This document shows positions 1 to 64,000 of a DNA stretch of 64,000 nt, piece after piece. Below the pieces are notes generated by a model, which worked only from the letters and a program-made list of their open reading frames with translations, did not search any database and had not been told where the DNA came from. The stretch spans positions 124,001 to 188,000 of the forward strand of contig NZ_JAUPED010000006.1 of assembly GCF_030552475.1 (NCBI RefSeq). Direction: 5' to 3'. A program made the translations under genes and the position numbers. The stretch is from Mariniflexile sp. AS56 (GTDB taxonomy: Bacteria; Bacteroidota; Bacteroidia; Flavobacteriales; Flavobacteriaceae). How positions within the stretch are numbered: the stretch's first letter is position 1; the number at the start of each line of letters is the position of its first letter.

Positions 1-1741
1 AAACCAAACCGTTTGATTTAGTGAAATGTTTAAACTTATTGGCACCTTTAATGTATTGGTTTAATCCACCACCTCTGGTTCCTATCCAAATGGTGCCGCT
101 ACTATCTTCAAATAAACTTAAAATAGCGTTTGATGTTAATCCGTTTTCTATGGATGGTAAATATTCTTCAATAGATTCATTATTAAAATCAACCTTAAAA
201 AGGCCTTCCCCTCGTGTACCAATCCATAATTCATTTGTTATAGTGTATAACAAGGTTGATGTATGGTTATTGGCTAGTTTGGTTTTAACGGCTTGTTTAA
301 ATTTTGATAGTTGATTTTCGGAGTTAATTATGTCTACGCCTCCATTCCATAAACCTACCCATATTTCATTATTGTTTATTACAGCAATATCATTTATTAT
401 GTTTTTGAATTTTTTTATCTCTGTTAGTTTTAAGTTACGTTTCTGGGGTGTGTAGCTGTCTGTTATATATAGTGCTGAGTTGTTTACTAAAAGAAGTTTA
501 TCTTTTTCGAAATTCCTGTATATAAGATTGAGGTTATTAATTCCTGTTTCAATTTTAAAGTAAGTATTTAACTTGGGGTTGTATTTGTATAACCCATCGT
601 TCATGGCAACTAAAATGGTGTTTGGGTTATAGAATAATAGACTCCGCCCAATAGCATTATCAATCTTGTTTATGGTTTCTATTTTATTAAAATTGAAAAT
701 AGAGGTTCGCCCTAAATATTTGTTAATACCTTTTAAAGTACCAATCCATAAGTTTCCGTTGGTATCAAATGTTGTATTGGTTATATGGTTGCTTTTTAAA
801 CTGCCTTTTGAAGGGCTTTGAGAAAAGTTGGTAAACTCATAACTATTATCATTTCTAACAGCTTTAAATAACCCTCCTGTTGTGCCTATCCATATATCAT
901 TATTGGTTGGGTTTAGTGTTAGGTATGTAGACGTTGCATTAGGAGCCGTAGGATTCATAAAGTTTTCATAATGCTCTAAAATCTCAACTTTGTAGTCTGT
1001 TTTATTATAACCTAAAACAAAAAGACCTTTGTCTGTAAGTGCTATAATTTTGTTGTTTTCAAAAAGTTTTAAAGACTTAATACTTTTTTTGAAATTGGAT
1101 TGTATGTATTCATTTTTATCGTTTAGAATAAAAATGCCTTTTGGTGTACCCAACCAATACCTTCCAAAATGGTCTTCTTCAAAAGAGTTTATTTGTCTTT
1201 CAAAGCTAATTAAATTAGCATCGTTCGTATAATTGAATTTGGTATCAAAATAAGTTTTGTCATATTCCTTAGTCGTTCTAATTTTAACAAGCCCTGTATT
1301 CCTTAAATTGGCCCAAATATCTCCATTAGAAGACTTATTTAGTACCGTTACTGTAATATTTTTGTAGAAGCCTTTAAATTTATTTTCACTTCTGTTATAG
1401 TGTATTAAATAGCTTTCACTTCCAATCCAGAGATTTGTGTTGTCGTCTTCTATAATAGAATTTATACCATTGTTAGGAATGGAGTGTTCGTCGAAAACGT
1501 CTAGCTGGAAAGAGATTAAATTATTACCATCGTAGCGGTATAGTCCTGTATCACACCCAATCCATAAATAACCATAACTGTCTACAAATTGTGTATTCAC
1601 TTTTTTATTAAAGGGCACACCTTGTATTTCCAACTCATGAAAATAAGTGTCGTTTGATTGGGCATAACTAAATGTGAAACTTAGTAGAAATAGATAAAAG
1701 GAGCAAGTTGTTAGGGGACGAATTTTATTTCTAAAAAACAT
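1..1741 (-). CDS. Hybrid two-component sensor, N-terminal propeller part (cut by left edge)
   Basis: The minus strand is open from the ATG at 1741 to the window edge, about 580 codons. The product starts with a signal peptide ending around SYAQ. It then carries repeated two-component regulator propeller units built around W-I-G or W-V-G, for example YLWIG, NLWIG, DIWIG, EIWVG, ELWIG and TIWIG. The last visible residues, FKHFTKSNGL, are the typical start of a further blade. In Bacteroidota, such propellers form the periplasmic sensor of hybrid two-component regulators of polysaccharide loci, followed by Y_Y_Y, histidine kinase, receiver and AraC-type DNA-binding domains; those parts would lie left of the window and are inferred. 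It is divergent from the sulfatase at 2133, which fits control of this locus. A simpler sensor kinase or a LuxR-type propeller protein is possible. Confidence 0.85.
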   Translation of the reverse strand, partial: MFFRNKIRPLTTCSFYLFLLSFTFSYAQSNDTYFHELEIQGVPFNKKVNTQFVDSYGYLWIGCDTGLYRYDGNNLISFQLDVFDEHSIPNNGINSIIEDDNTNLWIGSESYLIHYNRSENKFKGFYKNITVTVLNKSSNGDIWANLRNTGLVKIRTTKEYDKTYFDTKFNYTNDANLISFERQINSFEEDHFGRYWLGTPKGIFILNDKNEYIQSNFKKSIKSLKLFENNKIIALTDKGLFVLGYNKTDYKVEILEHYENFMNPTAPNATSTYLTLNPTNNDIWIGTTGGLFKAVRNDNSYEFTNFSQSPSKGSLKSNHITNTTFDTNGNLWIGTLKGINKYLGRTSIFNFNKIETINKIDNAIGRSLLFYNPNTILVAMNDGLYKYNPKLNTYFKIETGINNLNLIYRNFEKDKLLLVNNSALYITDSYTPQKRNLKLTEIKKFKNIINDIAVINNNEIWVGLWNGGVDIINSENQLSKFKQAVKTKLANNHTSTLLYTITNELWIGTRGEGLFKVDFNNESIEEYLPSIENGLTSNAILSLFEDSSGTIWIGTRGGGLNQYIKGANKFKHFTKSNGLV

Positions 1742-2132
1742 GTGTGTGGCTATTTATTTGTTAAGTTGGGAAGCGTTTCCACTTCTAATAATTGTTGAGA
1801 TAATGGTGAAATCAACGATTGTACAATATCTTATTTTTTTTCTGACACTGCAACATTTTTACCACCCAATCATGTTGTAAAAGGAGCGTAATAATGTCTC
1901 AAAACGGCAATATCTTAACTTTTTAAGGATTTTGCAACATATGAGAGCAACAAAAGAGAATATTAGTTTGAATGTTGGTTGTAAGTTTGGTACTGTAAAA
2001 TAATAGCTAGGAGATAGTAAGTATTTTATATGGTTGAATTAACGAATAATCTTTTCGTTAGATTTTTTTAAATTTTTATAACTAAATGCAAGGGATTGGG
2101 TTTTCAACTCCCTTTTTTTAAATCAAACTTAA
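1742..2132. promoter_or_regulatory. Divergent intergenic control region with two spaced direct repeats
   Basis: This 391-bp AT-rich stretch separates the divergent sensor gene and the first sulfatase. It contains a two-part motif twice in the same orientation: CAATATCTTA, 16 bases, then GCAACAT, at 1824-1856 and 1908-1940. The internal spacing is identical and the copies are 84 bp apart. A TAnnTTTG box of the Bacteroidota -7 type (TAAGTTTG) lies at 1982-1989, but no convincing -33 element sits at the usual distance. The repeats look like paired sites for a dimeric regulator. No open reading frame is visible. Confidence 0.5.
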
Positions 2133-3626
2133 ATGTTCAAATTTTCTTTATCTATCCAAGTTTTAGTTGTTGCGGTGCTTTTAACGTCTTGTGATTTTTC
2201 GAATAAAAATCAAAAGACAGAGGCCATTGCTCAAAATGAAAAAAACATCAATGAAAAACAACCAAATATTATATATATTCTTGCTGATGATCTTGGATAT
2301 GGTGATTTGAGTTGTTATGGTCAAGATAAATTTAAAACACCAAACATCGATAAGTTGGCATCTCAAGGCATGTTGTTTTCTCAGCATTATTCTGGTAGTA
2401 CCGTTTGTGCGCCTTCTAGGTCTGCTTTACTAACGGGAATGCACACTGGCCACACCGTTGTTAGAGGTAACAAAGAAATGCAGCCAGAGGGACAATACCC
2501 TATTCCAGATAATACATATACACTGGCAGAAGTGATGAAAAAAGCAGGCTATAAAACTGGTGCTTTTGGTAAATGGGGACTTGGTTATCCTGGATCTGAG
2601 GGAGACCCAATTAGTCAAGGGTTTGATGAGTTTTATGGCTATAATTGTCAGCGTTTAGGACACCATTATTATCCAGACCATTTATGGTCTAATAATGATT
2701 CGATTGTGTTAAAAGGGAATGCGGGCCTTTCAAAGACTGAATATGCGCCTAGTTTGATTCATGATAAAACAATGGAGTTTATTGAGCAGAATAAATCAAA
2801 ACCATTTTTCTTATACGTTGCTTCTATAATTCCACATGCTGAATTGGCAGCGCCAGAAGCTCTTATGGAAAAATATAGAAACAAATTTCTGCCAGAGAAG
2901 AAATTTAAAGGGGTAGATAGTGGTCCTGATTATAGAAAAGGGTCTTATGCCTCGCAAAATGAATCTCACGCTGCTTTTGTAGCGATGATTGATTTATTAG
3001 ATCAACAAGTTGGGGAAATCATGGACAAAGTTGAAGAACTTGGAATAGCAGATAATACGATTATTATTTTCACATCAGATAATGGACCGCATAAAGAAGG
3101 TGGAGCCGATCCTAAGTATTTTGATAGTAATGGCCCCTTTAAAGGAACTAAAAGAGATTTATATGAAGGTGGTATTCGTGTGCCTATGATTGCGAAGTGG
3201 CCAGGGAAAATAAAACCAGGTAGTAAATCTGAGCTTGTTTCTGCTTTTTGGGATATTTTTCCAACGTTTACAGATATCACAGGTGTTGATACCCCTAAAA
3301 ATATAGATGGTATTTCAATGTTACCAGAATTATTAGGTAATAAGGCAGAGCAAGTTAAACATAAATATTTGTATTGGGAGTTTCATGAAAAAGGAGGTCG
3401 ACAAGCCGTTAGAATGGGCGATTGGAAAGCGGTGAAGTATAATGTATTAAAAACACCAGACACCCCTTTAGAACTTTATAATTTAACCAACGATTTGGGT
3501 GAAACAAACAATGTTGCAGCGCAGTTCCCTGATGTTGTAGAAGAATTGGAAGCTATTTTTAAAGAAGCAAGAACGCCTTCAGATGTTTTTACATTTAGTC
3601 AAGAGACGTTCTTAAATGTGGATTAA
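2133..3626 (+). CDS. S1-family sulfatase, lipoprotein
   Basis: A 497-residue formylglycine-dependent sulfatase that should remove sulfate esters from the glycan in the periplasm or at the membrane surface. The lipobox LTSC puts the lipidated cysteine at residue 20. Metal-binding aspartates are at 52-53 (ADDLG), and the C-A-P-S-R maturation motif starts at Cys92. The usual GKWH reads GKWG at 146-149, a variation seen in some S1 subfamilies. The DNG metal and substrate motif is near residue 316. Length and motif order are normal for S1 sulfatases. It is the first gene of a plus-strand group and has 242 bp before the next sulfatase. Sulfate position and subfamily cannot be told from sequence alone. 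Confidence 0.93.
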   Translation: MFKFSLSIQVLVVAVLLTSCDFSNKNQKTEAIAQNEKNINEKQPNIIYILADDLGYGDLSCYGQDKFKTPNIDKLASQGMLFSQHYSGSTVCAPSRSALLTGMHTGHTVVRGNKEMQPEGQYPIPDNTYTLAEVMKKAGYKTGAFGKWGLGYPGSEGDPISQGFDEFYGYNCQRLGHHYYPDHLWSNNDSIVLKGNAGLSKTEYAPSLIHDKTMEFIEQNKSKPFFLYVASIIPHAELAAPEALMEKYRNKFLPEKKFKGVDSGPDYRKGSYASQNESHAAFVAMIDLLDQQVGEIMDKVEELGIADNTIIIFTSDNGPHKEGGADPKYFDSNGPFKGTKRDLYEGGIRVPMIAKWPGKIKPGSKSELVSAFWDIFPTFTDITGVDTPKNIDGISMLPELLGNKAEQVKHKYLYWEFHEKGGRQAVRMGDWKAVKYNVLKTPDTPLELYNLTNDLGETNNVAAQFPDVVEELEAIFKEARTPSDVFTFSQETFLNVD

Positions 3627-3868
3627 TTAAATTTTAAGAATACATCAAACATAATAGTAGTAATTCATCATACTAAGTTTTAGAGGTGTTTGATAATAGT
3701 TGTGGTGAGTATACCCAATCTAAATCTCAAATCTTATCTTAAGGTTGGAGATGGTGATTTGACATGATTCAAATTAGTGTTTATACTCAAAAGATATATT
3801 TAAAAGAACACTACTAATGGAACACGTTTGGGTGTCGTGGTCATTTTAAAATTAAAAAGAAGCATAGA

Positions 3869-5326
3869 ATGAATTTATTATTCAACACAAAAATAAAAAA
3901 CATTCATTCTTATTATATATTGCTTTTAACTTTAGTTCTAGCAGTATCCTGTAAAAGTGCGGCAGATGATAAAAAAACGTTAAACTCTGGAAAACAACCA
4001 AATATCATTGTTATTTTAATTGACGATGCCGGTTATGCCGATTTTGGTTTTATGGGTAGTAAAGATTTAGAAACTCCTAATATAGATAAGCTTGCTAAAA
4101 GCGGTGTTATTTTAACAGATGCGCATGTAAGTGCTACGGTCTGCGCCCCTTCAAGAGCCGGGTTAATTACGGGGAAATATCAACAACGTTTTGGATTTGA
4201 AGCTAATAATACCGGTTATGGTGATTCTGGAGATATAGGACTCTCTGATGACGTAGTAACCATGGCCGATGTGTTTAAAGCAAATGGCTATAAAACGATA
4301 GCTTTAGGGAAATGGCATTTGGGAAAGGACAAAACAGACCACCCAAACCAAAGAGGATTCGATGAGTTTTTTGGTTTTGAAACAGGAAGTCGATCTTATT
4401 TTCCGCTAGAGAACCCTTCAAAATATAATATGCTACAACATAATGGCGAGCGTGTTGAGTTTAAAGGTTATATGACGGATGTTTTAGGTGACCAATCTGT
4501 AAAATATATTGAAGCGAATAAAGATCAACCATTTTTCATGTATTTATCCTATAATGCGGTGCATACACCTATGGAAGCTAAAGCGGAGCATTTAGAAAAA
4601 TATAAAAAGCACTCAAGACAAAAGTTAGCAGCGATGACTTGGTCTTTGGATGAAAATGTTGGCAAATTGCAACAAAAGCTAAAACACTTAGGCTTAGAAG
4701 AAAATACTTTGATTTATTTTTTAAGTGATAATGGGGGAGCGGCGAACAACAGTTCTAGCGGTGGACCATTAAAAGGGTGGAAAGGTAATAAGTTTGAAGG
4801 TGGCCATCGCGTGCCTTTTATAGTTAGCTGGCCCAAAGAAATTAAAGGTGAACAAACATTTAGCGGCCTATCTTCTTCATTAGATATTTTTACAACGTCT
4901 TTAGCGGCAGCAAAAATCACAAAAGCAGAAAACTTAGTTTTAGATGGTGTCGATTTATTGCCCTATTTAAAAGGCGATAAAACTGGAAACCCACATGATA
5001 AATTGTTTTGGAGAAAATTAGAGGAGGCAGGAGCTAGAATAGGAGATTATAAATTGGTTCGATTGCAAAATTATGGAGCGTCTCTTTATAATTTGACAAC
5101 TGATTTAGGTGAAACAACCAACCTTGAAACCATTCAAACAGAAGCATTTCAACGGCTACAAGACGAATTGAAAAGTTGGGAAACTAAAATGATGGAACCA
5201 TTGTGGGGTGAAGAACGTGAGTGGATGGATGTAACTTATCACATTCACAAACGTTTAATGCAGAATAAAGAGGTTTTATACTCCAATCCGAAGACTATGA
5301 AGGCGTTAGAGTTTAAGGAAAAATGA
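3869..5326 (+). CDS. S1-family sulfatase, lipoprotein
   Basis: A 485-residue sulfatase with lipobox AVSC (lipidated Cys28). It has paired aspartates 52-53 (DDAG), a C-A-P-S-R maturation site at Cys92, GKWHLG near residue 147 and DNGG near residue 287. The motif after the active site, KYQQRFGFE, differs from the first sulfatase, so the two are probably different S1 subfamilies acting on different sulfate positions; this is inference. The C-terminal 60 residues are rich in charged and aromatic residues and end the gene cleanly. The 242-bp gap before it holds no gene or clear motif. Confidence 0.93.
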   Translation: MNLLFNTKIKNIHSYYILLLTLVLAVSCKSAADDKKTLNSGKQPNIIVILIDDAGYADFGFMGSKDLETPNIDKLAKSGVILTDAHVSATVCAPSRAGLITGKYQQRFGFEANNTGYGDSGDIGLSDDVVTMADVFKANGYKTIALGKWHLGKDKTDHPNQRGFDEFFGFETGSRSYFPLENPSKYNMLQHNGERVEFKGYMTDVLGDQSVKYIEANKDQPFFMYLSYNAVHTPMEAKAEHLEKYKKHSRQKLAAMTWSLDENVGKLQQKLKHLGLEENTLIYFLSDNGGAANNSSSGGPLKGWKGNKFEGGHRVPFIVSWPKEIKGEQTFSGLSSSLDIFTTSLAAAKITKAENLVLDGVDLLPYLKGDKTGNPHDKLFWRKLEEAGARIGDYKLVRLQNYGASLYNLTTDLGETTNLETIQTEAFQRLQDELKSWETKMMEPLWGEEREWMDVTYHIHKRLMQNKEVLYSNPKTMKALEFKEK

Positions 5327-5477
5327 GAAGTCAAATAGTATCCTAGAATTTAAATAGTTTTGTTCAAGTAGTAGGAAGTTATTTAATACATAAAAGAACG
5401 GAATAAAATTTTGTTAATAGGATATTTAATTTGATAGAAAGCAGGTTTTTAATTAATTGAATTCTTATAAAATTGAT

Positions 5478-8051
5478 ATGATAAAAGGTTTATTGGTTTT
5501 TAAACAATCCATTTTTAGTAAGCATTTTTTTAAATTGTTTTTGTGTTTTTTGGTAACAAGTTTTTGTTACGCACAAAATAGTCAGAAAATAGCATTAAAC
5601 GGCGAATGGTCTTTTAAAACGGATCCTTACGCTAAAGGAGAATCATCCAAATGGTTTGCAAAAGATGTAAATACTGCATCTTGGGACACTATGACAGTTC
5701 CTGGAAATTGGGATTTGGTAAATGAGTACTCAGAATATGTAGGCGATGCTTGGTACACAAGAACCTTTAGGATTGATGAAACCTTAAATACGGCGCAACT
5801 TCGCTTAGTATTTCAATCCGTTTATAATGACTCTAAAGTTTGGGTCAATGGGCATTTTATAGGTGAGAATCATTTTGGATTTTTACCTTTTCATTTAGAT
5901 ATCACCAAATACATTAATAAAGGTGGAGAAAACAGAGTAACCGTTTTGGTTAATAATGTTTTCAAAAGTGGCGCTATGTGGAATTGGGGAGGTATTAGAA
6001 GACCAGTTTGGTTAGAAATAACACCTGAAACACGTATCGAATTGCAACATATAGACGCTGTTCCTAACTTGAAAAAGGGTACGGCGCAACTCAATGTAAA
6101 AGTCGTAAGTAGCAATTCTGGTTCTAGTCCAAAAGCGGTAAGATTTAATATTGACATTAAGAGAAAAGGAAGTGTTATTGCATCAGGAACAGTAAAAACT
6201 ACCATTCCAGCCAACACCGTCAACCATATTATCAACTGGTCGTACAACTTACCAAAATCTAAAGTAGACTTATGGCATTTTGATTTTCCTAATTTATATG
6301 AATCTCATGTTAGTCTGTCTGATAGCAAAGCTGTTTTACATTCAAACACAGATCGATTTGGTATTCGAAAGATAGAAATAGTGGGGTTGCAATTGCTTTT
6401 AAATGGCGAAAGTATTCGTCCTGTTGGATTTAATGTGGTGCCCGAAGATCGCTTTACAGGAAACACGCTTCCCATAGAACGTATTAAGGAAGATGTAGAT
6501 TTGATGAAGAGTCTTGGAGCCAATATGGCACGACTAAGCCATGTAAACTTACCCAAAGAATATTTGGACTATTTAGATGAAAAAGGGATTATGATCTTTG
6601 AGGAAGTGGGTTTATGGGGGAAAGATGTATTAGTAGATCCTGACCATCCAAAACCAAAAGAATGGTTGCAAAGAATTATAGAAAATAGTTATAACCATCC
6701 CGCAATTATAGGTTGGAGTGTAGGTAATGAACTAGGAATGGCATCTAAAAATCCTAAAGTTAATGAATATGTAAAAGGAGCACTACAATTGGCAGAAGAA
6801 TTAGATCCTAATAGAATAGCGGTATCTGTGTCAAATACGGCGAATAACTCTGCTAAAGAAGCGACCATGTACTCCGATTTAGCAATGCTTAATGGGTATC
6901 AAAATTGGGGCAAAAAAGCCGAGGGTACTTGGAAAAATCATCAGAAACCAGTTTTCATGTCGGAGTTTGGAGAAGAACTAAATTCGGAAGACCCAAACTT
7001 AGGCGATATTCCTGCCGAAAAAATGCTGAATGAATTACGAAACAAACCCTATATTTTAGGTGCTTCGTTATGGGCTTTTAATGATTATAGGAGTACCTAT
7101 TATGGGAAAACAGGATGGGCAACACCTCCCTCACAAAATAGAGCATGGGGAATTGTAACTTCTTTTCGAGAAAAGAAAAGAGGGTTTAAGAGTATTCAAA
7201 AGGAGTTTTCTCCTATTAGGGACTTAACTATTTCAACTATTGATACTAAAAATGGAAAAGCGAAAGTTACTATTCAACCCAGAAATAAATTAGACATTCC
7301 TGCCAATATATTGAGGGGCTATCAATTACAATGGACTCTTTTTGATAATAATTTTAAACTTGTTGAAACGCAAACTCAATCTGTTAAAACTATTTTCCCT
7401 GGAGATGCTGCATTTGAAATACCTTTAAACTGGAAGGCAGATGCTCATCTGAGTATGATAGAAATCACTTTTATCGATCCGCAAGGCTATAAAGTGTATG
7501 AAGAGATTGTCAACTTTAAAGTGCCACAACAGCCCGTTATTGAATTTACCAATACAGCGAACAATGCGGTCCGTCTTTATTTCAAAAAAAGTAAAGATGC
7601 AGAGGAGTATTATGTTCAGTATAAAAAAGGAGATTCCATTTTTAAGTCTGATAAAACAATTAACAGCTTTATCGAAATCGAAGATAAAAAAGTGAAGCTT
7701 GGAGAAACCTGGACATATCAATTAGTAGCCATTAATAATAAAGGGGAGAGTATCCCTTCTGAACCAGTTTTACTCATAAAAGACGAAGACGAATTACCAC
7801 CAATAATTTGGGGTTCAAAACGTCTTGAAACTAATCTTTTTATAGCCTATAGCGTATCTCCCTACGATTATTTATATGAAGTAGCTTATGGTTTTGCCCC
7901 TAATAAATTAGATCATATAATAACTTCCAAAGTACAAGGAGTACTTAATATTCCCAATCTTGAAAAAGGAATACCTATTTATTATAAAATGAGAGTGATT
8001 AAACAATGGGGATTTGCTAGTGAGTGGACAGAAGCGTTAAAAAGTGAATGA
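5478..8051 (+). CDS. GH2-family glycoside hydrolase (beta-galactosidase/glucuronidase type)
   Basis: This 857-residue exported enzyme has the full GH2 layout: a sugar-binding jelly-roll (NGEWSF, about 41-185), an immunoglobulin-like sandwich (about 200-300), a TIM barrel (about 305-580) and a fibronectin-III-like C-terminal part with a YYVQYKKG segment. The barrel shows WSVGNELG, giving acid/base Glu418, and MSEFGEE, giving nucleophile Glu496. A hydrophobic signal ends at CYA-QN. I use the ATG at 5478; a TTG at 5457 is in frame but adds only seven residues before the signal. Family specificity covers beta-galactose, beta-glucuronic acid and beta-mannose, so the side group removed here is unknown. 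It lies in the same direction as both sulfatases. Confidence 0.92.
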   Translation: MIKGLLVFKQSIFSKHFFKLFLCFLVTSFCYAQNSQKIALNGEWSFKTDPYAKGESSKWFAKDVNTASWDTMTVPGNWDLVNEYSEYVGDAWYTRTFRIDETLNTAQLRLVFQSVYNDSKVWVNGHFIGENHFGFLPFHLDITKYINKGGENRVTVLVNNVFKSGAMWNWGGIRRPVWLEITPETRIELQHIDAVPNLKKGTAQLNVKVVSSNSGSSPKAVRFNIDIKRKGSVIASGTVKTTIPANTVNHIINWSYNLPKSKVDLWHFDFPNLYESHVSLSDSKAVLHSNTDRFGIRKIEIVGLQLLLNGESIRPVGFNVVPEDRFTGNTLPIERIKEDVDLMKSLGANMARLSHVNLPKEYLDYLDEKGIMIFEEVGLWGKDVLVDPDHPKPKEWLQRIIENSYNHPAIIGWSVGNELGMASKNPKVNEYVKGALQLAEELDPNRIAVSVSNTANNSAKEATMYSDLAMLNGYQNWGKKAEGTWKNHQKPVFMSEFGEELNSEDPNLGDIPAEKMLNELRNKPYILGASLWAFNDYRSTYYGKTGWATPPSQNRAWGIVTSFREKKRGFKSIQKEFSPIRDLTISTIDTKNGKAKVTIQPRNKLDIPANILRGYQLQWTLFDNNFKLVETQTQSVKTIFPGDAAFEIPLNWKADAHLSMIEITFIDPQGYKVYEEIVNFKVPQQPVIEFTNTANNAVRLYFKKSKDAEEYYVQYKKGDSIFKSDKTINSFIEIEDKKVKLGETWTYQLVAINNKGESIPSEPVLLIKDEDELPPIIWGSKRLETNLFIAYSVSPYDYLYEVAYGFAPNKLDHIITSKVQGVLNIPNLEKGIPIYYKMRVIKQWGFASEWTEALKSE

Positions 8052-8151
8052 TTGTTTCTTTGTGAAATCAACTTCAATACGCTTTGCTTCTTATTGTAAA
8101 CTAATTATTTACAACCTTAAAAAATAAAACAACTTAAATAAAGACAATTAA

Positions 8152-10710
8152 ATGAAAAACAGATTATCACAAATCAGCTTATTGTCACTAGTTTTATTTT
8201 GTTTAAGTTGTAAATCTTTAATAGAAAAAAAGGTTGATATAGACACGACTGTTAAGATTGATAAAGGAGAAATAACTTCAGTTTCTGGAACAAGAAATAT
8301 AAGCGGTGTTTACCCACATTTAACAACGTATGCACATGCAAGAGGAAACGGCAGCTATAGTTTTGGAAATGAATGCGGAATTGGAGCCTTGGCTGTTTGG
8401 AATGAAAAATTGTATATGATTAATTATGCAGCACATGAGCCAAAAGGAAGTGAGCACAAACTGTATATTATCGATAAAGATAATAATATGCAGGTTTTTC
8501 AAGGTAGTATTGGTGGTACACCAGCAGCTAGAATGATACATCAAGAATCGAATCAATTACTTATTGGTCCTTATGTTGTTAGTAGTTCTGGAGACGTACG
8601 AGTTATTCCAATTAAAGATATGAAAGGACGTTTAACAGCGATCGCAAGGCATTTAAAAGACCCAGAAAATATGGTTTACTATTATGATATGGAAGGCATG
8701 TTGTACGAGGTAAATGTAAATACTCTGAATGTAAAAAAGCTATACAATAATCCGTTGCCAGGTTGGCATGGAAAAGGCGCCTATACAAGTCAAAATAAAT
8801 TAATATTGGCAAATAATGGCGAGCATGGAAACGAAAGCGGAGCGGAGTGGAAAGTTACTCTAGAAAATAAAAACAACAAAGAAGATAATGGAATTTTAGC
8901 CGAGTTTGATGGAGATAATTTTAAAATAGTAGAAAGAAGACAGTTTACAGATGTTACCACTAAGAACGGAATAAACGCAGAGCCAAATGATCAATCTCCA
9001 TTGTGGGCAATGGGATGGGATAAAAGATCGATACGATTGAAGGTACTTGAAAAAGGAGAGTGGAAAACTTTTTTATTACCTAAAGCTACTTATAATAATG
9101 ATCCTTCTCACGGTTGGTTTACAGAGTGGCCAAGAATTAGAGAAATTGGTAACGGAAAAATGATGATGGACATGCATGGGATGTTTTATGATTTCCCATC
9201 AACGTTTTCTCATGCGAAAACTTCAGGAATCAAACCAATAGGCTCCCATTTACGCTATATACCCGATTTTTTAAGCTGGAACAATAAGGTCGTTTTAGCC
9301 ACAGATGAAACAAGTATACAAGGAAATCCTTTAGCAGGTCAGCCACAATCTAATCTTTGGTTTGGTAAACGTGAAGAATTGGCGAACTGGGGACCAAAAT
9401 CCGCTTATGGAGCAATTTGGATCAATGATGAGGTTATTGCGAATCAACCTTCACTTCCTTTTTTAATTGCTGGTTTTGATAACAGAATTTTACATTTAAA
9501 TAATTTTGATAAAATGCCAGTTACAATTACCATTCATGTTGATGAAGATGGAACAGGGAACTGGAAAGAATTACAAACGGTAGCATTAGAAAAAGAAGGC
9601 TATAATTATTATATTTTTAAGAAGGATTTAAAAGTAGAATGGGTACGATTGGTTGCTGATAAAACCAGTAAATTAACTGCTGCTTTTCATTTTACAGATC
9701 GTAAACTTAAAAATAGTACTGCAGGAAAAGAGTTGTTTAAAAGTCTTGCAGATGTAGATGAAACTGCAGAAGTATCCCATGCAAAACTATTTAGTAATAA
9801 AACCAATTATAATTTAAGCGTTTATGCAGGAGAAATAGACAATGACACCTTTAAAACCACAAAATTATATGAGTTTTTAAAGTATGATTTTAGGTATGTA
9901 GATGGTATAAAAGATAGTTTGTCAATAAACGCTTTAAAGAATAAAAAAGTTGGAGAAGAAGTTGATTTTTTTAATAAAAATGTAGCAAGTACTTCGGAAG
10001 GAAAAGAAATTCAAAAAGAGATTTGGTCAGAAGATGATGCATCTGTCATAGTACATGCAAAAGAGTATCAATTAAGGTTACCAAAAGGACATGCCGATTA
10101 TTCAAGACAATTTTCAGCAAAAACAGCACGAGTAACCAGAGAAGTTGAATCCGAAAGAGAGTTGGCAAATATTTCGGGTACATTTTATGAGCTACCGCTA
10201 TATAAAGTAGGTAAAGAACCTTTATATAAAATGATGCGACCTGTTGCAACACACAATAAACAAATTACTGAGTTTAATACTTGGAATGGTTTATTGGTTT
10301 TAAGTGGAGTAAAGAAAGACGCAAAAGAGTCAGACCACGTTTATAAATCTGATGATGGTAACGTGGCTCTTTGGTTTGGAGGTATTGACGATTTATGGAG
10401 TTTTGGAAAGCCAGTAGGAGAAGGTGGTCCATGGAAAAACACTCAAGTAAAAGCAAACCAATTATCTGATATGTATTTGATGACCGGTTATGACGAAAAA
10501 ACAGTAGTTTTTGAATCTGATGTGGATACGCAGTTTGATTTATACATTGATATAAATCATTATTCAGACGAGCCTGTTTTGTTTAAAACCTTTCAGATAA
10601 AAGCAGGTGAAAAATTAACTTATAAATTCCCCGAAGGATTTAGTGCACATTGGGTACAGCTAAATTCTAGTAGCGCTTGTAAAGCCACTGCATGGTTTGT
10701 TTATAAGTAA
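8152..10710 (+). CDS. Large lipoprotein of unknown function, possible beta-propeller
   Basis: I do not assign a family to this 852-residue protein. It has a lipobox (CLSC, lipidated Cys20) and no transmembrane segment afterwards. The N-terminal half is rich in short beta-type repeats with Tyr, Trp and Asn-Gly turns (YPHLTTYAHAR, ECGIGALAVW, LPGWHGKGAYTS, GWFTEWPRI), suggesting a propeller. A second region (about 440-500 and 780-850) looks like beta-sandwich, for example TITIHVDEDGTG and FDLYIDINHYSD. The N-terminal block resembles, from memory, proteins found beside sulfatases in planctomycetes; that is not checked. The gene follows GH2 by 100 bp in a sulfatase-rich cluster, so a role as a carbohydrate-active enzyme or binding protein is plausible. 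Confidence 0.75.
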   Translation: MKNRLSQISLLSLVLFCLSCKSLIEKKVDIDTTVKIDKGEITSVSGTRNISGVYPHLTTYAHARGNGSYSFGNECGIGALAVWNEKLYMINYAAHEPKGSEHKLYIIDKDNNMQVFQGSIGGTPAARMIHQESNQLLIGPYVVSSSGDVRVIPIKDMKGRLTAIARHLKDPENMVYYYDMEGMLYEVNVNTLNVKKLYNNPLPGWHGKGAYTSQNKLILANNGEHGNESGAEWKVTLENKNNKEDNGILAEFDGDNFKIVERRQFTDVTTKNGINAEPNDQSPLWAMGWDKRSIRLKVLEKGEWKTFLLPKATYNNDPSHGWFTEWPRIREIGNGKMMMDMHGMFYDFPSTFSHAKTSGIKPIGSHLRYIPDFLSWNNKVVLATDETSIQGNPLAGQPQSNLWFGKREELANWGPKSAYGAIWINDEVIANQPSLPFLIAGFDNRILHLNNFDKMPVTITIHVDEDGTGNWKELQTVALEKEGYNYYIFKKDLKVEWVRLVADKTSKLTAAFHFTDRKLKNSTAGKELFKSLADVDETAEVSHAKLFSNKTNYNLSVYAGEIDNDTFKTTKLYEFLKYDFRYVDGIKDSLSINALKNKKVGEEVDFFNKNVASTSEGKEIQKEIWSEDDASVIVHAKEYQLRLPKGHADYSRQFSAKTARVTREVESERELANISGTFYELPLYKVGKEPLYKMMRPVATHNKQITEFNTWNGLLVLSGVKKDAKESDHVYKSDDGNVALWFGGIDDLWSFGKPVGEGGPWKNTQVKANQLSDMYLMTGYDEKTVVFESDVDTQFDLYIDINHYSDEPVLFKTFQIKAGEKLTYKFPEGFSAHWVQLNSSSACKATAWFVYK

Positions 10711-10757
10711 ATAAAAGGCTCAAATATTTTAGGAAACGATTAGGGAAGTCAAGAATA

Positions 10758-10781
10758 AAACCCCAGATTTTCCTGGTGTTT
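10758..10781 (+). terminator. Hairpin after the 852-residue lipoprotein gene
   Basis: AAACCCCAG and CTGGTGTTT form nine-base arms with one mismatch around a six-base loop, 47 bp after the stop codon at 10710. There is no long T run, so this is a weak terminator candidate. Confidence 0.3.
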
Positions 10782-10860
10782 ACAAGTAGCCAAAGGGAGG
10801 AGGAACCTAACCTATGTATTATGTGCTCTAAGGTTGGGATGCTATAAGAGTTTAATACAT

Positions 10861-11060
10861 ATGCAGGAAGCTTTTCAGAAGCTTAGAACTGGTATTGGCA
10901 AAAAAATAAGTATACATATTGCTAGAAATAGCTTCGATAATATTTCTGAGGATAAATTATCCATCCAAATGGTGCAATAACTATATAGCAATGCATCGCT
11001 AACAACAACCATACTTTATCAATCAAATTTCAAGTAAAAGGACACTGGTTTGTTGCGTCC
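10861..11060 (+). pseudogene. Relic of a tyrosine recombinase/integrase C-terminus
   Basis: Reading one frame from 10861 gives a degraded phage-type integrase end. KKISIHIARNSF matches the H-x-x-R box of Bacteroidota tyrosine recombinases (normally HxARHTF). After a stop at 10978-10980, the same frame reads LYSNASLTTTILYQSNFK, matching the usual hairpin and Tyr-nucleophile end (SSITTTMxYQSN type), then a second stop at 11035-11037 and KDTG. The N-terminal and core domains and the first catalytic Arg are gone. It sits between the plus-strand hydrolase group and the minus-strand fuc operon. The rest of 10711-11132 (422 bp) shows only a weak hairpin. The assignment rests on motif memory. Confidence 0.65.
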
Positions 11061-11132
11061 GTTAAACATTATATTTCCCGATGCCATTATCATTTAGTCT
11101 CTAAAAAAATATGTCCTAATTTATCGTTAGTT

Positions 11133-12125
11133 TTACAAAAAAGTCTCCAATTTACCAACCATTTCGGTGCTTCCGCAGAAGAAGGGAATTCGCTGATGCA
11201 GCTCTGTAGGGATGATGTCTAAAATTCTTTGATTACTGCTTATGGCCTTTCCTCCAGCTTGTTCGGCAATGTACGCCATGGGGTTGGCTTCATACAACAG
11301 TCGTAATTTACCTTCTTTATTTTTAGTGCTGTTTGGGTATAAATAAATGCCTCCTTTTAGCATGTTTCTATGAAAATCTGAAACCAAAGAGCCTATGTAT
11401 CTTGAAGTATAGGGGCGCTCTTCTTCTTCCTTTTGACAATATTTTATATAATTTTTCACGCCTTGCGGAAAGTGGCTGTAGTTACCCTCGTTTACCGAAT
11501 AAATATGCCCTGTTTTTGGAATTTGTATATTGGGGTGCGACAAGTAGAACGATCCAATGGCTGGGTTTAAAGTAAAGCCATTAACGCCATGCCCTGTAGA
11601 ATATACTAACATAGTTGATGTGCCGTAAATAACATATCCAGCGGCCACTTGGTCTTTGCCAGGTTGTAAAAAGTCTTTAAGTTCAACGGGTGTGCCTACA
11701 GGTGTAATTCTTCTAAAAATCGAAAAAATAGTACCTACTGATGCATTGACATCAATATTTGAAGAACCATCTAAAGGGTCCATCAGTACCACGTATTTTC
11801 CGTTATTAGAGGCGTCACTTCCTGTAATAGAAATGAAATCTTCAACTTCCTCTGAAACAATGCCACAAGCAATGTCTCTGTTTTTTATGGCTTGAATGAA
11901 TTTGTCATTTGCAAAAACATCTAATTTTTGTTGGTCTTCACCTTGTACATTAACATCGCCAGCACCACCAATAATATCAACCAAACCTGCCTTGTTCACT
12001 TCATGGTTTACCATTTTTGCAGCAAGCCTGATGCTATTTAGGAGTTTAGATAATTCACCAGTTGAATAAGCAAATGAAGATTGGTTTTCAATAATAAATT
12101 CGCCTAGGGTCATTATTTTTTTCAT
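11133..12125 (-). CDS. fbp: Fructose-1,6-bisphosphatase, class 1
   Basis: A 330-residue cytoplasmic enzyme that hydrolyses fructose 1,6-bisphosphate to fructose 6-phosphate in gluconeogenesis. The class 1 signature is clear: [10 protein letters not shown], then [11 protein letters not shown], which supplies Asp and Glu ligands for magnesium, and late [12 protein letters not shown], which contacts the sugar phosphate. Length is normal for the class. It is the last gene of the minus-strand fucose operon, 21 bp after the kinase gene. This placement is unusual; it would let growth on fucose, which enters as triose phosphate, feed hexose phosphate synthesis. Whether it is the cell's only bisphosphatase cannot be seen here. 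Confidence 0.95.
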
Positions 12126-12146
12126 AAAGTATAGTTGTGTTTAATA

Positions 12147-13466
12147 TTATTGGTTGAAATATTCTTTCATTAACATGGCAGCGCCTAAAGCACTCGCATT
12201 TTTTCCTTTAGGAAATTGGATATGTTGATTCGGCATCATTTGAGTTAAATATTCAACAAATATGTTATTCCTGTTGAAGCCTCCTGAAATGTAAACGTCT
12301 TTTAAATTGTGCTTTGTATCTAAAATACGCTCAATACCTTGGTGAACACGTTGGCTTATTTCAAAAATTAATTGGTAATAAGCATGCTCGTAACTTTTGA
12401 AGGTATGGAGTTGATCCATATTTCCAATAAAATCCGTTGGAATGTCGTTTGGAAAAAATACATGTTTAGAACTGGTAAGAATCTTGCTGCAGAGTGATTT
12501 ATTTAAAGTCAGTTCTAAAAAATGACTTTTATCAACTTCAAAATAATTACTTAAAGCAATGGCGTTTACTTCATGCACGCGACCTAAAAATTGCATCGAT
12601 GATTTTATTTGTTTTTTGTCGGGTGTCATAAAACAAAGGCAATCATTTTTTAATTGATTAGTGGTTAGTGTTTCTTTGCTAAAGGGGTTCATGCAAATAA
12701 TCCAAGTACCTGTAGAAAGTAAAACAAATTCTCTATCTGAGTTTTCGTTACTTTCCAATAGCGGAATTATGGAAGAGGAACTGTCGTGCAAGCCTTTACC
12801 GATATATATGTTTTGATGGTTCACTAATGATAAAGCAGCGTTTTTTCCTGGTTTTGGTTCAGGTAAATGGATGTCTTCATTAATTAACCAATCGTGATAT
12901 TGCATGGCATCATAATTCCATGTGGCTGTATGTGCGCCGACCGATGTAAAATCGGCTGTAGCTTTTTTAGAAAATAAATAACTTAAATATTGTGGGTAGT
13001 GTAGTATCGTTTCAACCTGACTCCAAAAATGAGGTTTGCAATGTTTTAGCCAATATATTTGTAAGCCAGAATTTAGCATGCCATAAGCGGGAGATGCTGT
13101 TTTTCTGGAGTATGCTTCAACACCGCCTTGAGATTCATAAAACGGATTAAAATCGATGTCCAATGGCTTTAAATAGTTGTATAGTGGTGTAATTCTATTT
13201 CCGTTTTTATCTAAATACACTAAAGTAGCGCCATGTGTTGAAAAGTTGATGGCTTTAATGGTGTATTCGTTTTTATTCTGAATGGTTTTAATTTCATTTT
13301 GTATCCAAGTTTCAATAGATTCTATATCGTCACATGGGTCGTTGTCATCATCTTCCACTTCCTCAAAACGAATGGAATTTGTGTAAACAACATTAAAATT
13401 TTCATCAAATAAAAATATTTTTTTATTGGTTTTACCAATATCAAAAACGGCTATAACCTTTTTCAT
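12147..13466 (-). CDS. FGGY-family sugar kinase, probable L-fuculokinase
   Basis: A 439-residue cytoplasmic kinase with the FGGY fold. The first phosphate motif is VFDIGKTNKK near residue 7, and the second is STGTWIICMNP near residue 250. INFSTHGATLVY and ISGGFNRNN fit the sugar- and adenosine-binding halves. Family members phosphorylate L-fuculose, L-rhamnulose or xylulose. The neighbouring fucI makes L-fuculose the most likely substrate, giving L-fuculose 1-phosphate for the aldolase. It is somewhat shorter than enterobacterial FucK. It lies 139 bp after fucI with a strong hairpin between them, and 21 bp before fbp. Rhamnulokinase activity is the main alternative, because the aldolase in this operon is RhaD-like. 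Confidence 0.85.
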   Translation of the reverse strand: MKKVIAVFDIGKTNKKIFLFDENFNVVYTNSIRFEEVEDDDNDPCDDIESIETWIQNEIKTIQNKNEYTIKAINFSTHGATLVYLDKNGNRITPLYNYLKPLDIDFNPFYESQGGVEAYSRKTASPAYGMLNSGLQIYWLKHCKPHFWSQVETILHYPQYLSYLFSKKATADFTSVGAHTATWNYDAMQYHDWLINEDIHLPEPKPGKNAALSLVNHQNIYIGKGLHDSSSSIIPLLESNENSDREFVLLSTGTWIICMNPFSKETLTTNQLKNDCLCFMTPDKKQIKSSMQFLGRVHEVNAIALSNYFEVDKSHFLELTLNKSLCSKILTSSKHVFFPNDIPTDFIGNMDQLHTFKSYEHAYYQLIFEISQRVHQGIERILDTKHNLKDVYISGGFNRNNIFVEYLTQMMPNQHIQFPKGKNASALGAAMLMKEYFNQ

Positions 13467-13488
13467 GTCTTAAAAGTTTATGTGAGAT

Positions 13489-13522
13489 ATAACTTCCTCT
13501 TGTTGGTGTAAGAGGAAGTTAT
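13489..13522 (-). terminator. Strong intra-operon hairpin between fucI and the kinase gene
   Basis: A perfect 13-bp stem, ATAACTTCCTCTT at 13489-13501 and AAGAGGAAGTTAT at 13510-13522, encloses an eight-base loop. It lies 23 bp upstream of the kinase start and 83 bp after fucI. On the transcribed minus strand no T run follows, so it is more likely a partial terminator or an RNA-processing or stability element that sets unequal expression inside the operon. Confidence 0.55.
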
Positions 13523-13605
13523 TTTATTGATAGTAAAAGGAGTTCATAAACAAAAGATAAGTCGTGCTTAAATGTAGTTTATAGGCTTCCGTTTTACTTT
13601 ATTAA

Positions 13606-15393
13606 TTATGATTTGAATCCGTAAAGAGGACCATAAGTAGCACAAGCTTTATAATCTGCTGATTCTAAGTTCTCTCCAAAAGCAGACCACGCGCTTGGAC
13701 GGAAAACATCTTCATCTGCGACGTTATGCATATTCACAGGAATTCTTAATAATGCTGCTAATGAGATTAAATCGGCACCAATATGTCCATAAGAAATAGC
13801 ACCGTGGTTCGCGCCCCATTTAGCCATAACGGAATACGCATCTTTAAAGAGTCCTTTTCCAGTAACTCTGGGTACAAACCAAGTGGTTGGCCATGTTGGG
13901 TTGGTTCTTTCATCTAAAACCGTATGTATATCTTCTGGTAACTCGACACTCCAGCCTTCAACAATTTGTAATACGGGACCAATACCTTTTACAAGATTGA
14001 TTCTGCACATGGTTAACGGCATGGTACCTTTGGTTTTGAATTGAGATGAAAAACCGCCACCTCTAAAATATTCGCCAATAGCAGCGGGCCATTTGGTGTT
14101 GTCTAAACATTTTTGAGCTTCTTCTTCAGAAATATCCCAAAATGGTTTCATTGTAGGATTGCCTTCTTTGTCTGATTGTTGTGCTGTAGCATCTAACGTT
14201 GTTGATCCAGAATTGATTAAATGAATAATTCCATCTTTGGCAATACCTGTTAGTTTTTTTCCTGTAACACGTTCTACAGATTCTGGGCTCCAATAGGTTC
14301 TTACATCCGAAAATATTTGGGCTGTATTGGTTAATAAATGACCAAATAGCATAGAAACCGCATTTAAACAATCGTTTTCTGTTGCAAAAACAAAGGCTTG
14401 ACGAATACCATTCCAGTCGAATGATGAATTTAAAATAGATTCTGTAAAGTCAGCATTAGGCTGATAGTCCGTCCATTGACGCTGTCCTTGGAAACCACCC
14501 ATAATAGCATTACGCCCTTTAGACTCTTCACCAAAACCAAGTTCTTTTAATTTAGGGTTGCCAACCATTAAATCACGACAAATAAGCGTCATTTTAATAA
14601 CTTTTTCCCATTCTTGATCTTTAACTTCGGCTGATTTTTGTGCTTCAGGACTGTTGTAATCTTTACCTTCTTTGCAGTTGGCTTTGGTCCATACTAATGC
14701 TTTTTCGTATTCTTCTTTATCATAAATGCCTTCATCCATTCTGCGTAATAATTCAACAGACTCAACAAATTCTGAACGCACACCAATGTAATCCTGTAAA
14801 AAATTAACATCTACCATAGAGCCTGCAATTCCCATAGAGCTGTAGCCAATCGATAAATAAGATTTACCATTCATTTGTGCTACTGCTAATCCTGCTTTAG
14901 CAAAACGTAATAATTTTTCTTCTACATCTTTAGGGATGCTCATATCGCCAGCATCTTGAACTTCTCTTCCGTAAATACCGAAAGCGGGTAGTCCTTTTTG
15001 CGAATAACCTGCTAAAGCAGCGGCTAAGTATACGGCTCCTGGTCTTTCAGTACCGTTAAAACCCCAAACGGCTTTAGGTATTAATGGGTCGGTATCCATA
15101 ACTTCAGTCCCATAGCACCAACACGGCGTTACAGTTAAAGATACTTCTACACCTTCTCTTTTAAATTTATCTGCACAAGCAGCTGCATCTGCAACGCCAC
15201 CAATAGTGGTGTCTGCAATGACGCATTCTACTTGTTCTCCACTTGGAAAGCGTAGGTGGTCTTCAATTAATTTGGCTGCAGCTTTCGCCATATCCATACA
15301 TTGCACTTCCAATGATTCTCTTACTCCATGTTCACGACCATCAATAACTGGACGAATTCCTATTTTAGGTAATCTACCTATTAATCTACTCAT
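13606..15393 (-). CDS. fucI: L-fucose isomerase
   Basis: A 595-residue cytoplasmic enzyme that converts L-fucose to L-fuculose, first step of the phosphorylating fucose pathway. It matches the E. coli FucI length (591) and layout: N-terminal [13 protein letters not shown], then TPCWCYG and [13 protein letters not shown]. The manganese and catalytic residues are in place with an offset of two from E. coli numbering: Glu339 (FATEND), Asp363 (FSDVR) and His530 (NHGAISYGH). It lies 24 bp after the aldolase gene. D-arabinose isomerisation is a known side activity of the family. This gene is the best single evidence that the locus handles L-fucose. Confidence 0.97.
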
Positions 15394-15417
15394 TTTAGTC
15401 TGTTTATTTGTTTAGTA

Positions 15418-16221
15418 TTATGTGAATTGTTCTAGTTCTTTTAATTGCGCATCGGATAAACCAGCTGGTTTAAATCCGGCAGACCAACTCATTAATAATA
15501 GTTTGGCGCCTTTGTTGGCAACATCTAAGTAATCCCATGCTTTTTCTACATCTTCACCTGTAGCTGTTGCTCCGTGTTTTTCCCAAAGTGAAACGTTTCT
15601 TGTTTTAAAGGCTTCAATTGTTACTTTTGCTAAAGCTTCTGTGCTAGACAGTGCGTATGGTGTACAGTGGATTCCTTTAGGAACAAAAACGCGAACTTCA
15701 GGACACATCATCCATATTTGTCTGTTTAATTCTTCTTCATTATCAAATAAAGGGTGGTGGCTCATCACTATTAATTCAAGTGGATGCGTGTGAACAATAG
15801 CTAAATGTGTAGGGTTGTTTTCTGTATTAAAAAGATGGATGCTAGAGTGCGATATCAATTCGCAAGTAGGTCCAAAGCCTTCTCTTTTTCCGCCCCAAAT
15901 AACAGTATAACCTGTAGCGTCCTCATTAATATATAAAATACAAGAAGCTTCTTCAATGCTGTCTACTAAACTTCTTAAGTAGCAACCCGTTCCTGTAATA
16001 AATAAAACATAGCCTGCGGTGCCTTTTGGAAATTCAAACGGAACGAATGTGTTGTTCTTTGTTTTTTGTTTTATCTCATCTAAATCAAAAAAAGAAGTTA
16101 GGTTCATAGAAATGTTTCCAGCATTTCTTTCAGCCCATTCTCTTTGCCATAAATAACCAGCAACTTTAGAAATTTTCTTTAGTTCTTTTTGTACTTCAAT
16201 AGGAAGTTTTATATCGCTCAT
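15418..16221 (-). CDS. RhaD-like class II aldolase, probable L-fuculose-1-phosphate aldolase
   Basis: A 267-residue zinc aldolase of the class II aldolase/adducin fold. The start (GYLWQREWAERNAGNIS) and length are closer to rhamnulose-1-phosphate aldolase RhaD (about 274) than to FucA (about 215). Zinc ligands are His144 and His146 (VHTHP) and His216 (EKHGATATG), with catalytic Glu121 (TCELISH). Context beside fucI and the kinase suggests that it cleaves L-fuculose 1-phosphate to dihydroxyacetone phosphate and L-lactaldehyde; L-rhamnulose 1-phosphate cleavage would give the same products. It is the first gene of the operon, divergent from the AraC regulator. No rhamnose isomerase is present, so a fucose role is preferred. 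Confidence 0.88.
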   Translation of the reverse strand: MSDIKLPIEVQKELKKISKVAGYLWQREWAERNAGNISMNLTSFFDLDEIKQKTKNNTFVPFEFPKGTAGYVLFITGTGCYLRSLVDSIEEASCILYINEDATGYTVIWGGKREGFGPTCELISHSSIHLFNTENNPTHLAIVHTHPLELIVMSHHPLFDNEEELNRQIWMMCPEVRVFVPKGIHCTPYALSSTEALAKVTIEAFKTRNVSLWEKHGATATGEDVEKAWDYLDVANKGAKLLLMSWSAGFKPAGLSDAQLKELEQFT

Positions 16222-16296
16222 AAAAAGATAATATTTAAGTATTCTTAGGGTGTAAAATTAGATGATGGCATGAGGTAAATAGATATTCAAAATTTG

Positions 16297-16304
16297 TATA
16301 TTTG
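16297..16304 (+). promoter_or_regulatory. TAnnTTTG promoter box for the AraC regulator
   Basis: TATATTTG fits the Bacteroidota -7 consensus TAnnTTTG and lies 26 bp before the regulator's ATG. No clear -33 TTTG is present at the expected distance, which may mean activator dependence or a false match. Confidence 0.4.
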
Positions 16305-16320
16305 TGTATAATTTAAACAT
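16301..16320 (-). promoter_or_regulatory. Candidate regulator operator, copy 1
   Basis: On the minus strand this reads ATGTTTAAATTATACACAAA, which matches 17 of 20 bases of a copy at 17261-17280 on the plus strand. It lies between the divergent aldolase and AraC genes, ten bases before the AraC start and about 80 bp before the aldolase start. That position suits control of both by the AraC protein. Function is inferred. Confidence 0.45.
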
Positions 16321-16329
16321 GCCGTATCT

Positions 16330-17229
16330 ATGAAGTTTGTAAATAAGATTGAATTGGGAGATCCATCGACTAAAAAGCAAAATTTTATTAATGTTAAATT
16401 GAAGATGTTATGTTGTAGGTATTGGTATTTAGATTTGTGGGATTGCCACGATATGGTATTTCCTTTTTGGCGTATTTATTGGAATAAAAATGAAGGTGGA
16501 GAGCTAACACTTCAAGATGATGTTTATAAAATGGATCCCAATTTTTTATATATAATTTCTCCGTTTACTTCCTTTTCTACCCGTTTTTTAAAGCATCATA
16601 AGTACGATTCTGGTATTCATGTTTCTGGGAAGAATTTAACAGAGAGACATAACGAGGCGTATTATGAAAACAAATCTCTAATTCATTTTTTTACACATTT
16701 TAATTTAGGAACACCGTTTGATAATGTGTTTCCGGGTATTTTTAAAATAGAATTAACCGATCATCTTAAGGAGCGACTCATTTATTTAACAGAGCGTTTA
16801 AAGATTGAAAACCATGATTTTAAGCTTACTTTTAATTTGAAGTTACAATCCTTTGTTCGGGAAGCTATCTCTAATATAGGAGCAGAGTTGTGGAAAACTA
16901 TAAATATTGATGAGCGCGTATTAACGGTGCATCGTTACATTGAAGCTAATATTAATGAAAAGTTGAGTAATTCGGAATTGGCTTCTATTGTGAATATGGC
17001 GCCAAACTCCTTTGCGAGATTGTTTAAAGAAGAGATGAGTATCACCTTGCATAATTTTATTCAAAACAGAAAAATAGCTAAAGCATGTGAGATCTTTGAG
17101 TACACGAATGATACTATTGAGAGTATTTCATTTAAACTAGGTTTTTCAGATCGTTACCATTTCTCTAGAGTTTTTAAATCTGTTATAGGTATTTCGCCAG
17201 CGCTTTATAAATCGGGTAGGTATACTTAG
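16330..17229 (+). CDS. AraC-family transcription regulator of the fucose operon
   Basis: A 299-residue regulator. Residues 1-180 form the effector-binding part, and residues about 195-295 form the two helix-turn-helix motifs of the AraC DNA-binding domain (LSNSELASIVNMAPNSFARL, then IESISFKLGFSDRYHFSRVF with the usual P-A-x-Y ending as SPALYKSGRYT). It is transcribed away from the aldolase-fucI-kinase-fbp operon with 108 bp between, a standard local-regulator arrangement, so it probably senses fucose or a fucose pathway intermediate. An ATG at 16320 is out of frame, so 16330 is used. The N-terminal domain is not an obvious cupin by eye. Confidence 0.92.
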   Translation: MKFVNKIELGDPSTKKQNFINVKLKMLCCRYWYLDLWDCHDMVFPFWRIYWNKNEGGELTLQDDVYKMDPNFLYIISPFTSFSTRFLKHHKYDSGIHVSGKNLTERHNEAYYENKSLIHFFTHFNLGTPFDNVFPGIFKIELTDHLKERLIYLTERLKIENHDFKLTFNLKLQSFVREAISNIGAELWKTINIDERVLTVHRYIEANINEKLSNSELASIVNMAPNSFARLFKEEMSITLHNFIQNRKIAKACEIFEYTNDTIESISFKLGFSDRYHFSRVFKSVIGISPALYKSGRYT

Positions 17230-17260
17230 AATTTTTATTAAAATGCCTTAGGAGTGTAAA

Positions 17261-17280
17261 ATGTTTGTATTGTACACAAA
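17261..17280 (+). promoter_or_regulatory. Candidate regulator operator, copy 2
   Basis: ATGTTTGTATTGTACACAAA repeats the 16301-16320 motif in the opposite orientation. It is followed directly by a partial half-copy, ATGTTTAATT, at 17281. It lies between two convergent gene ends (AraC and a sulfatase), which is not a normal promoter position, so it could act at a distance, mark an antisense transcript or be a decoy copy. Confidence 0.35.
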
Positions 17281-17395
17281 ATGTTTAATTTTTGTATATT
17301 ACTATTATTATCTAAAACACATTTATCTAAATTAGATTCGTTTTTTAGAAGAGGAGCGCATCTTGTTAAGTAGTCAATTCTATTTATAGAAACAC

Positions 17396-18814
17396 CTAAT
17401 TTCTTTCTTTAGAAAACAGTTTTTTACTAGGCTTCGCTGGTAGTGTTTTTTGCCATTGAATGATCTTGTTTGTCAAATTGTCTACTACGGCACTCTGGTC
17501 GTGTTTCAAATCGGTTTTTTCATAAACATCTGCGGCTATATCATAAAGTTCCACATACGATAAATCGTGATTAGCAACTAACTTCCAATGATGGTCTACC
17601 ACGGCAAAAGATACCCAATGGTCGGGAGTGTTTTTATTAATTGGCCATTGCGCACCTATTTTCCAAAAAAGAGGTTTGGTTCGAACAGGATATGAATTAC
17701 CCAATAGTGTGGAAACTTGGCTAATTCCGTCTGGTTTGTAGTTTTCTGGTAATTTGGCACTAGCTATATCGCAAAATGTTGGTAATAAATCCACCGCCGA
17801 AATTAAGGAAGCGTCATCAATAACACCTGCTTTAATTTTTCCAGGCCAACGCGCAATGAAAGGAACACCAATACCACCTTCAAAAAGTGCGGCTTTGTAA
17901 CCTTTTCGGCCACCTGTAATTCCTTTAGAAGCTCCGGTTGCGTAACCAACACCAGTTGCAGTATCTAAATATAATTTTAATTCTTCTACTGTTTTTACAG
18001 CTCTTGCGGGCCCATTATCTGAACTGAAAATAACGAGTGTGTTATCCGTTAATTTAAGGCGGTCCAGTGCTTTTAATACTTCACCAATCCTATCATCTGC
18101 ATGCGAAAGTACAGAAGCATAAATATTATCAGCTTCCTTTAAGTGCGGAAAGCGTTGTTGGTACTTAGGTATAACATGGTGTGGTGTGTGGGGTTCATGA
18201 ACCCATAAATTAATAAAAAACGGTTTGTTTTGGCTTTTGGACGCTTCCATGAAAGCAATCGCATTATCGGCATCTTTATAATAAGGCATTTGTTCTCCAG
18301 AACAGTTAAAAGCACCGTAAGTATCATAACCATATTCCGCAGGTGTAGGCGAATCAGGAATCATATTGTTAGATAAATGCCATTTACCAAAATGCGCTGT
18401 GGCATAGCCACTCTGCTGTAACAATCTAGGTAATAGTGTTGTGTTAGGGTCTAGCCAATCTGGCATATTGCGTTTTGCGTTACTTGGTGCCCAGGCAAAG
18501 TGCCCATCAATATTATGTCTTGCAGGGAATTGCCCGGTCATAACAGCCACTCTACTTGGCGAACAAACACCACTGGCCACTGTGAATCTTTGAAAATCGG
18601 TACCTTCTGTTACAAGGCGGTCAATATTTGGTGTTTTTACATAAGGGTGTCCATGGGCACTTAAATCACCCCATCCCCAATCATCAGTAAATATGAAAAC
18701 AATATTCGGTTTTGTTTCAGCATCCTGTGTTGATTTAGCACTTATGGATTGTTTGCAACTTTGAAAAAAAATCACAAAGAGTAATAAGCATGTAAAGGGT
18801 TTAAGGGCTTTCAT
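17396..18814 (-). CDS. S1-family sulfatase, lipoprotein
   Basis: A 472-residue sulfatase with lipobox FQSC (lipidated Cys20). It has aspartates 44-45 (TDDWGWGD), a maturation motif C-S-P-S-R at Cys84, HFGKWHLSNN at 142-150 and a SDNGPAR motif near residue 266. The segment QFPARHNIDGHFAW after the active site separates it from the other sulfatases of the window and suggests a distinct subfamily. It is the only sulfatase on the minus strand, standing alone between the AraC regulator (convergent) and the next GH29 gene (divergent, 286 bp). Its upstream region holds the TTGCTCAAA and TGAGCAAA motifs also seen before susC. Confidence 0.93.
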   Translation of the reverse strand: MKALKPFTCLLLFVIFFQSCKQSISAKSTQDAETKPNIVFIFTDDWGWGDLSAHGHPYVKTPNIDRLVTEGTDFQRFTVASGVCSPSRVAVMTGQFPARHNIDGHFAWAPSNAKRNMPDWLDPNTTLLPRLLQQSGYATAHFGKWHLSNNMIPDSPTPAEYGYDTYGAFNCSGEQMPYYKDADNAIAFMEASKSQNKPFFINLWVHEPHTPHHVIPKYQQRFPHLKEADNIYASVLSHADDRIGEVLKALDRLKLTDNTLVIFSSDNGPARAVKTVEELKLYLDTATGVGYATGASKGITGGRKGYKAALFEGGIGVPFIARWPGKIKAGVIDDASLISAVDLLPTFCDIASAKLPENYKPDGISQVSTLLGNSYPVRTKPLFWKIGAQWPINKNTPDHWVSFAVVDHHWKLVANHDLSYVELYDIAADVYEKTDLKHDQSAVVDNLTNKIIQWQKTLPAKPSKKLFSKERN

Positions 18815-18861
18815 ATCAACATAATTTTAAACAAAAATATCTAAATAGAGTAGATAGGGCT

Positions 18862-18946
18862 TGCTCAAACTTGTTTAATTATTTCTCAAATCAATCAAAA
18901 TGATGCTTAAAAAGTTGAAATAATGGAAATGATAGATATGAGCAAA
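18862..18946. promoter_or_regulatory. TTGCTCAAA / TGAGCAAA motifs between divergent sulfatase and GH29
   Basis: TTGCTCAAA starts at 18861, and TGAGCAAA lies at 18939-18946. Together they repeat the core of the 19-bp palindrome before susC (48931-48949). The rest of the 286-bp divergent gap is AT-rich with no reading frame. The match suggests a shared regulator but the motif is short. Confidence 0.35.
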
Positions 18947-19100
18947 TGATTAGTGGAATAGAGGATGTCGTTTAAAGCTGTGGTTTTTAATTTTGAATAA
19001 AGATGAAATAATTGATGTTGGATTGGGAAATGATGATAATATTTTCAACAATAAAATTATCTTTTAGAAATATGTGTTTATTAAGAAAAATGGTAGCCAG

Positions 19101-20936
19101 ATGAATAGAGTGAAGTTAGATCGTGCAATAATTTTGATGCTGCTTTTTCTATGTATATTACAGTTTAATTGTAAAAATAAAAAAAGAGAAAAAAATCAGG
19201 TTGATTATCAAACCGAAACGGGAATAGGGAGGGATTTTGGAAGAACTGCTGCCGTAGCATATACGCCAGAAATACGCGAGCATATGGAAAAACTCTATGA
19301 AGATAAGTTTGGCCTTTTTGTTCATTTTGGACCTTATGCGCAGTTGGAAGGTATGTGGAAGGGAGAAGAGGTTGCTGCCGAATGGATTATGAAAAGGGCC
19401 TCCATTCCTGTAAAAGAATATGAAATGGAAGCTTCCGGAAAGTTCAAGCCAGAAAAGTTTAGTGCTAAGCAATGGGTAGATGTAGCAAAAAGTGCAGGAA
19501 TGAAGTTTATGGTAGTTACGGCAAAACACCATGATGGTTTTGCTATGTATAAATCTGGAAACCCATATAATTTAAACGATTTTGCAGGTTTTGAAAGGGA
19601 TATTCTTAAAGAACTTTCAGAAGAATGTGTGGCACGCGATATGGATCTTGGTTTTTATTATTCACAAAGTCAAGATTGGCATGAGGAAGGCGCTTTTGGT
19701 AATACCTGGGATTTTAATAAAGACATGCCACAAGAAAAGTTTGATGCTTATTTTAACGAAAAGGTGATACCTCAAGTAAAAGAGTTAACCACAAATTATG
19801 GTGATGTTTTTATGATGTGGTTTGATACTCCTGCGGGCATGCAGGAGTATCAAAGTGAAGCATTAATGGATGTTATTAAGAATAATCAGCCAGGTGCTTT
19901 GGTGAATTCTAGATTGGGGAATGGTTACGGTCATTTTGATGTATCTATTGATAATGGTAAAACACCAAGCGTGAGCACCTCTTCATGGTTGCCAGATTTG
20001 AAAATACCATGGCAATCTCACGGGTCTGTTACTGAAAAAGGTTGGGGTTATACCAAATATGGCAGTGAAAAGAATCGATCGGGAGCGTACGTAGATTTTA
20101 TTTATAATTTGTGTCGTATTGTGGGTAATGGTGGTGTTTATTTATTAAATGTAGCGCCTAGTCCAGATGGTACTATTCCGCCATCACAAGTAAATAGTTT
20201 ACAGGCTATTGGAGAATGGCTGGAAGTGAATGGAGAATCTATTTATGGGGCAGATCCGAGCCCTTTAAAATTCCCGCCTTTTGCCATTACTAGCCAACCG
20301 AATAAATTATATCTTCATATTAAAAATCTTGATAATTTGGAGGTTGAGCTTAATGGTATTCTCTCTAATGTGAAAAAAGCCTATTGTTTAGCTGATAAAG
20401 AAAAAAATAATTTGGCTTTTACTCAAAGTGAAGACACTATTAAAATTACGATTCCAGAGGTGTTAAAGCAACCAAGAGTGACTGTAGTTGTGTTGGAAAT
20501 TGAAGATGAAATTGCTAAAGTTGTTGATGAAACATTGCAACAGCAAAAAGATGGTACTATAAAGTTACCAGTCGAAAAAAGTGAGTTTGAAATAAGACGA
20601 ATGAGTTATAATTATGAGGAAAAAGTAACGCATAGATGGGGAGAAAACCCGAAACAAGGACTTATATGGACTGTTAACATTACCCAGCCAGGGCTTTTTA
20701 AAATTATAAGTGAAGATAATGCCGATGCCGATTTGCAATACAAACTGAAAACACTAGACGATACCCATATTTTAAATGCTAAAGGCGAGCTTGATATCAT
20801 GAGTAAAAAAGTTCAAAATACGACTATTCGGATTGATAAAATTGGGGTTCAGAAAATTCAAGTTCATCCTTTCATAGGTTCTAAAAATAGTAGTCGCTAT
20901 AAGTTTAAAGGACTGGAATTGATTAGGATAGAATGA
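19101..20936 (+). CDS. GH29 alpha-L-fucosidase with C-terminal beta-sandwich
   Basis: A 611-residue retaining exo-fucosidase. The catalytic barrel begins at FGLFVHFGPYAQ, with the family signature KHHDGFAMY and the nucleophile in MMWFDTPAG (Asp242). Residues about 500-611 form an accessory beta-sandwich starting near HRWGENPKQGLIWTVNI. The N-terminus is a signal segment ending at QFNC, a weak lipobox, so lipidation is possible. I use the ATG at 19101; a GTG at 19074 is in frame but puts nine extra residues before the signal. It stands 121 bp before the GH43/GH117-like gene. It would release terminal L-fucose, possibly only after sulfatases act. Confidence 0.93.
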   Translation: MNRVKLDRAIILMLLFLCILQFNCKNKKREKNQVDYQTETGIGRDFGRTAAVAYTPEIREHMEKLYEDKFGLFVHFGPYAQLEGMWKGEEVAAEWIMKRASIPVKEYEMEASGKFKPEKFSAKQWVDVAKSAGMKFMVVTAKHHDGFAMYKSGNPYNLNDFAGFERDILKELSEECVARDMDLGFYYSQSQDWHEEGAFGNTWDFNKDMPQEKFDAYFNEKVIPQVKELTTNYGDVFMMWFDTPAGMQEYQSEALMDVIKNNQPGALVNSRLGNGYGHFDVSIDNGKTPSVSTSSWLPDLKIPWQSHGSVTEKGWGYTKYGSEKNRSGAYVDFIYNLCRIVGNGGVYLLNVAPSPDGTIPPSQVNSLQAIGEWLEVNGESIYGADPSPLKFPPFAITSQPNKLYLHIKNLDNLEVELNGILSNVKKAYCLADKEKNNLAFTQSEDTIKITIPEVLKQPRVTVVVLEIEDEIAKVVDETLQQQKDGTIKLPVEKSEFEIRRMSYNYEEKVTHRWGENPKQGLIWTVNITQPGLFKIISEDNADADLQYKLKTLDDTHILNAKGELDIMSKKVQNTTIRIDKIGVQKIQVHPFIGSKNSSRYKFKGLELIRIE

Positions 20937-20952
20937 TGTAGCGAATCGCTTC

Positions 20953-20979
20953 AATGCTATTCACTGTTTTGAAAGCATT
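20953..20979 (+). terminator. Small hairpin after GH29
   Basis: AATGCT at 20953-20958 and AGCATT at 20974-20979 can pair around a 15-base loop, 17 bp after the GH29 stop. The stem is short and has no T run, so this is a weak call. Confidence 0.22.
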
Positions 20980-21057
20980 AATTAAGCAACAGAATGAGCA
21001 ATTAGAACAAATGGTTTTCTCTTAATTTGGGGATATTTACACTTAGATTATAAGTGT

Positions 21058-22107
21058 ATGAAATATTCAATTCAATTTGTTGCCAGTATTGTTTTATTAA
21101 TAACAGTATCATGTAAAAGTGATCTATCTGTAAAGGAATCTTCTTTTAGTAAATCGCATGTTCCAGGGAATTACATATTAGATGCCCCGGAAGCATGGTG
21201 GCACTGGGGTATGGCTCCAATATACGATGCTTCGGGTAAGTTGCATGTATTTATGTCTACGATACCTAATGCTGGTAGCTGGATTAAGGATAGTAAAATT
21301 GTACACTATACCGCAAATTCTCCAGAAGGCCCTTATACCTTTGTGGATACTACATTTACAAGTAAAACGCACACGTATCATAACCCTCAAATATCTCAAG
21401 TTGAAGACACTTATGTGCTGGTATATTTATGGAAGTCTCGAGATACGCCAGGTTTTAATCAAGAAATTGGTATAGCAACCTCAAAATCTTTAGATGGACC
21501 GTGGACGGAAAGCCCTAATAATCCAATAATAAAAGCCTCTGGAAAACAAGGAGATGGTGCTAATATTGTACACGCTTCAAATCCTACTTTTTTGAAAGAT
21601 GAAAATGGTAAATTTAGAGTGTACTATAAATCCATGACCGATGCGTATGGAACAGATAGACATCGTGAGATTTCTTTAGCAATAAGCGATAATATGGAAG
21701 GGCCTTATGAAAGCTATGCAGAAAACCCAATTATTAGTTATGCTGATAAAGAATTAGATATTGAAGATTGTTATGCATTTTATTATAAAGGGATGTATTA
21801 TATGATTGTAGAAGACCGAAAAGGAGTAAAGAACATGCTGGAAGGAAATCCAATTCCTAAGAAAGAAATAAAGCCAGGAGGCAACCGCCCAGGGTTAATC
21901 TATAAATCTAAAGATGGTATAAATTGGGGTAGGCCAGAGGTTGGTTATAAAACCAATGAAGACTATTTTGGAGATAAATTGGCACGTACTGAGCGGCCAC
22001 ATATTTTATGGAAAAATGGGGAGCCTGAATACCTTTTTCTAGCTTGTCATGATGATGATCCTTCAGCAGGGTTTTATGTTAAAATTGATGGATGGATTCC
22101 AAATTAG
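21058..22107 (+). CDS. GH43/GH117-like five-bladed propeller hydrolase, lipoprotein
   Basis: A 349-residue lipoprotein (lipobox TVSC, Cys19) with the blade pattern of clan GH-B/GH-F type hydrolases: PEAWWHWGMAPIYD, YHNPQISQVEDTYVLVY, ASNPTFLKDENGKFRVYY, LDIEDCYAFYYKGMYYMIVE and ERPHILWKNG. Acidic residues in these turns (Asp in PIYD, Glu in IEDCYA) are catalytic candidates. GH43 members usually act on xylose or arabinose, and GH117 members on 3,6-anhydro-L-galactose. Neither is certain here, and a fucan-specific relative is possible. It lies 26 bp before the deleted sulfatase, so the two were likely one operon. Confidence 0.75.
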   Translation: MKYSIQFVASIVLLITVSCKSDLSVKESSFSKSHVPGNYILDAPEAWWHWGMAPIYDASGKLHVFMSTIPNAGSWIKDSKIVHYTANSPEGPYTFVDTTFTSKTHTYHNPQISQVEDTYVLVYLWKSRDTPGFNQEIGIATSKSLDGPWTESPNNPIIKASGKQGDGANIVHASNPTFLKDENGKFRVYYKSMTDAYGTDRHREISLAISDNMEGPYESYAENPIISYADKELDIEDCYAFYYKGMYYMIVEDRKGVKNMLEGNPIPKKEIKPGGNRPGLIYKSKDGINWGRPEVGYKTNEDYFGDKLARTERPHILWKNGEPEYLFLACHDDDPSAGFYVKIDGWIPN

Positions 22108-22133
22108 AAACAAGAATAACTAAAAATAAATCA

Positions 22134-22707
22134 TGAATTTCAAAAGATTAAAAATCACCTCGATACGTTTTTTGCTGATTTTGGTAGCATTACCGACAAT
22201 GATATCGGCTCAAAAGAAGCCTAACGTCATTTTTGTTTTTACAGATGACCAAAGATTTAATGATTTAGGTTGTATGAGAACCCTACGCGAATTTCAGCCC
22301 ACGACATGCTAACCGGTAAATTCGGTCATGTACGGCATCAATATGGTGCTACCACAGGTTCTGCGGCATCTGGAAGGTGGAAAATAGAATTTGTAGAAGA
22401 TGGCGATTATAAAATAAGTTTAAGAAGATTTCCTCGAGAGAGTGGGTTGGCTATTAATGCCACCTTTCCGGAACAAGCAAAAATTCCCGAATTGGATAGA
22501 GTCATGTCAGCAAGTGTGAAGTCAGATTTTAAAGAGGCATATATTTATGTTGCTGATTTGATGAAATCAGGTAAAATCAAAGAAGGTCAAGAAGAGGTAA
22601 CCTTTACTGGTAGTATTCCTGCGGGGAAATATGATATGGAAGCGCAATTAATTGATCAGAATAATGTGGTGCATCCGGCTTACTATGTTTATATCGAAAA
22701 ATTATAG
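22134..22707 (+). pseudogene. S1 sulfatase with its catalytic core deleted
   Basis: From the ATG at 22134, the frame gives a signal peptide (…TMISAQ) and the sulfatase start KPNVIFVFTDDQRFNDLGC with the metal aspartates, then leaves homology and stops at about 22310. From about 22272 a different frame (+1) carries about 140 residues of the normal sulfatase C-terminus (ENPTRISAHDM, GRWKIEFVEDGDYKISLRRF) to the stop at 22707. That tail resembles the C-terminal domain of the sulfatase at 36087. The middle, including CxPxR, GKWH and DNG, is absent, about 1.2-1.3 kb by comparison with that paralogue, and the junction is out of frame. No active sulfatase can result. Confidence 0.85.
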
Positions 22708-23151
22708 AGATTTTCCATTCGGAATTAATATCCAAAATATAGTGATAGGAATAAGTCAATTTAAGTTTTTACCTATGATTAGGGTTGAACCCTAATTTTG
22801 CTATATAAACTGTTGAAACTTTTGGTCTATTGAAAATGTGGATAGGAAAAGTATTTTATTAACAGTAGCTATTGTTATTTTAATGGTTCGCAATTGTTCT
22901 GATAGAGAAATTTATAGGTCACCTATTCCTAATTACAAAGTATAAAAAAGCAACGTTTGTTGCGTTGTAAACTTGAATCCGGCCTTGAGTAATAAGCCAT
23001 TTAGAAAAAATATAAATGAGGACATCAAGTTGGAGTAGCAACGTTATTTATAATACGCTAGAGAAGGTTTTACTGTTAAGTGGGATGGTGTTATGTTTGG
23101 GTTTGAGGAAAAATTTGCAAAGAGTAAAGAATTGTTTAAATAGGTATCGTT
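22708..23151 (+). other. 444-bp gap with gene debris and one perfect palindrome
   Basis: No intact gene is visible. A 35-codon frame at 22838-22945 (GTG start) reads like a lipoprotein leader (ILLTVAIVILMVRNCSDRE) and stops. A second open stretch at 23054-23143 reads like a protein tail (REGFTVKWDGVMFGFEEKF…LFK, then stop). Both may be remnants of one or more lost genes, but no family is recognised. The palindrome at 22778-22796 is listed separately. Confidence 0.4.
22778..22796. promoter_or_regulatory. Perfect 19-bp palindrome (operator or terminator)
   Basis: ATTAGGGTT-G-AACCCTAAT has nine-base perfect arms and is followed by TTTTG, so it overlaps a TAnnTTTG box (TAATTTTG, 22793-22800). 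Read as RNA it could form a seven-bp stem with loop TTGAA and a short U run, ending the broken sulfatase transcript. Read as DNA it could be an operator over a promoter. Sequence alone does not decide. Confidence 0.45.
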
Positions 23152-24576
23152 ATGAATAATATTAGAATTATAACAGTAATTACGTCACTTGTTTTTTCGG
23201 TGTCTTTGTTTTCACAGGAAGCTAAAAAGCCAAATATTATTTTAATTATGGCTGATGATGTAAGCTGGAATTGTTTTGGAACTTACGGTGCCGAAGATTA
23301 TAAAACACCTAATATTGATGCCTTAGCTTCTAAAGGAATTAAATTTAATCATTGTTATTCTACACCAATTTGCACGCCTTCTAGGGTGAAAATCATGACG
23401 GGTCAATATAATTTTCGGAATTATACGTATTTCGGATACCTCAATCCTAAAGACAAAACATTTGGCCATTTAATGAAAGATGCAGGGTATAAAACGGCTA
23501 TTGCTGGCAAATGGCAATTAAACGGATTGTACCATAATGCAGAAGGTAGTTTAGATGCAAATAGGCCACAAAAAGCGGGTTTTGATGAATCTTATTTATG
23601 GCAGGTAACAACGCAAAAAAGAGGCGTAAATGGAGGGGAGCGTTTTTGGAGTCCACCATTAGAACGTAATGGGAAACGGATAAGCATAAAAGAGAATATG
23701 GGAAAATACGGTCCTGATATTATGTCCGATTTTGTTTGTGATTTTATTGAGAAGAATAAAGACGAACCGTTTTTTGTGTACTACCCTACAGTTTTGGTTC
23801 ATAGTCCTTTTGTACCTACGCCAGAAACTATTGGTAATCGACCGAGAGGTCAAGAAGCAAATAAAGCTCCTAAAGAAGCAAATTTTAAAAAAGCCAATTA
23901 CGTGGCTATGATAAATTATTTGGATAAAATTGTTGGTAAAATCGTGAAAAAAGTAGAAGAAGTTGGGCAACTTGAAAACACCATTATTTTATTTACATCT
24001 GACAATGGAACAGAATCAATAATTTCTAAATGGAAGGGGCAAAATATTGAAGGGGCTAAAGGAGAAACAGTTGACATGGGAACACATGTGCCACTTGTAG
24101 CTTATTGGAAAGGGCATACACCGAAAGGTCTTGTAAGTGATGACTTAATAGATTTTGCCGATTTCTATACAACCTTTGCTCAAGCTGCTTCATTAAAAAT
24201 GACGGACCAAGACCCTATTGATGGCCGTAGTTTTTTACCACAACTACAAGGAGAAATAGGAAAACCAAGAGATTGGGTATTTTGGCACTATCAACCTTAC
24301 TGGGGAAATATAGGAAAATATGTAGGTGCTCAATTTGTAAGAAATCAAGAATATAAGTTGTATCGTGATGGCGGAATGTATCACATACCTAGTGATATTC
24401 ATGAAAAGAAGAATTTGCTTTTAGAAGAGCAAAGTACTTCGGTTAAAAACGCAAAAGGAAATCTTCAAAAGGTACTTGATCAAGCGCCTCCAGCTCCTTC
24501 CGTTGATGAAAGTAGAGAGACTATAGAAAGACCTTTATATCCTTCTTGGAAGAATATTGTTAACCCAAATGATTAA
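23152..24576 (+). CDS. S1-family sulfatase, exported
   Basis: A 474-residue sulfatase with a signal peptide ending at LFS-QE and no lipobox. Metal aspartates are 35-36 (MADDVSWN), and the maturation motif C-T-P-S-R starts at Cys74. The usual GKWH reads GKWQ at 119-122, so the His is replaced by Gln, and DNGTE starts at Asp284. The change at the His and the segment YNFRNYTYFGYL mark a distinct S1 subfamily. The late part keeps HYQPYWG and an unusual Pro-rich stretch near the end (APPAPSVDESRE). It is followed after 113 bp by another sulfatase and then by the DUF1080 and propeller-azurin genes. Confidence 0.92.
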   Translation: MNNIRIITVITSLVFSVSLFSQEAKKPNIILIMADDVSWNCFGTYGAEDYKTPNIDALASKGIKFNHCYSTPICTPSRVKIMTGQYNFRNYTYFGYLNPKDKTFGHLMKDAGYKTAIAGKWQLNGLYHNAEGSLDANRPQKAGFDESYLWQVTTQKRGVNGGERFWSPPLERNGKRISIKENMGKYGPDIMSDFVCDFIEKNKDEPFFVYYPTVLVHSPFVPTPETIGNRPRGQEANKAPKEANFKKANYVAMINYLDKIVGKIVKKVEEVGQLENTIILFTSDNGTESIISKWKGQNIEGAKGETVDMGTHVPLVAYWKGHTPKGLVSDDLIDFADFYTTFAQAASLKMTDQDPIDGRSFLPQLQGEIGKPRDWVFWHYQPYWGNIGKYVGAQFVRNQEYKLYRDGGMYHIPSDIHEKKNLLLEEQSTSVKNAKGNLQKVLDQAPPAPSVDESRETIERPLYPSWKNIVNPND

Positions 24577-24689
24577 AGTAAGTATAATAATTTATTGCAA
24601 TTTCATTCAAAATTACCTTAGATAAGGCAATAAACAATAGTCTATTTATACGACATATAAATGAAAACAGAAAGATTAATAATTAAATT

Positions 24690-26153
24690 ATGAGAAAGCA
24701 CACCTTTTTATTACTGTTTACTACAGTGCTATTTTTTAATAGCTATAGTCAAACTAAACAAAAACAAAACAGCAGAAAGCCCAATGTAGTAATCATTTTT
24801 ATAGACGATGAAGGTTATGGTGATGTAGGAAGTTATGGCGCAACTGGTTTCCAAACACCTAATTTGGATCAAATGGCAAGTCAAGGAATGAGGTTTACAA
24901 ATTATTATGCGGCTCAGCCGGTATGTAGTGCTTCACGTGCTGGAATCTTAACAGGTTGTTACCCCAATAGAATAGGTGTTTCAGCGGCTTTAACACCACT
25001 CCATAAAAAAGGAATCAATTCCAATGAACTTACAATTGCCGAAATGTTTAAGGAACAAGGGTATAGAACTGCTTGTTTTGGAAAATGGCATTTAGGATGG
25101 CAAAAAGAATTTTTACCATTGCAACATGGTTTTGATGAGTATGTAGGTTTACCGTATTCCAACGACATGTGGCCGAGAGACAACATAACTGGAGAAAAAG
25201 TTCCCACAACACATAAACGTTCAAGGTTTCCAGAACTTCCATTGATGGAAGGGAACGAAATTAAAAAATATATAACATCGTTAAAAGATCAAGACGAGTT
25301 AACAACACTTTACACAGAAAAGGCTGTTGATTTTATCAATAAAAACGCAAAAGACCCCTTCTTTTTATATGTTCCACATACGATGGGACATGTGCCTCTG
25401 GGAGTTTCTGATAAGTTTAGAGGTAAGAGTGAGCAAGGATTGTATGGTGATGTTATGATGGAAATTGATTGGTCCGTAGGAGAGATAAACAAAGCATTAG
25501 AAAAAAATAAAATTGCGGATAACACTATATTTATTTTTACCACAGACAATGGCCCTTGGTTAAATTATGGAAATCATGCTGGATCAGCTGGAGGATTAAG
25601 AGAGGGTAAATTATCTAGTTTTGAAGGTGGTCAACGTGTTCCGTTTATTATTCGTTGGCCTGGAAATGTGCCTGAAGGAACGGTTTGTAATAAATTAGCT
25701 TGTGCTATAGATTTACTACCTACCCTTGCGGCTATTACAGATGGAAAACTATCTGAAAATAAAATTGATGGCGTAGATATTTCATCGCTTTGGAAAGGGG
25801 ATTTTGAAGCAACACCTCGTGAAACCATTCTTTATTACTATAGAAAAAATAATTTAAACGCTGTTAGAAAAGGAAACTGGAAGTTGGTTTTACCACATAA
25901 TTACAATTCTTACGATACAATAGCAGGAAATGATGGTGTTCATGGAAGAGCGAAAAAAATGGCTATTGAACAACCTGAACTTTATAATATGTCTAGAGAT
26001 CCCGGAGAGCTATACAATGTAATAAGTTCTCATCCAGAAAAAGTAAAAGAACTGATGGTAGTTGTAGAAAAGTACCGAAAAGAACTAGGAGATATAAATG
26101 TAGGAATCGAAGAAGGAAGTGAAAACAGAAAAGTAGGCGAAATAAAAATGTAA
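24690..26153 (+). CDS. S1-family sulfatase with C-S-A-S-R active site
   Basis: A 487-residue exported sulfatase (signal ending SYS-QT). Metal aspartates are 39-40 (IDDEGYGD). The maturation site at Cys79 reads C-S-A-S-R, with Ala in place of the common Pro; this variant is known in some sulfatases and still fits the general C/S-x-P/A-x-R rule. FGKWHLGW and TTDNGPW follow in order. Length is normal. It lies 113 bp after another sulfatase and 74 bp before the DUF1080/PA14 gene. Sequence does not show the sulfate position. Confidence 0.93.
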   Translation: MRKHTFLLLFTTVLFFNSYSQTKQKQNSRKPNVVIIFIDDEGYGDVGSYGATGFQTPNLDQMASQGMRFTNYYAAQPVCSASRAGILTGCYPNRIGVSAALTPLHKKGINSNELTIAEMFKEQGYRTACFGKWHLGWQKEFLPLQHGFDEYVGLPYSNDMWPRDNITGEKVPTTHKRSRFPELPLMEGNEIKKYITSLKDQDELTTLYTEKAVDFINKNAKDPFFLYVPHTMGHVPLGVSDKFRGKSEQGLYGDVMMEIDWSVGEINKALEKNKIADNTIFIFTTDNGPWLNYGNHAGSAGGLREGKLSSFEGGQRVPFIIRWPGNVPEGTVCNKLACAIDLLPTLAAITDGKLSENKIDGVDISSLWKGDFEATPRETILYYYRKNNLNAVRKGNWKLVLPHNYNSYDTIAGNDGVHGRAKKMAIEQPELYNMSRDPGELYNVISSHPEKVKELMVVVEKYRKELGDINVGIEEGSENRKVGEIKM

Positions 26154-26227
26154 ATTTGCTATCACATCGTCGGATACCAAGGAGGCCTTTTAATTAAAAA
26201 CTCCAAAATTTAAAAAATAAACTATTT

Positions 26228-28084
26228 ATGAAAAATTATATGTCCTGTTTTTTGTTTTTAATTCTCGTTAGTTCTTGTGGCGAGCAGAAAAACTCAGATC
26301 AAGTAACGCAGCAACAAAAAGCGATTGAGCATTTACCATTTACACAAATTGAACTCCAAAATCTTGATGCTTTTGAGCCAGTGACCGAAAACTGGACAAT
26401 TGTTGGAGATGCCGAGGTAGACCAATCTCTTCCTAAAAAAATAAAAGGGACTTCAGGAACCGGTGTTTTACTAAATATTCCAAAAAAAGGAAGTAGAAAA
26501 AATCTTTTTACCAATTTTGAACATGGTGATATCGAATTAGACTTGGATGTCATGATGCCTATAGGTTCTAATTCTGGAATTTATTTACAAGGAAGATATG
26601 AAATTCAACTTTTCGATAGCTGGAAGATAAAAGAACCTACATATTCTGATATGGGTGCTATTTACCAACGTTGGGACAAAACTGCAGAAAAAGGAAAACA
26701 AGGGTATGAAGGGCATCCTCCAGCTATAAATGCATCCAAAGCTCCTGGTTTATGGCAACATATTAAAATAAAGTTCTCTGCACCTACTTTTAATAAAGCA
26801 GGGAATAAAACTAAAAACGCAAAATTTGATGAAGTTTGGCTAAACGGCGTACTATTACATGAAAATATTGAAGTTACTGGACCAACTAGAGCCGCTGCCT
26901 TTGATACAGAAATCCCTATGGCTCCAATTATGATTCAAGGAGATCATGGTCCCGTTGCTTTAAAAAACATCAAATACAAATTGTATAAAAAACAGAATAT
27001 CACTTTTTCTGATTTGAATTTCAAGGAACACAATACTACCTACGAGGAAAAGATACCTAATTTAAACATGGTAGAGGAAAGTAAAAATGAGACTGTGAAA
27101 GCTATTTCTTTAGAAAATCTAAAAAGTAGAAGTTATAATAAAACGTTATTGTACACAGGAAAATTACATGTTCCAGAAACAGGTGAATATTTATTCAACT
27201 TTAAAGCAGATGGCGGGGGAATTGGTGTATTACTTATCAATAACGATACCATCAAATCTAATATTATGACCTTAACAAAAGAAGCACCTGTTCCTTTTTC
27301 TTTGGCCATCAGTAAAGCGAAACCTCTTATTGAACATTTTGAATTATCTTTTGAAGGACCTGGAATCAAAAAACAATCTTTGGATTCTAAATTGTCTTTA
27401 TCAGAAAAAACAATAAAGACAGACAAAAGCATGACCGTTAGCGCTAAAGAGGGGGCTATTGTTCAACGTAGTTTTTTAAGACATCATGGTGAGATTAGAA
27501 CACATTGTATTTCTGTAGGTACACCAGAAGGAATACATTATGCATATGACATGAACTTAGGTTCTTTATTATCTGTTTGGAGTGGCGACGACTTTTTTGA
27601 CGCCACGCTAATGTGGACTTCAAGAGGTGGAGAGCAGTTTGGAAGAACAGGAGCATTAACTATGCCTATGTTTGGTTACTCTGAATTCGCTTCACTAAAA
27701 GACAATAAGACTCCTTGGGTTTCCAAGAATGATGCTACAAAATTTATAGGTTATGATTTTGACAGTAATGGTCGTCCAATTTTTACCAATATTATAGAAG
27801 GAACAACCATTACAAATGAATTTTCTCCTATCGTAAAACACAGAGGAATCAATCGTAACATAACAACAAATGGAACCAAGGAACTATTCCATAAGATAAA
27901 TGAAGGGGAGTCTATTAAGTTGTTGAAAGATGGGACTTATATTATTAACAACGACAGCTATTTTGTCAAGTTCTCAAATAAAAATTCAATTAAACCATTT
28001 ATTCGGAAGTCGAATGGTAAGGAAGAACTTCTTGTAAAAATACCTAGTGGAAAACAGATTATTAATTATACTATTATTTGGTAA
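26228..28084 (+). CDS. DUF1080 (3-keto-disaccharide hydrolase type) plus PA14-like lipoprotein
   Basis: A 618-residue lipoprotein (lipobox VSSC, Cys17). Residues about 35-255 are a DUF1080/PF06439 jelly-roll: FEHGDIELDLDVMMP, SNSGIYLQGRYEIQLFDSW, GLWQHIKIKF and MIQGDHGPVALKNIKYKL. This domain is now linked to hydrolysis of 3-keto-glycosides. Residues about 300-400 look PA14-like (LLYTGKLHVPETGEYLF, ADGGGIGVLL). The last 200 residues have GTPEGIHYAYD and LWTSRGGEQFG type segments, seen from memory in planctomycete multidomain proteins. It stops 12 bp before the propeller-azurin gene, so the two are almost surely co-expressed. I infer a pair that oxidises and then cleaves a glycoside; the substrate is unknown. 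Confidence 0.8.
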   Translation: MKNYMSCFLFLILVSSCGEQKNSDQVTQQQKAIEHLPFTQIELQNLDAFEPVTENWTIVGDAEVDQSLPKKIKGTSGTGVLLNIPKKGSRKNLFTNFEHGDIELDLDVMMPIGSNSGIYLQGRYEIQLFDSWKIKEPTYSDMGAIYQRWDKTAEKGKQGYEGHPPAINASKAPGLWQHIKIKFSAPTFNKAGNKTKNAKFDEVWLNGVLLHENIEVTGPTRAAAFDTEIPMAPIMIQGDHGPVALKNIKYKLYKKQNITFSDLNFKEHNTTYEEKIPNLNMVEESKNETVKAISLENLKSRSYNKTLLYTGKLHVPETGEYLFNFKADGGGIGVLLINNDTIKSNIMTLTKEAPVPFSLAISKAKPLIEHFELSFEGPGIKKQSLDSKLSLSEKTIKTDKSMTVSAKEGAIVQRSFLRHHGEIRTHCISVGTPEGIHYAYDMNLGSLLSVWSGDDFFDATLMWTSRGGEQFGRTGALTMPMFGYSEFASLKDNKTPWVSKNDATKFIGYDFDSNGRPIFTNIIEGTTITNEFSPIVKHRGINRNITTNGTKELFHKINEGESIKLLKDGTYIINNDSYFVKFSNKNSIKPFIRKSNGKEELLVKIPSGKQIINYTIIW

Positions 28085-28096
28085 ATAAAAGACATT

Positions 28097-30052
28097 ATGA
28101 ACGTATTCACAAAAATCACAAGCCTCTTTTTTATACTAATAAATGTAGTGGCATTTGCACAAGAGAAATCTCTGATAGACATAAAAGAATCTGCATATTA
28201 TAAAATTGTAGATGTTCCAATTCCAAATGATGTTATGTTAGAGGTAGGTGGGTTAGCGATGACTGATGATGATAAACTTGGAGTCTCTACACGAAGAGGA
28301 GACGTTTGGTTGATTGACAAACCCTATAGTAAAACACCAATTTTCGGCAAGTTTGCTACAGGACTGCACGAACCACTAGGATTAGCTTTTAGAGATAACA
28401 GTTTTTACCTAACACAGAGAGGTGAATTAACACGTTTACAAGACAGGAACAATGATGGGAAAGTAGACTCGTTTAAAACAATTTATTCGTGGCCGCTATC
28501 AGGAAATTATCATGAATATTCATACGGGCCAAAATTCAAGAAAAATGGTGATATGATTGTTACTTTGAATCTAGGTTGGTCTGGTGGCGGAGTAAGTTTA
28601 ACTAAGTGGAGAGGCTGGATGTTACAAATTACTCCTGAAGGAGACATGACACCCATAGCAACAGGCTTAAGATCTCCTGCGGGTTTTGCTATCAACGATC
28701 AGGACGATTTATTTTATACTGAAAACCAAGGAGACTGGGTAGGTTCTGGTAGATTGACTCATTTAGAATCGGGAGATTTTGCTGGACATGTTGAGGGATT
28801 GAAATGGACAGACGATCCACAATCTCCATTAAAACTAAAAGTTGAAGATATTGAAGAGTTTTCAGGTTTGACACTTTATGAATATGCTAAAAAAATACCT
28901 GAACTAAAAGCACCTGCTATATGGTTTCCTCACACCGTATTAGGAATCTCTACTTCAGATATGTTATACCATAAAAAAGGCGTTGACTTTGGGCCTTTTG
29001 AAAATCAAATTTTTGTGGGTGACCAAGGACATAGTAAGATTATGCGTGTGTATATGGAAAAAGTAAATGGTGTATACCAAGGCGCTTCTTTTCCTTTTAA
29101 AGAAGGCTTTTCTTCTGGAATTTTAAGAATGATTTGGGGTAACGACTCTAGTATGTTTGTAGGAATGACGAGTAGAGGTTGGGCTTCTACAGGAAAAAAA
29201 GCATTTGGTTTACAACGATTAGAATGGACTGGAAAAACACCTTTTGAAATCAAAACCATGAAAGCCCAAGATGATGGCTTCCTGCTTGAATTCACAAAAC
29301 CCGTGAATAAAAAAACGGCAAGCGATATGGCTAGCTACAACATGATAAGCTTTACATATAAATATCATGTAACTTATGGAAGCCCTATAGAGCAAAAGCA
29401 AGATGCCATGGTACATGCCGCTATTGTTTCCGAGGATGGAAAAAGTGTAAAACTTTTGGTACATGGTATGCGTTTAGGGTTTATTCACCAATTAAGAGCA
29501 GATGGGGTAAAAGCTGCAAATGGAGAATCATTATTGCATAGTTCTGCTTATTATACCTTAAATGAAGTTCCTGGTGGTGTTTTAAAATCACCACAAATGC
29601 CTAAGATGCCAAAAGAAAATGAAAGTGTCAAGCAACCGAAACACACTTCGGAAATGCCTTTTACTTGGGATAATGGATCTGATAAAAAGCTGACTATCAG
29701 TACAAAACCTGGGATGAAATTCGATATTGAAGAATTAACAATTAAACGTAATACAAAATTAGAATTGACTTTTGTAAATGTTGATGATATGTTGCATAAT
29801 CTTGTGTTTGCTATGCCTGGTAAAGATGTCCCCAATACTTTAGGATTAAAAGCGCTTGAGCTTGGTTTAGATGCTCCTAAATACAATTATGTCCCTGATT
29901 CTTCATTGGTGTTATACCATACGGCTACAGTAGGACCTGAATCATCAGAAACTATATATTTTGAAATCCCTCGCAGAAAAGGCCAATATTGGATTGTATG
30001 TACTTTTCCCGGCCACTCTAATACTATGAAAATAAAAGTAAAGGTAATTTAA
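28097..30052 (+). CDS. Sugar-dehydrogenase-like propeller fused to an azurin-type copper domain
   Basis: A 651-residue exported protein (signal ending AFA-QE). Residues about 30-400 resemble the glucose/sorbosone dehydrogenase-like propellers: EVGGLAMTDDDKLGVSTRRGDVW, LHEPLGLAF, RSPAGFAINDQDDLFYTENQGDW and FVGDQGHSKIMR. The C-terminal 110 residues are an azurin-like cupredoxin. His567 (MLHNLVF), Cys635, His640 and Met644 (CTFPGHSNTM) match azurin's CTFPGHSALM ligand loop with the same spacing, so all four type 1 copper ligands are present. The propeller should be an electron donor domain and the copper site an acceptor. Quinone (PQQ) ligands are not provable by eye. Its neighbour carries a DUF1080 domain, 12 bp upstream. 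Confidence 0.82.
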   Translation: MNVFTKITSLFFILINVVAFAQEKSLIDIKESAYYKIVDVPIPNDVMLEVGGLAMTDDDKLGVSTRRGDVWLIDKPYSKTPIFGKFATGLHEPLGLAFRDNSFYLTQRGELTRLQDRNNDGKVDSFKTIYSWPLSGNYHEYSYGPKFKKNGDMIVTLNLGWSGGGVSLTKWRGWMLQITPEGDMTPIATGLRSPAGFAINDQDDLFYTENQGDWVGSGRLTHLESGDFAGHVEGLKWTDDPQSPLKLKVEDIEEFSGLTLYEYAKKIPELKAPAIWFPHTVLGISTSDMLYHKKGVDFGPFENQIFVGDQGHSKIMRVYMEKVNGVYQGASFPFKEGFSSGILRMIWGNDSSMFVGMTSRGWASTGKKAFGLQRLEWTGKTPFEIKTMKAQDDGFLLEFTKPVNKKTASDMASYNMISFTYKYHVTYGSPIEQKQDAMVHAAIVSEDGKSVKLLVHGMRLGFIHQLRADGVKAANGESLLHSSAYYTLNEVPGGVLKSPQMPKMPKENESVKQPKHTSEMPFTWDNGSDKKLTISTKPGMKFDIEELTIKRNTKLELTFVNVDDMLHNLVFAMPGKDVPNTLGLKALELGLDAPKYNYVPDSSLVLYHTATVGPESSETIYFEIPRRKGQYWIVCTFPGHSNTMKIKVKVI

Positions 30053-30298
30053 GAAATCAGTGGAGTTGCTCTATAATAATTTGACAGTTTAAAAGAAGTA
30101 AAAACGGAAATGATTTGGCTAGATTCCAAATTAATTTTCAACCATTGAAGTCATCTCTTGGCTTAGCACTTTCCTTCGTTTTACTCAAGATTAGATGAAA
30201 TGCATGAAAAACATAAAAAACAGATCGAAATGAGCAAGTAATATATAGGGTTAAATCTAAACTTTGGAAGCATAACCAACCAACTAAATATATAAACT

Positions 30299-32809
30299 AT
30301 GTTAAAATTAAAAAACAGTTTTTTATTTCTTCCATTTTTTTTATTTGTTACTCAAACACATGCACAGTATTTGTGGTACGAAAACGAGACAGATACTGAG
30401 AACGTTTTATTCACAAACAGCAGCTCAGGCACTTTTACTACACATGAAACCAATCCAAACAGTAATGGAGCAAATGCAAATGTATTATGTTCTAAATTTG
30501 TTAGAGATGCATCGGTAAGTAAAGGTTTTACTTATTTTGATTTATCAAATCCTATTGAAACCGCTATAGAATATACCGTAAGTCTTAAGGGCTATATTGA
30601 TGTTAAGCAAAATAAATTATCATCTAGCCCTAACAAGTTACGCGTGTATTTAAAAAACACAACTACTGGAGATATTAAATATAAACAGATAGATTTTACA
30701 GTAGGCAAAGACTGGGAAAACTTTTCTTTTGTTTTTGACACAACCGATTTCACGACAAGTGGATTGGGTAGTGGCGGTTATAATCAAATGTACATTGGTT
30801 ATGGCAATGGGATTTCATCAGACAAGGAAATAACCTATTTTATAGATCAAATTAATGGTACTACAGATCAAACGGTTATTAATACAACTCCAATATCGCT
30901 TCAAGGCTCTTGGGGTGCTCGTTTATATGTGAGAGCAGGTGAAACTCTAGATGATTATGTTAAGCCTATTTCTGAAGGGGGTAAAGGCTATAATTATTTA
31001 GCAGGAGCTCAAGAAATAATAAGTAGCTACCCTACTATGGGGCATGTTATAACAAACGCGACTAACAATGCAAAATCATTTTTATGGACTCTAAGAACAA
31101 ACGAAAATGTAGATGCTGTAAAGGGAGCTTCAGGTTCTATTATAGATGAAGAATTTGTACCTAGCTTAGCGAATGAACAAGTTATTATTGATGTCATCAA
31201 CGAGTTTAAAAGTGCAAATAAAAAAGTGATTTTGTACTTAAACGGAATGAGCCCTGCAGATAGAGCTTCAATAACAGGAGCTCAATCATGGAATGACTAT
31301 GTTGCTCAATATTTCTCTAATAACGAACATGCAGCATGGATGAATTTCTGTGAAGGTTACATAAAACGTTTTGAGGCACTAGGAGTAGATGGCTATTGGA
31401 TAGATGCCTTTGGTAGTTATCCAGGTAATGATATTGAAAGAGCCGAATTTATTCAAATGATTCGTAATGTAGATCCAAATGTGATGATATCAGCCAACTA
31501 TGATAAAGATTATTTTGCAGATATTAATGGCGATTTTATAAAAGTTGATACTGATGGCGTTGAAGACGCTGATGAAACTGATTATAAAATAGTCAAGCTC
31601 ACAGCTATGGATCCTTGGTCAGATATGACTGGAGGACATATAACTCCTCTAGGTCAAGGAGCACCTCCTAATTCTTGGGCATACGAGGAATTTACAGTAC
31701 CTGATATTCAAGCATCAGCAACATCGTCTTATGATGGTACTAAACAAACAGTAAAACATTTATTCTTGCCCATAAGATCAACTTGGTCTAGTGAAAGATC
31801 TGATTTAATGTTTGAAGGAGAACAAGCCTACAGATTTGTAAAAAAGATTACAGATGCTGGTGGAGCCGTTACTTTTTCAACGACGACAGATACAGACGGT
31901 ACTACCATGGAAGATGAAGAAACGGTATTGAAATTTGTAGATCAACAACTAGCAGCCAATGCAGCAGCTTCACAATATGTTCGTCTTTTAGGCGCTTTTC
32001 TTGTTGGAGAAGAACAAATATTTCCATGGTATGAAAATGAAGAAGACACAGCAACAGACTATATTACAGTAGAAAGTTCGTTAGATGGTATTACTACAGA
32101 AAATTTTTCTAACCCATCTAAAACAGGAATCAATACCAGTAATACAGTTGCTAAATTTGTTAGAGATGGAGGAACAACAGCTAGAATTTACTATAGTTTA
32201 CCAAAACCTATTACAGAGCTTTCATCACTTAAGATTACTTTAGATGCCTTCATAGATCAGAGTAATCCATCTAACGTAGATACTAGGATTCGAGTTTTTC
32301 TGCTAAACACGACCTTAAATACGAGAATCTTCGAACAATTAACGTTGTCCGCGGGGCAAACTTGGGAGAATTTAGTGTTTGACTTTAGTGCTCAAGGTAC
32401 TTATCCTGACGGCTATGATCAAATGGCAATAGGCTTCGCAAATGGAGATTCATCGGGAGCTACTACCATGTATTATATCGATAATGTAAAAGGATCCACT
32501 AATCAATACCTTATTGGGTCAAGTAGTGGGTTAGCAATAACCTCTACGAGTGCTATTCGGACTGAAGGATCTAAGCTGGAACAGGACAAATCACTATTAA
32601 AAATATATCCAAACCCAGTAAAAAATTCTTTTAAAATGTCTAAAGAATTCAAATCCGTATCCATTTACTCCATAACTGGTGAAAAATTACTAGAATTTTC
32701 TGGAAATCAAAGTAGTTATGATGTTTCCAATCTAGATACTGGATTTTATATACTTAGAACTAATGATAATAAAGGAGGGAATGAAGTACTTAGATTTATA
32801 AAAAAATAA
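30299..32809 (+). CDS. Type IX-secreted TIM-barrel glycoside hydrolase, possible endo-fucanase
   Basis: An 836-residue secreted protein with a signal ending HAQ. A barrel domain (about 200-570) contains YIKRFEALGVDGYWIDAFGSYPG, whose Asp is a likely nucleophile by similarity to GH29 and GH107 type barrels, and ISANYDKDYF. Two similar beta-sandwich modules flank it: residues about 24-195 (LWYENETDTENVLF … SKFVRD) and about 577-745 (PWYENEEDTATDYI … AKFVRD). The last 80 residues are a type IX sorting tail (IYPNPVKNSF … GFYIL … VLRFIKK), so it is delivered to or beyond the outer surface. That suits an initial polymer cutter. The family is not certain; it could also be an exo-enzyme. Confidence 0.75.
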   Translation: MLKLKNSFLFLPFFLFVTQTHAQYLWYENETDTENVLFTNSSSGTFTTHETNPNSNGANANVLCSKFVRDASVSKGFTYFDLSNPIETAIEYTVSLKGYIDVKQNKLSSSPNKLRVYLKNTTTGDIKYKQIDFTVGKDWENFSFVFDTTDFTTSGLGSGGYNQMYIGYGNGISSDKEITYFIDQINGTTDQTVINTTPISLQGSWGARLYVRAGETLDDYVKPISEGGKGYNYLAGAQEIISSYPTMGHVITNATNNAKSFLWTLRTNENVDAVKGASGSIIDEEFVPSLANEQVIIDVINEFKSANKKVILYLNGMSPADRASITGAQSWNDYVAQYFSNNEHAAWMNFCEGYIKRFEALGVDGYWIDAFGSYPGNDIERAEFIQMIRNVDPNVMISANYDKDYFADINGDFIKVDTDGVEDADETDYKIVKLTAMDPWSDMTGGHITPLGQGAPPNSWAYEEFTVPDIQASATSSYDGTKQTVKHLFLPIRSTWSSERSDLMFEGEQAYRFVKKITDAGGAVTFSTTTDTDGTTMEDEETVLKFVDQQLAANAAASQYVRLLGAFLVGEEQIFPWYENEEDTATDYITVESSLDGITTENFSNPSKTGINTSNTVAKFVRDGGTTARIYYSLPKPITELSSLKITLDAFIDQSNPSNVDTRIRVFLLNTTLNTRIFEQLTLSAGQTWENLVFDFSAQGTYPDGYDQMAIGFANGDSSGATTMYYIDNVKGSTNQYLIGSSSGLAITSTSAIRTEGSKLEQDKSLLKIYPNPVKNSFKMSKEFKSVSIYSITGEKLLEFSGNQSSYDVSNLDTGFYILRTNDNKGGNEVLRFIKK

Positions 32810-32851
32810 ATTTATTAAGAAGTAGTTCTAAAAAAAACATTTTAATAGCTT

Positions 32852-32903
32852 TAACCTGATTTAGTCTTAAGATAAATATTTTTCTTAGGTCTATTTCAGG
32901 TTA
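32852..32903 (+). terminator. Long imperfect hairpin after the secreted barrel enzyme
   Basis: TAACCTGA at 32852-32859 pairs with TCAGGTTA at 32896-32903, with extra inner pairing (TTAAGA and TCTTA). It lies 43 bp after the stop at 32809 and probably ends that transcript. Confidence 0.5.
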
Positions 32904-33034
32904 TTTATATAGTTATAGTCTGTTATCAGGCTAAAAAAAATAAATTTGGAAAAGGGTTTCCATGAACCAATCATATATAGGTTTAGTTTAGCACATTCCG
33001 TCTATGTGTGTCTCAATCAAATAAAAACAAAAAC

Positions 33035-34231
33035 ATGAATAAGACATTTTTATTTTACACTTCCATATATATTGTCGTTACTTTTTGGTCTTGTGTAATA
33101 GCGCAAAATACGAATCTAATAAGTGATGGAAGTGCATTTGAAGTTAAAGCATTTTACCCTAAATTTAGTTGGGATACAACACCTATGTACTACATGTTTG
33201 GTGACCCAAAAAGAGTACTGCTTCCAGAAGAAGTAGCGCACATTGCAAAAAGAACAGATTTTATATGTATTGAGAAATCACATGGTGAAGCACAATTAGG
33301 AGCTGCAGAATTAGGGGCAAAGCATGAGGTGGCAACTTTTAAGAAAGTGAAACCAGAGATGAAAGTGCTTTTCTATTTCAACTCGGCATACGCATGGCCA
33401 TTTACATCATATAATAAAGCTTTTGTACAAAAAAAGATAGATCAACATCCCGAACTTAAAAAATTTCTAATAGTCGATCCAGAAACTAAAGAACTTGCAA
33501 AGCGCGGAAGCACCTACTTTTTCGATGTTTTAAACCCAGAGTTTCGCGATTGGTGGGTAAATACAGTCGCCAAAGGGGTTGAGTTTTCTGGGGCCGATGG
33601 TGCCTTTATAGACCAAATGCACGGGTTTTCTTGGTTACGTCAGGATAGAAGTAAAGAGGTGCAAAAAGCCATGGGAGACATGATGACTGCCTTAAAAACG
33701 AAATTGGGACCCGATAAAATTCTATTAGGAAATAATGCGCATACCAAATCGGCACAATATGTTTTTCCTGTGATAGATGCAAATATGTTTGAGCATTATA
33801 GTAACGACCTATTAAGTAAAGAAAAACTCCTTCAAGATTGGGAAGATATGCTTCGAATTGCCAAAGCTGGAAAAATGTCAATATTTCGTATCGGCGTGGA
33901 GTATGATTCGGTAACAGTAGCAAACGAAGAATTTTATAAAGGCAAAATGCGTAATGAACGATTTGCTGCGCTTTCAAAAGAAAAAATAGAATATTACCAT
34001 GCCTGTTATTTAATAGGCGCTCAACCTTATTCTTATTTTCAATATGGTTGGGGCTGGCAATTGGCACATGGGTCTTTATTAGATTATCCAGAATTGGAAA
34101 AACCACTTGGAAAACCTAAAGGATCTTTTGTGAGAAAGTCGGCCGATTCATGGGAATTTACACGTCATTTTGAACATGCCTCGGTTTGGGTTAATACGGA
34201 AACAGGAAAAGCTCACATATCGTGGTATTAA
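33035..34231 (+). CDS. Unassigned TIM-barrel glycoside hydrolase-like protein, paralogue A
   Basis: A 398-residue exported protein (signal ending VIA-QN) related to the genes at 40934 and 50766. Shared signatures are FSWDTTPMY near the start, KVLFYFNSAYAW, GADGAFIDQMHGF with a conserved D-G-x-F-x-D element at the end of a probable barrel strand, NMFEHYSND with a conserved Glu-His, and FEHASVWV before the end. The pattern fits a TIM-barrel hydrolase, perhaps the hypothetical GHL15 group, with Asp in FID and Glu in FEH as catalytic candidates. I use the ATG at 33035; a GTG at 33008 is in frame. It precedes two sulfatases. Function is not proven. Confidence 0.75.
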   Translation: MNKTFLFYTSIYIVVTFWSCVIAQNTNLISDGSAFEVKAFYPKFSWDTTPMYYMFGDPKRVLLPEEVAHIAKRTDFICIEKSHGEAQLGAAELGAKHEVATFKKVKPEMKVLFYFNSAYAWPFTSYNKAFVQKKIDQHPELKKFLIVDPETKELAKRGSTYFFDVLNPEFRDWWVNTVAKGVEFSGADGAFIDQMHGFSWLRQDRSKEVQKAMGDMMTALKTKLGPDKILLGNNAHTKSAQYVFPVIDANMFEHYSNDLLSKEKLLQDWEDMLRIAKAGKMSIFRIGVEYDSVTVANEEFYKGKMRNERFAALSKEKIEYYHACYLIGAQPYSYFQYGWGWQLAHGSLLDYPELEKPLGKPKGSFVRKSADSWEFTRHFEHASVWVNTETGKAHISWY

Positions 34232-34474
34232 TAATTAATATTATTTGGTTATGCTATTAGTGTTTGTTTTCGGTAATTAAACTTCTCACAATTCTTCTTA
34301 AATAACATTAAACCTTTCTTTTGCATAAATAGAGAAAGTGAATGACTGATTAGAGTAAGGCTTATTTACATGGCCAATTTATCTTTGTTAATGAAAACAG
34401 TCATCTAAGGAGATTATCTTGAAAATGTAAATTTCAGGAATCACTATTTATTTTATAATAAACAGTAATAATGT

Positions 34475-36016
34475 ATGCGTAAAATTAAAACAGTCGGCTT
34501 ATTTATAACCGTGTTCGGAGTTTTTATTTTTTCTTCTTTTGGCCAAGAGAAAATAAAAACGAGTAAGAACTCACCCAATATCATTTTTATTTTAGCTGAT
34601 GATTTGGGGTATGGAGATATTTCTAGTTATAATGAAAACTCAAAAATCCAAACACCCGAAATTGATAAACTAGCTTCCAATGGTGTTATGTTTACAGATG
34701 CGCATACCAGTAGTGCGGTATGTACTCCAACGCGATACGGCATCCTAACAGGACGTTATAATTGGCGGTCAAGATTAAAAAAGGGTGTTATACAAGGGTA
34801 TAGTAAGGCTTTAATTCCACAAGACAGAACAACGATGGCAGGACTATTAAAAGCGCATGGCTATAAAACTGCTGGGATTGGTAAGTGGCATTTAGGCTGG
34901 GATTGGGCAAATATGGAAGCTGGTATTGATGCTGTTGATTTTTCCAGTAAAATTAAAAATGGGCCTACAACATTAGGTTTCGATTATTGGTTTGGATTTA
35001 ATGGCTCTTTGGATATGGCACCATATGTTTGGGTAGAAAATGATTTACCAACGATGGTACCAACCAAGCACACTCAAAATATAGGTCAAGAAATGTGGAG
35101 AAAGGGACTTACCTCAAATGATTTTGAACATGAACAAGTACTTCCGAAAATTACAGCAAAAACGGTTGACTATATTAAAGAAAATGCCAACGGTAAAGCA
35201 CCTTTCTTTTTGTATATGCCATTGCCTGCACCACATACACCTGTTGTACCAACAGATGCTTTTAAGGGCAAAAGTGGTTTAGATAACCCGTATGGTGATT
35301 TTGTATTGATGGTAGACTGGGTAGTAGGAGAGGTGATGAAAGCTTTAGAAGCGCAAGGTATTGCAGACAATACACTTGTGGTTTTTACTAGTGATAATGG
35401 TTGTTCGCCCACAGCAAATTTCAAGCAATTGGCAAGCAAAGACCATAACCCAAGTTATGTTTTTAGAGGCCATAAAGCCGACATATTTGAAGGGGGACAT
35501 CGCGTTCCTTTTATTGTTCATTGGCCGGCAAAAGTGAAATCTGGTAAATCGGATCAATTGGTGTGTACTACAGATTTTTTCGCTACGGTTACAGATGCTT
35601 TAAATGTGAAAATTGAAGATAGCATAGCGGAAGATAGTTTTAGTTTTTTATCAGCATTGAAAGTGAAATCGAAAGCAACTGCTAGACAAAGCATAGTTCA
35701 CCATTCTATAAATGGCTCGTTTGCATATCGTAAAGGAGACTATAAGGCTGTCTTTTGTTCAGATTCTGGAGGATGGAGTTTTCCTAAAATTAACACCGAT
35801 GAAGCTAAGGGGTTGCCCAAGTTTCAGCTCTATAATTTAAAAAGTGATATAGCGGAAATGAATAACTTACAAAATAAAGAACCCGAATTACTTGAGCAGT
35901 ATAGAAACGAATTGGCTCAAATTGTTCTAAAAGGTAGAAGTACAGAAGGAACTATTCAAGAAAATGATGGTGAAAAAAGATGGGCTCAGTTACATTGGAT
36001 GTCTGATAAAGAATAA
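34475..36016 (+). CDS. S1-family sulfatase (CTPTR type)
   Basis: A 513-residue exported sulfatase (signal ending SFG-QE). Metal aspartates are 42-43 (ADDLGYGD), with maturation motif C-T-P-T-R at Cys83 followed by YGILTGRYNWRS. GKWHLGW, FTSDNGC and EGGHRVPF follow. It is the paralogue of the sulfatases at 59246, 60846 (broken) and 63401, which share SSAVCTPTRYGI or a close variant. The ATG at 34471 is out of frame and stops at once, so 34475 is used. A weak TAnnTTTG box, TATCTTTG, lies at 34380-34387. It is followed by another sulfatase after 70 bp. Confidence 0.93.
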   Translation: MRKIKTVGLFITVFGVFIFSSFGQEKIKTSKNSPNIIFILADDLGYGDISSYNENSKIQTPEIDKLASNGVMFTDAHTSSAVCTPTRYGILTGRYNWRSRLKKGVIQGYSKALIPQDRTTMAGLLKAHGYKTAGIGKWHLGWDWANMEAGIDAVDFSSKIKNGPTTLGFDYWFGFNGSLDMAPYVWVENDLPTMVPTKHTQNIGQEMWRKGLTSNDFEHEQVLPKITAKTVDYIKENANGKAPFFLYMPLPAPHTPVVPTDAFKGKSGLDNPYGDFVLMVDWVVGEVMKALEAQGIADNTLVVFTSDNGCSPTANFKQLASKDHNPSYVFRGHKADIFEGGHRVPFIVHWPAKVKSGKSDQLVCTTDFFATVTDALNVKIEDSIAEDSFSFLSALKVKSKATARQSIVHHSINGSFAYRKGDYKAVFCSDSGGWSFPKINTDEAKGLPKFQLYNLKSDIAEMNNLQNKEPELLEQYRNELAQIVLKGRSTEGTIQENDGEKRWAQLHWMSDKE

Positions 36017-36086
36017 CCATTGATTTATTTTGAGACATTTAAACATAAGAACGATATTAAAATAGAATATAAAATAAAACCTAATT

Positions 36087-37946
36087 ATGAAGCGAACACA
36101 TTTTTATGAATTTCCTGTAAAAGGGCTATTGAAAAGAGCGAATATCATAAGCTACCTTTTCCTTTTGGTATTACCAATGGCGCTTTTTTCTTGTAAATCG
36201 AACCAGAAAAAAGTTGAAAGTAAAGACAAACGACCGAATATTGTTTTTGTTATAACCGACGACCAAGGCTACGGAGATTTAGGGCATACAGGAAACCCAA
36301 TTATAAAAACACCTACCATCGATAAATTTGCGACAGAGGCCGTAAGTTTAACAAATTACCATGTAGGTACTACGTGTGCTCCTACCAGAGCAGGATTGTT
36401 AACAGGTAGAAATTGTAATAGAAACGGTGTGTGGCATACTATTATGGGGGCGTCTATGCTAAATCGTGAAGAAGTAACCATGGCCGATGTATTAAAAGAA
36501 AATGGTTATAAAACAGGTATGTTTGGTAAATGGCATTTAGGAGATAACCATCCATTTAGACCATATGAAAGAGGTTTTGATGAAGCATTTTACCATGGTG
36601 GTGGTGGTATTGGACAAACACCAGATTATTGGAATAATGATTATTTCGATGATTCTTATCAAAGAAACGGTGTTCCTGAGAAAAAGGAAGGCTATTGTAC
36701 CGATGTTTGGTTTGATGAAGCTATGAGTTTTATTGAAGATAAAAAGGACGAACCATTCTTCTGTTACTTAAGCTTAAATGCACCTCACGGACCTTATAAT
36801 GTGCCGGAAGAATATTATAATATGTATAAAGATGAAACGGCCATTAGTGAGAAACAAAAGCGTTTTTATGGGATGATTACTAATATTGACGATAATTTCT
36901 CAAAGTTGTTGAATAAACTAGAAACTTTAGGTATTGCTGAAAATACCATTATTGTTTTCACAACAGATAATGGAACGGCAAGAGGTTATAGCGTAGATGA
37001 AAAATCGAATGAGTTATTAGGGTACAATGCAGGAATGCGAGGTACTAAAGGGAGTGAATATGACGGTGGGCATCGTGTACCTTTTATAGTTAGATGGCCA
37101 GATGGTGGATTAACAGGAGGTAAATCATTAAACAGTTTGGTGGCGCATGTAGATATGCTACCAACTCTAACAAAATTGGTTGGTCAAGATTTTAAGTCTT
37201 CAAAAACCATGGATGGTACAGATGTTAGCGATTATTTATTAGGAAAAGCAGACGCACCAAAACGTTATTTAGTTACAGATACACAACGTGTTCCTTGGCC
37301 AATAAAAGGTAAAAATAGTTGTGTTATGGATGATGAATGGCGTTTAATTAAAGGAAAAGAACTTTATAATATTAATGAAGACCCAGGACAGGAAAACAAC
37401 GTTGCAGATGCACACCCAGAAAAAGTAGCCGAAATGAATGCTTTTTATGAAAGCTGGTGGGAAGATGTTATTAAAGAAACTAAATTTTCAGTGATCGAAT
37501 TGGGAGTAACCGATATGGATGTACTTACATGTCATGACGCACGTACCATAGATTTCTACCCACCATGGAACCAACAAATGATTCGTGCAGGAAAACCAAT
37601 GGAACCAGCACCGTTTACAGTTAATTTTGTAAAAGCTGGGAATTATAGGTTTTATTTAAGACGATGGCCAGTAGAAAGTGGTTTATCCCTTGGTGCAGCA
37701 CTAACCGACGGACAAGCAGAAACTTCACATACAGAAGCTATTGTTGATGGAAAATCTATGAAGTTTTCTAAAGCCTATTTAAAAATAGCAGGTAAACAAG
37801 TGGAGGCTAATGTAGATAATAACCTGGGTGCTACAGTGCTTGAAATGGAAGTTGCTGAAGGTGAAACAGAACTAGTAGCCTATTTTGATATGGAAGATGG
37901 AACGCCTTGTAATGCGTTTTATATTGATGTTGAAAAATTGAATTAG
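36087..37946 (+). CDS. S1-family sulfatase with C-terminal beta-sandwich, lipoprotein
   Basis: A 619-residue sulfatase, longer than usual because of an extra C-terminal domain. The lipobox LFSC gives Cys36 after a long N-terminal leader. Metal aspartates are 58-59 (TDDQGYGD), and the maturation motif C-A-P-T-R starts at Cys97. FGKWHLGDNHPF, TTDNGTARGY and DGGHRVPFIVRW follow. Residues about 470-619 form a lectin-like module (FTVNFVKAGNYRFYLRRWPVESG … AFYIDVEKL) that also survives in the broken sulfatase at 22134. A strong hairpin follows at 37966-37996. Subfamily and sulfate position are unknown. Confidence 0.93.
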   Translation: MKRTHFYEFPVKGLLKRANIISYLFLLVLPMALFSCKSNQKKVESKDKRPNIVFVITDDQGYGDLGHTGNPIIKTPTIDKFATEAVSLTNYHVGTTCAPTRAGLLTGRNCNRNGVWHTIMGASMLNREEVTMADVLKENGYKTGMFGKWHLGDNHPFRPYERGFDEAFYHGGGGIGQTPDYWNNDYFDDSYQRNGVPEKKEGYCTDVWFDEAMSFIEDKKDEPFFCYLSLNAPHGPYNVPEEYYNMYKDETAISEKQKRFYGMITNIDDNFSKLLNKLETLGIAENTIIVFTTDNGTARGYSVDEKSNELLGYNAGMRGTKGSEYDGGHRVPFIVRWPDGGLTGGKSLNSLVAHVDMLPTLTKLVGQDFKSSKTMDGTDVSDYLLGKADAPKRYLVTDTQRVPWPIKGKNSCVMDDEWRLIKGKELYNINEDPGQENNVADAHPEKVAEMNAFYESWWEDVIKETKFSVIELGVTDMDVLTCHDARTIDFYPPWNQQMIRAGKPMEPAPFTVNFVKAGNYRFYLRRWPVESGLSLGAALTDGQAETSHTEAIVDGKSMKFSKAYLKIAGKQVEANVDNNLGATVLEMEVAEGETELVAYFDMEDGTPCNAFYIDVEKLN

Positions 37947-37965
37947 TAATAAAACAAATAAAATT

Positions 37966-37996
37966 GCCTGTAAAATTTGATGGAAGTTTTACAGGC
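37966..37996 (+). terminator. Hairpin terminator after sulfatase 36087-37946
   Basis: GCCTGTAAAA at 37966-37975 and TTTTACAGGC at 37987-37996 form a perfect ten-bp stem around an 11-base loop. It stands 19 bp after the stop codon and at the border to the non-carbohydrate genes. No long T run follows. Confidence 0.6.
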
Positions 37997-38063
37997 CATT
38001 TATATAATGATCTATTAAGGCACTACATTTAAGGTGTTTTAATAGATTTTTTTTTTACATAAT

Positions 38064-38099
38064 ATGGGACTCGATAGAAACGAGCGCTAGTTGGGGCTT
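38064..38099. repeat. Imperfect 36-bp direct repeat, left copy
   Basis: The stretch AATATGGGACTCGATAG, then AAACGAGCGCTAG (38078-38090) and TTGGGG, resembles the copy at 38672-38708. The central 13 bases are identical. The two copies bracket a single small broken gene, as in gene cassettes. The type of repeat is unknown. Confidence 0.55.
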
Positions 38100-38169
38100 T
38101 ATTTAGGACTGAAAACGATTGCTTATTTCAAAAAAGCAGTATATTTAAATTGAATGAAACAGTAGAATC

Positions 38170-38655
38170 ATGAAAACAGATGCATTTAACTTTTTGTTAT
38201 TGATAATAATTGCAGTAAATTATTCAAATGCCCAAATAACATCTATAGAGGGAGATTATACACTTTATAAAACTAACTTTCATAGTTAATATAATGATAC
38301 CATTGCTAAGCAACCGTACAATCTGAAACAAAAGATATCTAATTCAACAATTAAAGCAGAATATGTGTCCAATAGTTTCGATTCTGCGTTTTTAGAAGAA
38401 TCAATTACTAATTCGAACTATACACTATTAAAAAATAATAAAGAACGAATAAAGCTGTTATATAATATCGATCAAGATGGTCATGCTTATTCATGTGCTT
38501 TTCGTATTCGAACTTCATCCATAAATAACCTCAGTAATAACGAAATTGAAACTATTTTAACGAGAGCAATGCAGCATAGGTTTCGCTTAACTAATATTCC
38601 TGATGGGGTTCGTTTCTTTTACTATGCATTCGCTGTTACCTATCTTATAAATTGA
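38170..38655 (+). pseudogene. Small secreted protein gene with an in-frame stop
   Basis: One frame runs 162 codons from the ATG at 38170 to TGA at 38655, but codon 40 is TAA (38287-38289). The first 39 residues are a signal peptide (…NYSNAQ) and a short mature start (ITSIEGDYTLYKTNFHS). After the stop, the same frame continues through NDTIAKQPYN and NYTLLKNNKERIKLL to VTYLIN, so a single nonsense change broke a 161-residue exported protein. No family is recognised. Re-initiation at the later ATG (38365) would give only a signal-less 96-residue fragment. It is not carbohydrate-related by any visible motif and lies between two direct repeats. Confidence 0.7.
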
Positions 38656-38671
38656 TGTTGTTTTTACTCAA

Positions 38672-38708
38672 CATGGCACTGGTTACAAACGAGCGCTAGC
38701 AAGGGGAA
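38672..38708. repeat. Imperfect 36-bp direct repeat, right copy
   Basis: AACATGGCACTGGTTAC, then AAACGAGCGCTAG (38687-38699) and CAAGGGG, is the second copy of the repeat at 38064-38099. It ends directly at the 3-prime end of the next minus-strand gene. No third copy is seen after 39467. Confidence 0.55.
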
Positions 38709-39467
38709 TTACCGTGTATATTCGTCTTTAAAATATTTTAATTCATTTGATGATGATTTTCCTATAGATTTTGCAATTTCCTTTTCATCTTTCATTCGCA
38801 TCAATTCAAAATTTAATGTATTTAAATTTAGTGCATCTCCTTCATATACTTTATTTAAAAGGTTTTCTAAATATTGATTGTTTTCAGGATTTTGTTTGGT
38901 ACAGATTTCTTCAAAAAGGGTGTGTTTAAATAATGTAAAGTTATACAGGTCTCTTAAAATAACCTTATCGACATAACGGTTGTATAATTCCCATCTGTTT
39001 TCGTCAACTTTTATCATAAGGTTTACTTGCGTATATAAGCCATATCCTCTACCTGGAACCTCAGTATGTGACCAAGACTTTACCCAACAGTATTGTTTAT
39101 TGTCATATTCAAAATACATTTCCTGTATAAGATCAGAATAATGTTTATCTCTATCAACAGTTGCTCTTCTCTTAAACCATTCTTTTCTAGCTTCACTAAT
39201 TGGCAAATTTTTATTGTAATGATTTAACCTGCTCCATTCTACAGAATTTTCAGAAGCAAGTGAATTTAATAATTCTTTAGGTGTTCTGTTTTTTGCTTGT
39301 TTAATATCCTTATATAATTTTTTAATCTTTATTGAAGGATTGTATGTAACCAGCTTTACATTTTTAATTTGAGATGAGGTGGTAAGTCTCACATTATGAC
39401 TCGTGTTTTGAGAATATGTAAAGAATCCTAGTATCAAAAAACTGTATTTTATTAGTTTTAAAATCAT
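38709..39467 (-). CDS. Exported protein of unknown function
   Basis: I do not recognise this 252-residue protein. It begins with a hydrophobic signal ending FTYS-QN and is then polar and rich in Lys, Asn and Tyr. KQYCWVKSWSHTEVPGRGYG in the middle is the only cysteine-containing motif of note, and the second half (ENRWELYNRYVDK, LNFELMRMKDEKEIA) looks helical. No enzyme motif is visible. It lies 68 bp before the CarboxypepD_reg-like gene in transcription order reversed (both minus strand), and the pair may be co-transcribed. Nothing links it to sugar use, and with the broken gene next to it, it may be a separate insertion. Confidence 0.6.
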   Translation of the reverse strand: MILKLIKYSFLILGFFTYSQNTSHNVRLTTSSQIKNVKLVTYNPSIKIKKLYKDIKQAKNRTPKELLNSLASENSVEWSRLNHYNKNLPISEARKEWFKRRATVDRDKHYSDLIQEMYFEYDNKQYCWVKSWSHTEVPGRGYGLYTQVNLMIKVDENRWELYNRYVDKVILRDLYNFTLFKHTLFEEICTKQNPENNQYLENLLNKVYEGDALNLNTLNFELMRMKDEKEIAKSIGKSSSNELKYFKDEYTR

Positions 39468-39535
39468 TTTCGCTTTTTAGTATTCCGTTATTTTATCGTA
39501 ATCAAGTACATTAAAACTTTCAAAATAATTTAACA

Positions 39536-40729
39536 TTAATTATTAACCGCATTGAATTGAGTTTCTAACGGCACACCGTAAATAGATTCCAACTCCTTAA
39601 CGCTTTTTTTGTAATATGCTGTTGCTGGTGGTAAGTTGAAATTATTCCAAAAAAACGAGTTATATTTCACTTCTACATCTTGCATTCTTTTGCGATAAAC
39701 GTCTGAATGTTCAGTGTCTATGTTTTTTTTATTAGTTTCTATACCCAAAACGATTATTTCATTTCTTACCGCAATTTTTGCGTTTTTTGTTTTTGTTCCT
39801 AAAATTATTTGTTGATGTTCCGTTAAATTTTGATGTCTTCTTGTGTAATGATTGTGATAGCTTAAATAGAGTTTTCCGTCTTTATTTTTTTTATAGATAT
39901 ACATGACAGTAGAAGATTTATTGGTGGTTTTATATATCTTAAAGTCATTAACACCTATATAAAGGATAGGATCTAAATAAGGCTGTCTTTTTTTTGTTTT
40001 AATTTGAGCTTCAATAATTACAATATCCTCCCCGTCATAAGAAGTGTCTCCGGTTTTTGTCCATTTATAATCATTAATAGAAAGACCTCTTCTTAAAGGG
40101 TCTATACGAGTCATAAAATTTATAGGGTATATGCTTCTTGATTTTTTATCCTTAAAAAACCTATAATCTGCCGATTTTCTACCCTCTACAACCTCTATTC
40201 TGTTTACTTCTTGTCCGCCACTAGGACCTCTATCTTTAACTTTTAAATAATGTTCAACAAAAAATTTAGCTTCGTCATTTTCAACAGCGAAAAATCGATT
40301 CAAAATTTTTAATTCGTGTACCGAGCTTACCGTATTATTCTTTAAGTTTTTAAACGCTAACTGCACATATTGCGCGGGTTGTAATATATTAACTTCATCA
40401 AGAGATACGATATCTTCCTCCAGAATGATTGTTTTTTCGCTTAAGGCTAAAAAATCTTTCACTAGTATTTTTGAGGTTAGATAGCCTATGCTTGAAACCT
40501 CTAGGGTGTCTAATAAATTATCTTTTGATAGTTCTAAGTAAAACTTACCATCTTCATTACTTGAAGTTCCTATCCATTTAGAAGGTATTCCAATAGCCGC
40601 ATAGGGGATGCTATATTTAGTTTGATCTAAAATAACACCTTCCATTTTCAATGAGTTTTGTTGAGATTGTACCGAAATGGTTAAAAGAAAGAAAGCAGAA
40701 ACAAGGGTGATTGCTTTTAATGAATACAT
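39536..40729 (-). CDS. CarboxypepD_reg-like exported protein
   Basis: A 397-residue protein with a signal ending VQS-QQ. Residues about 25-115 are a carboxypeptidase-regulatory-like beta domain (MEGVILDQTKYSIPYAAIGIPSKWIGTSSNEDGKFYLEL, ended with LDEVNI), the type found at the start of TonB-dependent receptors and in Bacteroidota DUF5686-like proteins. The rest (FFVEHYLKVKDRG, DPILYIGVNDFKIYKTTN) has no named fold I can give. I use the ATG at 40729; an ATG 20 codons upstream is possible but would precede the signal. It lacks a TonB plug or barrel, so it is not a transporter. It has no visible sugar link. Confidence 0.7.
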   Translation of the reverse strand: MYSLKAITLVSAFFLLTISVQSQQNSLKMEGVILDQTKYSIPYAAIGIPSKWIGTSSNEDGKFYLELSKDNLLDTLEVSSIGYLTSKILVKDFLALSEKTIILEEDIVSLDEVNILQPAQYVQLAFKNLKNNTVSSVHELKILNRFFAVENDEAKFFVEHYLKVKDRGPSGGQEVNRIEVVEGRKSADYRFFKDKKSRSIYPINFMTRIDPLRRGLSINDYKWTKTGDTSYDGEDIVIIEAQIKTKKRQPYLDPILYIGVNDFKIYKTTNKSSTVMYIYKKNKDGKLYLSYHNHYTRRHQNLTEHQQIILGTKTKNAKIAVRNEIIVLGIETNKKNIDTEHSDVYRKRMQDVEVKYNSFFWNNFNLPPATAYYKKSVKELESIYGVPLETQFNAVNN

Positions 40730-40848
40730 AATAATAGTTTTTTGTTTTTTTAATAGATTAATGCTTTTAATACAAAAAGCATAGACCATTTTGAAATGGT
40801 TTTAAAATCTAGCGATACTAGAATTTAAGAGGCAAAGCTGGACCCAGA

Positions 40849-40872
40849 GCCCTGAAAAGGACCTTTTAGGCT
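40849..40872 (-). terminator. Hairpin after paralogue B gene
   Basis: AGCC at 40849-40852 and GGCT at 40869-40872, with inner AAAAGG and CCTTTT, form an imperfect stem 62 bp beyond the stop of the minus-strand gene ending at 40934. It may end the susCD operon. Confidence 0.3.
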
Positions 40873-40933
40873 TTAATTCAGAATATAAAATTCTAAGGTA
40901 TTTTAGTTTCATAGATTTGGAAGGAGCCTATGA

Positions 40934-42076
40934 CTATTTCCAATCTATTTTAGCGTCTTTGGTGTCAAGGTTAACCCAAACAGAAGCGTGCTCGAATTCA
41001 CGGGTTAGTATCCAACCATTTACTTTCATATCGTGTAATGGTTTACCTAAGTGTTTATCAAATTCAGGATACCAATCTGTTGCTCCATGTTCAAAACGGT
41101 AACCCCAATTGTATATGAAATAGGAGTTTTCTTGAGCACCGACTAAAAATGAAGCTAATGGAAATGTGATGTTTTCTTTAGATATTTTTTGCTTTTCTTT
41201 TAAAGGTTTCGCCATGAAATCTTTGTCTATCCAAGCATATCCAGGCCATCCTTTAAAAACAACAATTTTTCCTGTTTTTCCAGCTTTTTCCATTTCCAGT
41301 ATGTCTTGAAGCATGCTTTCTTTGGAATGACTTTGGATTATGCCAAAATGCTCAATCATTACAGCATCGGTGTTATCCGGGAAGTTATTTCCAACATTTC
41401 TATTGGGAGTACTTCGTATGCCGTTATAAACTATGAGCTTGTCATTTCCAAGAGCAATTCTGGTCTCAGCTATTAACTTTTTTAAGCCGTCTAAAATGCT
41501 ATTATATTTCGTTTCTCCCCAAAATTCAATATTGGCAGGATTTGTTACTTGAATAAACGCATCCATGAAAACACCATCGGTAGAACCTTTAGTGATTTCA
41601 TTTTTTGCCGTTTCAACCCACCATTTTCTTACTGCTGGATTGGACAAATCATAGCGTTTTATTTTTTCGTTTTTTAGATCAAGTTTTCCGTCCTTAGTTT
41701 TTAGCCACCATTCGGGGTGATTTGTGTAAACATCATGTGCTTCATACATGGAGTAATCTAAAAAGGCATTCCAATAGAAAATAACTTTCATATCTGGATT
41801 GAATCGCTTTAATTTTTTAGCGTCGGCCTCAATACCCATTTCTGTGTTTTTATATGTAGGAAGCCCATGTCCCTTTTCTAAAACAATAAAATTGGAACGG
41901 GATGTAATAAATTTTGCCTCATCGTTGGTTAATGCGCCGTTTTTTCCAAAATGAAATGCAATGGGAACTTTATCCCAATTGAATTTTGGAAAGGCTTGGT
42001 TTGTTTGACTTGTAGATTGATAACAAATAAACAAGATCAACGCATTAATTACAATTTTGACAGAAGTACGTTTCAT
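40934..42076 (-). CDS. Unassigned TIM-barrel glycoside hydrolase-like protein, paralogue B
   Basis: A 380-residue exported protein (signal ending STS-QT) of the same family as 33035 and 50766. It shows FNWDKVPIAFHF, KVIFYWNAFLDY, STDGVFMDAFIQV with the conserved D-G-x-F-x-D, MIEHFGI with Glu-His, and FEHASVWV near the end. It is the last gene of the minus-strand operon susC-susD-GH29, with only three bases between the GH29 stop and its start, so it is almost surely made with the transport system. This strongly suggests a role on oligosaccharides taken in by SusCD. The family, linkage and mechanism are unknown. Confidence 0.78.
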   Translation of the reverse strand: MKRTSVKIVINALILFICYQSTSQTNQAFPKFNWDKVPIAFHFGKNGALTNDEAKFITSRSNFIVLEKGHGLPTYKNTEMGIEADAKKLKRFNPDMKVIFYWNAFLDYSMYEAHDVYTNHPEWWLKTKDGKLDLKNEKIKRYDLSNPAVRKWWVETAKNEITKGSTDGVFMDAFIQVTNPANIEFWGETKYNSILDGLKKLIAETRIALGNDKLIVYNGIRSTPNRNVGNNFPDNTDAVMIEHFGIIQSHSKESMLQDILEMEKAGKTGKIVVFKGWPGYAWIDKDFMAKPLKEKQKISKENITFPLASFLVGAQENSYFIYNWGYRFEHGATDWYPEFDKHLGKPLHDMKVNGWILTREFEHASVWVNLDTKDAKIDWK

Positions 42077-42079
42077 AAA

Positions 42080-43894
42080 TTAATTAATGGGTCTTAATGC
42101 TATTGATTTTAGACTCGCTGTTTCTCTATTTCCTTCTACCAAAGTAGTTGTTATGGTGTGAATTCCTGGGGTTTTAAATTCTAAAATCCCCATATTGTAA
42201 AATACATATTTTTCGGTGGCTGCTTGTTGGTTTTGTACCATAACACCTTCATCTGTCATAGTTTTCCAAACTAAACGGTCTTCGCCTTTATACGATAAAT
42301 CTATATAGTAGTAGCCTGCTTCTTTAACATCGATTTTCCAAGTTACTTCACCGTTTTCTTTCCAGTCGCCAACTTGATTGGCATGTTTCCATTCACCAAA
42401 TTTTTCCATCCAACGTTTGTTTTCTTGGGTGGCATTGCTAACGGTTCCAAATTCGGTTATTAACTCTGTTTCAGTATTTGGATATACACCTAATGCTGTA
42501 TCTTCAGCAACTATTTCAGCGTTATTTTGAATATCAACCTCCACTTCAATAATAGAAATTAAAAGATCTGGTGCTTTATAGGGCACATTGAAAGTTACCC
42601 AATTATCTTTACCTTGATTGAATTCAATGGTTTTATCTTCACCTTCAGGATTTAATATTTTAGCCGACTTAATTTTAGTTTTCAAACCAGGTAAATACAA
42701 TTTACCATCCGTAGGCCATTCTGAAACTGCTAAATACATGCTGCTACCTTTGGTAGTCACATCACCCCATGGTAATTTGTAATCCCATGGTGAAGCGCCT
42801 GCTGCATATACTACTTGAGGGTATTTCTTTAACCATTTCCCTGATTCTCTTAAAAATTCAGCACCTATTTCAGGAACCATACCTAATTGGTTTGGACCTA
42901 CATTAAATAGATAAGAACCACCTCTAGCAACGGTTTCTACCAATCGGCCTAAAATTATTTTCGGACTTTTAAAGTTATTATCATACCAAGCATAAGACCA
43001 AGAATCGTTATTGGTATCGCATGTTTCCCATAAGCCTTCAATACGTTTTGTTGGAACTTCCATATCGCCTACACTGGCATAATCGCCTAAACCATAACCT
43101 ACACGGCTACACATCATAGCTTTTGGTTGTAGTTTTCTAACCATAGCGGCTAACTCCACAACGTATTTTTCTTCCATATCTCCAGGCGTATCAAACCATA
43201 CAAAATCGATATCGCCATAATTTGTGCAAATTTCTTTTACTTGTGGCTTACACTTGTTATAAAAGTAATCTTTAAAAGTAGCTTCTTTGCCCTTTTCGTC
43301 TGTCTTAGGGCCCCTAGTTCCTCCAGGTGCTGTCCAATCTTGGTTGTGCGAGTAATAGAACCCGAAACCTAAGCCTATTTCGTGACAGGCATCTGCCAAC
43401 TCGTGCATAGGGTCTCTTCCAAAAGGTGTGGCATCTACAATGTTAAAATCACTTACTTTAGAATCGAACATGGCAAACCCTTCATGATGCTTACTGGTAA
43501 TTACAATATATTTCATGCCAGCATCTTTGGCTAATTGTGCTATTTTTTTAGCATCAAAACCAGTTGGGTTAAAATTATTTGCAATTTGTTTATAATCTTT
43601 AACAGGAATTCCTGCCATTCTAGGATTCATAATCCATTCGCCTATACCGTAATACGTTTTATTGTCCCAAACGCCACCTAGATTAGAAAACAATCCCCAG
43701 TGGATAAACATTCCAAAGTTACTTTCATCAAAAAAGGTTGCTTTTCCGCTTTTTAAGGCGTCTACAGATACTTTTGTTTCACCCCACATTTCGTCCATGT
43801 TTTCGGTCTTAGTTTGAGAGAACGCATTCGAACTAATAAGAAGTAGGGCCATTCCCAGTAGGAAGAAAGGAGTGTTTTTTCTTTTTAAGGTCAT
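42080..43894 (-). CDS. GH29 alpha-L-fucosidase with C-terminal beta-sandwich
   Basis: A 604-residue exported fucosidase (signal ending AFS-QT). GMFIHWGLFSNLGG begins the barrel; KHHEGFAMF is the family motif with Glu in place of the usual Asp; FVWFDTPG carries nucleophile Asp235. The late catalytic part has GSYLFNVGPNQLG. Residues about 485-604 are an accessory beta-sandwich (ENGEVTWKIDVKEAGYYYIDLSYKGE, TPGIHTITTTLVEGN). It sits directly after SusD and three bases before the TIM-barrel paralogue in the same operon, so it should act on the imported oligosaccharide. Linkage preference cannot be read from sequence. Confidence 0.94.
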   Translation of the reverse strand: MTLKRKNTPFFLLGMALLLISSNAFSQTKTENMDEMWGETKVSVDALKSGKATFFDESNFGMFIHWGLFSNLGGVWDNKTYYGIGEWIMNPRMAGIPVKDYKQIANNFNPTGFDAKKIAQLAKDAGMKYIVITSKHHEGFAMFDSKVSDFNIVDATPFGRDPMHELADACHEIGLGFGFYYSHNQDWTAPGGTRGPKTDEKGKEATFKDYFYNKCKPQVKEICTNYGDIDFVWFDTPGDMEEKYVVELAAMVRKLQPKAMMCSRVGYGLGDYASVGDMEVPTKRIEGLWETCDTNNDSWSYAWYDNNFKSPKIILGRLVETVARGGSYLFNVGPNQLGMVPEIGAEFLRESGKWLKKYPQVVYAAGASPWDYKLPWGDVTTKGSSMYLAVSEWPTDGKLYLPGLKTKIKSAKILNPEGEDKTIEFNQGKDNWVTFNVPYKAPDLLISIIEVEVDIQNNAEIVAEDTALGVYPNTETELITEFGTVSNATQENKRWMEKFGEWKHANQVGDWKENGEVTWKIDVKEAGYYYIDLSYKGEDRLVWKTMTDEGVMVQNQQAATEKYVFYNMGILEFKTPGIHTITTTLVEGNRETASLKSIALRPIN

Positions 43895-43930
43895 TATTAA
43901 TTTTTTTATTTTTGAAAAGTTTAAAATGTA

Positions 43931-43977
43931 TTATTAAAGGGATTTGGTTAAGGTGTTTAATTAAAGCCCCTTAATAA
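43931..43977 (-). terminator. Intra-operon hairpin between susD and GH29
   Basis: TTATTAAAGGG at 43931-43941 and CCCCTTAATAA at 43967-43977 pair with one mismatch around a 25-base loop, between the susD stop and the GH29 start. It may lower read-through or protect the susCD message, so that transporter and enzyme amounts differ. Confidence 0.4.
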
Positions 43978-43999
43978 TTGTATTTTGTGTTAAAAGGTT

Positions 44000-45670
44000 T
44001 TAATAGCCTTCATTTTGTTTCCAACCATTTTCTAGATTCAATTCTATTTCAGATTGAGGGATAGGGAATAACCATTCGTTATCTGGCCATTGAGGTCTTT
44101 CGTTATAAAATGGGGTATAAACATTTGTGTAATCTGATAAAGAACCTTGATCTTCGGTCCAATCAAGAAGAATGTTGGTGGTCTCTGCAACCAATCTATT
44201 GGTTCTTATTAAATCGAATTTTCGTTTAAATTCTGCATTTAATTCCACGCGTCTTTCTTGCCAAACAGCTTCTCTAAAATTAGTCTGTGATAGGGCAGGT
44301 GTTAAATCATTTAATCCTGCTCTATTTCTCAAATCATTTATGGCTTTATAAGCATCGGTATTTGGAGTACCATCAGCTTCATTTTGCGCTTCTGCATAGA
44401 TCAACAAAGCATCCGCATAGCGGTATAATACCACATTTGAATTAGTATATTGAAAACTTGTTCCCTCCAAACCAAGATAGTAAGAGATATCTATAAATTT
44501 TCTAAAGGTTGGTTGGCAAAGGTATGGTTTCCCAGAAGGGGAGTCATATCTGGTCATGATGCTCCAAAGTCGTTCATCGCCATCTTCAAAGGCACTATAT
44601 AAATCTGGGGTCGGCAATTGTGCACCTACTCCTGGTGGCCTTCCTGGGAAGAATAAACCATCAGGGTTATCTTCTGTTTCCTGTCTAAGATTACCTGGCC
44701 AGCCTTCATTTTCTAAAGGTGTTGCATTGGCATTTCCTCCCCAGTAGCCTGCAGCACTTCCGGTACCGTTACTTTCTCTACTTAACCAACTACCAAGACC
44801 TGCAACTTGCACATATGATAATTCTAGCATCGATTCTTTTGTAAATGGGTTGTTGTCTTCCCATGCCATACCAAATGCCGGTGTATTTCCTGACCCCACA
44901 AGGTTTAAGCTATGTGGAGAATTGTCAATAACCTCTTTTGCTTTATCACGTGCTAAAGCCCAATTGGACGCATCGCCTTGAATAAAATCACCTTGAGATG
45001 TTCTTCTATGACCTGCTCGTGTTAAGTATACTTCAGATAAAAGAAGTTTCGCAGTCCATTTTGTAATATGGCCATCGTGTAAAGCATCGCTACAATTTGC
45101 TTCGGCGAACTGAAGGTCAGGAATAATAACCTGATCGTAAATGTCTTCGGCACTTACTCTTGGTTTTTGAAAATCGGCTTCAGAAGTGATTGCATTAACG
45201 ATTAATGGTTGATCGCCAAAGGCTCTCACTAATTGGTAGTAGTATAAGGCTCTTAAGGCTCTTGCTTCACCTAAAACTTTGTTTTTTTCAGCCTCATCCA
45301 TATCTATTGCTGGCACATAGGTTAATACGGTATTAGCTCTACCAATGCCTATCCACCATTCACTATACACACCATGTTGTTCAAATACGGGATCGGATGG
45401 TGATAAGGTATGCGTTCCAAAGGCATCATAATTTCCACCTTGTCTTCTACTTACTTGATCATCTGTATAGGCATCTACAGCGGTCCAAAACCTGTTATGT
45501 ACGTTGCTTAAGCTTTTGTAAACACCATCAACAGCTGTTCTAGCATCTCCGGCAGTTTTGAAAAAATTACTTTCTGAAATAAAGGTTGGTGGTTCTTCTA
45601 GAAGATATTCCTCACACGATATACTCATGACTACAAGTAGTAATAAGCCTATTTTTATTTTTATATTCAT
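44000..45670 (-). CDS. susD: SusD/RagB-family outer-membrane glycan-binding lipoprotein
   Basis: A 556-residue surface lipoprotein (lipobox SISC, Cys19) that captures oligosaccharides and forms the lid of the SusC channel. The mature start EEYLLEEPPTFISESNFFKT is typical of the family, followed by TPR-like helices (ALRALYYYQLVRAFGDQPLI, AKLLLSEVYLTRAG) and the C-terminal segment RYADALLIYAEAQNEA … ERRVELNAEFKRKFDLIRTN. It lies 25 bp after susC. It is the only SusD in the window. Its aromatic binding residues cannot be told by eye, so the glycan is inferred from the neighbours only. Confidence 0.96.
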   Translation of the reverse strand: MNIKIKIGLLLLVVMSISCEEYLLEEPPTFISESNFFKTAGDARTAVDGVYKSLSNVHNRFWTAVDAYTDDQVSRRQGGNYDAFGTHTLSPSDPVFEQHGVYSEWWIGIGRANTVLTYVPAIDMDEAEKNKVLGEARALRALYYYQLVRAFGDQPLIVNAITSEADFQKPRVSAEDIYDQVIIPDLQFAEANCSDALHDGHITKWTAKLLLSEVYLTRAGHRRTSQGDFIQGDASNWALARDKAKEVIDNSPHSLNLVGSGNTPAFGMAWEDNNPFTKESMLELSYVQVAGLGSWLSRESNGTGSAAGYWGGNANATPLENEGWPGNLRQETEDNPDGLFFPGRPPGVGAQLPTPDLYSAFEDGDERLWSIMTRYDSPSGKPYLCQPTFRKFIDISYYLGLEGTSFQYTNSNVVLYRYADALLIYAEAQNEADGTPNTDAYKAINDLRNRAGLNDLTPALSQTNFREAVWQERRVELNAEFKRKFDLIRTNRLVAETTNILLDWTEDQGSLSDYTNVYTPFYNERPQWPDNEWLFPIPQSEIELNLENGWKQNEGY

Positions 45671-45695
45671 CTTTATTATGTTTTAAGTTTGTTTT

Positions 45696-48600
45696 TTAAA
45701 ATTTTAAGTTGACTCCCATTCTGATAACACGTGCAGATGGATAACCAGCATTGTCGTGTCCTAAATTTGTTGTAGAAGACCCTCTTAATGATACATCAGG
45801 GCTAAAGCCTGTGTAGTTAGTCCAAATATGTAAGTTGGTTCCAGAAACGTATACTCTTAAACTACTTATGTTTAGTTTTTCAGTCAATTCTTTTTTAAAG
45901 TTGTAGCCAATAGTTACATTTTGTAAACGAACGAAAGAGCCGTCTTCAATATAACGATCGCTAAAAAGATTGGTGTTGTTACTGTTATTACCAGAATCTA
46001 CTCTTGGCCAAACCGTACTAGGGTTTGTGGGTGTCCATCTATTTTGTGTAAGGTTTAAACTTTGTCTTCCGCTAAAGTTTAACAGACGAATGTTTTGTAT
46101 ATTCGCTATATCTTTTCCTATTTGAGAATCTACAAAAATGCTAAAATCTACACCGCCAATTTTAAAAACATTGCTAATACCAAAGGTTATGTCCGGTTGT
46201 GCTTGACCTATTATGGTTCTATCATCCGCATTAATAGCCCCATCGGGTGTTACATCTTCAAATAATTGTTCTCCTGGTCTGCGGTCTAAATCTGTTACAG
46301 GCTGACCTCCTTCGTAACCATCTACAAAAGTATAAGTAGCATCAGGAGTCGCATTATACATGTCGATACGCTCTTGATTTGTAAGACCTTGAAACTCTAC
46401 AAAGTCATCAAACTGAGCTATTCCTGCAGTTTTATAACCAAAGAAGGTTCCTATTTCTTGGCCTATAATTAAACGTTGGGTTCCGCCGGAAATAGTTCCA
46501 GGATCCCATCCACTGAAAAGATAATCTGAAGCCATATTTCTAACAGTTGTTTTACCTGTAGCAATATTACCTTTTACTCTCCAAGAAAAATTTTCACTGT
46601 TTATGATACGAGCATTGAATGAAGCTTCAAGTCCATTGGTCTCTAAAGAGCCAAAGTTCTCGGTGTACGTGCCAAATCCAGATTGTACTGGTATTCTATT
46701 ACCCGTAAATAATAGGTCCTCTGTTATTTTGTTATAATATTCAAGTGTTCCTGTTAATTTGTTTTTAAATAATCCAAAATCTATTCCAGCATCTAATTGT
46801 GTTGTGGTTTCCCATGTTAAATTAGGGTTTGGTAATTGGCTAGAATAATAAATGGTAGACGTAGCCTCATTAAATGCGGTTAAATCGCTGGTGTATTGGT
46901 CTAAAGATTGATACGTTCGGATGGCTTGGTTACCAGAAGCACCATAACTAATCCGTAGTTTTAGCTCATTTATAGTAGAACTATTTTTCATGAAATTCTC
47001 TTCTGAAAGCTTATAAGCAAAAGCCGCTGCTGGAAAAAACGCCCACTTTTTGTTAGCCGCAAATTTTGAAGATCCATCATAACGTCCTGTTAATGTAAAC
47101 AAGTATTTTTTATTATACGTATAGTTTATTCTTCCAAAGAACGAAGCTAATTTGTCTTCTGAATAAGAAACTCTATCAGGATCTTGAAAGGTTGCCGAAC
47201 CTGGATCGTAGTATGTTAATAAATCATTAGCAAATCCATAATTAGAAACATAAATACCTTCACTTTCACTAGACTCAAGCGATTGTCCTAAAATGGCATT
47301 AATGCTGTTTTTTCTACCTATTTTTTTTCTGAAATTTAAAGTGTTTGTAATAGTCGTTCTTGTATTTCTAGAATCTCCAGTTCTCGCTCTACCGCCTTCA
47401 GCTACGTTATTTGGTAAAATATTTAATTGGTAATAACGTTGCGCTGTATTTCTATTTTGATACGAAAATGCAGTTTTGAATGATAAAGCCTTTGTGAAAT
47501 TATAGGTAGCATCAATATTACCTATCATTTGAGTAAGTAAATTATTGTAATTGTTAGCTGCTAATGCTGTAATAGGAGTCCAAAGCTCAATACCTTCATC
47601 CTCATCATCAGAGAGAAGACCTGAAGTTGGTGACGCTCTAAGAGCTCTAGAAACAGCACTGGTTGCACCTCTAATATTATTAACCTTCGTGCTAATGGCT
47701 TTTTGGGTTGAAGTGACATGAGAATAATTTATACTAGTGCTTACTTTAAATTTTTCAGAAATATTAGCATTTATGTTGGCCCTAGTTGAAGCACGTTTAT
47801 AATCTGTGCCTTTAACAAGACCTTGTGCATTTAGGTAGTTTGTTGAAATTAAGTATTTAACATCTTCATTACCACCACTAAAACCAACATTGGTATTGGA
47901 TGTAGTCCCTAGACGAAAAAGGGTTTTTTGCCAATCGTTATTTTGTAGTAAGCCAGCTCTAGCAGAATCTAGTCTAACCGATTCTGCTTCTACATTGCCA
48001 TTACCAGCATTAGCAGATGCTTCACGATTTAATATATAATAGTTATTCGCGTCTAATACATCTATATACATAGGAACTTCTGAAACTCCATACTCTTGTT
48101 CTACTGAAACAACTCCTTTACCTGTTTTTCCAGTTTTTGTTGTAATCAATATAACCCCATTAGCACCACGTGAACCATATATGGCCGTTGAAGATGCATC
48201 TTTAAGAATTTCTACAGATTCTATGTCTGAAGGATTGATCATTGCCAGAGGGCTTAAAGAGGAGCTTTCTACATCTTCGCTACCTAATCCGTCGGAACTC
48301 GAATTATCCATCGGGATACCATCTATAACATATAAGGGTTCACTACCATTTAGCGAGCTAATAGCTCTAACACGAATGGAAGCACCTGTGCCAGCTTCAC
48401 CAGAATTTTGTGTTACAACAACACCAGCTGCTTTACCTGCTAAGGCTTGATCTAGACTTACAGCCCCTGCTTGAGTAATTTCTTCGGCTTTAATGGAAGA
48501 TACAGATCCTGTTAAATCACTTTTCCTTACCGTTCCATAACCAACAACAACAACTTCATCAAGTGAGGTGTCCGATTTAATTAATGTTACATTAATAATG

Positions 48601-48854
48601 TTTTCATTCCCTACCACAACCTCTTTGGTTTCTGTACCTAAATAGGAAAATATTAAAACATTTCCAGGTTTGGCTTTCAGGGCATATTGTCCATCAAAAT
48701 CTGTTATGGCGCCTTTGGCCATGCCTTTAATAATAATAGTAACACCTATTAAAGGTTGGTTTGTTCCATCTATCACACTTCCTGAAATACTTTTTTCTTG
48801 CGAAAAAGCATGAACGCTTAGCATGATAAGAAAAATGGTTACAATGTTTTTCAT
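45696..48854 (-). CDS. susC: SusC/RagA-family TonB-dependent oligosaccharide transporter
   Basis: A 1052-residue outer-membrane transporter that imports glycan fragments with energy from TonB. The signal ends AFS-QE, then a carboxypeptidase-regulatory-like domain (ISGSVIDGTNQPLIGVTIII), the SLDEVVVVGYGT plug linker typical of SusC, the plug with EPLYVIDGIPMD and DIESVEILKDASSTAIYGSRGANGVI, and a long barrel ending RVIRMGVNLKF. Length is normal for the family. It is the first gene of a four-gene operon with susD, GH29 and a TIM-barrel paralogue. A palindromic motif lies 77 bp upstream of its start. Confidence 0.97.
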   Translation of the reverse strand: MKNIVTIFLIMLSVHAFSQEKSISGSVIDGTNQPLIGVTIIIKGMAKGAITDFDGQYALKAKPGNVLIFSYLGTETKEVVVGNENIINVTLIKSDTSLDEVVVVGYGTVRKSDLTGSVSSIKAEEITQAGAVSLDQALAGKAAGVVVTQNSGEAGTGASIRVRAISSLNGSEPLYVIDGIPMDNSSSDGLGSEDVESSSLSPLAMINPSDIESVEILKDASSTAIYGSRGANGVILITTKTGKTGKGVVSVEQEYGVSEVPMYIDVLDANNYYILNREASANAGNGNVEAESVRLDSARAGLLQNNDWQKTLFRLGTTSNTNVGFSGGNEDVKYLISTNYLNAQGLVKGTDYKRASTRANINANISEKFKVSTSINYSHVTSTQKAISTKVNNIRGATSAVSRALRASPTSGLLSDDEDEGIELWTPITALAANNYNNLLTQMIGNIDATYNFTKALSFKTAFSYQNRNTAQRYYQLNILPNNVAEGGRARTGDSRNTRTTITNTLNFRKKIGRKNSINAILGQSLESSESEGIYVSNYGFANDLLTYYDPGSATFQDPDRVSYSEDKLASFFGRINYTYNKKYLFTLTGRYDGSSKFAANKKWAFFPAAAFAYKLSEENFMKNSSTINELKLRISYGASGNQAIRTYQSLDQYTSDLTAFNEATSTIYYSSQLPNPNLTWETTTQLDAGIDFGLFKNKLTGTLEYYNKITEDLLFTGNRIPVQSGFGTYTENFGSLETNGLEASFNARIINSENFSWRVKGNIATGKTTVRNMASDYLFSGWDPGTISGGTQRLIIGQEIGTFFGYKTAGIAQFDDFVEFQGLTNQERIDMYNATPDATYTFVDGYEGGQPVTDLDRRPGEQLFEDVTPDGAINADDRTIIGQAQPDITFGISNVFKIGGVDFSIFVDSQIGKDIANIQNIRLLNFSGRQSLNLTQNRWTPTNPSTVWPRVDSGNNSNNTNLFSDRYIEDGSFVRLQNVTIGYNFKKELTEKLNISSLRVYVSGTNLHIWTNYTGFSPDVSLRGSSTTNLGHDNAGYPSARVIRMGVNLKF

Positions 48855-49203
48855 ATAAATTATAGTTTATTTAGTTTTTGCTAATGTAAAGCAATTATCA
48901 AAAAACCGTTTTTCTGTATTCGCTCAAATCTTTGCTCATTTTGAGCAAACATGTGAAATAGCCCGTTATACCTGCCTTTCTAGTTTTATTTTAAATTTGA
49001 TTTTCGTAAAATTTACTAATCAAGTGAAAAGAAATGATTTTAAGAAAGGGTATGAGTAATAATAATCGTGAGTTGTATACATGTATGATGTCTTGTTGTT
49101 AAGAGCCTAGTGGTCATTTAGAGCATGTTTTTGATGAAATAGAGGAAGTCAATATTATTATTTGAAGTTAATTTTATCAAAAAAATAACAAAGCATAATT
49201 TGC
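48855..49203. promoter_or_regulatory. Divergent control region of susC and the long plus-strand operon
   Basis: This 349-bp gap separates divergent susC and GH29 genes and contains no reading frame of note. Its main element is the 19-bp palindrome at 48931-48949, with a further GCTCAAA at 48922-48928 and TTTGAGC at 48940-48946 giving overlapping inverted copies. No convincing -33/-7 pair was found on either strand. Because both flanking operons are the core of the locus, this is the most likely target of its main regulator. Confidence 0.5.
48931..48949. promoter_or_regulatory. 19-bp palindrome before susC
   Basis: TTTGCTCA-TTT-TGAGCAAA is a perfect inverted repeat with eight-base arms. Its core TGAGCAAA or TTGCTCAAA recurs at 18861-18869 and 18939-18946, and shorter TGAGCAA matches occur before the genes at 21058 and 30299. 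A dimeric regulator site is likely. Confidence 0.55.
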
Positions 49204-50733
49204 ATGTATAATTTAAAACATTTTGTAACTGGTTTATTGTTCGCTTCAACTCTAATTACTTTAGGTCAAAATGAACAAAAATTTAAAGAAGTGAAAAAGA
49301 TAGCGCCCAATTGGGAATCAATGGCTGCAAATTATGAAGTGCCTGAGTGGTTTGAAGATGGTAAAATCGGGATTTGGGTGCACTGGGGCGTGTCGTCTGC
49401 AATTGATGAAAATAGGCCGCATGATGGTTCGCATTATGGAAGACGCATGTATGGCGAAGCAGGCTATTTAGGGGCTAGTGAAGGTGATTTTAGGACGACT
49501 AAAGAGTTAACGGAATGGCATACAGAACGCTATGGCAATCCATCACAATTTGGGTACGAAAAATTTATTCCAACTTTTAAAGCAGCGCATTTTAAACCAG
49601 AAGAACTCGTTGCTTTTTTCAAAGAATGTGGCGCTCGTTTTATTATGCCAGTAGCAACACATCATGATAACTTCGATTTGTACGACTCTTTCTTTTCTTA
49701 TAATTCGGTTAAAATGGGGCCTAAAAGAGACCTTATTCAAGATTGGAAAGACGCTGCATATAATAACGGTATAAAATTTGGAGTCTCAACACATCTATAC
49801 TGGTCGCCACGTTTTTTTAATACGGCGCGTCAATATCAAAAACCAGGCACGCCAGAGTGGGAATTATTTAATATGGATTATGATCCTAAAGGATTTGCAT
49901 CGCAAGATAGCTGGAACGAGCATTGGTACAAACGTTGTTGGGATTTAATTGAAAAATACAATCCAGACATGTTTAATAACGATTCTCCTTATCCAGATGA
50001 AAAAAAAGGGAAGGGCTTAGGTGTTAAACTTTTTTCTGATTTCTTAAATCATGATTTAAAGCAAAACAATGGAAAACAAACCACCGTATTGTCATTTAAA
50101 AATCAAAAAGAGAATAAAGCGGCTTTTACCTATAATTTAGAACGGGGCATGTTTGCAGAAAAGCAAGAATACCCTTGGATGTGGGCTACAGATCTTTCTG
50201 GAAACTGGTTTTACAGAAAAGGAGCCAAAACTAAAATGAGTGTTCCAGTATTAATAGGTAATGCTGTTGATGCCATAAGTAAAAATGGTGTGGTAATGAT
50301 GAATGTAGGGCTTAAAGGGGATGGTACATTACCAGAAGCTCAAGCGATTATCTTACGCGCTTTTAGAGATTGGATTAGCATTAATGGAGATGGCGTTTAT
50401 GGCACAAGACCTTGGAAAGTGTATGGCGAAGGCCCTTTAGAGATTGTAACCAAAAGAACAGGTGAGAATTTAAAAGAATATTCGGATAAAGATATACGCT
50501 TTACAACTAAAAACGGAGATTTGTATGTTTTTGTATTGGCAGCTCCTACGGAAGGCGTTTTAATTAAAACATTAAAAAGTAAAGGTGTCTTAAACAAGGA
50601 AATAAAAGATATTAGCTTATTAGGAAGCAACGAGAAAATAAATTGGTCACAAAACATAGGTGGTTTATCAATCAATCAACCAAAGGGATTACCAAAACAA
50701 CCAGCAGTATGTTTTAAAATAACATTGAAATAG
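49204..50733 (+). CDS. GH29-family protein with divergent nucleophile region
   Basis: A 509-residue exported protein (signal ending TLG-QN). The barrel has IGIWVHWGVSSA and ATHHDNFDLYDS, matching the GH29 signatures HWG and K/T-H-H-D-G-F, but Asn replaces Gly after HHD. The nucleophile region reads PDMFNNDSPYPDE instead of the common WFDG, leaving Asp260 as probable nucleophile. GH29 members with such changes often prefer branched or 1,3/1,4-linked fucose; that is family knowledge. It has no accessory sandwich. It is the first gene of a ten-gene plus-strand run and is followed after 32 bp by TIM-barrel paralogue C. Confidence 0.9.
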   Translation: MYNLKHFVTGLLFASTLITLGQNEQKFKEVKKIAPNWESMAANYEVPEWFEDGKIGIWVHWGVSSAIDENRPHDGSHYGRRMYGEAGYLGASEGDFRTTKELTEWHTERYGNPSQFGYEKFIPTFKAAHFKPEELVAFFKECGARFIMPVATHHDNFDLYDSFFSYNSVKMGPKRDLIQDWKDAAYNNGIKFGVSTHLYWSPRFFNTARQYQKPGTPEWELFNMDYDPKGFASQDSWNEHWYKRCWDLIEKYNPDMFNNDSPYPDEKKGKGLGVKLFSDFLNHDLKQNNGKQTTVLSFKNQKENKAAFTYNLERGMFAEKQEYPWMWATDLSGNWFYRKGAKTKMSVPVLIGNAVDAISKNGVVMMNVGLKGDGTLPEAQAIILRAFRDWISINGDGVYGTRPWKVYGEGPLEIVTKRTGENLKEYSDKDIRFTTKNGDLYVFVLAAPTEGVLIKTLKSKGVLNKEIKDISLLGSNEKINWSQNIGGLSINQPKGLPKQPAVCFKITLK

Positions 50734-50765
50734 AGTGCTAATATTTAAAATAACCATAACCAATA

Positions 50766-51938
50766 ATGAATTATAACAACGTTTATTTAGTACTACTAGC
50801 CATACTATCTGTGGGCTGCAGTGCTGCTCAAATTCAAGACACTGGAAAACTTCCAGAATTTTCTTGGGACACGATGCCCTTATACATGCATGTGCGTAAA
50901 GACGATGCTTTTACTAAGGATGAAATTAAATATATATCAAAATACCCTTTAGTAACTTTTGAGAAAACAACGGGTAGCAAAACATTTGGCTCTACCGAAA
51001 AAGGAACTATCGAAGCAGCAAAAGAGGTTAAGAAATTGAATCCTAAGACTAAAATTATTTATTACAAAAATGTAGTAATCAATTGGAGTACTTATGCAGA
51101 AGATGAAGCATTTTTGAAAAAGAATCCTGATGCCTTATTAGTAAATGATAAAGGGCAAAAAGTTTTTATGTCAAATGGAAAGACAGGTTATTTTGACCTT
51201 AGCAAAGATTACGTTCGTTCGTACTGGTTGAATCATGTGAAAAAAGAAACCGACAGTCCTTATATTGACGGAGTCTTTCTAGATGCCAATATCAAAGTAT
51301 TAGTTCCTGGTTTTTTTAATAGTAAAGTAGGGGCTAAAAAACAAAAGGAATTAGAAGCGGGTTACTTTAAGATGATGGCAGATTTAAAAGCGGGTGTAGG
51401 TAAGGATAATATACTTTTGGCTAATATATTACGTGTTCGTCCAGAGTTTAAAGACGTAGGAAGAGAATACTTGAAATATTTTGATGGTACGTACCTTGAA
51501 GGATTTGAGCACGAAAGTTTTGGTATGACGTATGCAGAGTACGTTTCTAAGGGAATTGAAGCTTTTCAAAAATCAGCTAAAGAAGGGAATATAGTAGCTA
51601 TGTCTATAGGACTTGGTGAGGGAGAAGATGGAGAAGTAAAAGGAATAGATGACAAAAGAAAAGCAGTTAAGTCAAACGAAAACTTTAAGGAGCGTTTGGA
51701 TTACGTGTTAGCTATCTTTCTAGTTTGTGCCGAAAAACACAGTTATGTCTATCCTCACGACGGTTATAATAGTAAAACATCATCTGTTTGGTTAAAGTCA
51801 TTTCCGCAGTATGAAAATAAATTAGGAGCACCTAAAGGCCCTGCAGTACGCACCGGCTATGTCTATAAAAGGTCATTTGAACATTTAGATGTCACCCTAG
51901 ATATTGAAAATAAAACAGCAAAACTAAACTGGAAATAA
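50766..51938 (+). CDS. Unassigned TIM-barrel glycoside hydrolase-like lipoprotein, paralogue C
   Basis: A 390-residue lipoprotein (lipobox SVGC, Cys18), third member of the family at 33035 and 40934. It keeps FSWDTMPLYMH, KIIYYKNVVINW, YIDGVFLDANIKV with D-G-x-F-x-D, GFEHES with Glu-His, and SFEHLDVTLD at the end, but is more divergent, lacking the HG after the EK element near residue 70. It is the only lipidated copy, the others having plain signals. It lies between a GH29 and a sulfatase in a tight operon (32 and 20 bp gaps). Function is not established. Confidence 0.75.
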   Translation: MNYNNVYLVLLAILSVGCSAAQIQDTGKLPEFSWDTMPLYMHVRKDDAFTKDEIKYISKYPLVTFEKTTGSKTFGSTEKGTIEAAKEVKKLNPKTKIIYYKNVVINWSTYAEDEAFLKKNPDALLVNDKGQKVFMSNGKTGYFDLSKDYVRSYWLNHVKKETDSPYIDGVFLDANIKVLVPGFFNSKVGAKKQKELEAGYFKMMADLKAGVGKDNILLANILRVRPEFKDVGREYLKYFDGTYLEGFEHESFGMTYAEYVSKGIEAFQKSAKEGNIVAMSIGLGEGEDGEVKGIDDKRKAVKSNENFKERLDYVLAIFLVCAEKHSYVYPHDGYNSKTSSVWLKSFPQYENKLGAPKGPAVRTGYVYKRSFEHLDVTLDIENKTAKLNWK

Positions 51939-51958
51939 TTTAAATAACAATAAACATA

Positions 51959-53860
51959 ATGAAAAACAGAACACTTTTTATTAATAAAATACTGGTAGTA
52001 TCTAGCGTATTGCTATATTCTTATACAGCCACCGCGCAAAAAGCAAAAGCAGATATTAAACCCAATATCATTATTTTTTATGCAGATGATTTAGGGTGGC
52101 AGGATACTGAATTAAATAATTTGGATGAACCAAGTCCTTGGGAAACCCCGAATCTTACAAAATTGGCAAAAGAGGGTTTAAATTTTACTAACGCGTATTC
52201 TCCAGCACCTACTTGTGCACCATCTAGAAGTGCTTTATTAAGTGGGTTACATCCCGTTAAAACAGGAATAACACATGTAAGTGGTGGTGGTATGCCAGAA
52301 TCTTCTGGAGGTTCAAGTTACGTGACTCCATTTTTTCCATCAGGATTAATGCCTGAAAACTTTACTATAGCAGAAGCTTTAAAAGCCAACGGCTATACAA
52401 CAGGGCATGTTGGTAAATGGCATGCTGGAAATCTTAAAATTCAAAGTTCATCAAATCAAGGTTTCGATTTTTCTTTTGAATCTAGAGGCGCGCACCAGGG
52501 TCCGAAAAAACCAGACAACCGTTTAACTAATTTCGCAACACACGACAAAAATGATGCCTATCGTTTGAGTGATGAAAAATACCCGCCTTTTACGAAAGCA
52601 TCTCCAAACGGCATTTCGTATCCAACAGATGAGGTTACTGAAAAAGCACTGGAGTTTATAACCAAAAGTAAAAACAAACCTTTCTTTTTATATCTAGCAC
52701 AGTGGTTAGTGCATGCACCAATTCACACAAAAAACAAAGAATTATTACAATATTATAGCGATAAATTGGGCATAGACTTTCCAACCAAAGATATTCCTAT
52801 TACGACAGAAGGGCAAACCAATCCATTTTATGGTTCTATGGTAACCTCTTTAGATTGGAGTTTAGGGCGCGTGGTAGATTTGTTAAAGGAAACAGACGAC
52901 CCTAGAAACCCTGGTAAAAAATTATATGAGACTACTTATATTATATTTACTTCAGATAACGGTGGTACAGAAAGAGCCAATGGAGATTTAGTAACAGATA
53001 ATTACCCTTTAGATGAAGGTAAAAAACACGCTCAAGAAGGAGGTATTAGAGTGCCTATGGTGGTTGTTGGACCCAATATTCCAAAAGGTAAAACATATGA
53101 TGGTTTGGTAAATCAGTTAGATTACTTTCCAACACTTTTAAGCCTTACACACAGTAAAATACCAACGCAATACGGGACTAATTTGGACGGATTAGATATT
53201 ACAGGTGTTTTGTTAGATAATGAAAAGACTATCAAAAATAACGATGGTACACCAAGAGAAGATTTATGGTGGCATTTTCCTCATAATCAAGATGAGACTA
53301 TGCAGTCGGCTATTAGAAGTGGCGATTATAAACTGTATAAGAATCTTATCAAAGGTGATTATGAGTTATATCGTTTGTATAAAGATGGAAAAAGAGCCGA
53401 TTTAGAAGAAAAGTTCGATATTGCTAAAAAAGAGCCGGAAGTAGTTCAAGATTTGGCAGCAAGATTGGAAAAACATTTAAAAGACTACGATGCTAAATAT
53501 CCTTATAAAAATCCTGTAAAATTCAAAAAAGAAGGCGATGTAGTTTCTATACCTGTTGTTGTTGGTGATACTTTTGATGCAAAATCTGGTAAAGTGTCTA
53601 TTACATTGGAAAAAGGGAAATCTAAAATTATCGAAACCTATGCACTTGTAAAAATTACTGATGTTGTTGAAGTAAAAAATAATGGGAAGAAAACAAAGCT
53701 AGGAAAGCATTCATCAACTTATATAAAAGTACCAGTTAATACGGTTAAAGACAATTTAGAGTACACGTTTAATGTGCCTAAAGATGCAGCTGAATATGGT
53801 GTCATTTTAATTGACGAAAATAGATTTATGGTAAAAAGTGAATTTCATAAAGTAAAATAA
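51959..53860 (+). CDS. S1-family sulfatase with C-terminal extension, tandem copy 1
   Basis: A 633-residue exported sulfatase (signal ending ATA-QK). Metal aspartates are 43-44 (YADDLGWQD), and the maturation motif C-A-P-S-R starts at Cys86. HVGKWHAGN, ITFTSDNGGT-like FTSDNGG and EGGIRVPM follow. Residues about 530-633 are an extra beta-rich module (GDTFDAKSGKVSITLEKGKSK … AEYGVILIDENRFMVKSE), also present in the next gene. The two are tandem duplicates. It lies 20 bp after the TIM-barrel paralogue and 70 bp before its copy. The extension may bind the glycan; no evidence shows this. Confidence 0.93.
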   Translation: MKNRTLFINKILVVSSVLLYSYTATAQKAKADIKPNIIIFYADDLGWQDTELNNLDEPSPWETPNLTKLAKEGLNFTNAYSPAPTCAPSRSALLSGLHPVKTGITHVSGGGMPESSGGSSYVTPFFPSGLMPENFTIAEALKANGYTTGHVGKWHAGNLKIQSSSNQGFDFSFESRGAHQGPKKPDNRLTNFATHDKNDAYRLSDEKYPPFTKASPNGISYPTDEVTEKALEFITKSKNKPFFLYLAQWLVHAPIHTKNKELLQYYSDKLGIDFPTKDIPITTEGQTNPFYGSMVTSLDWSLGRVVDLLKETDDPRNPGKKLYETTYIIFTSDNGGTERANGDLVTDNYPLDEGKKHAQEGGIRVPMVVVGPNIPKGKTYDGLVNQLDYFPTLLSLTHSKIPTQYGTNLDGLDITGVLLDNEKTIKNNDGTPREDLWWHFPHNQDETMQSAIRSGDYKLYKNLIKGDYELYRLYKDGKRADLEEKFDIAKKEPEVVQDLAARLEKHLKDYDAKYPYKNPVKFKKEGDVVSIPVVVGDTFDAKSGKVSITLEKGKSKIIETYALVKITDVVEVKNNGKKTKLGKHSSTYIKVPVNTVKDNLEYTFNVPKDAAEYGVILIDENRFMVKSEFHKVK

Positions 53861-53876
53861 AATAAAACTTTGAATG

Positions 53877-53907
53877 TGATACTGTTTATGAAGCTATAAC
53901 AGTATCA
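53877..53907 (+). terminator. Hairpin between the tandem sulfatases
   Basis: TGATACTGTT at 53877-53886 and AACAGTATCA at 53898-53907 form a perfect ten-bp stem with an 11-base loop, followed by TATTTGTTT. It lies 17 bp after the first copy's stop and may reduce read-through into the second. Confidence 0.55.
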
Positions 53908-53930
53908 TATTTGTTTAAAAAACAGAGATA

Positions 53931-55826
53931 ATGAAAAACAACAATTTATTTTTAGGTTTAGTCTTAATGGCATTTTTTTTCTCTAACGATGGGAATAGTC
54001 AGAAGAAAGATCATTTAATAAAACCGAATATCATCATTTTTTATGCGGATGATTTGGGTTGGCAAGACGTACAATTAAATGATCTTGACGCCCCATGCGT
54101 TTGGGAAACTCCCAATATTGTAAAATTGGCAAAAGAGTCTTTAAATTTTAGTAATGCTTATTCTGCAGCACCTACTTGTGCTCCGTCAAGATGTTCCATC
54201 TTAACGGGGTTACATCCTGCAAAAACAGGGGTTACAAATGTTGCTGGAGGAGATATTCCTAAACCTAGTAGAGGTTCAGCAAGTATTAGTCCATTTTTCC
54301 CAGAAGGATTAACTCCTGAGCATTTTACTATCGCAGAAGCGTTGAAAATGAATGGATATAGAACGGGACATATAGGAAAATGGCATGCAGGGGCTCTTGA
54401 AATTCAGAGTTCAACGAATCAAGGTTTTGATTTTGCACACGAATCTAGAGGAGCGCATCAAGGACCTAAAGGAGATAAGAATCGTGTGAATGATTTTGCA
54501 ACGCATGATAAAAAAGATCCATACCGTTTAAGTGATGAAAAATACTATCCGTTCACAAAGGAATCTCCAAATGGGATTTCCTACCCAAAGGACGAGGTAA
54601 CTGAAAACGCACTTGAATTTATAACTAATAATAAAAAGGAACCGTTCTTTTTGTACTTAGCACATTGGATGGTGCATTACCCAATTCATACTAAAAACAA
54701 AGAATTATTACAATATTACTGTGATAAATTAGGATTGGATTTTCCTGAAAAAGATATTCCAATGACGGCAGGGGGCCAAAACAACCCTTATTTTGGCGCC
54801 ATGGTTACTACTTTAGATTGGAGTTTAGGACGTGTAGTAGATTTGTTAAAGAAAACAGACGATCCTAGAAATCCAGGCAAAAAATTATACGAGACTACCT
54901 ATGTCATATTTTCTTCAGACAATGGAGGTGCTGAAAGTCGTAGAGATGAGATAATGTCTGATAATGCACCTTTAGATAAAGGTAAAAAATATACGGAAGA
55001 AGGTGGTATTAGAGTGCCAATGCTTTTTTCGGGGCCAAATATTCCAAAGGAAAAAACACGAGATCTTTTGATTAATCAGTTAGATTTATATCCAACTATT
55101 TTAAATCTTACTAATAGTAAAATTCCAACGAATTACACCGCGGATTTGGATGGTTTAGATATTTCTAAAGTCTTATTCAACAATGAAAATGTTGTAAAAA
55201 ATAAGGATGGAAAATCAAGAGAAGATTTATGGTGGCACTATCCTTATGGTAACGATTCTAAAAATCAGTCTGCTATAAGAGCAGGAGACTATAAATTGTA
55301 TAAAAACTTTGATACGGGTGATTATGTGTTGCATCGTTTGTATAAAGATGGTAAACGATTTGATCTAGAAGAAAAGCATGATATAGCAAAACAAGAGCCA
55401 AAAGTCGTTAAAGATTTATCTGACAGATTAGAAAAATATTTAAAAGACTATAATGCACCATTACCTTATAAAAGTATAGAGAATACAAAAGATGCTTCAG
55501 AAAAAGAAAATATAGCAGCTGTTCCAACTATTATAACGGATTCATTCGATGCGAAATCTCGAAAAGTTTCTGTTGAATTGGAAAAAGGAAAATCTAAAGT
55601 GGTTGAAAGCTATGCGCTTGTAAAAGTAGGAGATCCAGCAGTGGATAAGAATGGGAAGAAAACTAGAGGAAAACTGTCTACAACTTATATTAAAGTGCCT
55701 GTAGTTGCTGCTAATAACGAATTAGACTTCACCTTCAATGTCCCTAAAGAAGCACAAGAATATATTTTTATTTTAATTGATGAAAACAGATTTATGGTTA
55801 AAGGAAAACTTCATAAAATCAATTAA
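53931..55826 (+). CDS. S1-family sulfatase with C-terminal extension, tandem copy 2
   Basis: A 631-residue exported sulfatase (signal region ending GNS-QK), duplicate of the gene at 51959. Metal aspartates are 40-41, and the maturation site is Cys83 (C-A-P-S-R) followed directly by Cys rather than Ser. HIGKWHAGALEIQSS, FSSDNGGAESR and EGGIRVPMLF follow. The C-terminal module (DSFDAKSRKVSVELEKGKSK … EYIFILIDENRFMVKGK) matches copy 1. Differences in the region 95-115 (GDIPKPSRGSAS versus GGMPESSGGSSY) lie near the active site and could change substrate choice. It is followed after nine bp by another sulfatase. Confidence 0.93.
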   Translation: MKNNNLFLGLVLMAFFFSNDGNSQKKDHLIKPNIIIFYADDLGWQDVQLNDLDAPCVWETPNIVKLAKESLNFSNAYSAAPTCAPSRCSILTGLHPAKTGVTNVAGGDIPKPSRGSASISPFFPEGLTPEHFTIAEALKMNGYRTGHIGKWHAGALEIQSSTNQGFDFAHESRGAHQGPKGDKNRVNDFATHDKKDPYRLSDEKYYPFTKESPNGISYPKDEVTENALEFITNNKKEPFFLYLAHWMVHYPIHTKNKELLQYYCDKLGLDFPEKDIPMTAGGQNNPYFGAMVTTLDWSLGRVVDLLKKTDDPRNPGKKLYETTYVIFSSDNGGAESRRDEIMSDNAPLDKGKKYTEEGGIRVPMLFSGPNIPKEKTRDLLINQLDLYPTILNLTNSKIPTNYTADLDGLDISKVLFNNENVVKNKDGKSREDLWWHYPYGNDSKNQSAIRAGDYKLYKNFDTGDYVLHRLYKDGKRFDLEEKHDIAKQEPKVVKDLSDRLEKYLKDYNAPLPYKSIENTKDASEKENIAAVPTIITDSFDAKSRKVSVELEKGKSKVVESYALVKVGDPAVDKNGKKTRGKLSTTYIKVPVVAANNELDFTFNVPKEAQEYIFILIDENRFMVKGKLHKIN

Positions 55827-55835
55827 AAATTAGTC

Positions 55836-57320
55836 ATGAAAAAAATCTTTCATACCAGTTTTAGTTTTATGTCTATTTTGTTTTTTACACAAATAGCAGA
55901 TGCACAATTAAGTTCAGGAAAACTAAAAAACAGCCGTCCAAACATTATTTTTGTCATGACGGACGATCAAGGTATGGGCGATTTGTCTTGCATGGGAAAT
56001 CAAGTGGTGAAAACACCCCATATGGATGCTTTTTATGAAAAATCTACGCGTTTTACAGAATATCATGTAAGTCCCACTTGTGCTCCTACACGAGCATCTT
56101 TAATGAGTGGTCGTCATGAATTTAGAGTAGGGGTAACACACACCATTTTGGAACGTGAGCGTATGGCGTTGGATGTCTATACATTCCCGCAAGCTTTACA
56201 ATCTGCGGGCTATCAAACAGGGTTGTTTGGAAAATGGCATTTGGGAGATGGAGACGAATACCTGCCTCAAAACAGAGGTTTTAACGAAGTGTTAATGCAT
56301 GGTTCAGGTGGTATTGGACAAGTGAAGTTAGGCGATTTTCCAGCAAATGAAGAAAACGTATATTTTGACAATGTGCTGTTACATAATGATACTATTGTGA
56401 AAACTAAAGGTTTTTGTACAGATGTTTTTTTTAATGCCGCATTGGCTTGGACAAAAGAACAAATTGAGGCTAAAAATTCGTATTTCACTTACATCTCATT
56501 AAACGCACCTCATGCGCCCTTAGTGGCTCCAGAAGCCTATAAAAAACGTTTTTTAGATTTAGGGTATGATGAAGGTACTGCCGGAAGATATGGCATGATA
56601 GAAAATATTGACGATAACTTTGGGGTTTTGATGCGTAAACTTACCGAATGGCATGCTTTAGAAAATACGCTTGTTATTTTCACGACAGATAATGGGGCAA
56701 CTCATTTAAGAGGAACTTTAAATGGGGAAAGCGTTAAACATTTTAATGCCAATCTTAAAGGAGGGAAAAACTCGCCAAATGAAGGCGGAAACCATGTGCC
56801 CTTTTTCTGGCATTGGAAAGGTGTTCTTTCCGAAGGACGAGATATTAATGAACTTACAGCACATGTAGATATGTATAAAACATTTGTTGAATTAGCAGGC
56901 GCTGAACTTCCCAATGAAATACAAAATTTAGAAGGTCGTTCCTTATTGCCATTATTAGAAGGTACCACGAGAGAGTGGACTGATAGAATGCTGTTTACAC
57001 ATTGTGGAAGATGGGCGACAGGTAAAGTAGATGACGCGAAATTTGAAAAAATGGCTATTAGAAGTCAAAAATGGCGTTTTGTAAATAATACAGAGTTATA
57101 TGATATAACGAAAGATCCTGGGGAAACAACCAATGTTATAGAAGCCCATCCTGATGTTGCAGCAAGCTTTAAAGTGCCTTATAGCAAGTGGTGGGAAACA
57201 TCCATTCCGTTGATGATAAATGAAAACCGACAAAAAGTAAAAGAGCAACCCTTACATGCACGCTATTACAAACAATTAAAAGAAGTGGGAATCCCTAATT
57301 GGAGTCCGCCAACTTTTTAA
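55836..57320 (+). CDS. S1-family sulfatase, exported
   Basis: A 494-residue sulfatase with a signal ending ADA-QL. Metal aspartates are 43-44 (TDDQGMGD), and the maturation motif C-A-P-T-R starts at Cys82. FGKWHLGDGDEYLPQNRGF, FTTDNGATHLRG and EGGNHVPFFW follow. It resembles the sulfatase at 36087 in GKWHLGD, HGSGGIGQ and INNDD-like ENIDDNFG motifs, but lacks the extra C-terminal domain. It starts nine bp after the tandem pair and ends 54 bp before the next GH29. The sulfate position is unknown. Confidence 0.93.
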   Translation: MKKIFHTSFSFMSILFFTQIADAQLSSGKLKNSRPNIIFVMTDDQGMGDLSCMGNQVVKTPHMDAFYEKSTRFTEYHVSPTCAPTRASLMSGRHEFRVGVTHTILERERMALDVYTFPQALQSAGYQTGLFGKWHLGDGDEYLPQNRGFNEVLMHGSGGIGQVKLGDFPANEENVYFDNVLLHNDTIVKTKGFCTDVFFNAALAWTKEQIEAKNSYFTYISLNAPHAPLVAPEAYKKRFLDLGYDEGTAGRYGMIENIDDNFGVLMRKLTEWHALENTLVIFTTDNGATHLRGTLNGESVKHFNANLKGGKNSPNEGGNHVPFFWHWKGVLSEGRDINELTAHVDMYKTFVELAGAELPNEIQNLEGRSLLPLLEGTTREWTDRMLFTHCGRWATGKVDDAKFEKMAIRSQKWRFVNNTELYDITKDPGETTNVIEAHPDVAASFKVPYSKWWETSIPLMINENRQKVKEQPLHARYYKQLKEVGIPNWSPPTF

Positions 57321-57374
57321 ATTTAAAAAAAACAGACTATACAGTTCATAACAATCTTGCCAATTAATTTAATT

Positions 57375-59234
57375 ATGATAAAAACTAAAACACATGCCTT
57401 TTATGTTTGCTTTTGTTTTTTAGTGGGCTTAAGCGCCTGTAAAAATAATTCTGAAACCATACAAGCTGAACCTGTTAAAAAAGCATTTGACCAAACAAGT
57501 ACTTGGGTGTTGCTAAATAAAACAGACGCTATAAAAGATGGTAATACATATTCTTGGGATTTTGAAGTTGAGCATCCCATAATTTATAATATTCAAGCGC
57601 TTTTTGAAAACGAATTTCCAGAAAGCACAACTTCAGCAAAAGTACATGTCGATGATCAAGAGATAGAAGAACCTTTTCAAGAAAGTTATGTAACCTATAA
57701 TGATCAAATGGTTTCAGAATTTAATGAAACAATTAAATTCAGCAAAACAGGAAAGCATGTTTTAACCATTGAAACCGATGCAGATTTTAAACAAATTAGA
57801 ATCATTCCCAATTTTAGAAATCCACTAGGTTCAGGAGAACACCAAGAAGCATGGTTAAAAATGCACGAATCACCAGAAAAACAAGCGGCTTTAGATTGGT
57901 TTAAAGAAGCAAAGTTCGGCATGTTTATTCACTGGGGATTATATTCTCAAGCTGGGGGTATGTGGAAAGGAACCAAAATAAATAATTCGCCAATTGCCGG
58001 TCCTAAAGTTGCAGAATGGTTGATGCATGCTTTTCAAATTCCTAGAGAAGATTATGCTGAATTAGCAAAAACCTTCAATCCAGATAAGTCGTTTGCTCAA
58101 AATATAGCAAAACTAGCTAAAGAGGCAGGTATGAAATATGTGGTAATTACCTCAAAACATCATGATGGTTTCGCATTGTTCGATTCTAAAAGTTCGGAGT
58201 ATGATATGGTGGATGCAACACCTTATAAAGCGGATGCCGTAAAAGAATTATATGAGGCTTGTTTAAATGAAGGTCTTGATTTTGGAGTGTATTATTCACA
58301 TGGGAATGATTGGAATGAGGGCGGTGATGGTAATTACGGCAACGTTAAAAAAGTAAATGATTCTTTAGGCATTTTTACGCATCCATCAGGTAAAAACTTG
58401 TGGGATCCTAGTGAAAATACGCATGCAGCATATTATGAAACCAAGGCGTATCCACAAATTAAAGAACTACTGGCCTTATTGCCGAAATTGCGTTTAATTT
58501 GGTTTGATGGTGAAGGTTTTACAACGGAAGAACAAGCGTTTCGATTTTATAAAATGGTTTATGAAACCAATCCAAACGTGTTGGTAAATAGAAGAGTAGG
58601 TTGGGATTTTGGAGATTATTTAGATGCTGGAGATAATAAGATTCCTTCTGCTAATGAAACTATTGATAAATATTGGGAAACTTGTGGTACGACTAATAAT
58701 TCTTGGGGGTATAAAGTGTATGATGAAGATTGGAAAAGCACAGAGGAACTGCTGTATTACTTCGTAGATATCATGTCTAAAGGCGGTAACTACCTTTTAA
58801 ATATTGGTCCAGATGGGGTAGGGCATGTGCCAGAAGCAAGTGCCAAAGGGCTTCGTGACATGGGAGCTTGGATAAAAATTAATAGAGAGGCTGTGTATGG
58901 TACTTCCCGTTGGAAAATTCCAAATGAGGGACAAGAAGAAACCCTTTTAGATGGTACAGGACATAGAGCCTCTAAAGGTTTTAAAAAAACGTTTACCTCT
59001 AAAGATTTTTGGTTTACGGCTAAAGAAAATAATGTATATGCTATATCGCTTGTACCGGCATCAAATAAAATTTTAATTCGTTCTTTAAACAAAACACACG
59101 GCGAGGTTAAAAAAGTTAGAGTTCTTGGAAGTGATAAAGATGTAGAATGGAACCAAACAGATTTAGGACTTGAAGTTAATTTAAACGGCATAGAAAGTAG
59201 TGAAAATGGGTTTGTAATTGAAACAAGTTTATAA
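57375..59234 (+). CDS. GH29 alpha-L-fucosidase with N-terminal beta-sandwich, lipoprotein
   Basis: A 619-residue lipoprotein (lipobox LSAC, Cys22). Here the accessory beta-sandwich comes first (about 38-150: DGNTYSWDFEVEHPIIYNIQALF, KTGKHVLTIETDADFKQIRIIP), while in the other two domain-carrying GH29s it is last. The barrel shows KFGMFIHWGLYSQAGG, KHHDGFALF and LIWFDGEG with nucleophile Asp378. The late part has GGNYLLNIGPDGVG. I use the ATG at 57375; a TTG at 57357 adds six residues before the signal. It lies between sulfatases in the same operon. Linkage is not known. Confidence 0.94.
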   Translation: MIKTKTHAFYVCFCFLVGLSACKNNSETIQAEPVKKAFDQTSTWVLLNKTDAIKDGNTYSWDFEVEHPIIYNIQALFENEFPESTTSAKVHVDDQEIEEPFQESYVTYNDQMVSEFNETIKFSKTGKHVLTIETDADFKQIRIIPNFRNPLGSGEHQEAWLKMHESPEKQAALDWFKEAKFGMFIHWGLYSQAGGMWKGTKINNSPIAGPKVAEWLMHAFQIPREDYAELAKTFNPDKSFAQNIAKLAKEAGMKYVVITSKHHDGFALFDSKSSEYDMVDATPYKADAVKELYEACLNEGLDFGVYYSHGNDWNEGGDGNYGNVKKVNDSLGIFTHPSGKNLWDPSENTHAAYYETKAYPQIKELLALLPKLRLIWFDGEGFTTEEQAFRFYKMVYETNPNVLVNRRVGWDFGDYLDAGDNKIPSANETIDKYWETCGTTNNSWGYKVYDEDWKSTEELLYYFVDIMSKGGNYLLNIGPDGVGHVPEASAKGLRDMGAWIKINREAVYGTSRWKIPNEGQEETLLDGTGHRASKGFKKTFTSKDFWFTAKENNVYAISLVPASNKILIRSLNKTHGEVKKVRVLGSDKDVEWNQTDLGLEVNLNGIESSENGFVIETSL

Positions 59235-59245
59235 CATTAAAAACA

Positions 59246-60814
59246 ATGAATAATAGGTATCTAAAAATAATAGTATTTCTTTTAGTTTGTAACGTGTTTC
59301 ATGCCCAAGAGCGTGTAAAGCCAAATATTATTTATATTCTAGCCGATGACTTAGGTATTGGTGATTTAAGTATTTATAACGAAAACAGTAAAATACAGAC
59401 ACCTCATTTAGATCAAATGGGTAAAGAAGGTATGATGTTTTCAGATGCGCACACTTCTTCTGCGGTTTGTACACCAACCCGATACGGCATCTTAACAGGA
59501 AGATACAATTGGCGTACTCCACTAAAGGAATTTGTGACTTGGGGAAACTCACCAAGCTTAATTCAGAAAGATAGATTAACGGTTGCGCAAATGCTAAAAG
59601 ATAATGGCTATAAAACGGCAAATATTGGAAAATGGCATTTAGGTTTAAATTGGACCATGAAAAATAATAGCCCCGAGTTTGATCATTTTTCAAACAAATC
59701 AGATCGTTTAAATTTCAAGGATATGGATTATAGCCAACCTTTAAAGTTTGGACCTAATGATATGGGCTTTGATTATTCCTATATGATTGCAGCATCCTTA
59801 AATATGCCGCCTTATGTGTATTTGGAAAATGATAAAGCGACTATGATTCCAACGGCAATAACATCTCAAACAAAAAACAAAGAACCATATGCAACTTGGA
59901 TAAGAGGTGACATTGCAGATGATTTTAAACACGAAGAAGTATTACCAAACATTGTAAATAAAACCATTTCATTTATAAATGAAAACGCCAACAAGGCAGA
60001 ACCTTTTTTTATATACGTGCCCTTACCGTCGCCGCACAATCCGGTGTTACCAATTGCACCATGGAAAGGTCAAAGTGAGATTAAAAGTCCTTATGCCGAT
60101 TTTGTAATTATGATTGATGATTTAATGGGTACCATTTTTGAAACCTTAAAATCACAAGGGATCGACGAAAATACTTTGGTTATTTTTGCGAGCGATAATG
60201 GTTTTGCTACCACTAATGATTTAGCTACTTTAAGAAAGAAAAAACACAGCCCAAGTTATATTTATAGTGGTTATAAAGGAAGCTATTTAGAAGGTGGCCA
60301 TAGAGTTCCTTTTCTAGTGAAATGGCCAGAAAAAATAAAACCAAATTCGGTTTCAAATGCTACCATATGTACTACAGATTTTATGGCAACTTGTGCAGAA
60401 ATCATCAATTATGATTTTAAGGATAATGAGGCAGAAGATAGTTTTAGCATGATGCCTTTGTTAACCCATATAGGAGATTATGTAAGAGAGTCAACTATTC
60501 ATCATGATAAGTATGGTGTTTTTGCTATTAGAAAAGGAGACTGGAAGTTAATTGTGTCTCCTAACTCTGGCATAATGGCATCTGGCGAAACAAAGAAACA
60601 TAAGGATATTTCAACAGAAGAGATTCTATACAATTTAAAAGAGGACATCGAGGAGAAAAATAATATAGCAGATAAATTTCCTGAAAAGGTTAAAGAGCTA
60701 AAAAACGTGTTAATCAAACAAATAAGAGAAGGTAGAAGTACACTAGGCAAAATTCAAGAAAACGATGCGATAACTGGAGAATGGCCACAAGCAGAATTTG
60801 CATTTAAAGAATAA
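59246..60814 (+). CDS. S1-family sulfatase (CTPTR type)
   Basis: A 522-residue exported sulfatase (signal ending FHA-QE), paralogue of 34475, 60846 and 63401. Metal aspartates are 34-35 (ADDLGIGD), and the maturation motif C-T-P-T-R starts at Cys75, followed by YGILTGRYNWRTPLK. GKWHLGLNW, FASDNGFAT and EGGHRVPF follow. It lies 11 bp after GH29 and 31 bp before the broken sulfatase, giving a tandem array of three relatives. Differences around 80-100 (FVTWGNSPSLIQKDR) may tune specificity. Confidence 0.93.
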   Translation: MNNRYLKIIVFLLVCNVFHAQERVKPNIIYILADDLGIGDLSIYNENSKIQTPHLDQMGKEGMMFSDAHTSSAVCTPTRYGILTGRYNWRTPLKEFVTWGNSPSLIQKDRLTVAQMLKDNGYKTANIGKWHLGLNWTMKNNSPEFDHFSNKSDRLNFKDMDYSQPLKFGPNDMGFDYSYMIAASLNMPPYVYLENDKATMIPTAITSQTKNKEPYATWIRGDIADDFKHEEVLPNIVNKTISFINENANKAEPFFIYVPLPSPHNPVLPIAPWKGQSEIKSPYADFVIMIDDLMGTIFETLKSQGIDENTLVIFASDNGFATTNDLATLRKKKHSPSYIYSGYKGSYLEGGHRVPFLVKWPEKIKPNSVSNATICTTDFMATCAEIINYDFKDNEAEDSFSMMPLLTHIGDYVRESTIHHDKYGVFAIRKGDWKLIVSPNSGIMASGETKKHKDISTEEILYNLKEDIEEKNNIADKFPEKVKELKNVLIKQIREGRSTLGKIQENDAITGEWPQAEFAFKE

Positions 60815-60845
60815 TTTCACCTACAACTATTAAATAAAATCATCA

Positions 60846-62233
60846 ATGAACGCATTAGGATTTCTTTTCATATTAGTTTCAATAACCTCTTGTAAATCCA
60901 ATATGGAATACAAACGCCACACATGGATAACATTCTAAAAGAAGGCGATCATTTTACAGAAGCACACACCAATTCTTCGGTATGTACACCTACTAGATAT
61001 GGTATCATTACAGGGAGTTATGCTTGGAGAAGTCCATTAAAAAAAGGCGTGCTAAATGGTTGCAAACCAGCTTTAATAGAAGAAAGCAGACCAACCGTTG
61101 CTTCGTATCTTAAAAGCAATGGCTACACAACAGCCTGTATTGGAAAATGGCACATTGGTTTAGATATGCAACCAAAAGATGGAGACAAAGTTGTAATAGC
61201 AAAAGACGGCGTTAGTAATGTCGATTTTAGTAAACCAATAAAAGACCCAAGTGATTTAGGTTTTGACTATTCATACATCCTGCCAGCCTCTTTAGACATC
61301 CCTCCTTATGTGTATATAGAAAACGGAAAAACAGTAGAATTACCAACCGAATTTACAAAAGGAAAAAACGCAGGTCGAGGTGTTATGTGGAGACCAGGAG
61401 AAAAAGCACCTAATTTTGTATTTGAACAGGTATTAGATCATTTCACTAAAGAATCGGTTGCTTTCATCCATGATCAACAAGAAGTGGCTTCCCCTTTCTT
61501 TTTGTATTTCCCTTTAACGGCTCCTCATAAACCATGGCTGCCAGTTGGTGAATCCATAGGGAAATCTGAAGCAGGACTTTATGGGGATTACGTAACTATG
61601 GTAGATGATGCGGTAGGAGCTGTGGTTACTGCTTTAGAAAAATCAGGTCAGCTAAAAAACACCTTAATTATAGTTACTTCAGATAATGGGGCAAATTGGA
61701 CAGAAAGAGATCAAGAATTATATCCACACCGTGCAAATTACATCTTCAAAGGTAGAAAAGCAGATATTTATGAAGGAGGTCATAGAGTGCCCTATATTGC
61801 ACAATGGCCAGGTGTAATTCCTGCAGGACTACAATCGAATCAATTAATGTGTACCACAGATTTGTTTGCCACTTTATCTGGTATATTAAATCAATCAACT
61901 ATAGAAAATGGCGCTGAAGACAGTTACAACATGTGGCCTGCTTATATAGCTAATATAAAGACGCCTATTAGAGAAGCTGTTGTGCATCATTCTCTTTACG
62001 GGATGTTTTCCATTAGAAAAGGCAAGTGGAAATTCACTCCAGAATTAGGTTCCGGTGGTTTTACAAAGCCAAAAAATATAGAACCAAAACCTAACGAAGC
62101 TCCAGGAACTTTATATGATATGATTAATGATCCTACGGAAAAAAACAATCTGTATAACGAACATCCAGAAATCGTTGAAGAATTAAATAACCTTTTAGAT
62201 ACCTATAAAAGTCAGAGCTTTAGTAATAAATAG
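60846..62233 (+). pseudogene. S1 sulfatase (CTPTR type) with N-terminal deletion and frameshift
   Basis: The ATG at 60846 opens a lipoprotein leader (LFILVSITSCKSN) that stops at 60938. About 60906 the frame shifts to one reading IQTPHMDNILKEG … SSVCTPTRYGIITGSYAWRS, then GKWHIGLDM, VTSDNGANW and EGGHRVPY to the stop at 62233. Compared with the neighbours at 59246 and 63401, about 30-35 residues are missing, including the NIIYILADDLG strand with both metal aspartates. Translation from the ATG at 60923 would give a signal-less, metal-site-less 436-residue product. It is therefore called broken. The rest keeps intact motifs, so the loss looks recent. Confidence 0.82.
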
Positions 62234-62248
62234 GAGTACAGTAGAATT

Positions 62249-63394
62249 ATGACAAGAAATAGAAAACTTAAGGTAAATACCTTATTAGTAATACTATGTA
62301 TCACATTGCCATTTTTTAGAGGACTTGCGCAAGCAGAGGATCAATCCAACGGAGTGTATCGTGACATATACCTCCAAAAATCTTGGCAGAAATTAGATGA
62401 AAATAAGGATGGTCTATTTATTGAAAAAGAAAACAGTGGAAGTTGGAAACATTTAAATTACCTCGATGTTAATAAAGATAATGGGATTAGTAAAGAAGAG
62501 TTCTCTGAAACTAAAATCCCTTACTTAAATACCGAAGGAGAAAGAAAATTAAATGTACTGTATAAAGAAACGAAAGAAGAAAATCTATACCTCGATATTT
62601 ATTATCCTAAAAACAGGACTGCAGGAGAGAAACTACCAGTTGTTATTTACACACATGGAGGTGGTTGGGCCGCAGGTAGTAGGCATGGAGCTTCCAATGC
62701 GTCTTTTAAAACCGTGCATACTGCACTTTTAGAACAGGGGTTTTGTGTCGTGTCTGTAAGTTATAGGCTTTGGAAAAAAAAGGGAACTACGGCAATGCGC
62801 GATTGTGTTATCGATAGTAAAGACGGGCTTCGCTATTTATCTAAAAACAGTGAGGAATTGGGAATAGATAAAAACCGTTTCTATTCTTTCGGAGATTCTG
62901 CGGGAGGTCAAATAGCTCAAATGTTATTATTGAGTTCGACAGACAGCCTAAAAGGAGATCCATCATTAGCAGCATACACCTATAACATGGTGGCTGGTGT
63001 GTCCTGGTATGGCCCATGTGATTTTGAGAAAACAAGTTTGTTTAATGATGATGATAGAGCTGGTTTTGGAGATCGATTTGGACCTCGAATTTTATTGCCT
63101 GATACCAAACCAAAAGATAAGTTAGTGTTGTATAGAGAAATGAGCCCTATTAATTATTTGACCAACAATAGTGCGCCATTGTTAATGATTCAAGGGGATA
63201 GAGACACAACAATTCCTGTAAAACACGCTTATTACATGGAAGAAAAAGCAAAAAAAATAAAAGCCCCCGTCACGATTATAATTGTTGAAAATGCAGGTCA
63301 TAATTGGAGAAAAGTTGGGGAGGATATCAATCCAACCAGAACAGAGATTGAGAAAATTACAGTTGATTATTTTGTTTCACATAAAAATTTTTAA
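62249..63394 (+). CDS. EF-hand plus alpha/beta-hydrolase esterase, exported
   Basis: A 381-residue protein with a signal ending GLA-QA. Residues about 46-90 carry two EF-hand-like calcium loops (DENKDGLFIEKEN and DVNKDNGISKEEF). Residues about 110-380 are an alpha/beta-hydrolase of the BD-FAE/acetyl-esterase type: THGGGW oxyanion loop, GDSAGGQ with nucleophile Ser217, GDRDTTIP with Asp319, and NAGHNW with His351. It probably removes acetyl groups from the glycan, as sulfated fucans are often acetylated; a ferulic-acid or other ester is possible. It lies 15 bp after the broken sulfatase and six bp before the next. Confidence 0.85.
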   Translation: MTRNRKLKVNTLLVILCITLPFFRGLAQAEDQSNGVYRDIYLQKSWQKLDENKDGLFIEKENSGSWKHLNYLDVNKDNGISKEEFSETKIPYLNTEGERKLNVLYKETKEENLYLDIYYPKNRTAGEKLPVVIYTHGGGWAAGSRHGASNASFKTVHTALLEQGFCVVSVSYRLWKKKGTTAMRDCVIDSKDGLRYLSKNSEELGIDKNRFYSFGDSAGGQIAQMLLLSSTDSLKGDPSLAAYTYNMVAGVSWYGPCDFEKTSLFNDDDRAGFGDRFGPRILLPDTKPKDKLVLYREMSPINYLTNNSAPLLMIQGDRDTTIPVKHAYYMEEKAKKIKAPVTIIIVENAGHNWRKVGEDINPTRTEIEKITVDYFVSHKNF

Positions 63395-63400
63395 AGTAGC

Positions 63401-64000
63401 ATGATTAAAAAAATAATACAAACAGGAATAGCATTCGTTTTAGGTTTTCTAAGTTTTTGCACAACAGCTCAAACAAAACAAGAACAACCCAATATAGTAT
63501 TTATATTGTGTGATGATTTAGGGTATGGAGACGTACAAAGTTTAGCGCCAGAAACTAGCAAAATTAAAACACCACATATAGACCAATTAACCAGAGAGGG
63601 CATGGTATTTACAGATGCGCATTCTGGGTCTTCAGTATGTACACCAACACGTTATGGTATTATGACGGGGCGTTACAGTTGGAGAACTGAGTTACAGCGA
63701 GGTGTTGTTCAAGGGTTTGCTCCAGATTTAATTAAAGAAGATAGACCTACCATTGCTAATTTTCTTAAAAATCAAGAATATCATACCGCTATTATAGGGA
63801 AATGGCATTTAAATTTCCAGTATTTAGATCCCATTACAAAAACGGCCATTGAAAAAAAATCAAGAAAAAGTTTACCACCAATAGGTTCTCGTATTCCAGA
63901 TGGGCCCGTAGATCGCGGGTTTGATTATTATCACGGGTTTCATCATGCTGGAGATATGAAAGCTGTTATTGAAAATGATGCCGTAATTCTTCATGAAGAT
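63401..64000 (+). CDS. S1-family sulfatase (CTPTR type), cut by right edge
   Basis: The first 200 residues of an exported sulfatase (signal ending TTA-QT), open at the window edge. Metal aspartates are 38-39 (CDDLGYGD), and the maturation motif C-T-P-T-R starts at Cys80 with YGIMTGRYSWRTEL. GKWHLNFQY and GFDYYHGFHHAGD follow. It is the third relative in the tandem array after 59246 and the broken gene. It lies six bp after the esterase. The DNG motif and C-terminus are outside the window. Confidence 0.93.
   Translation, partial: MIKKIIQTGIAFVLGFLSFCTTAQTKQEQPNIVFILCDDLGYGDVQSLAPETSKIKTPHIDQLTREGMVFTDAHSGSSVCTPTRYGIMTGRYSWRTELQRGVVQGFAPDLIKEDRPTIANFLKNQEYHTAIIGKWHLNFQYLDPITKTAIEKKSRKSLPPIGSRIPDGPVDRGFDYYHGFHHAGDMKAVIENDAVILHED

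Follow-up and report, generated by a model that had tools for sequence, protein, structure and literature searches.

One bacterial way of cutting glycosides is to oxidise them first. To our knowledge, few oxidising partners are known for the DUF1080 proteins that do the cutting. One of these partners is the LacABC lactose 3-dehydrogenase, presumably a GMC-type dehydrogenase. In Caulobacter and others, a DUF1080 protein is encoded near LacABC and is proposed to cleave the 3-keto sugar (PMC9007349). On the oxidising side, known systems include the soluble PQQ sugar dehydrogenases sGDH and Asd (1c9u, 2g8s, 3a9g, 3das) and the fungal pyranose dehydrogenase, an AA12 quinoprotein propeller with an AA8 cytochrome b (PMC6881789). 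On the cleaving side stand the BT2157-type 3-keto-glycoside eliminase/hydratases (8rr2, 9fbe, 8tda). A further type, in which cytochrome c, PA14, propeller and DUF1080 lie on a single chain, is encoded in Bacteroidota (L155, L156 and L158), and we found no description of it in the literature searched. Similar fusions occur in Planctomycetes and Verrucomicrobia.

In the 64,000-nt stretch of DNA analysed here (the window), two adjacent genes, P1 and P2, combine modules of these systems. We consider it somewhat more likely than not that the pair is a periplasmic dehydrogenase built from a C-terminal domain (CTD) of P1 and the propeller and electron carrier of P2, to which DUF1080 is often added for cleavage of the oxidised glycoside. 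For the pair we computed the modules, their linkage and co-occurrence, the swapping of carriers, the intactness of the carrier sites and the single-chain relatives.

P1 (26228..28084, + strand; ORF, Pfam and homologues in loci L008-L066) encodes 618 aa and P2 (28097..30052, + strand) 651 aa, and 12 bp separate the P1 stop from the P2 ATG, the spacing given in the first-pass annotation. The same annotation called P1 a DUF1080/PA14 lipoprotein, and this observation stands, with PA14 as a weak match. The likely lipoprotein signal peptide (26228..26278), read from the sequence, ends at Cys17 in a lipobox-like VSSC. A Cys lies near this place in just 20 of 28 rows by a count on the partner alignment, which suggests that not all partners are lipoproteins. 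The DUF1080 domain (3keto-disac_hyd; aa 54-249, 26387..26974) belongs to PF06439 (E 3.7e-22; 79.7 bits, cut-off 26.8). The PA14-like domain, whose Pfam stretch covers aa 271-332 (27038..27223), scores slightly below cut-off (23.5 bits, cut-off 24), and a region of the P1 model at about aa 261-387 matches the VIA structure 6qe7 (Z 11.4).

For the DUF1080 domain, the matches of a structure search with the P1 model include 4qhz (Z 20.7), 9fbe (18.5), 8v31 (17.1), 8rr2 (16.9) and 8tda (16.8), and 3-keto-glycoside eliminase/hydratase is the name carried by DUF1080 structures among them (9fbe, 8rr2). P1 thus shares fold and family with the BT2157 type; it differs in that its domain is closer to 4qhz, forms one chain with PA14 and the CTD, and is linked to a propeller gene. 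Set against eight further regions matched in the genome and two fused domains, P1 retains N115, S116, G117, E125, Q127, W176, N206 and Q237, the most conserved DUF1080 positions, and P1-type domains deviate at some common ones (Trp to Phe49, Glu to Leu175, Asn to Gln177). We regard the DUF1080 domain of P1 as a putative 3-keto-glycoside cleaver.

The remainder of P1 is the CTD (aa 406-618, 27443..28081), an unannotated domain of about 210 aa that went unmentioned in the first-pass annotation. It is perhaps remotely DUF6797-like: three of 21 CTDs match DUF6797 (PF20601) at E <=0.1, all below the cut-off and the best at 0.038, and the CTD of P1 itself is absent from the matches reported for these 21 at E 0.1. 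Against the N-terminal region of the single-chain relatives, hhalign gives E 7.3e-4, yet a probability of 25.8%. Two single-chain proteins were scanned for DUF6797; L158 matches below cut-off and L155 gives no match at E 0.01. The fold search with the P1 model was filled by DUF1080 and generic beta-rich structures, some of them unrelated toxins, and is uninformative for the CTD.

P2 begins with a likely signal peptide (aa 1-21, ending VVAFA before Q; 28097..28159), followed by a propeller (aa 31-380, 28187..29236), a mostly-beta domain (aa 381-497, 29237..29587), placed from model strands and with many invariant alignment columns, and a cupredoxin resembling auracyanin and azurin (aa 528-651, 29678..30049). 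The propeller had been described as having the look of a sugar dehydrogenase, and its AF2 model (mean pLDDT 87.5) agrees: the best PDB matches, 2ism (Z 28.4), 3a9g (28.1), 7cgz (27.3), 7cdy (27.1), 3das (26.6) and 2g8s (26.4), are PQQ-type sugar dehydrogenases, and the next structures score at most 23.8, which places the fold in the GSDH group. Sequence families point there far less clearly. PF07995 (GSDH) was not reported for P2 at E 0.1, a profile-profile comparison gives a remote match (E 4.7e-5, probability 68%), and the propeller profile finds chance matches only among PDB sequences. The sole propeller-type Pfam match is DUF7133, below its cut-off (22.5 bits, cut-off 27), so sequence profiles alone would miss the sugar-dehydrogenase propeller.

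The copper domain matches PF00127 (Copper-bind; aa 536-650, 29.3 bits, cut-off 21.2), and its fold matches include the auracyanins 6kol (TMt 0.87) and 1qhq (0.79). The azurin-like site reported earlier is complete, with His567 at 29795..29797 and Cys635, the sole Cys of P2, His640 and Met644 within 29999..30028, so that type 1 copper ligands sit in a cupredoxin fold. With 27.6 bits against a cut-off of 105.1 for the NCBIfam azurin equivalog, the domain is, as judged from sequence, cupredoxin-like and not azurin proper.

A survey of other genomes for the same neighbours, as the first-pass annotation had proposed, found the two genes linked. The gene immediately upstream of the propeller gene, on the same strand, encodes a CTD in all 59 fetched loci (L008-L066), and the same holds for 39 of the 40 strong propeller copies in 345 sampled genomes; in the one exception, genome G198, a strong propeller lacks an adjacent CTD gene and an unpaired CTD gene is found elsewhere. 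The CTD occurs in 30 of the 345 genomes and strong propellers in the same 30, and the pair co-occurs in many Bacteroidota. Given this linkage, the identical genome distribution and the single-chain relatives, P1 and P2 are a true pair. A physical contact between P1 and P2 is a proposal, which leaves room for the reading that they are simply co-transcribed without a joint mechanism; we regard this reading as highly improbable, since gene order is constant, distribution is identical, the carrier can sit on either protein and single-chain relatives exist.

The CTD is the constant part of the pair, and DUF1080 is not. Eight of the 59 fetched loci, of Pedobacter type, encode the CTD alone, and altogether DUF1080 went undetected in 15 CTD-encoding loci: these eight, L143, five loci of a sister family and L137, which is cut by a contig end. 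Cleavage therefore cannot be the core function. DUF1080 as an obligate partner is ruled out by its absence from the eight loci, L143 and the sister family. The earlier proposal of an oxidise-then-cleave pair is supported in its pairing and, by argument from the carriers, in its electron hand-over, but not in making DUF1080 an essential partner, and the keto-glycoside as product of the propeller is a proposal.

The electron carrier itself is exchangeable. The 103 propeller ORFs include 81 with a cupredoxin at their end and 14 with a cytochrome c there. The copper ligands are intact in every cupredoxin of the main family (81/81) and of the sister family (6/6), and all 14 cytochrome c carriers have CxxCH and a following Met. 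The propeller tree requires at least three changes of carrier state, and a single cytochrome c clade is rejected (AU p 0.032). In five of six sister-family loci, a propeller without carrier lies downstream of a protein that holds a cupredoxin and matches the CTD weakly (28-45 bits). All six single-chain relatives fetched join cytochrome c to a propeller, and three of the six contain DUF1080 too. These three (L155, L156, L158) have the same kinds of modules as P1/P2 and a related propeller; they differ in being one chain, with cytochrome c replacing the cupredoxin and DUF1080 at the far end.

Intact copper ligands, together with a cytochrome c in the same place, argue that the propeller hands over electrons, and a redox use of the pair is well supported by these sequence patterns. 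The propeller might instead be a non-redox, metal-dependent hydrolase, lactonase or isomerase whose carrier serves another acceptor. SMP30, DFPase and lactonase propellers do come next in the fold list (Z ~23), several PQQ ligands are missing, and Q107, E110, an acidic residue at 140 and R192, invariant in all aligned rows of three subfamilies, could form a metal site. We nonetheless think this improbable: a single position accommodates two unrelated one-electron carriers, with cytochrome c in two separate clades, and in the sister family the carrier has moved to the partner, a swap and relocation that are hard to explain without electron flow. This exchange of copper for heme, like the relocation of the carrier to the sister family's partner protein, would also be a clear natural experiment in the rewiring of an electron path.

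The first-pass annotation had suggested looking for PQQ ligands in the propeller, and the outcome is mixed. By alignment, with PQQ residues mapped via Bacteroidota GSDH proteins, the P2 family retains equivalents of Arg228, Gln246, Gly247 and one C-terminal Arg, as in sGDH and Asd, whose propeller fold it shares. But Asn229 is changed to Ser or Thr, Lys377 is mostly Gly, Asn or Thr, and Pro248 is mostly Asp. The catalytic His is shifted by one column, its placement in the MAFFT alignment being uncertain by as much, and is Ala in two of six sister proteins. A cofactor pocket is predicted near R192, Q211, R344 and H139/E140. Unlike sGDH and Asd, P2 also lacks a PF07995 match, adds a beta domain and a copper domain, and has the constant CTD partner. 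The PQQ site thus appears partly kept, which makes PQQ no more than a candidate cofactor. No genome of the 345 has pqqC over cut-off and 26 have weak matches, none among the 30 with the pair; the count is uninformative, as the controls were silent too (no match in 14 control or four locus-derived genomes, none over cut-off in 29 genomes of another order). The fungal AA12 pyranose dehydrogenase offers a parallel: its propeller is likewise fused to a one-electron carrier and likewise misses the Lys377 equivalent, but its carrier is a b-type cytochrome and the available part of the report names no CTD or DUF1080 partner (PMC6881789).

The fold of P2 also invites another reading, in which P2 is an ordinary soluble PQQ-type aldose (C1) dehydrogenase with a carrier, turning free sugars into lactones, and the DUF1080 and PA14 domains of P1 serve only for glycan binding and for keeping the enzyme at its substrate. 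The nearest folds of P2 are sugar dehydrogenases, and those solved relatives with known activity presumably oxidise free sugars at C1, not C3. Lower fold matches of the DUF1080 domain include lectin-like and binding modules (CBM66, lectins), one sister-family partner (L151) carries a LamG domain, DUF1080 is missing from some loci, and P1-type domains differ at Phe49, Leu175 and Gln177. Against this, P1 retains the most conserved DUF1080 positions, and in the single-chain relatives DUF1080 is fused with a carrier and propeller in another order. We judge this reading unlikely.

In the favoured reading of a periplasmic dehydrogenase with a DUF1080 add-on, P1 and P2 would form a self-contained oxidoreductase, periplasmic or membrane-attached, with P1 as the anchored partner of P2. 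The soluble-quinoprotein-type propeller of P2 would oxidise a carbohydrate and pass the electrons singly to its own copper domain, which would in turn reduce a respiratory-chain acceptor in the periplasm. The CTD may be an obligate subunit of the propeller that serves in docking or completes the active site. The N-terminal DUF1080 domain of P1 would then use the 3-keto route of elimination and hydration to split the oxidised glycoside, with C3 as the presumed oxidised carbon. As with LacABC (PMC9007349), a putative dehydrogenase, here carrier-bearing, is encoded with DUF1080, in most but not all copies of the pair, and a multi-part dehydrogenase would oxidise sugars in the periplasm. Unlike LacABC, P1/P2 has a propeller, carries the electron carrier in the propeller protein and has DUF1080 on the partner.

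More tentatively, the pair could represent a further class of glycoside 3-dehydrogenase, linked to respiration in Bacteroidota, in which a copper- or heme-wired propeller with an obligate CTD, and with a cofactor possibly other than PQQ, oxidises bound glycosides for cleavage by DUF1080. If true, this would be a glycan-cleaving route besides the NAD-dependent and LacABC types. The pair is a concrete, clonable candidate partner for DUF1080, and its copper or heme would serve as a built-in spectroscopic reporter for direct substrate screening. We found no description of it among the papers listed for 3-keto-glycosides, PQQ and AA12 enzymes, or sorbosone dehydrogenases, cupredoxins and propellers, judged by titles and abstract openings. 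Nor did we find a paper on auracyanin together with DUF1080, or a match for 2-hydroxy-3-keto-glucal with hydratase or for '3-keto-disaccharide hydrolase'; most subscription papers lay outside the scope of these searches. The related papers that were text-searched contain no mention of DUF6797, DUF7133 or PF20601.

In the window, the pair sits among 12 sulfatases, four GH29 fucosidases and an L-fucose catabolic set, and the first-pass annotation had placed it in a fucan setting. Such a setting is not supported as the general one: in 96 loci with flanks averaging 16 kb, from which distant PUL genes could escape, support is scattered, with sulfatases in 14 and GH29 in three. GH95 is a fucosidase family, and a GH95 gene lies immediately upstream in the Pedobacter locus L058. 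That the pair is a device of this locus type for degrading fucan or sulfated fucose seems very unlikely, and as a general role it was rejected on the neighbour genes within these limited flanks. The 20 nearest neighbours, drawn from 16 of the 96 loci, comprise one sulfatase, one GH95 and an otherwise mixed set (GH92, SusD, Gfo/Idh, TonB receptors, HlyIII, a carboxyl transferase, an enoyl-CoA hydratase, P450, AcrB, symporters, a peptidase and others), and the sole widely common neighbour in the 96 loci is the partner itself.

On the forward strand, the window encodes a 618-aa lipoprotein (P1; 26228-28084), whose Cys17 lies in a lipobox-like VSSC motif, and, after a gap of 12 bp, a 651-aa propeller protein (P2; 28097-30052). 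P1 matches DUF1080 (PF06439; 79.7 bits, cut-off 26.8) and, slightly below the Pfam cut-off, PA14, while residues 536-650 of P2 match the Copper-bind domain (29.3 bits, cut-off 21.2). Open reading frames and Pfam scans agree with the first-pass annotation on the positions, spacing and domains of the pair, and the azurin-like site that it claimed in P2 is confirmed, with His567, Cys635, His640 and Met644 all present. The cupredoxin is not an azurin proper, since it scores 27.6 bits against the azurin profile, where the cut-off is 105.1.

A contig scan with P2 as query recovered 59 loci from Flavobacteriaceae, Algoriphagus, Pedobacter, Larkinella, Balneolaceae and other taxa. Directly upstream of the propeller and on the same strand, every locus (59/59) encodes a homologue of the P1 C-terminal domain (CTD; the final 218 residues). 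The genes mostly overlap or lie within 21 bp, with wider spacing at L036 (87 bp) and L059 (367 bp). Some of the loci are closely related (8 Algoriphagus, 8 Pedobacter-type and 5 Zobellia loci), so the 59 do not count as independent events. DUF1080 was detected by tblastn in 51/59; in the other eight, all Pedobacter-type, a CTD of 244-262 aa serves as partner. Linkage of the two genes in other genomes stands for the CTD but only in part for DUF1080. In a separate sample of 345 Bacteroidota genomes, the CTD and strong propeller matches (>600 bits) occur in the same 30 genomes; in 8 further genomes, the propeller relatives all score lower and lie in open frames of 919-1239 aa. The CTD adjoins 39/40 strong propeller copies among the best few candidates scored per genome, so extra copies may exist beyond these counts. 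The sole exception is in genome G198, which encodes an unpaired CTD protein elsewhere. The window's own genome carries a second pair (L110, G000:C47:34959-37864), in which a 473-aa DUF1080-CTD protein accompanies a propeller ending in cytochrome c (CVACH).

We annotated the fetched loci with purpose-made profiles and tabulated 103 distinct propeller ORFs above 300 bits, leaving out two identical duplicates as well as the pair in the window and the single-chain proteins described below. A cupredoxin is present in 81 and a CxxCH cytochrome c, in the same place, in 14; the 8 without a carrier are six members of a sister family plus L060 and L065 (truncated or broken). Copper ligands are intact in 81/81 main-family and 6/6 sister-family cupredoxins, and all 14 cytochromes have CxxCH and a later Met. 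The partner is most often DUF1080-PA14-CTD (79/103), followed by CTD alone (9/103, including L137, cut at a contig edge), DUF1080-CTD (6/103), cupredoxin-CTD (5/103), PA14-CTD (1/103) and a cupredoxin without CTD (1/103); none was found for L113 and a piece of L065 (2/103). On the metagenome-assembled contig L065, the propeller gene (7026-8926) lies in two overlapping frames, through assembly error or as a broken gene.

A quick maximum-likelihood tree was built from 108 propellers; it contains long branches, and many of its forks are weak. Copies with cytochrome c form two separate groups on it, one of 11 rows (support 99) and one of 3 (support 95), the latter beside copper-bearing Pedobacter rows. 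With L060 left out and single-chain rows unlabelled, the tree requires at least three changes of carrier state, one being the sister family's lack. A single group of all 14 cytochrome c rows was rejected (AU p 0.032), a modest result, since the group was chosen with the tree already in view. The sister-family propellers (6 loci) lack a carrier; five are preceded by a protein in which a weak CTD match (28-45 bits) comes after a cupredoxin, and that of L151 by a cupredoxin with LamG in which no CTD was detected. L060, filed under Thalassovita, groups with Flammeovirgaceae (support 90), and on this placement may come from Bacteroidota and have been mis-binned.

The P2 model (mean pLDDT 87.5) comprises a propeller, a mostly beta domain and the cupredoxin. 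The first six PDB matches of the propeller (2ism, 3a9g, 7cgz, 7cdy, 3das and 2g8s; Z 26.4-28.4) are established or putative sugar dehydrogenases, followed by a fungal AA12 enzyme (Z 23.8) and non-redox propellers at about 23. Foldseek gave the same answer for the propeller and matched the C-terminal domain to auracyanins. In the P1 model (mean pLDDT 85.9), residues 33-254 match DUF1080 structures, with 4qhz at Z 20.7 and others including 9fbe (18.5), 8v31 (17.1), 8rr2 (16.9) and 8tda (16.8); depositors name the last four 3-keto-glycoside eliminase/hydratase or 3-keto-2-hydroxy-glucal hydratase.

We transferred the ligand places of soluble glucose dehydrogenase (sGDH) to P2 through 15 Bacteroidota GSDH proteins and aligned representatives of the main (19), sister (6) and single-chain (6) groups. 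The PQQ site of sGDH includes Arg228, Asn229, Gln246, Gly247, Pro248 and Arg406. PMC6881789 names His144, Lys377 and Arg408. The ligand set is partly kept: R192 (Arg228) is present in all rows aligned, Gln246 and Gly247 are kept as Q211 and G212, and R344, one of two C-terminal arginines, is kept in 17/19 main, 6/6 sister and 6/6 single-chain rows. Asn229, Pro248 and Lys377 are replaced by S193, D213 and G311; the Lys377 equivalent is also missing from the fungal AA12 enzyme, according to PMC6881789. The catalytic His (H139; 19/19 main and 6/6 single-chain rows, Ala in 2/6 sister rows) is one column off, with E140 in the His column. At the level of sequence, a PQQ-like pocket is plausible.

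Compared with 8 other matched regions of its own genome and 2 fused domains, the P1 DUF1080 retains the most conserved positions (N115, S116, G117, E125, Q127, W176, N206 and Q237) and departs from some commoner ones (Phe49, Leu175 and Gln177); by alignment it resembles an intact member of the family. The same genome encodes a 459-aa protein with two DUF1080 domains in tandem (G000:C23:229646-230947), the first 46% identical to that of P1.

The 345-genome search also returned nine longer proteins in which the propeller match is split into two stretches. Six were fetched (L155-L160; open frames of 983-1239 aa); all have CxxCH and a related propeller, five PA14 (purpose-made profile) and three a C-terminal DUF1080. 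In L155 and L158, the two scanned, Pfam confirmed cytochrome c, PA14 and DUF1080. The N-terminal region of the single-chain proteins matches the CTD at hhalign E 7.3e-4 (probability 25.8%). DUF6797 matches this region of L158 below cut-off, a related 919-aa protein (L161) above cut-off and 3/21 CTDs weakly; the CTD may, only tentatively, be called DUF6797-like.

Most likely, the propeller would oxidise a carbohydrate, perhaps at C3, and pass electrons to copper or heme and onward to the respiratory chain, a role suggested by the exchange and position of the carriers. The propeller would depend on the CTD, and any DUF1080 present would cleave the oxidised glycoside, the latter role suggested by family knowledge, the single-chain relatives and the LacABC precedent (PMC9007349). 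Dehydrogenases with DUF1080, as in LacABC, and propeller dehydrogenases fused to an electron carrier, as in fungal AA12-AA8, are known kinds; the two joined to a CTD partner, with copper and heme carriers that can replace each other, did not turn up in the literature listings searched, mostly outside subscription journals.

The window's 12 sulfatases, 4 GH29, 3 GHL15, SusC/SusD pair, fucose isomerase, class II aldolase and FGGY kinase fit a fucose-rich sulfated glycan locus. The fucan setting holds for the window but not generally: among 96 loci scanned with profiles built from the window's own genes, sulfatases occur in 14, GH29 in 3, SusD-like in 8 and SusC-like in 16. Across the 96, the partner is the propeller's sole widely shared neighbour, the next largest cluster occurring in 13. 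Twenty nearest neighbours taken at 16 loci are a varied set that includes a sulfatase, GH95, GH92, SusD, Gfo/Idh and TonB receptors as well as HlyIII, carboxyl transferase, enoyl-CoA hydratase, P450, AcrB, symporters and a peptidase. The pair stands as a unit of its own, close to carbohydrate genes in some loci and here inside a fucan-type locus.

In Pedobacter zeae (L058:6412-8667), a gene of GH95, a fucosidase family, lies immediately upstream of a CTD-only pair, which may point to a connection with fucose beyond fucan loci. Among fetched flanks, the DUF7133 protein of L025 (12042-15086) has homologues in 11/96 loci and a free azurin-like protein occurs in 7/96, hinting at an oxidation gene island. 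The propeller-plus-copper theme recurs unfused in the window's own genome (L164, G000:C49:126422-128170), where a free 181-aa cupredoxin ORF adjoins a 745-aa DUF7133 propeller ORF, and L163:3590-7126 is a 1179-aa fusion of ThuA, DUF7133, HEAT repeats and a copper-binding domain. Three window ORFs, 8152-10710 (852 aa), 30299-32809 (836 aa, with a secretion tail) and 38709-39467 (252 aa), matched no catalytic Pfam family at E 1e-5 and are possible unknown enzymes of the fucan-type locus. GHL15, an uncharacterised family, has three copies in this one locus (33008-34231, 40934-42076 and 50766-51938).
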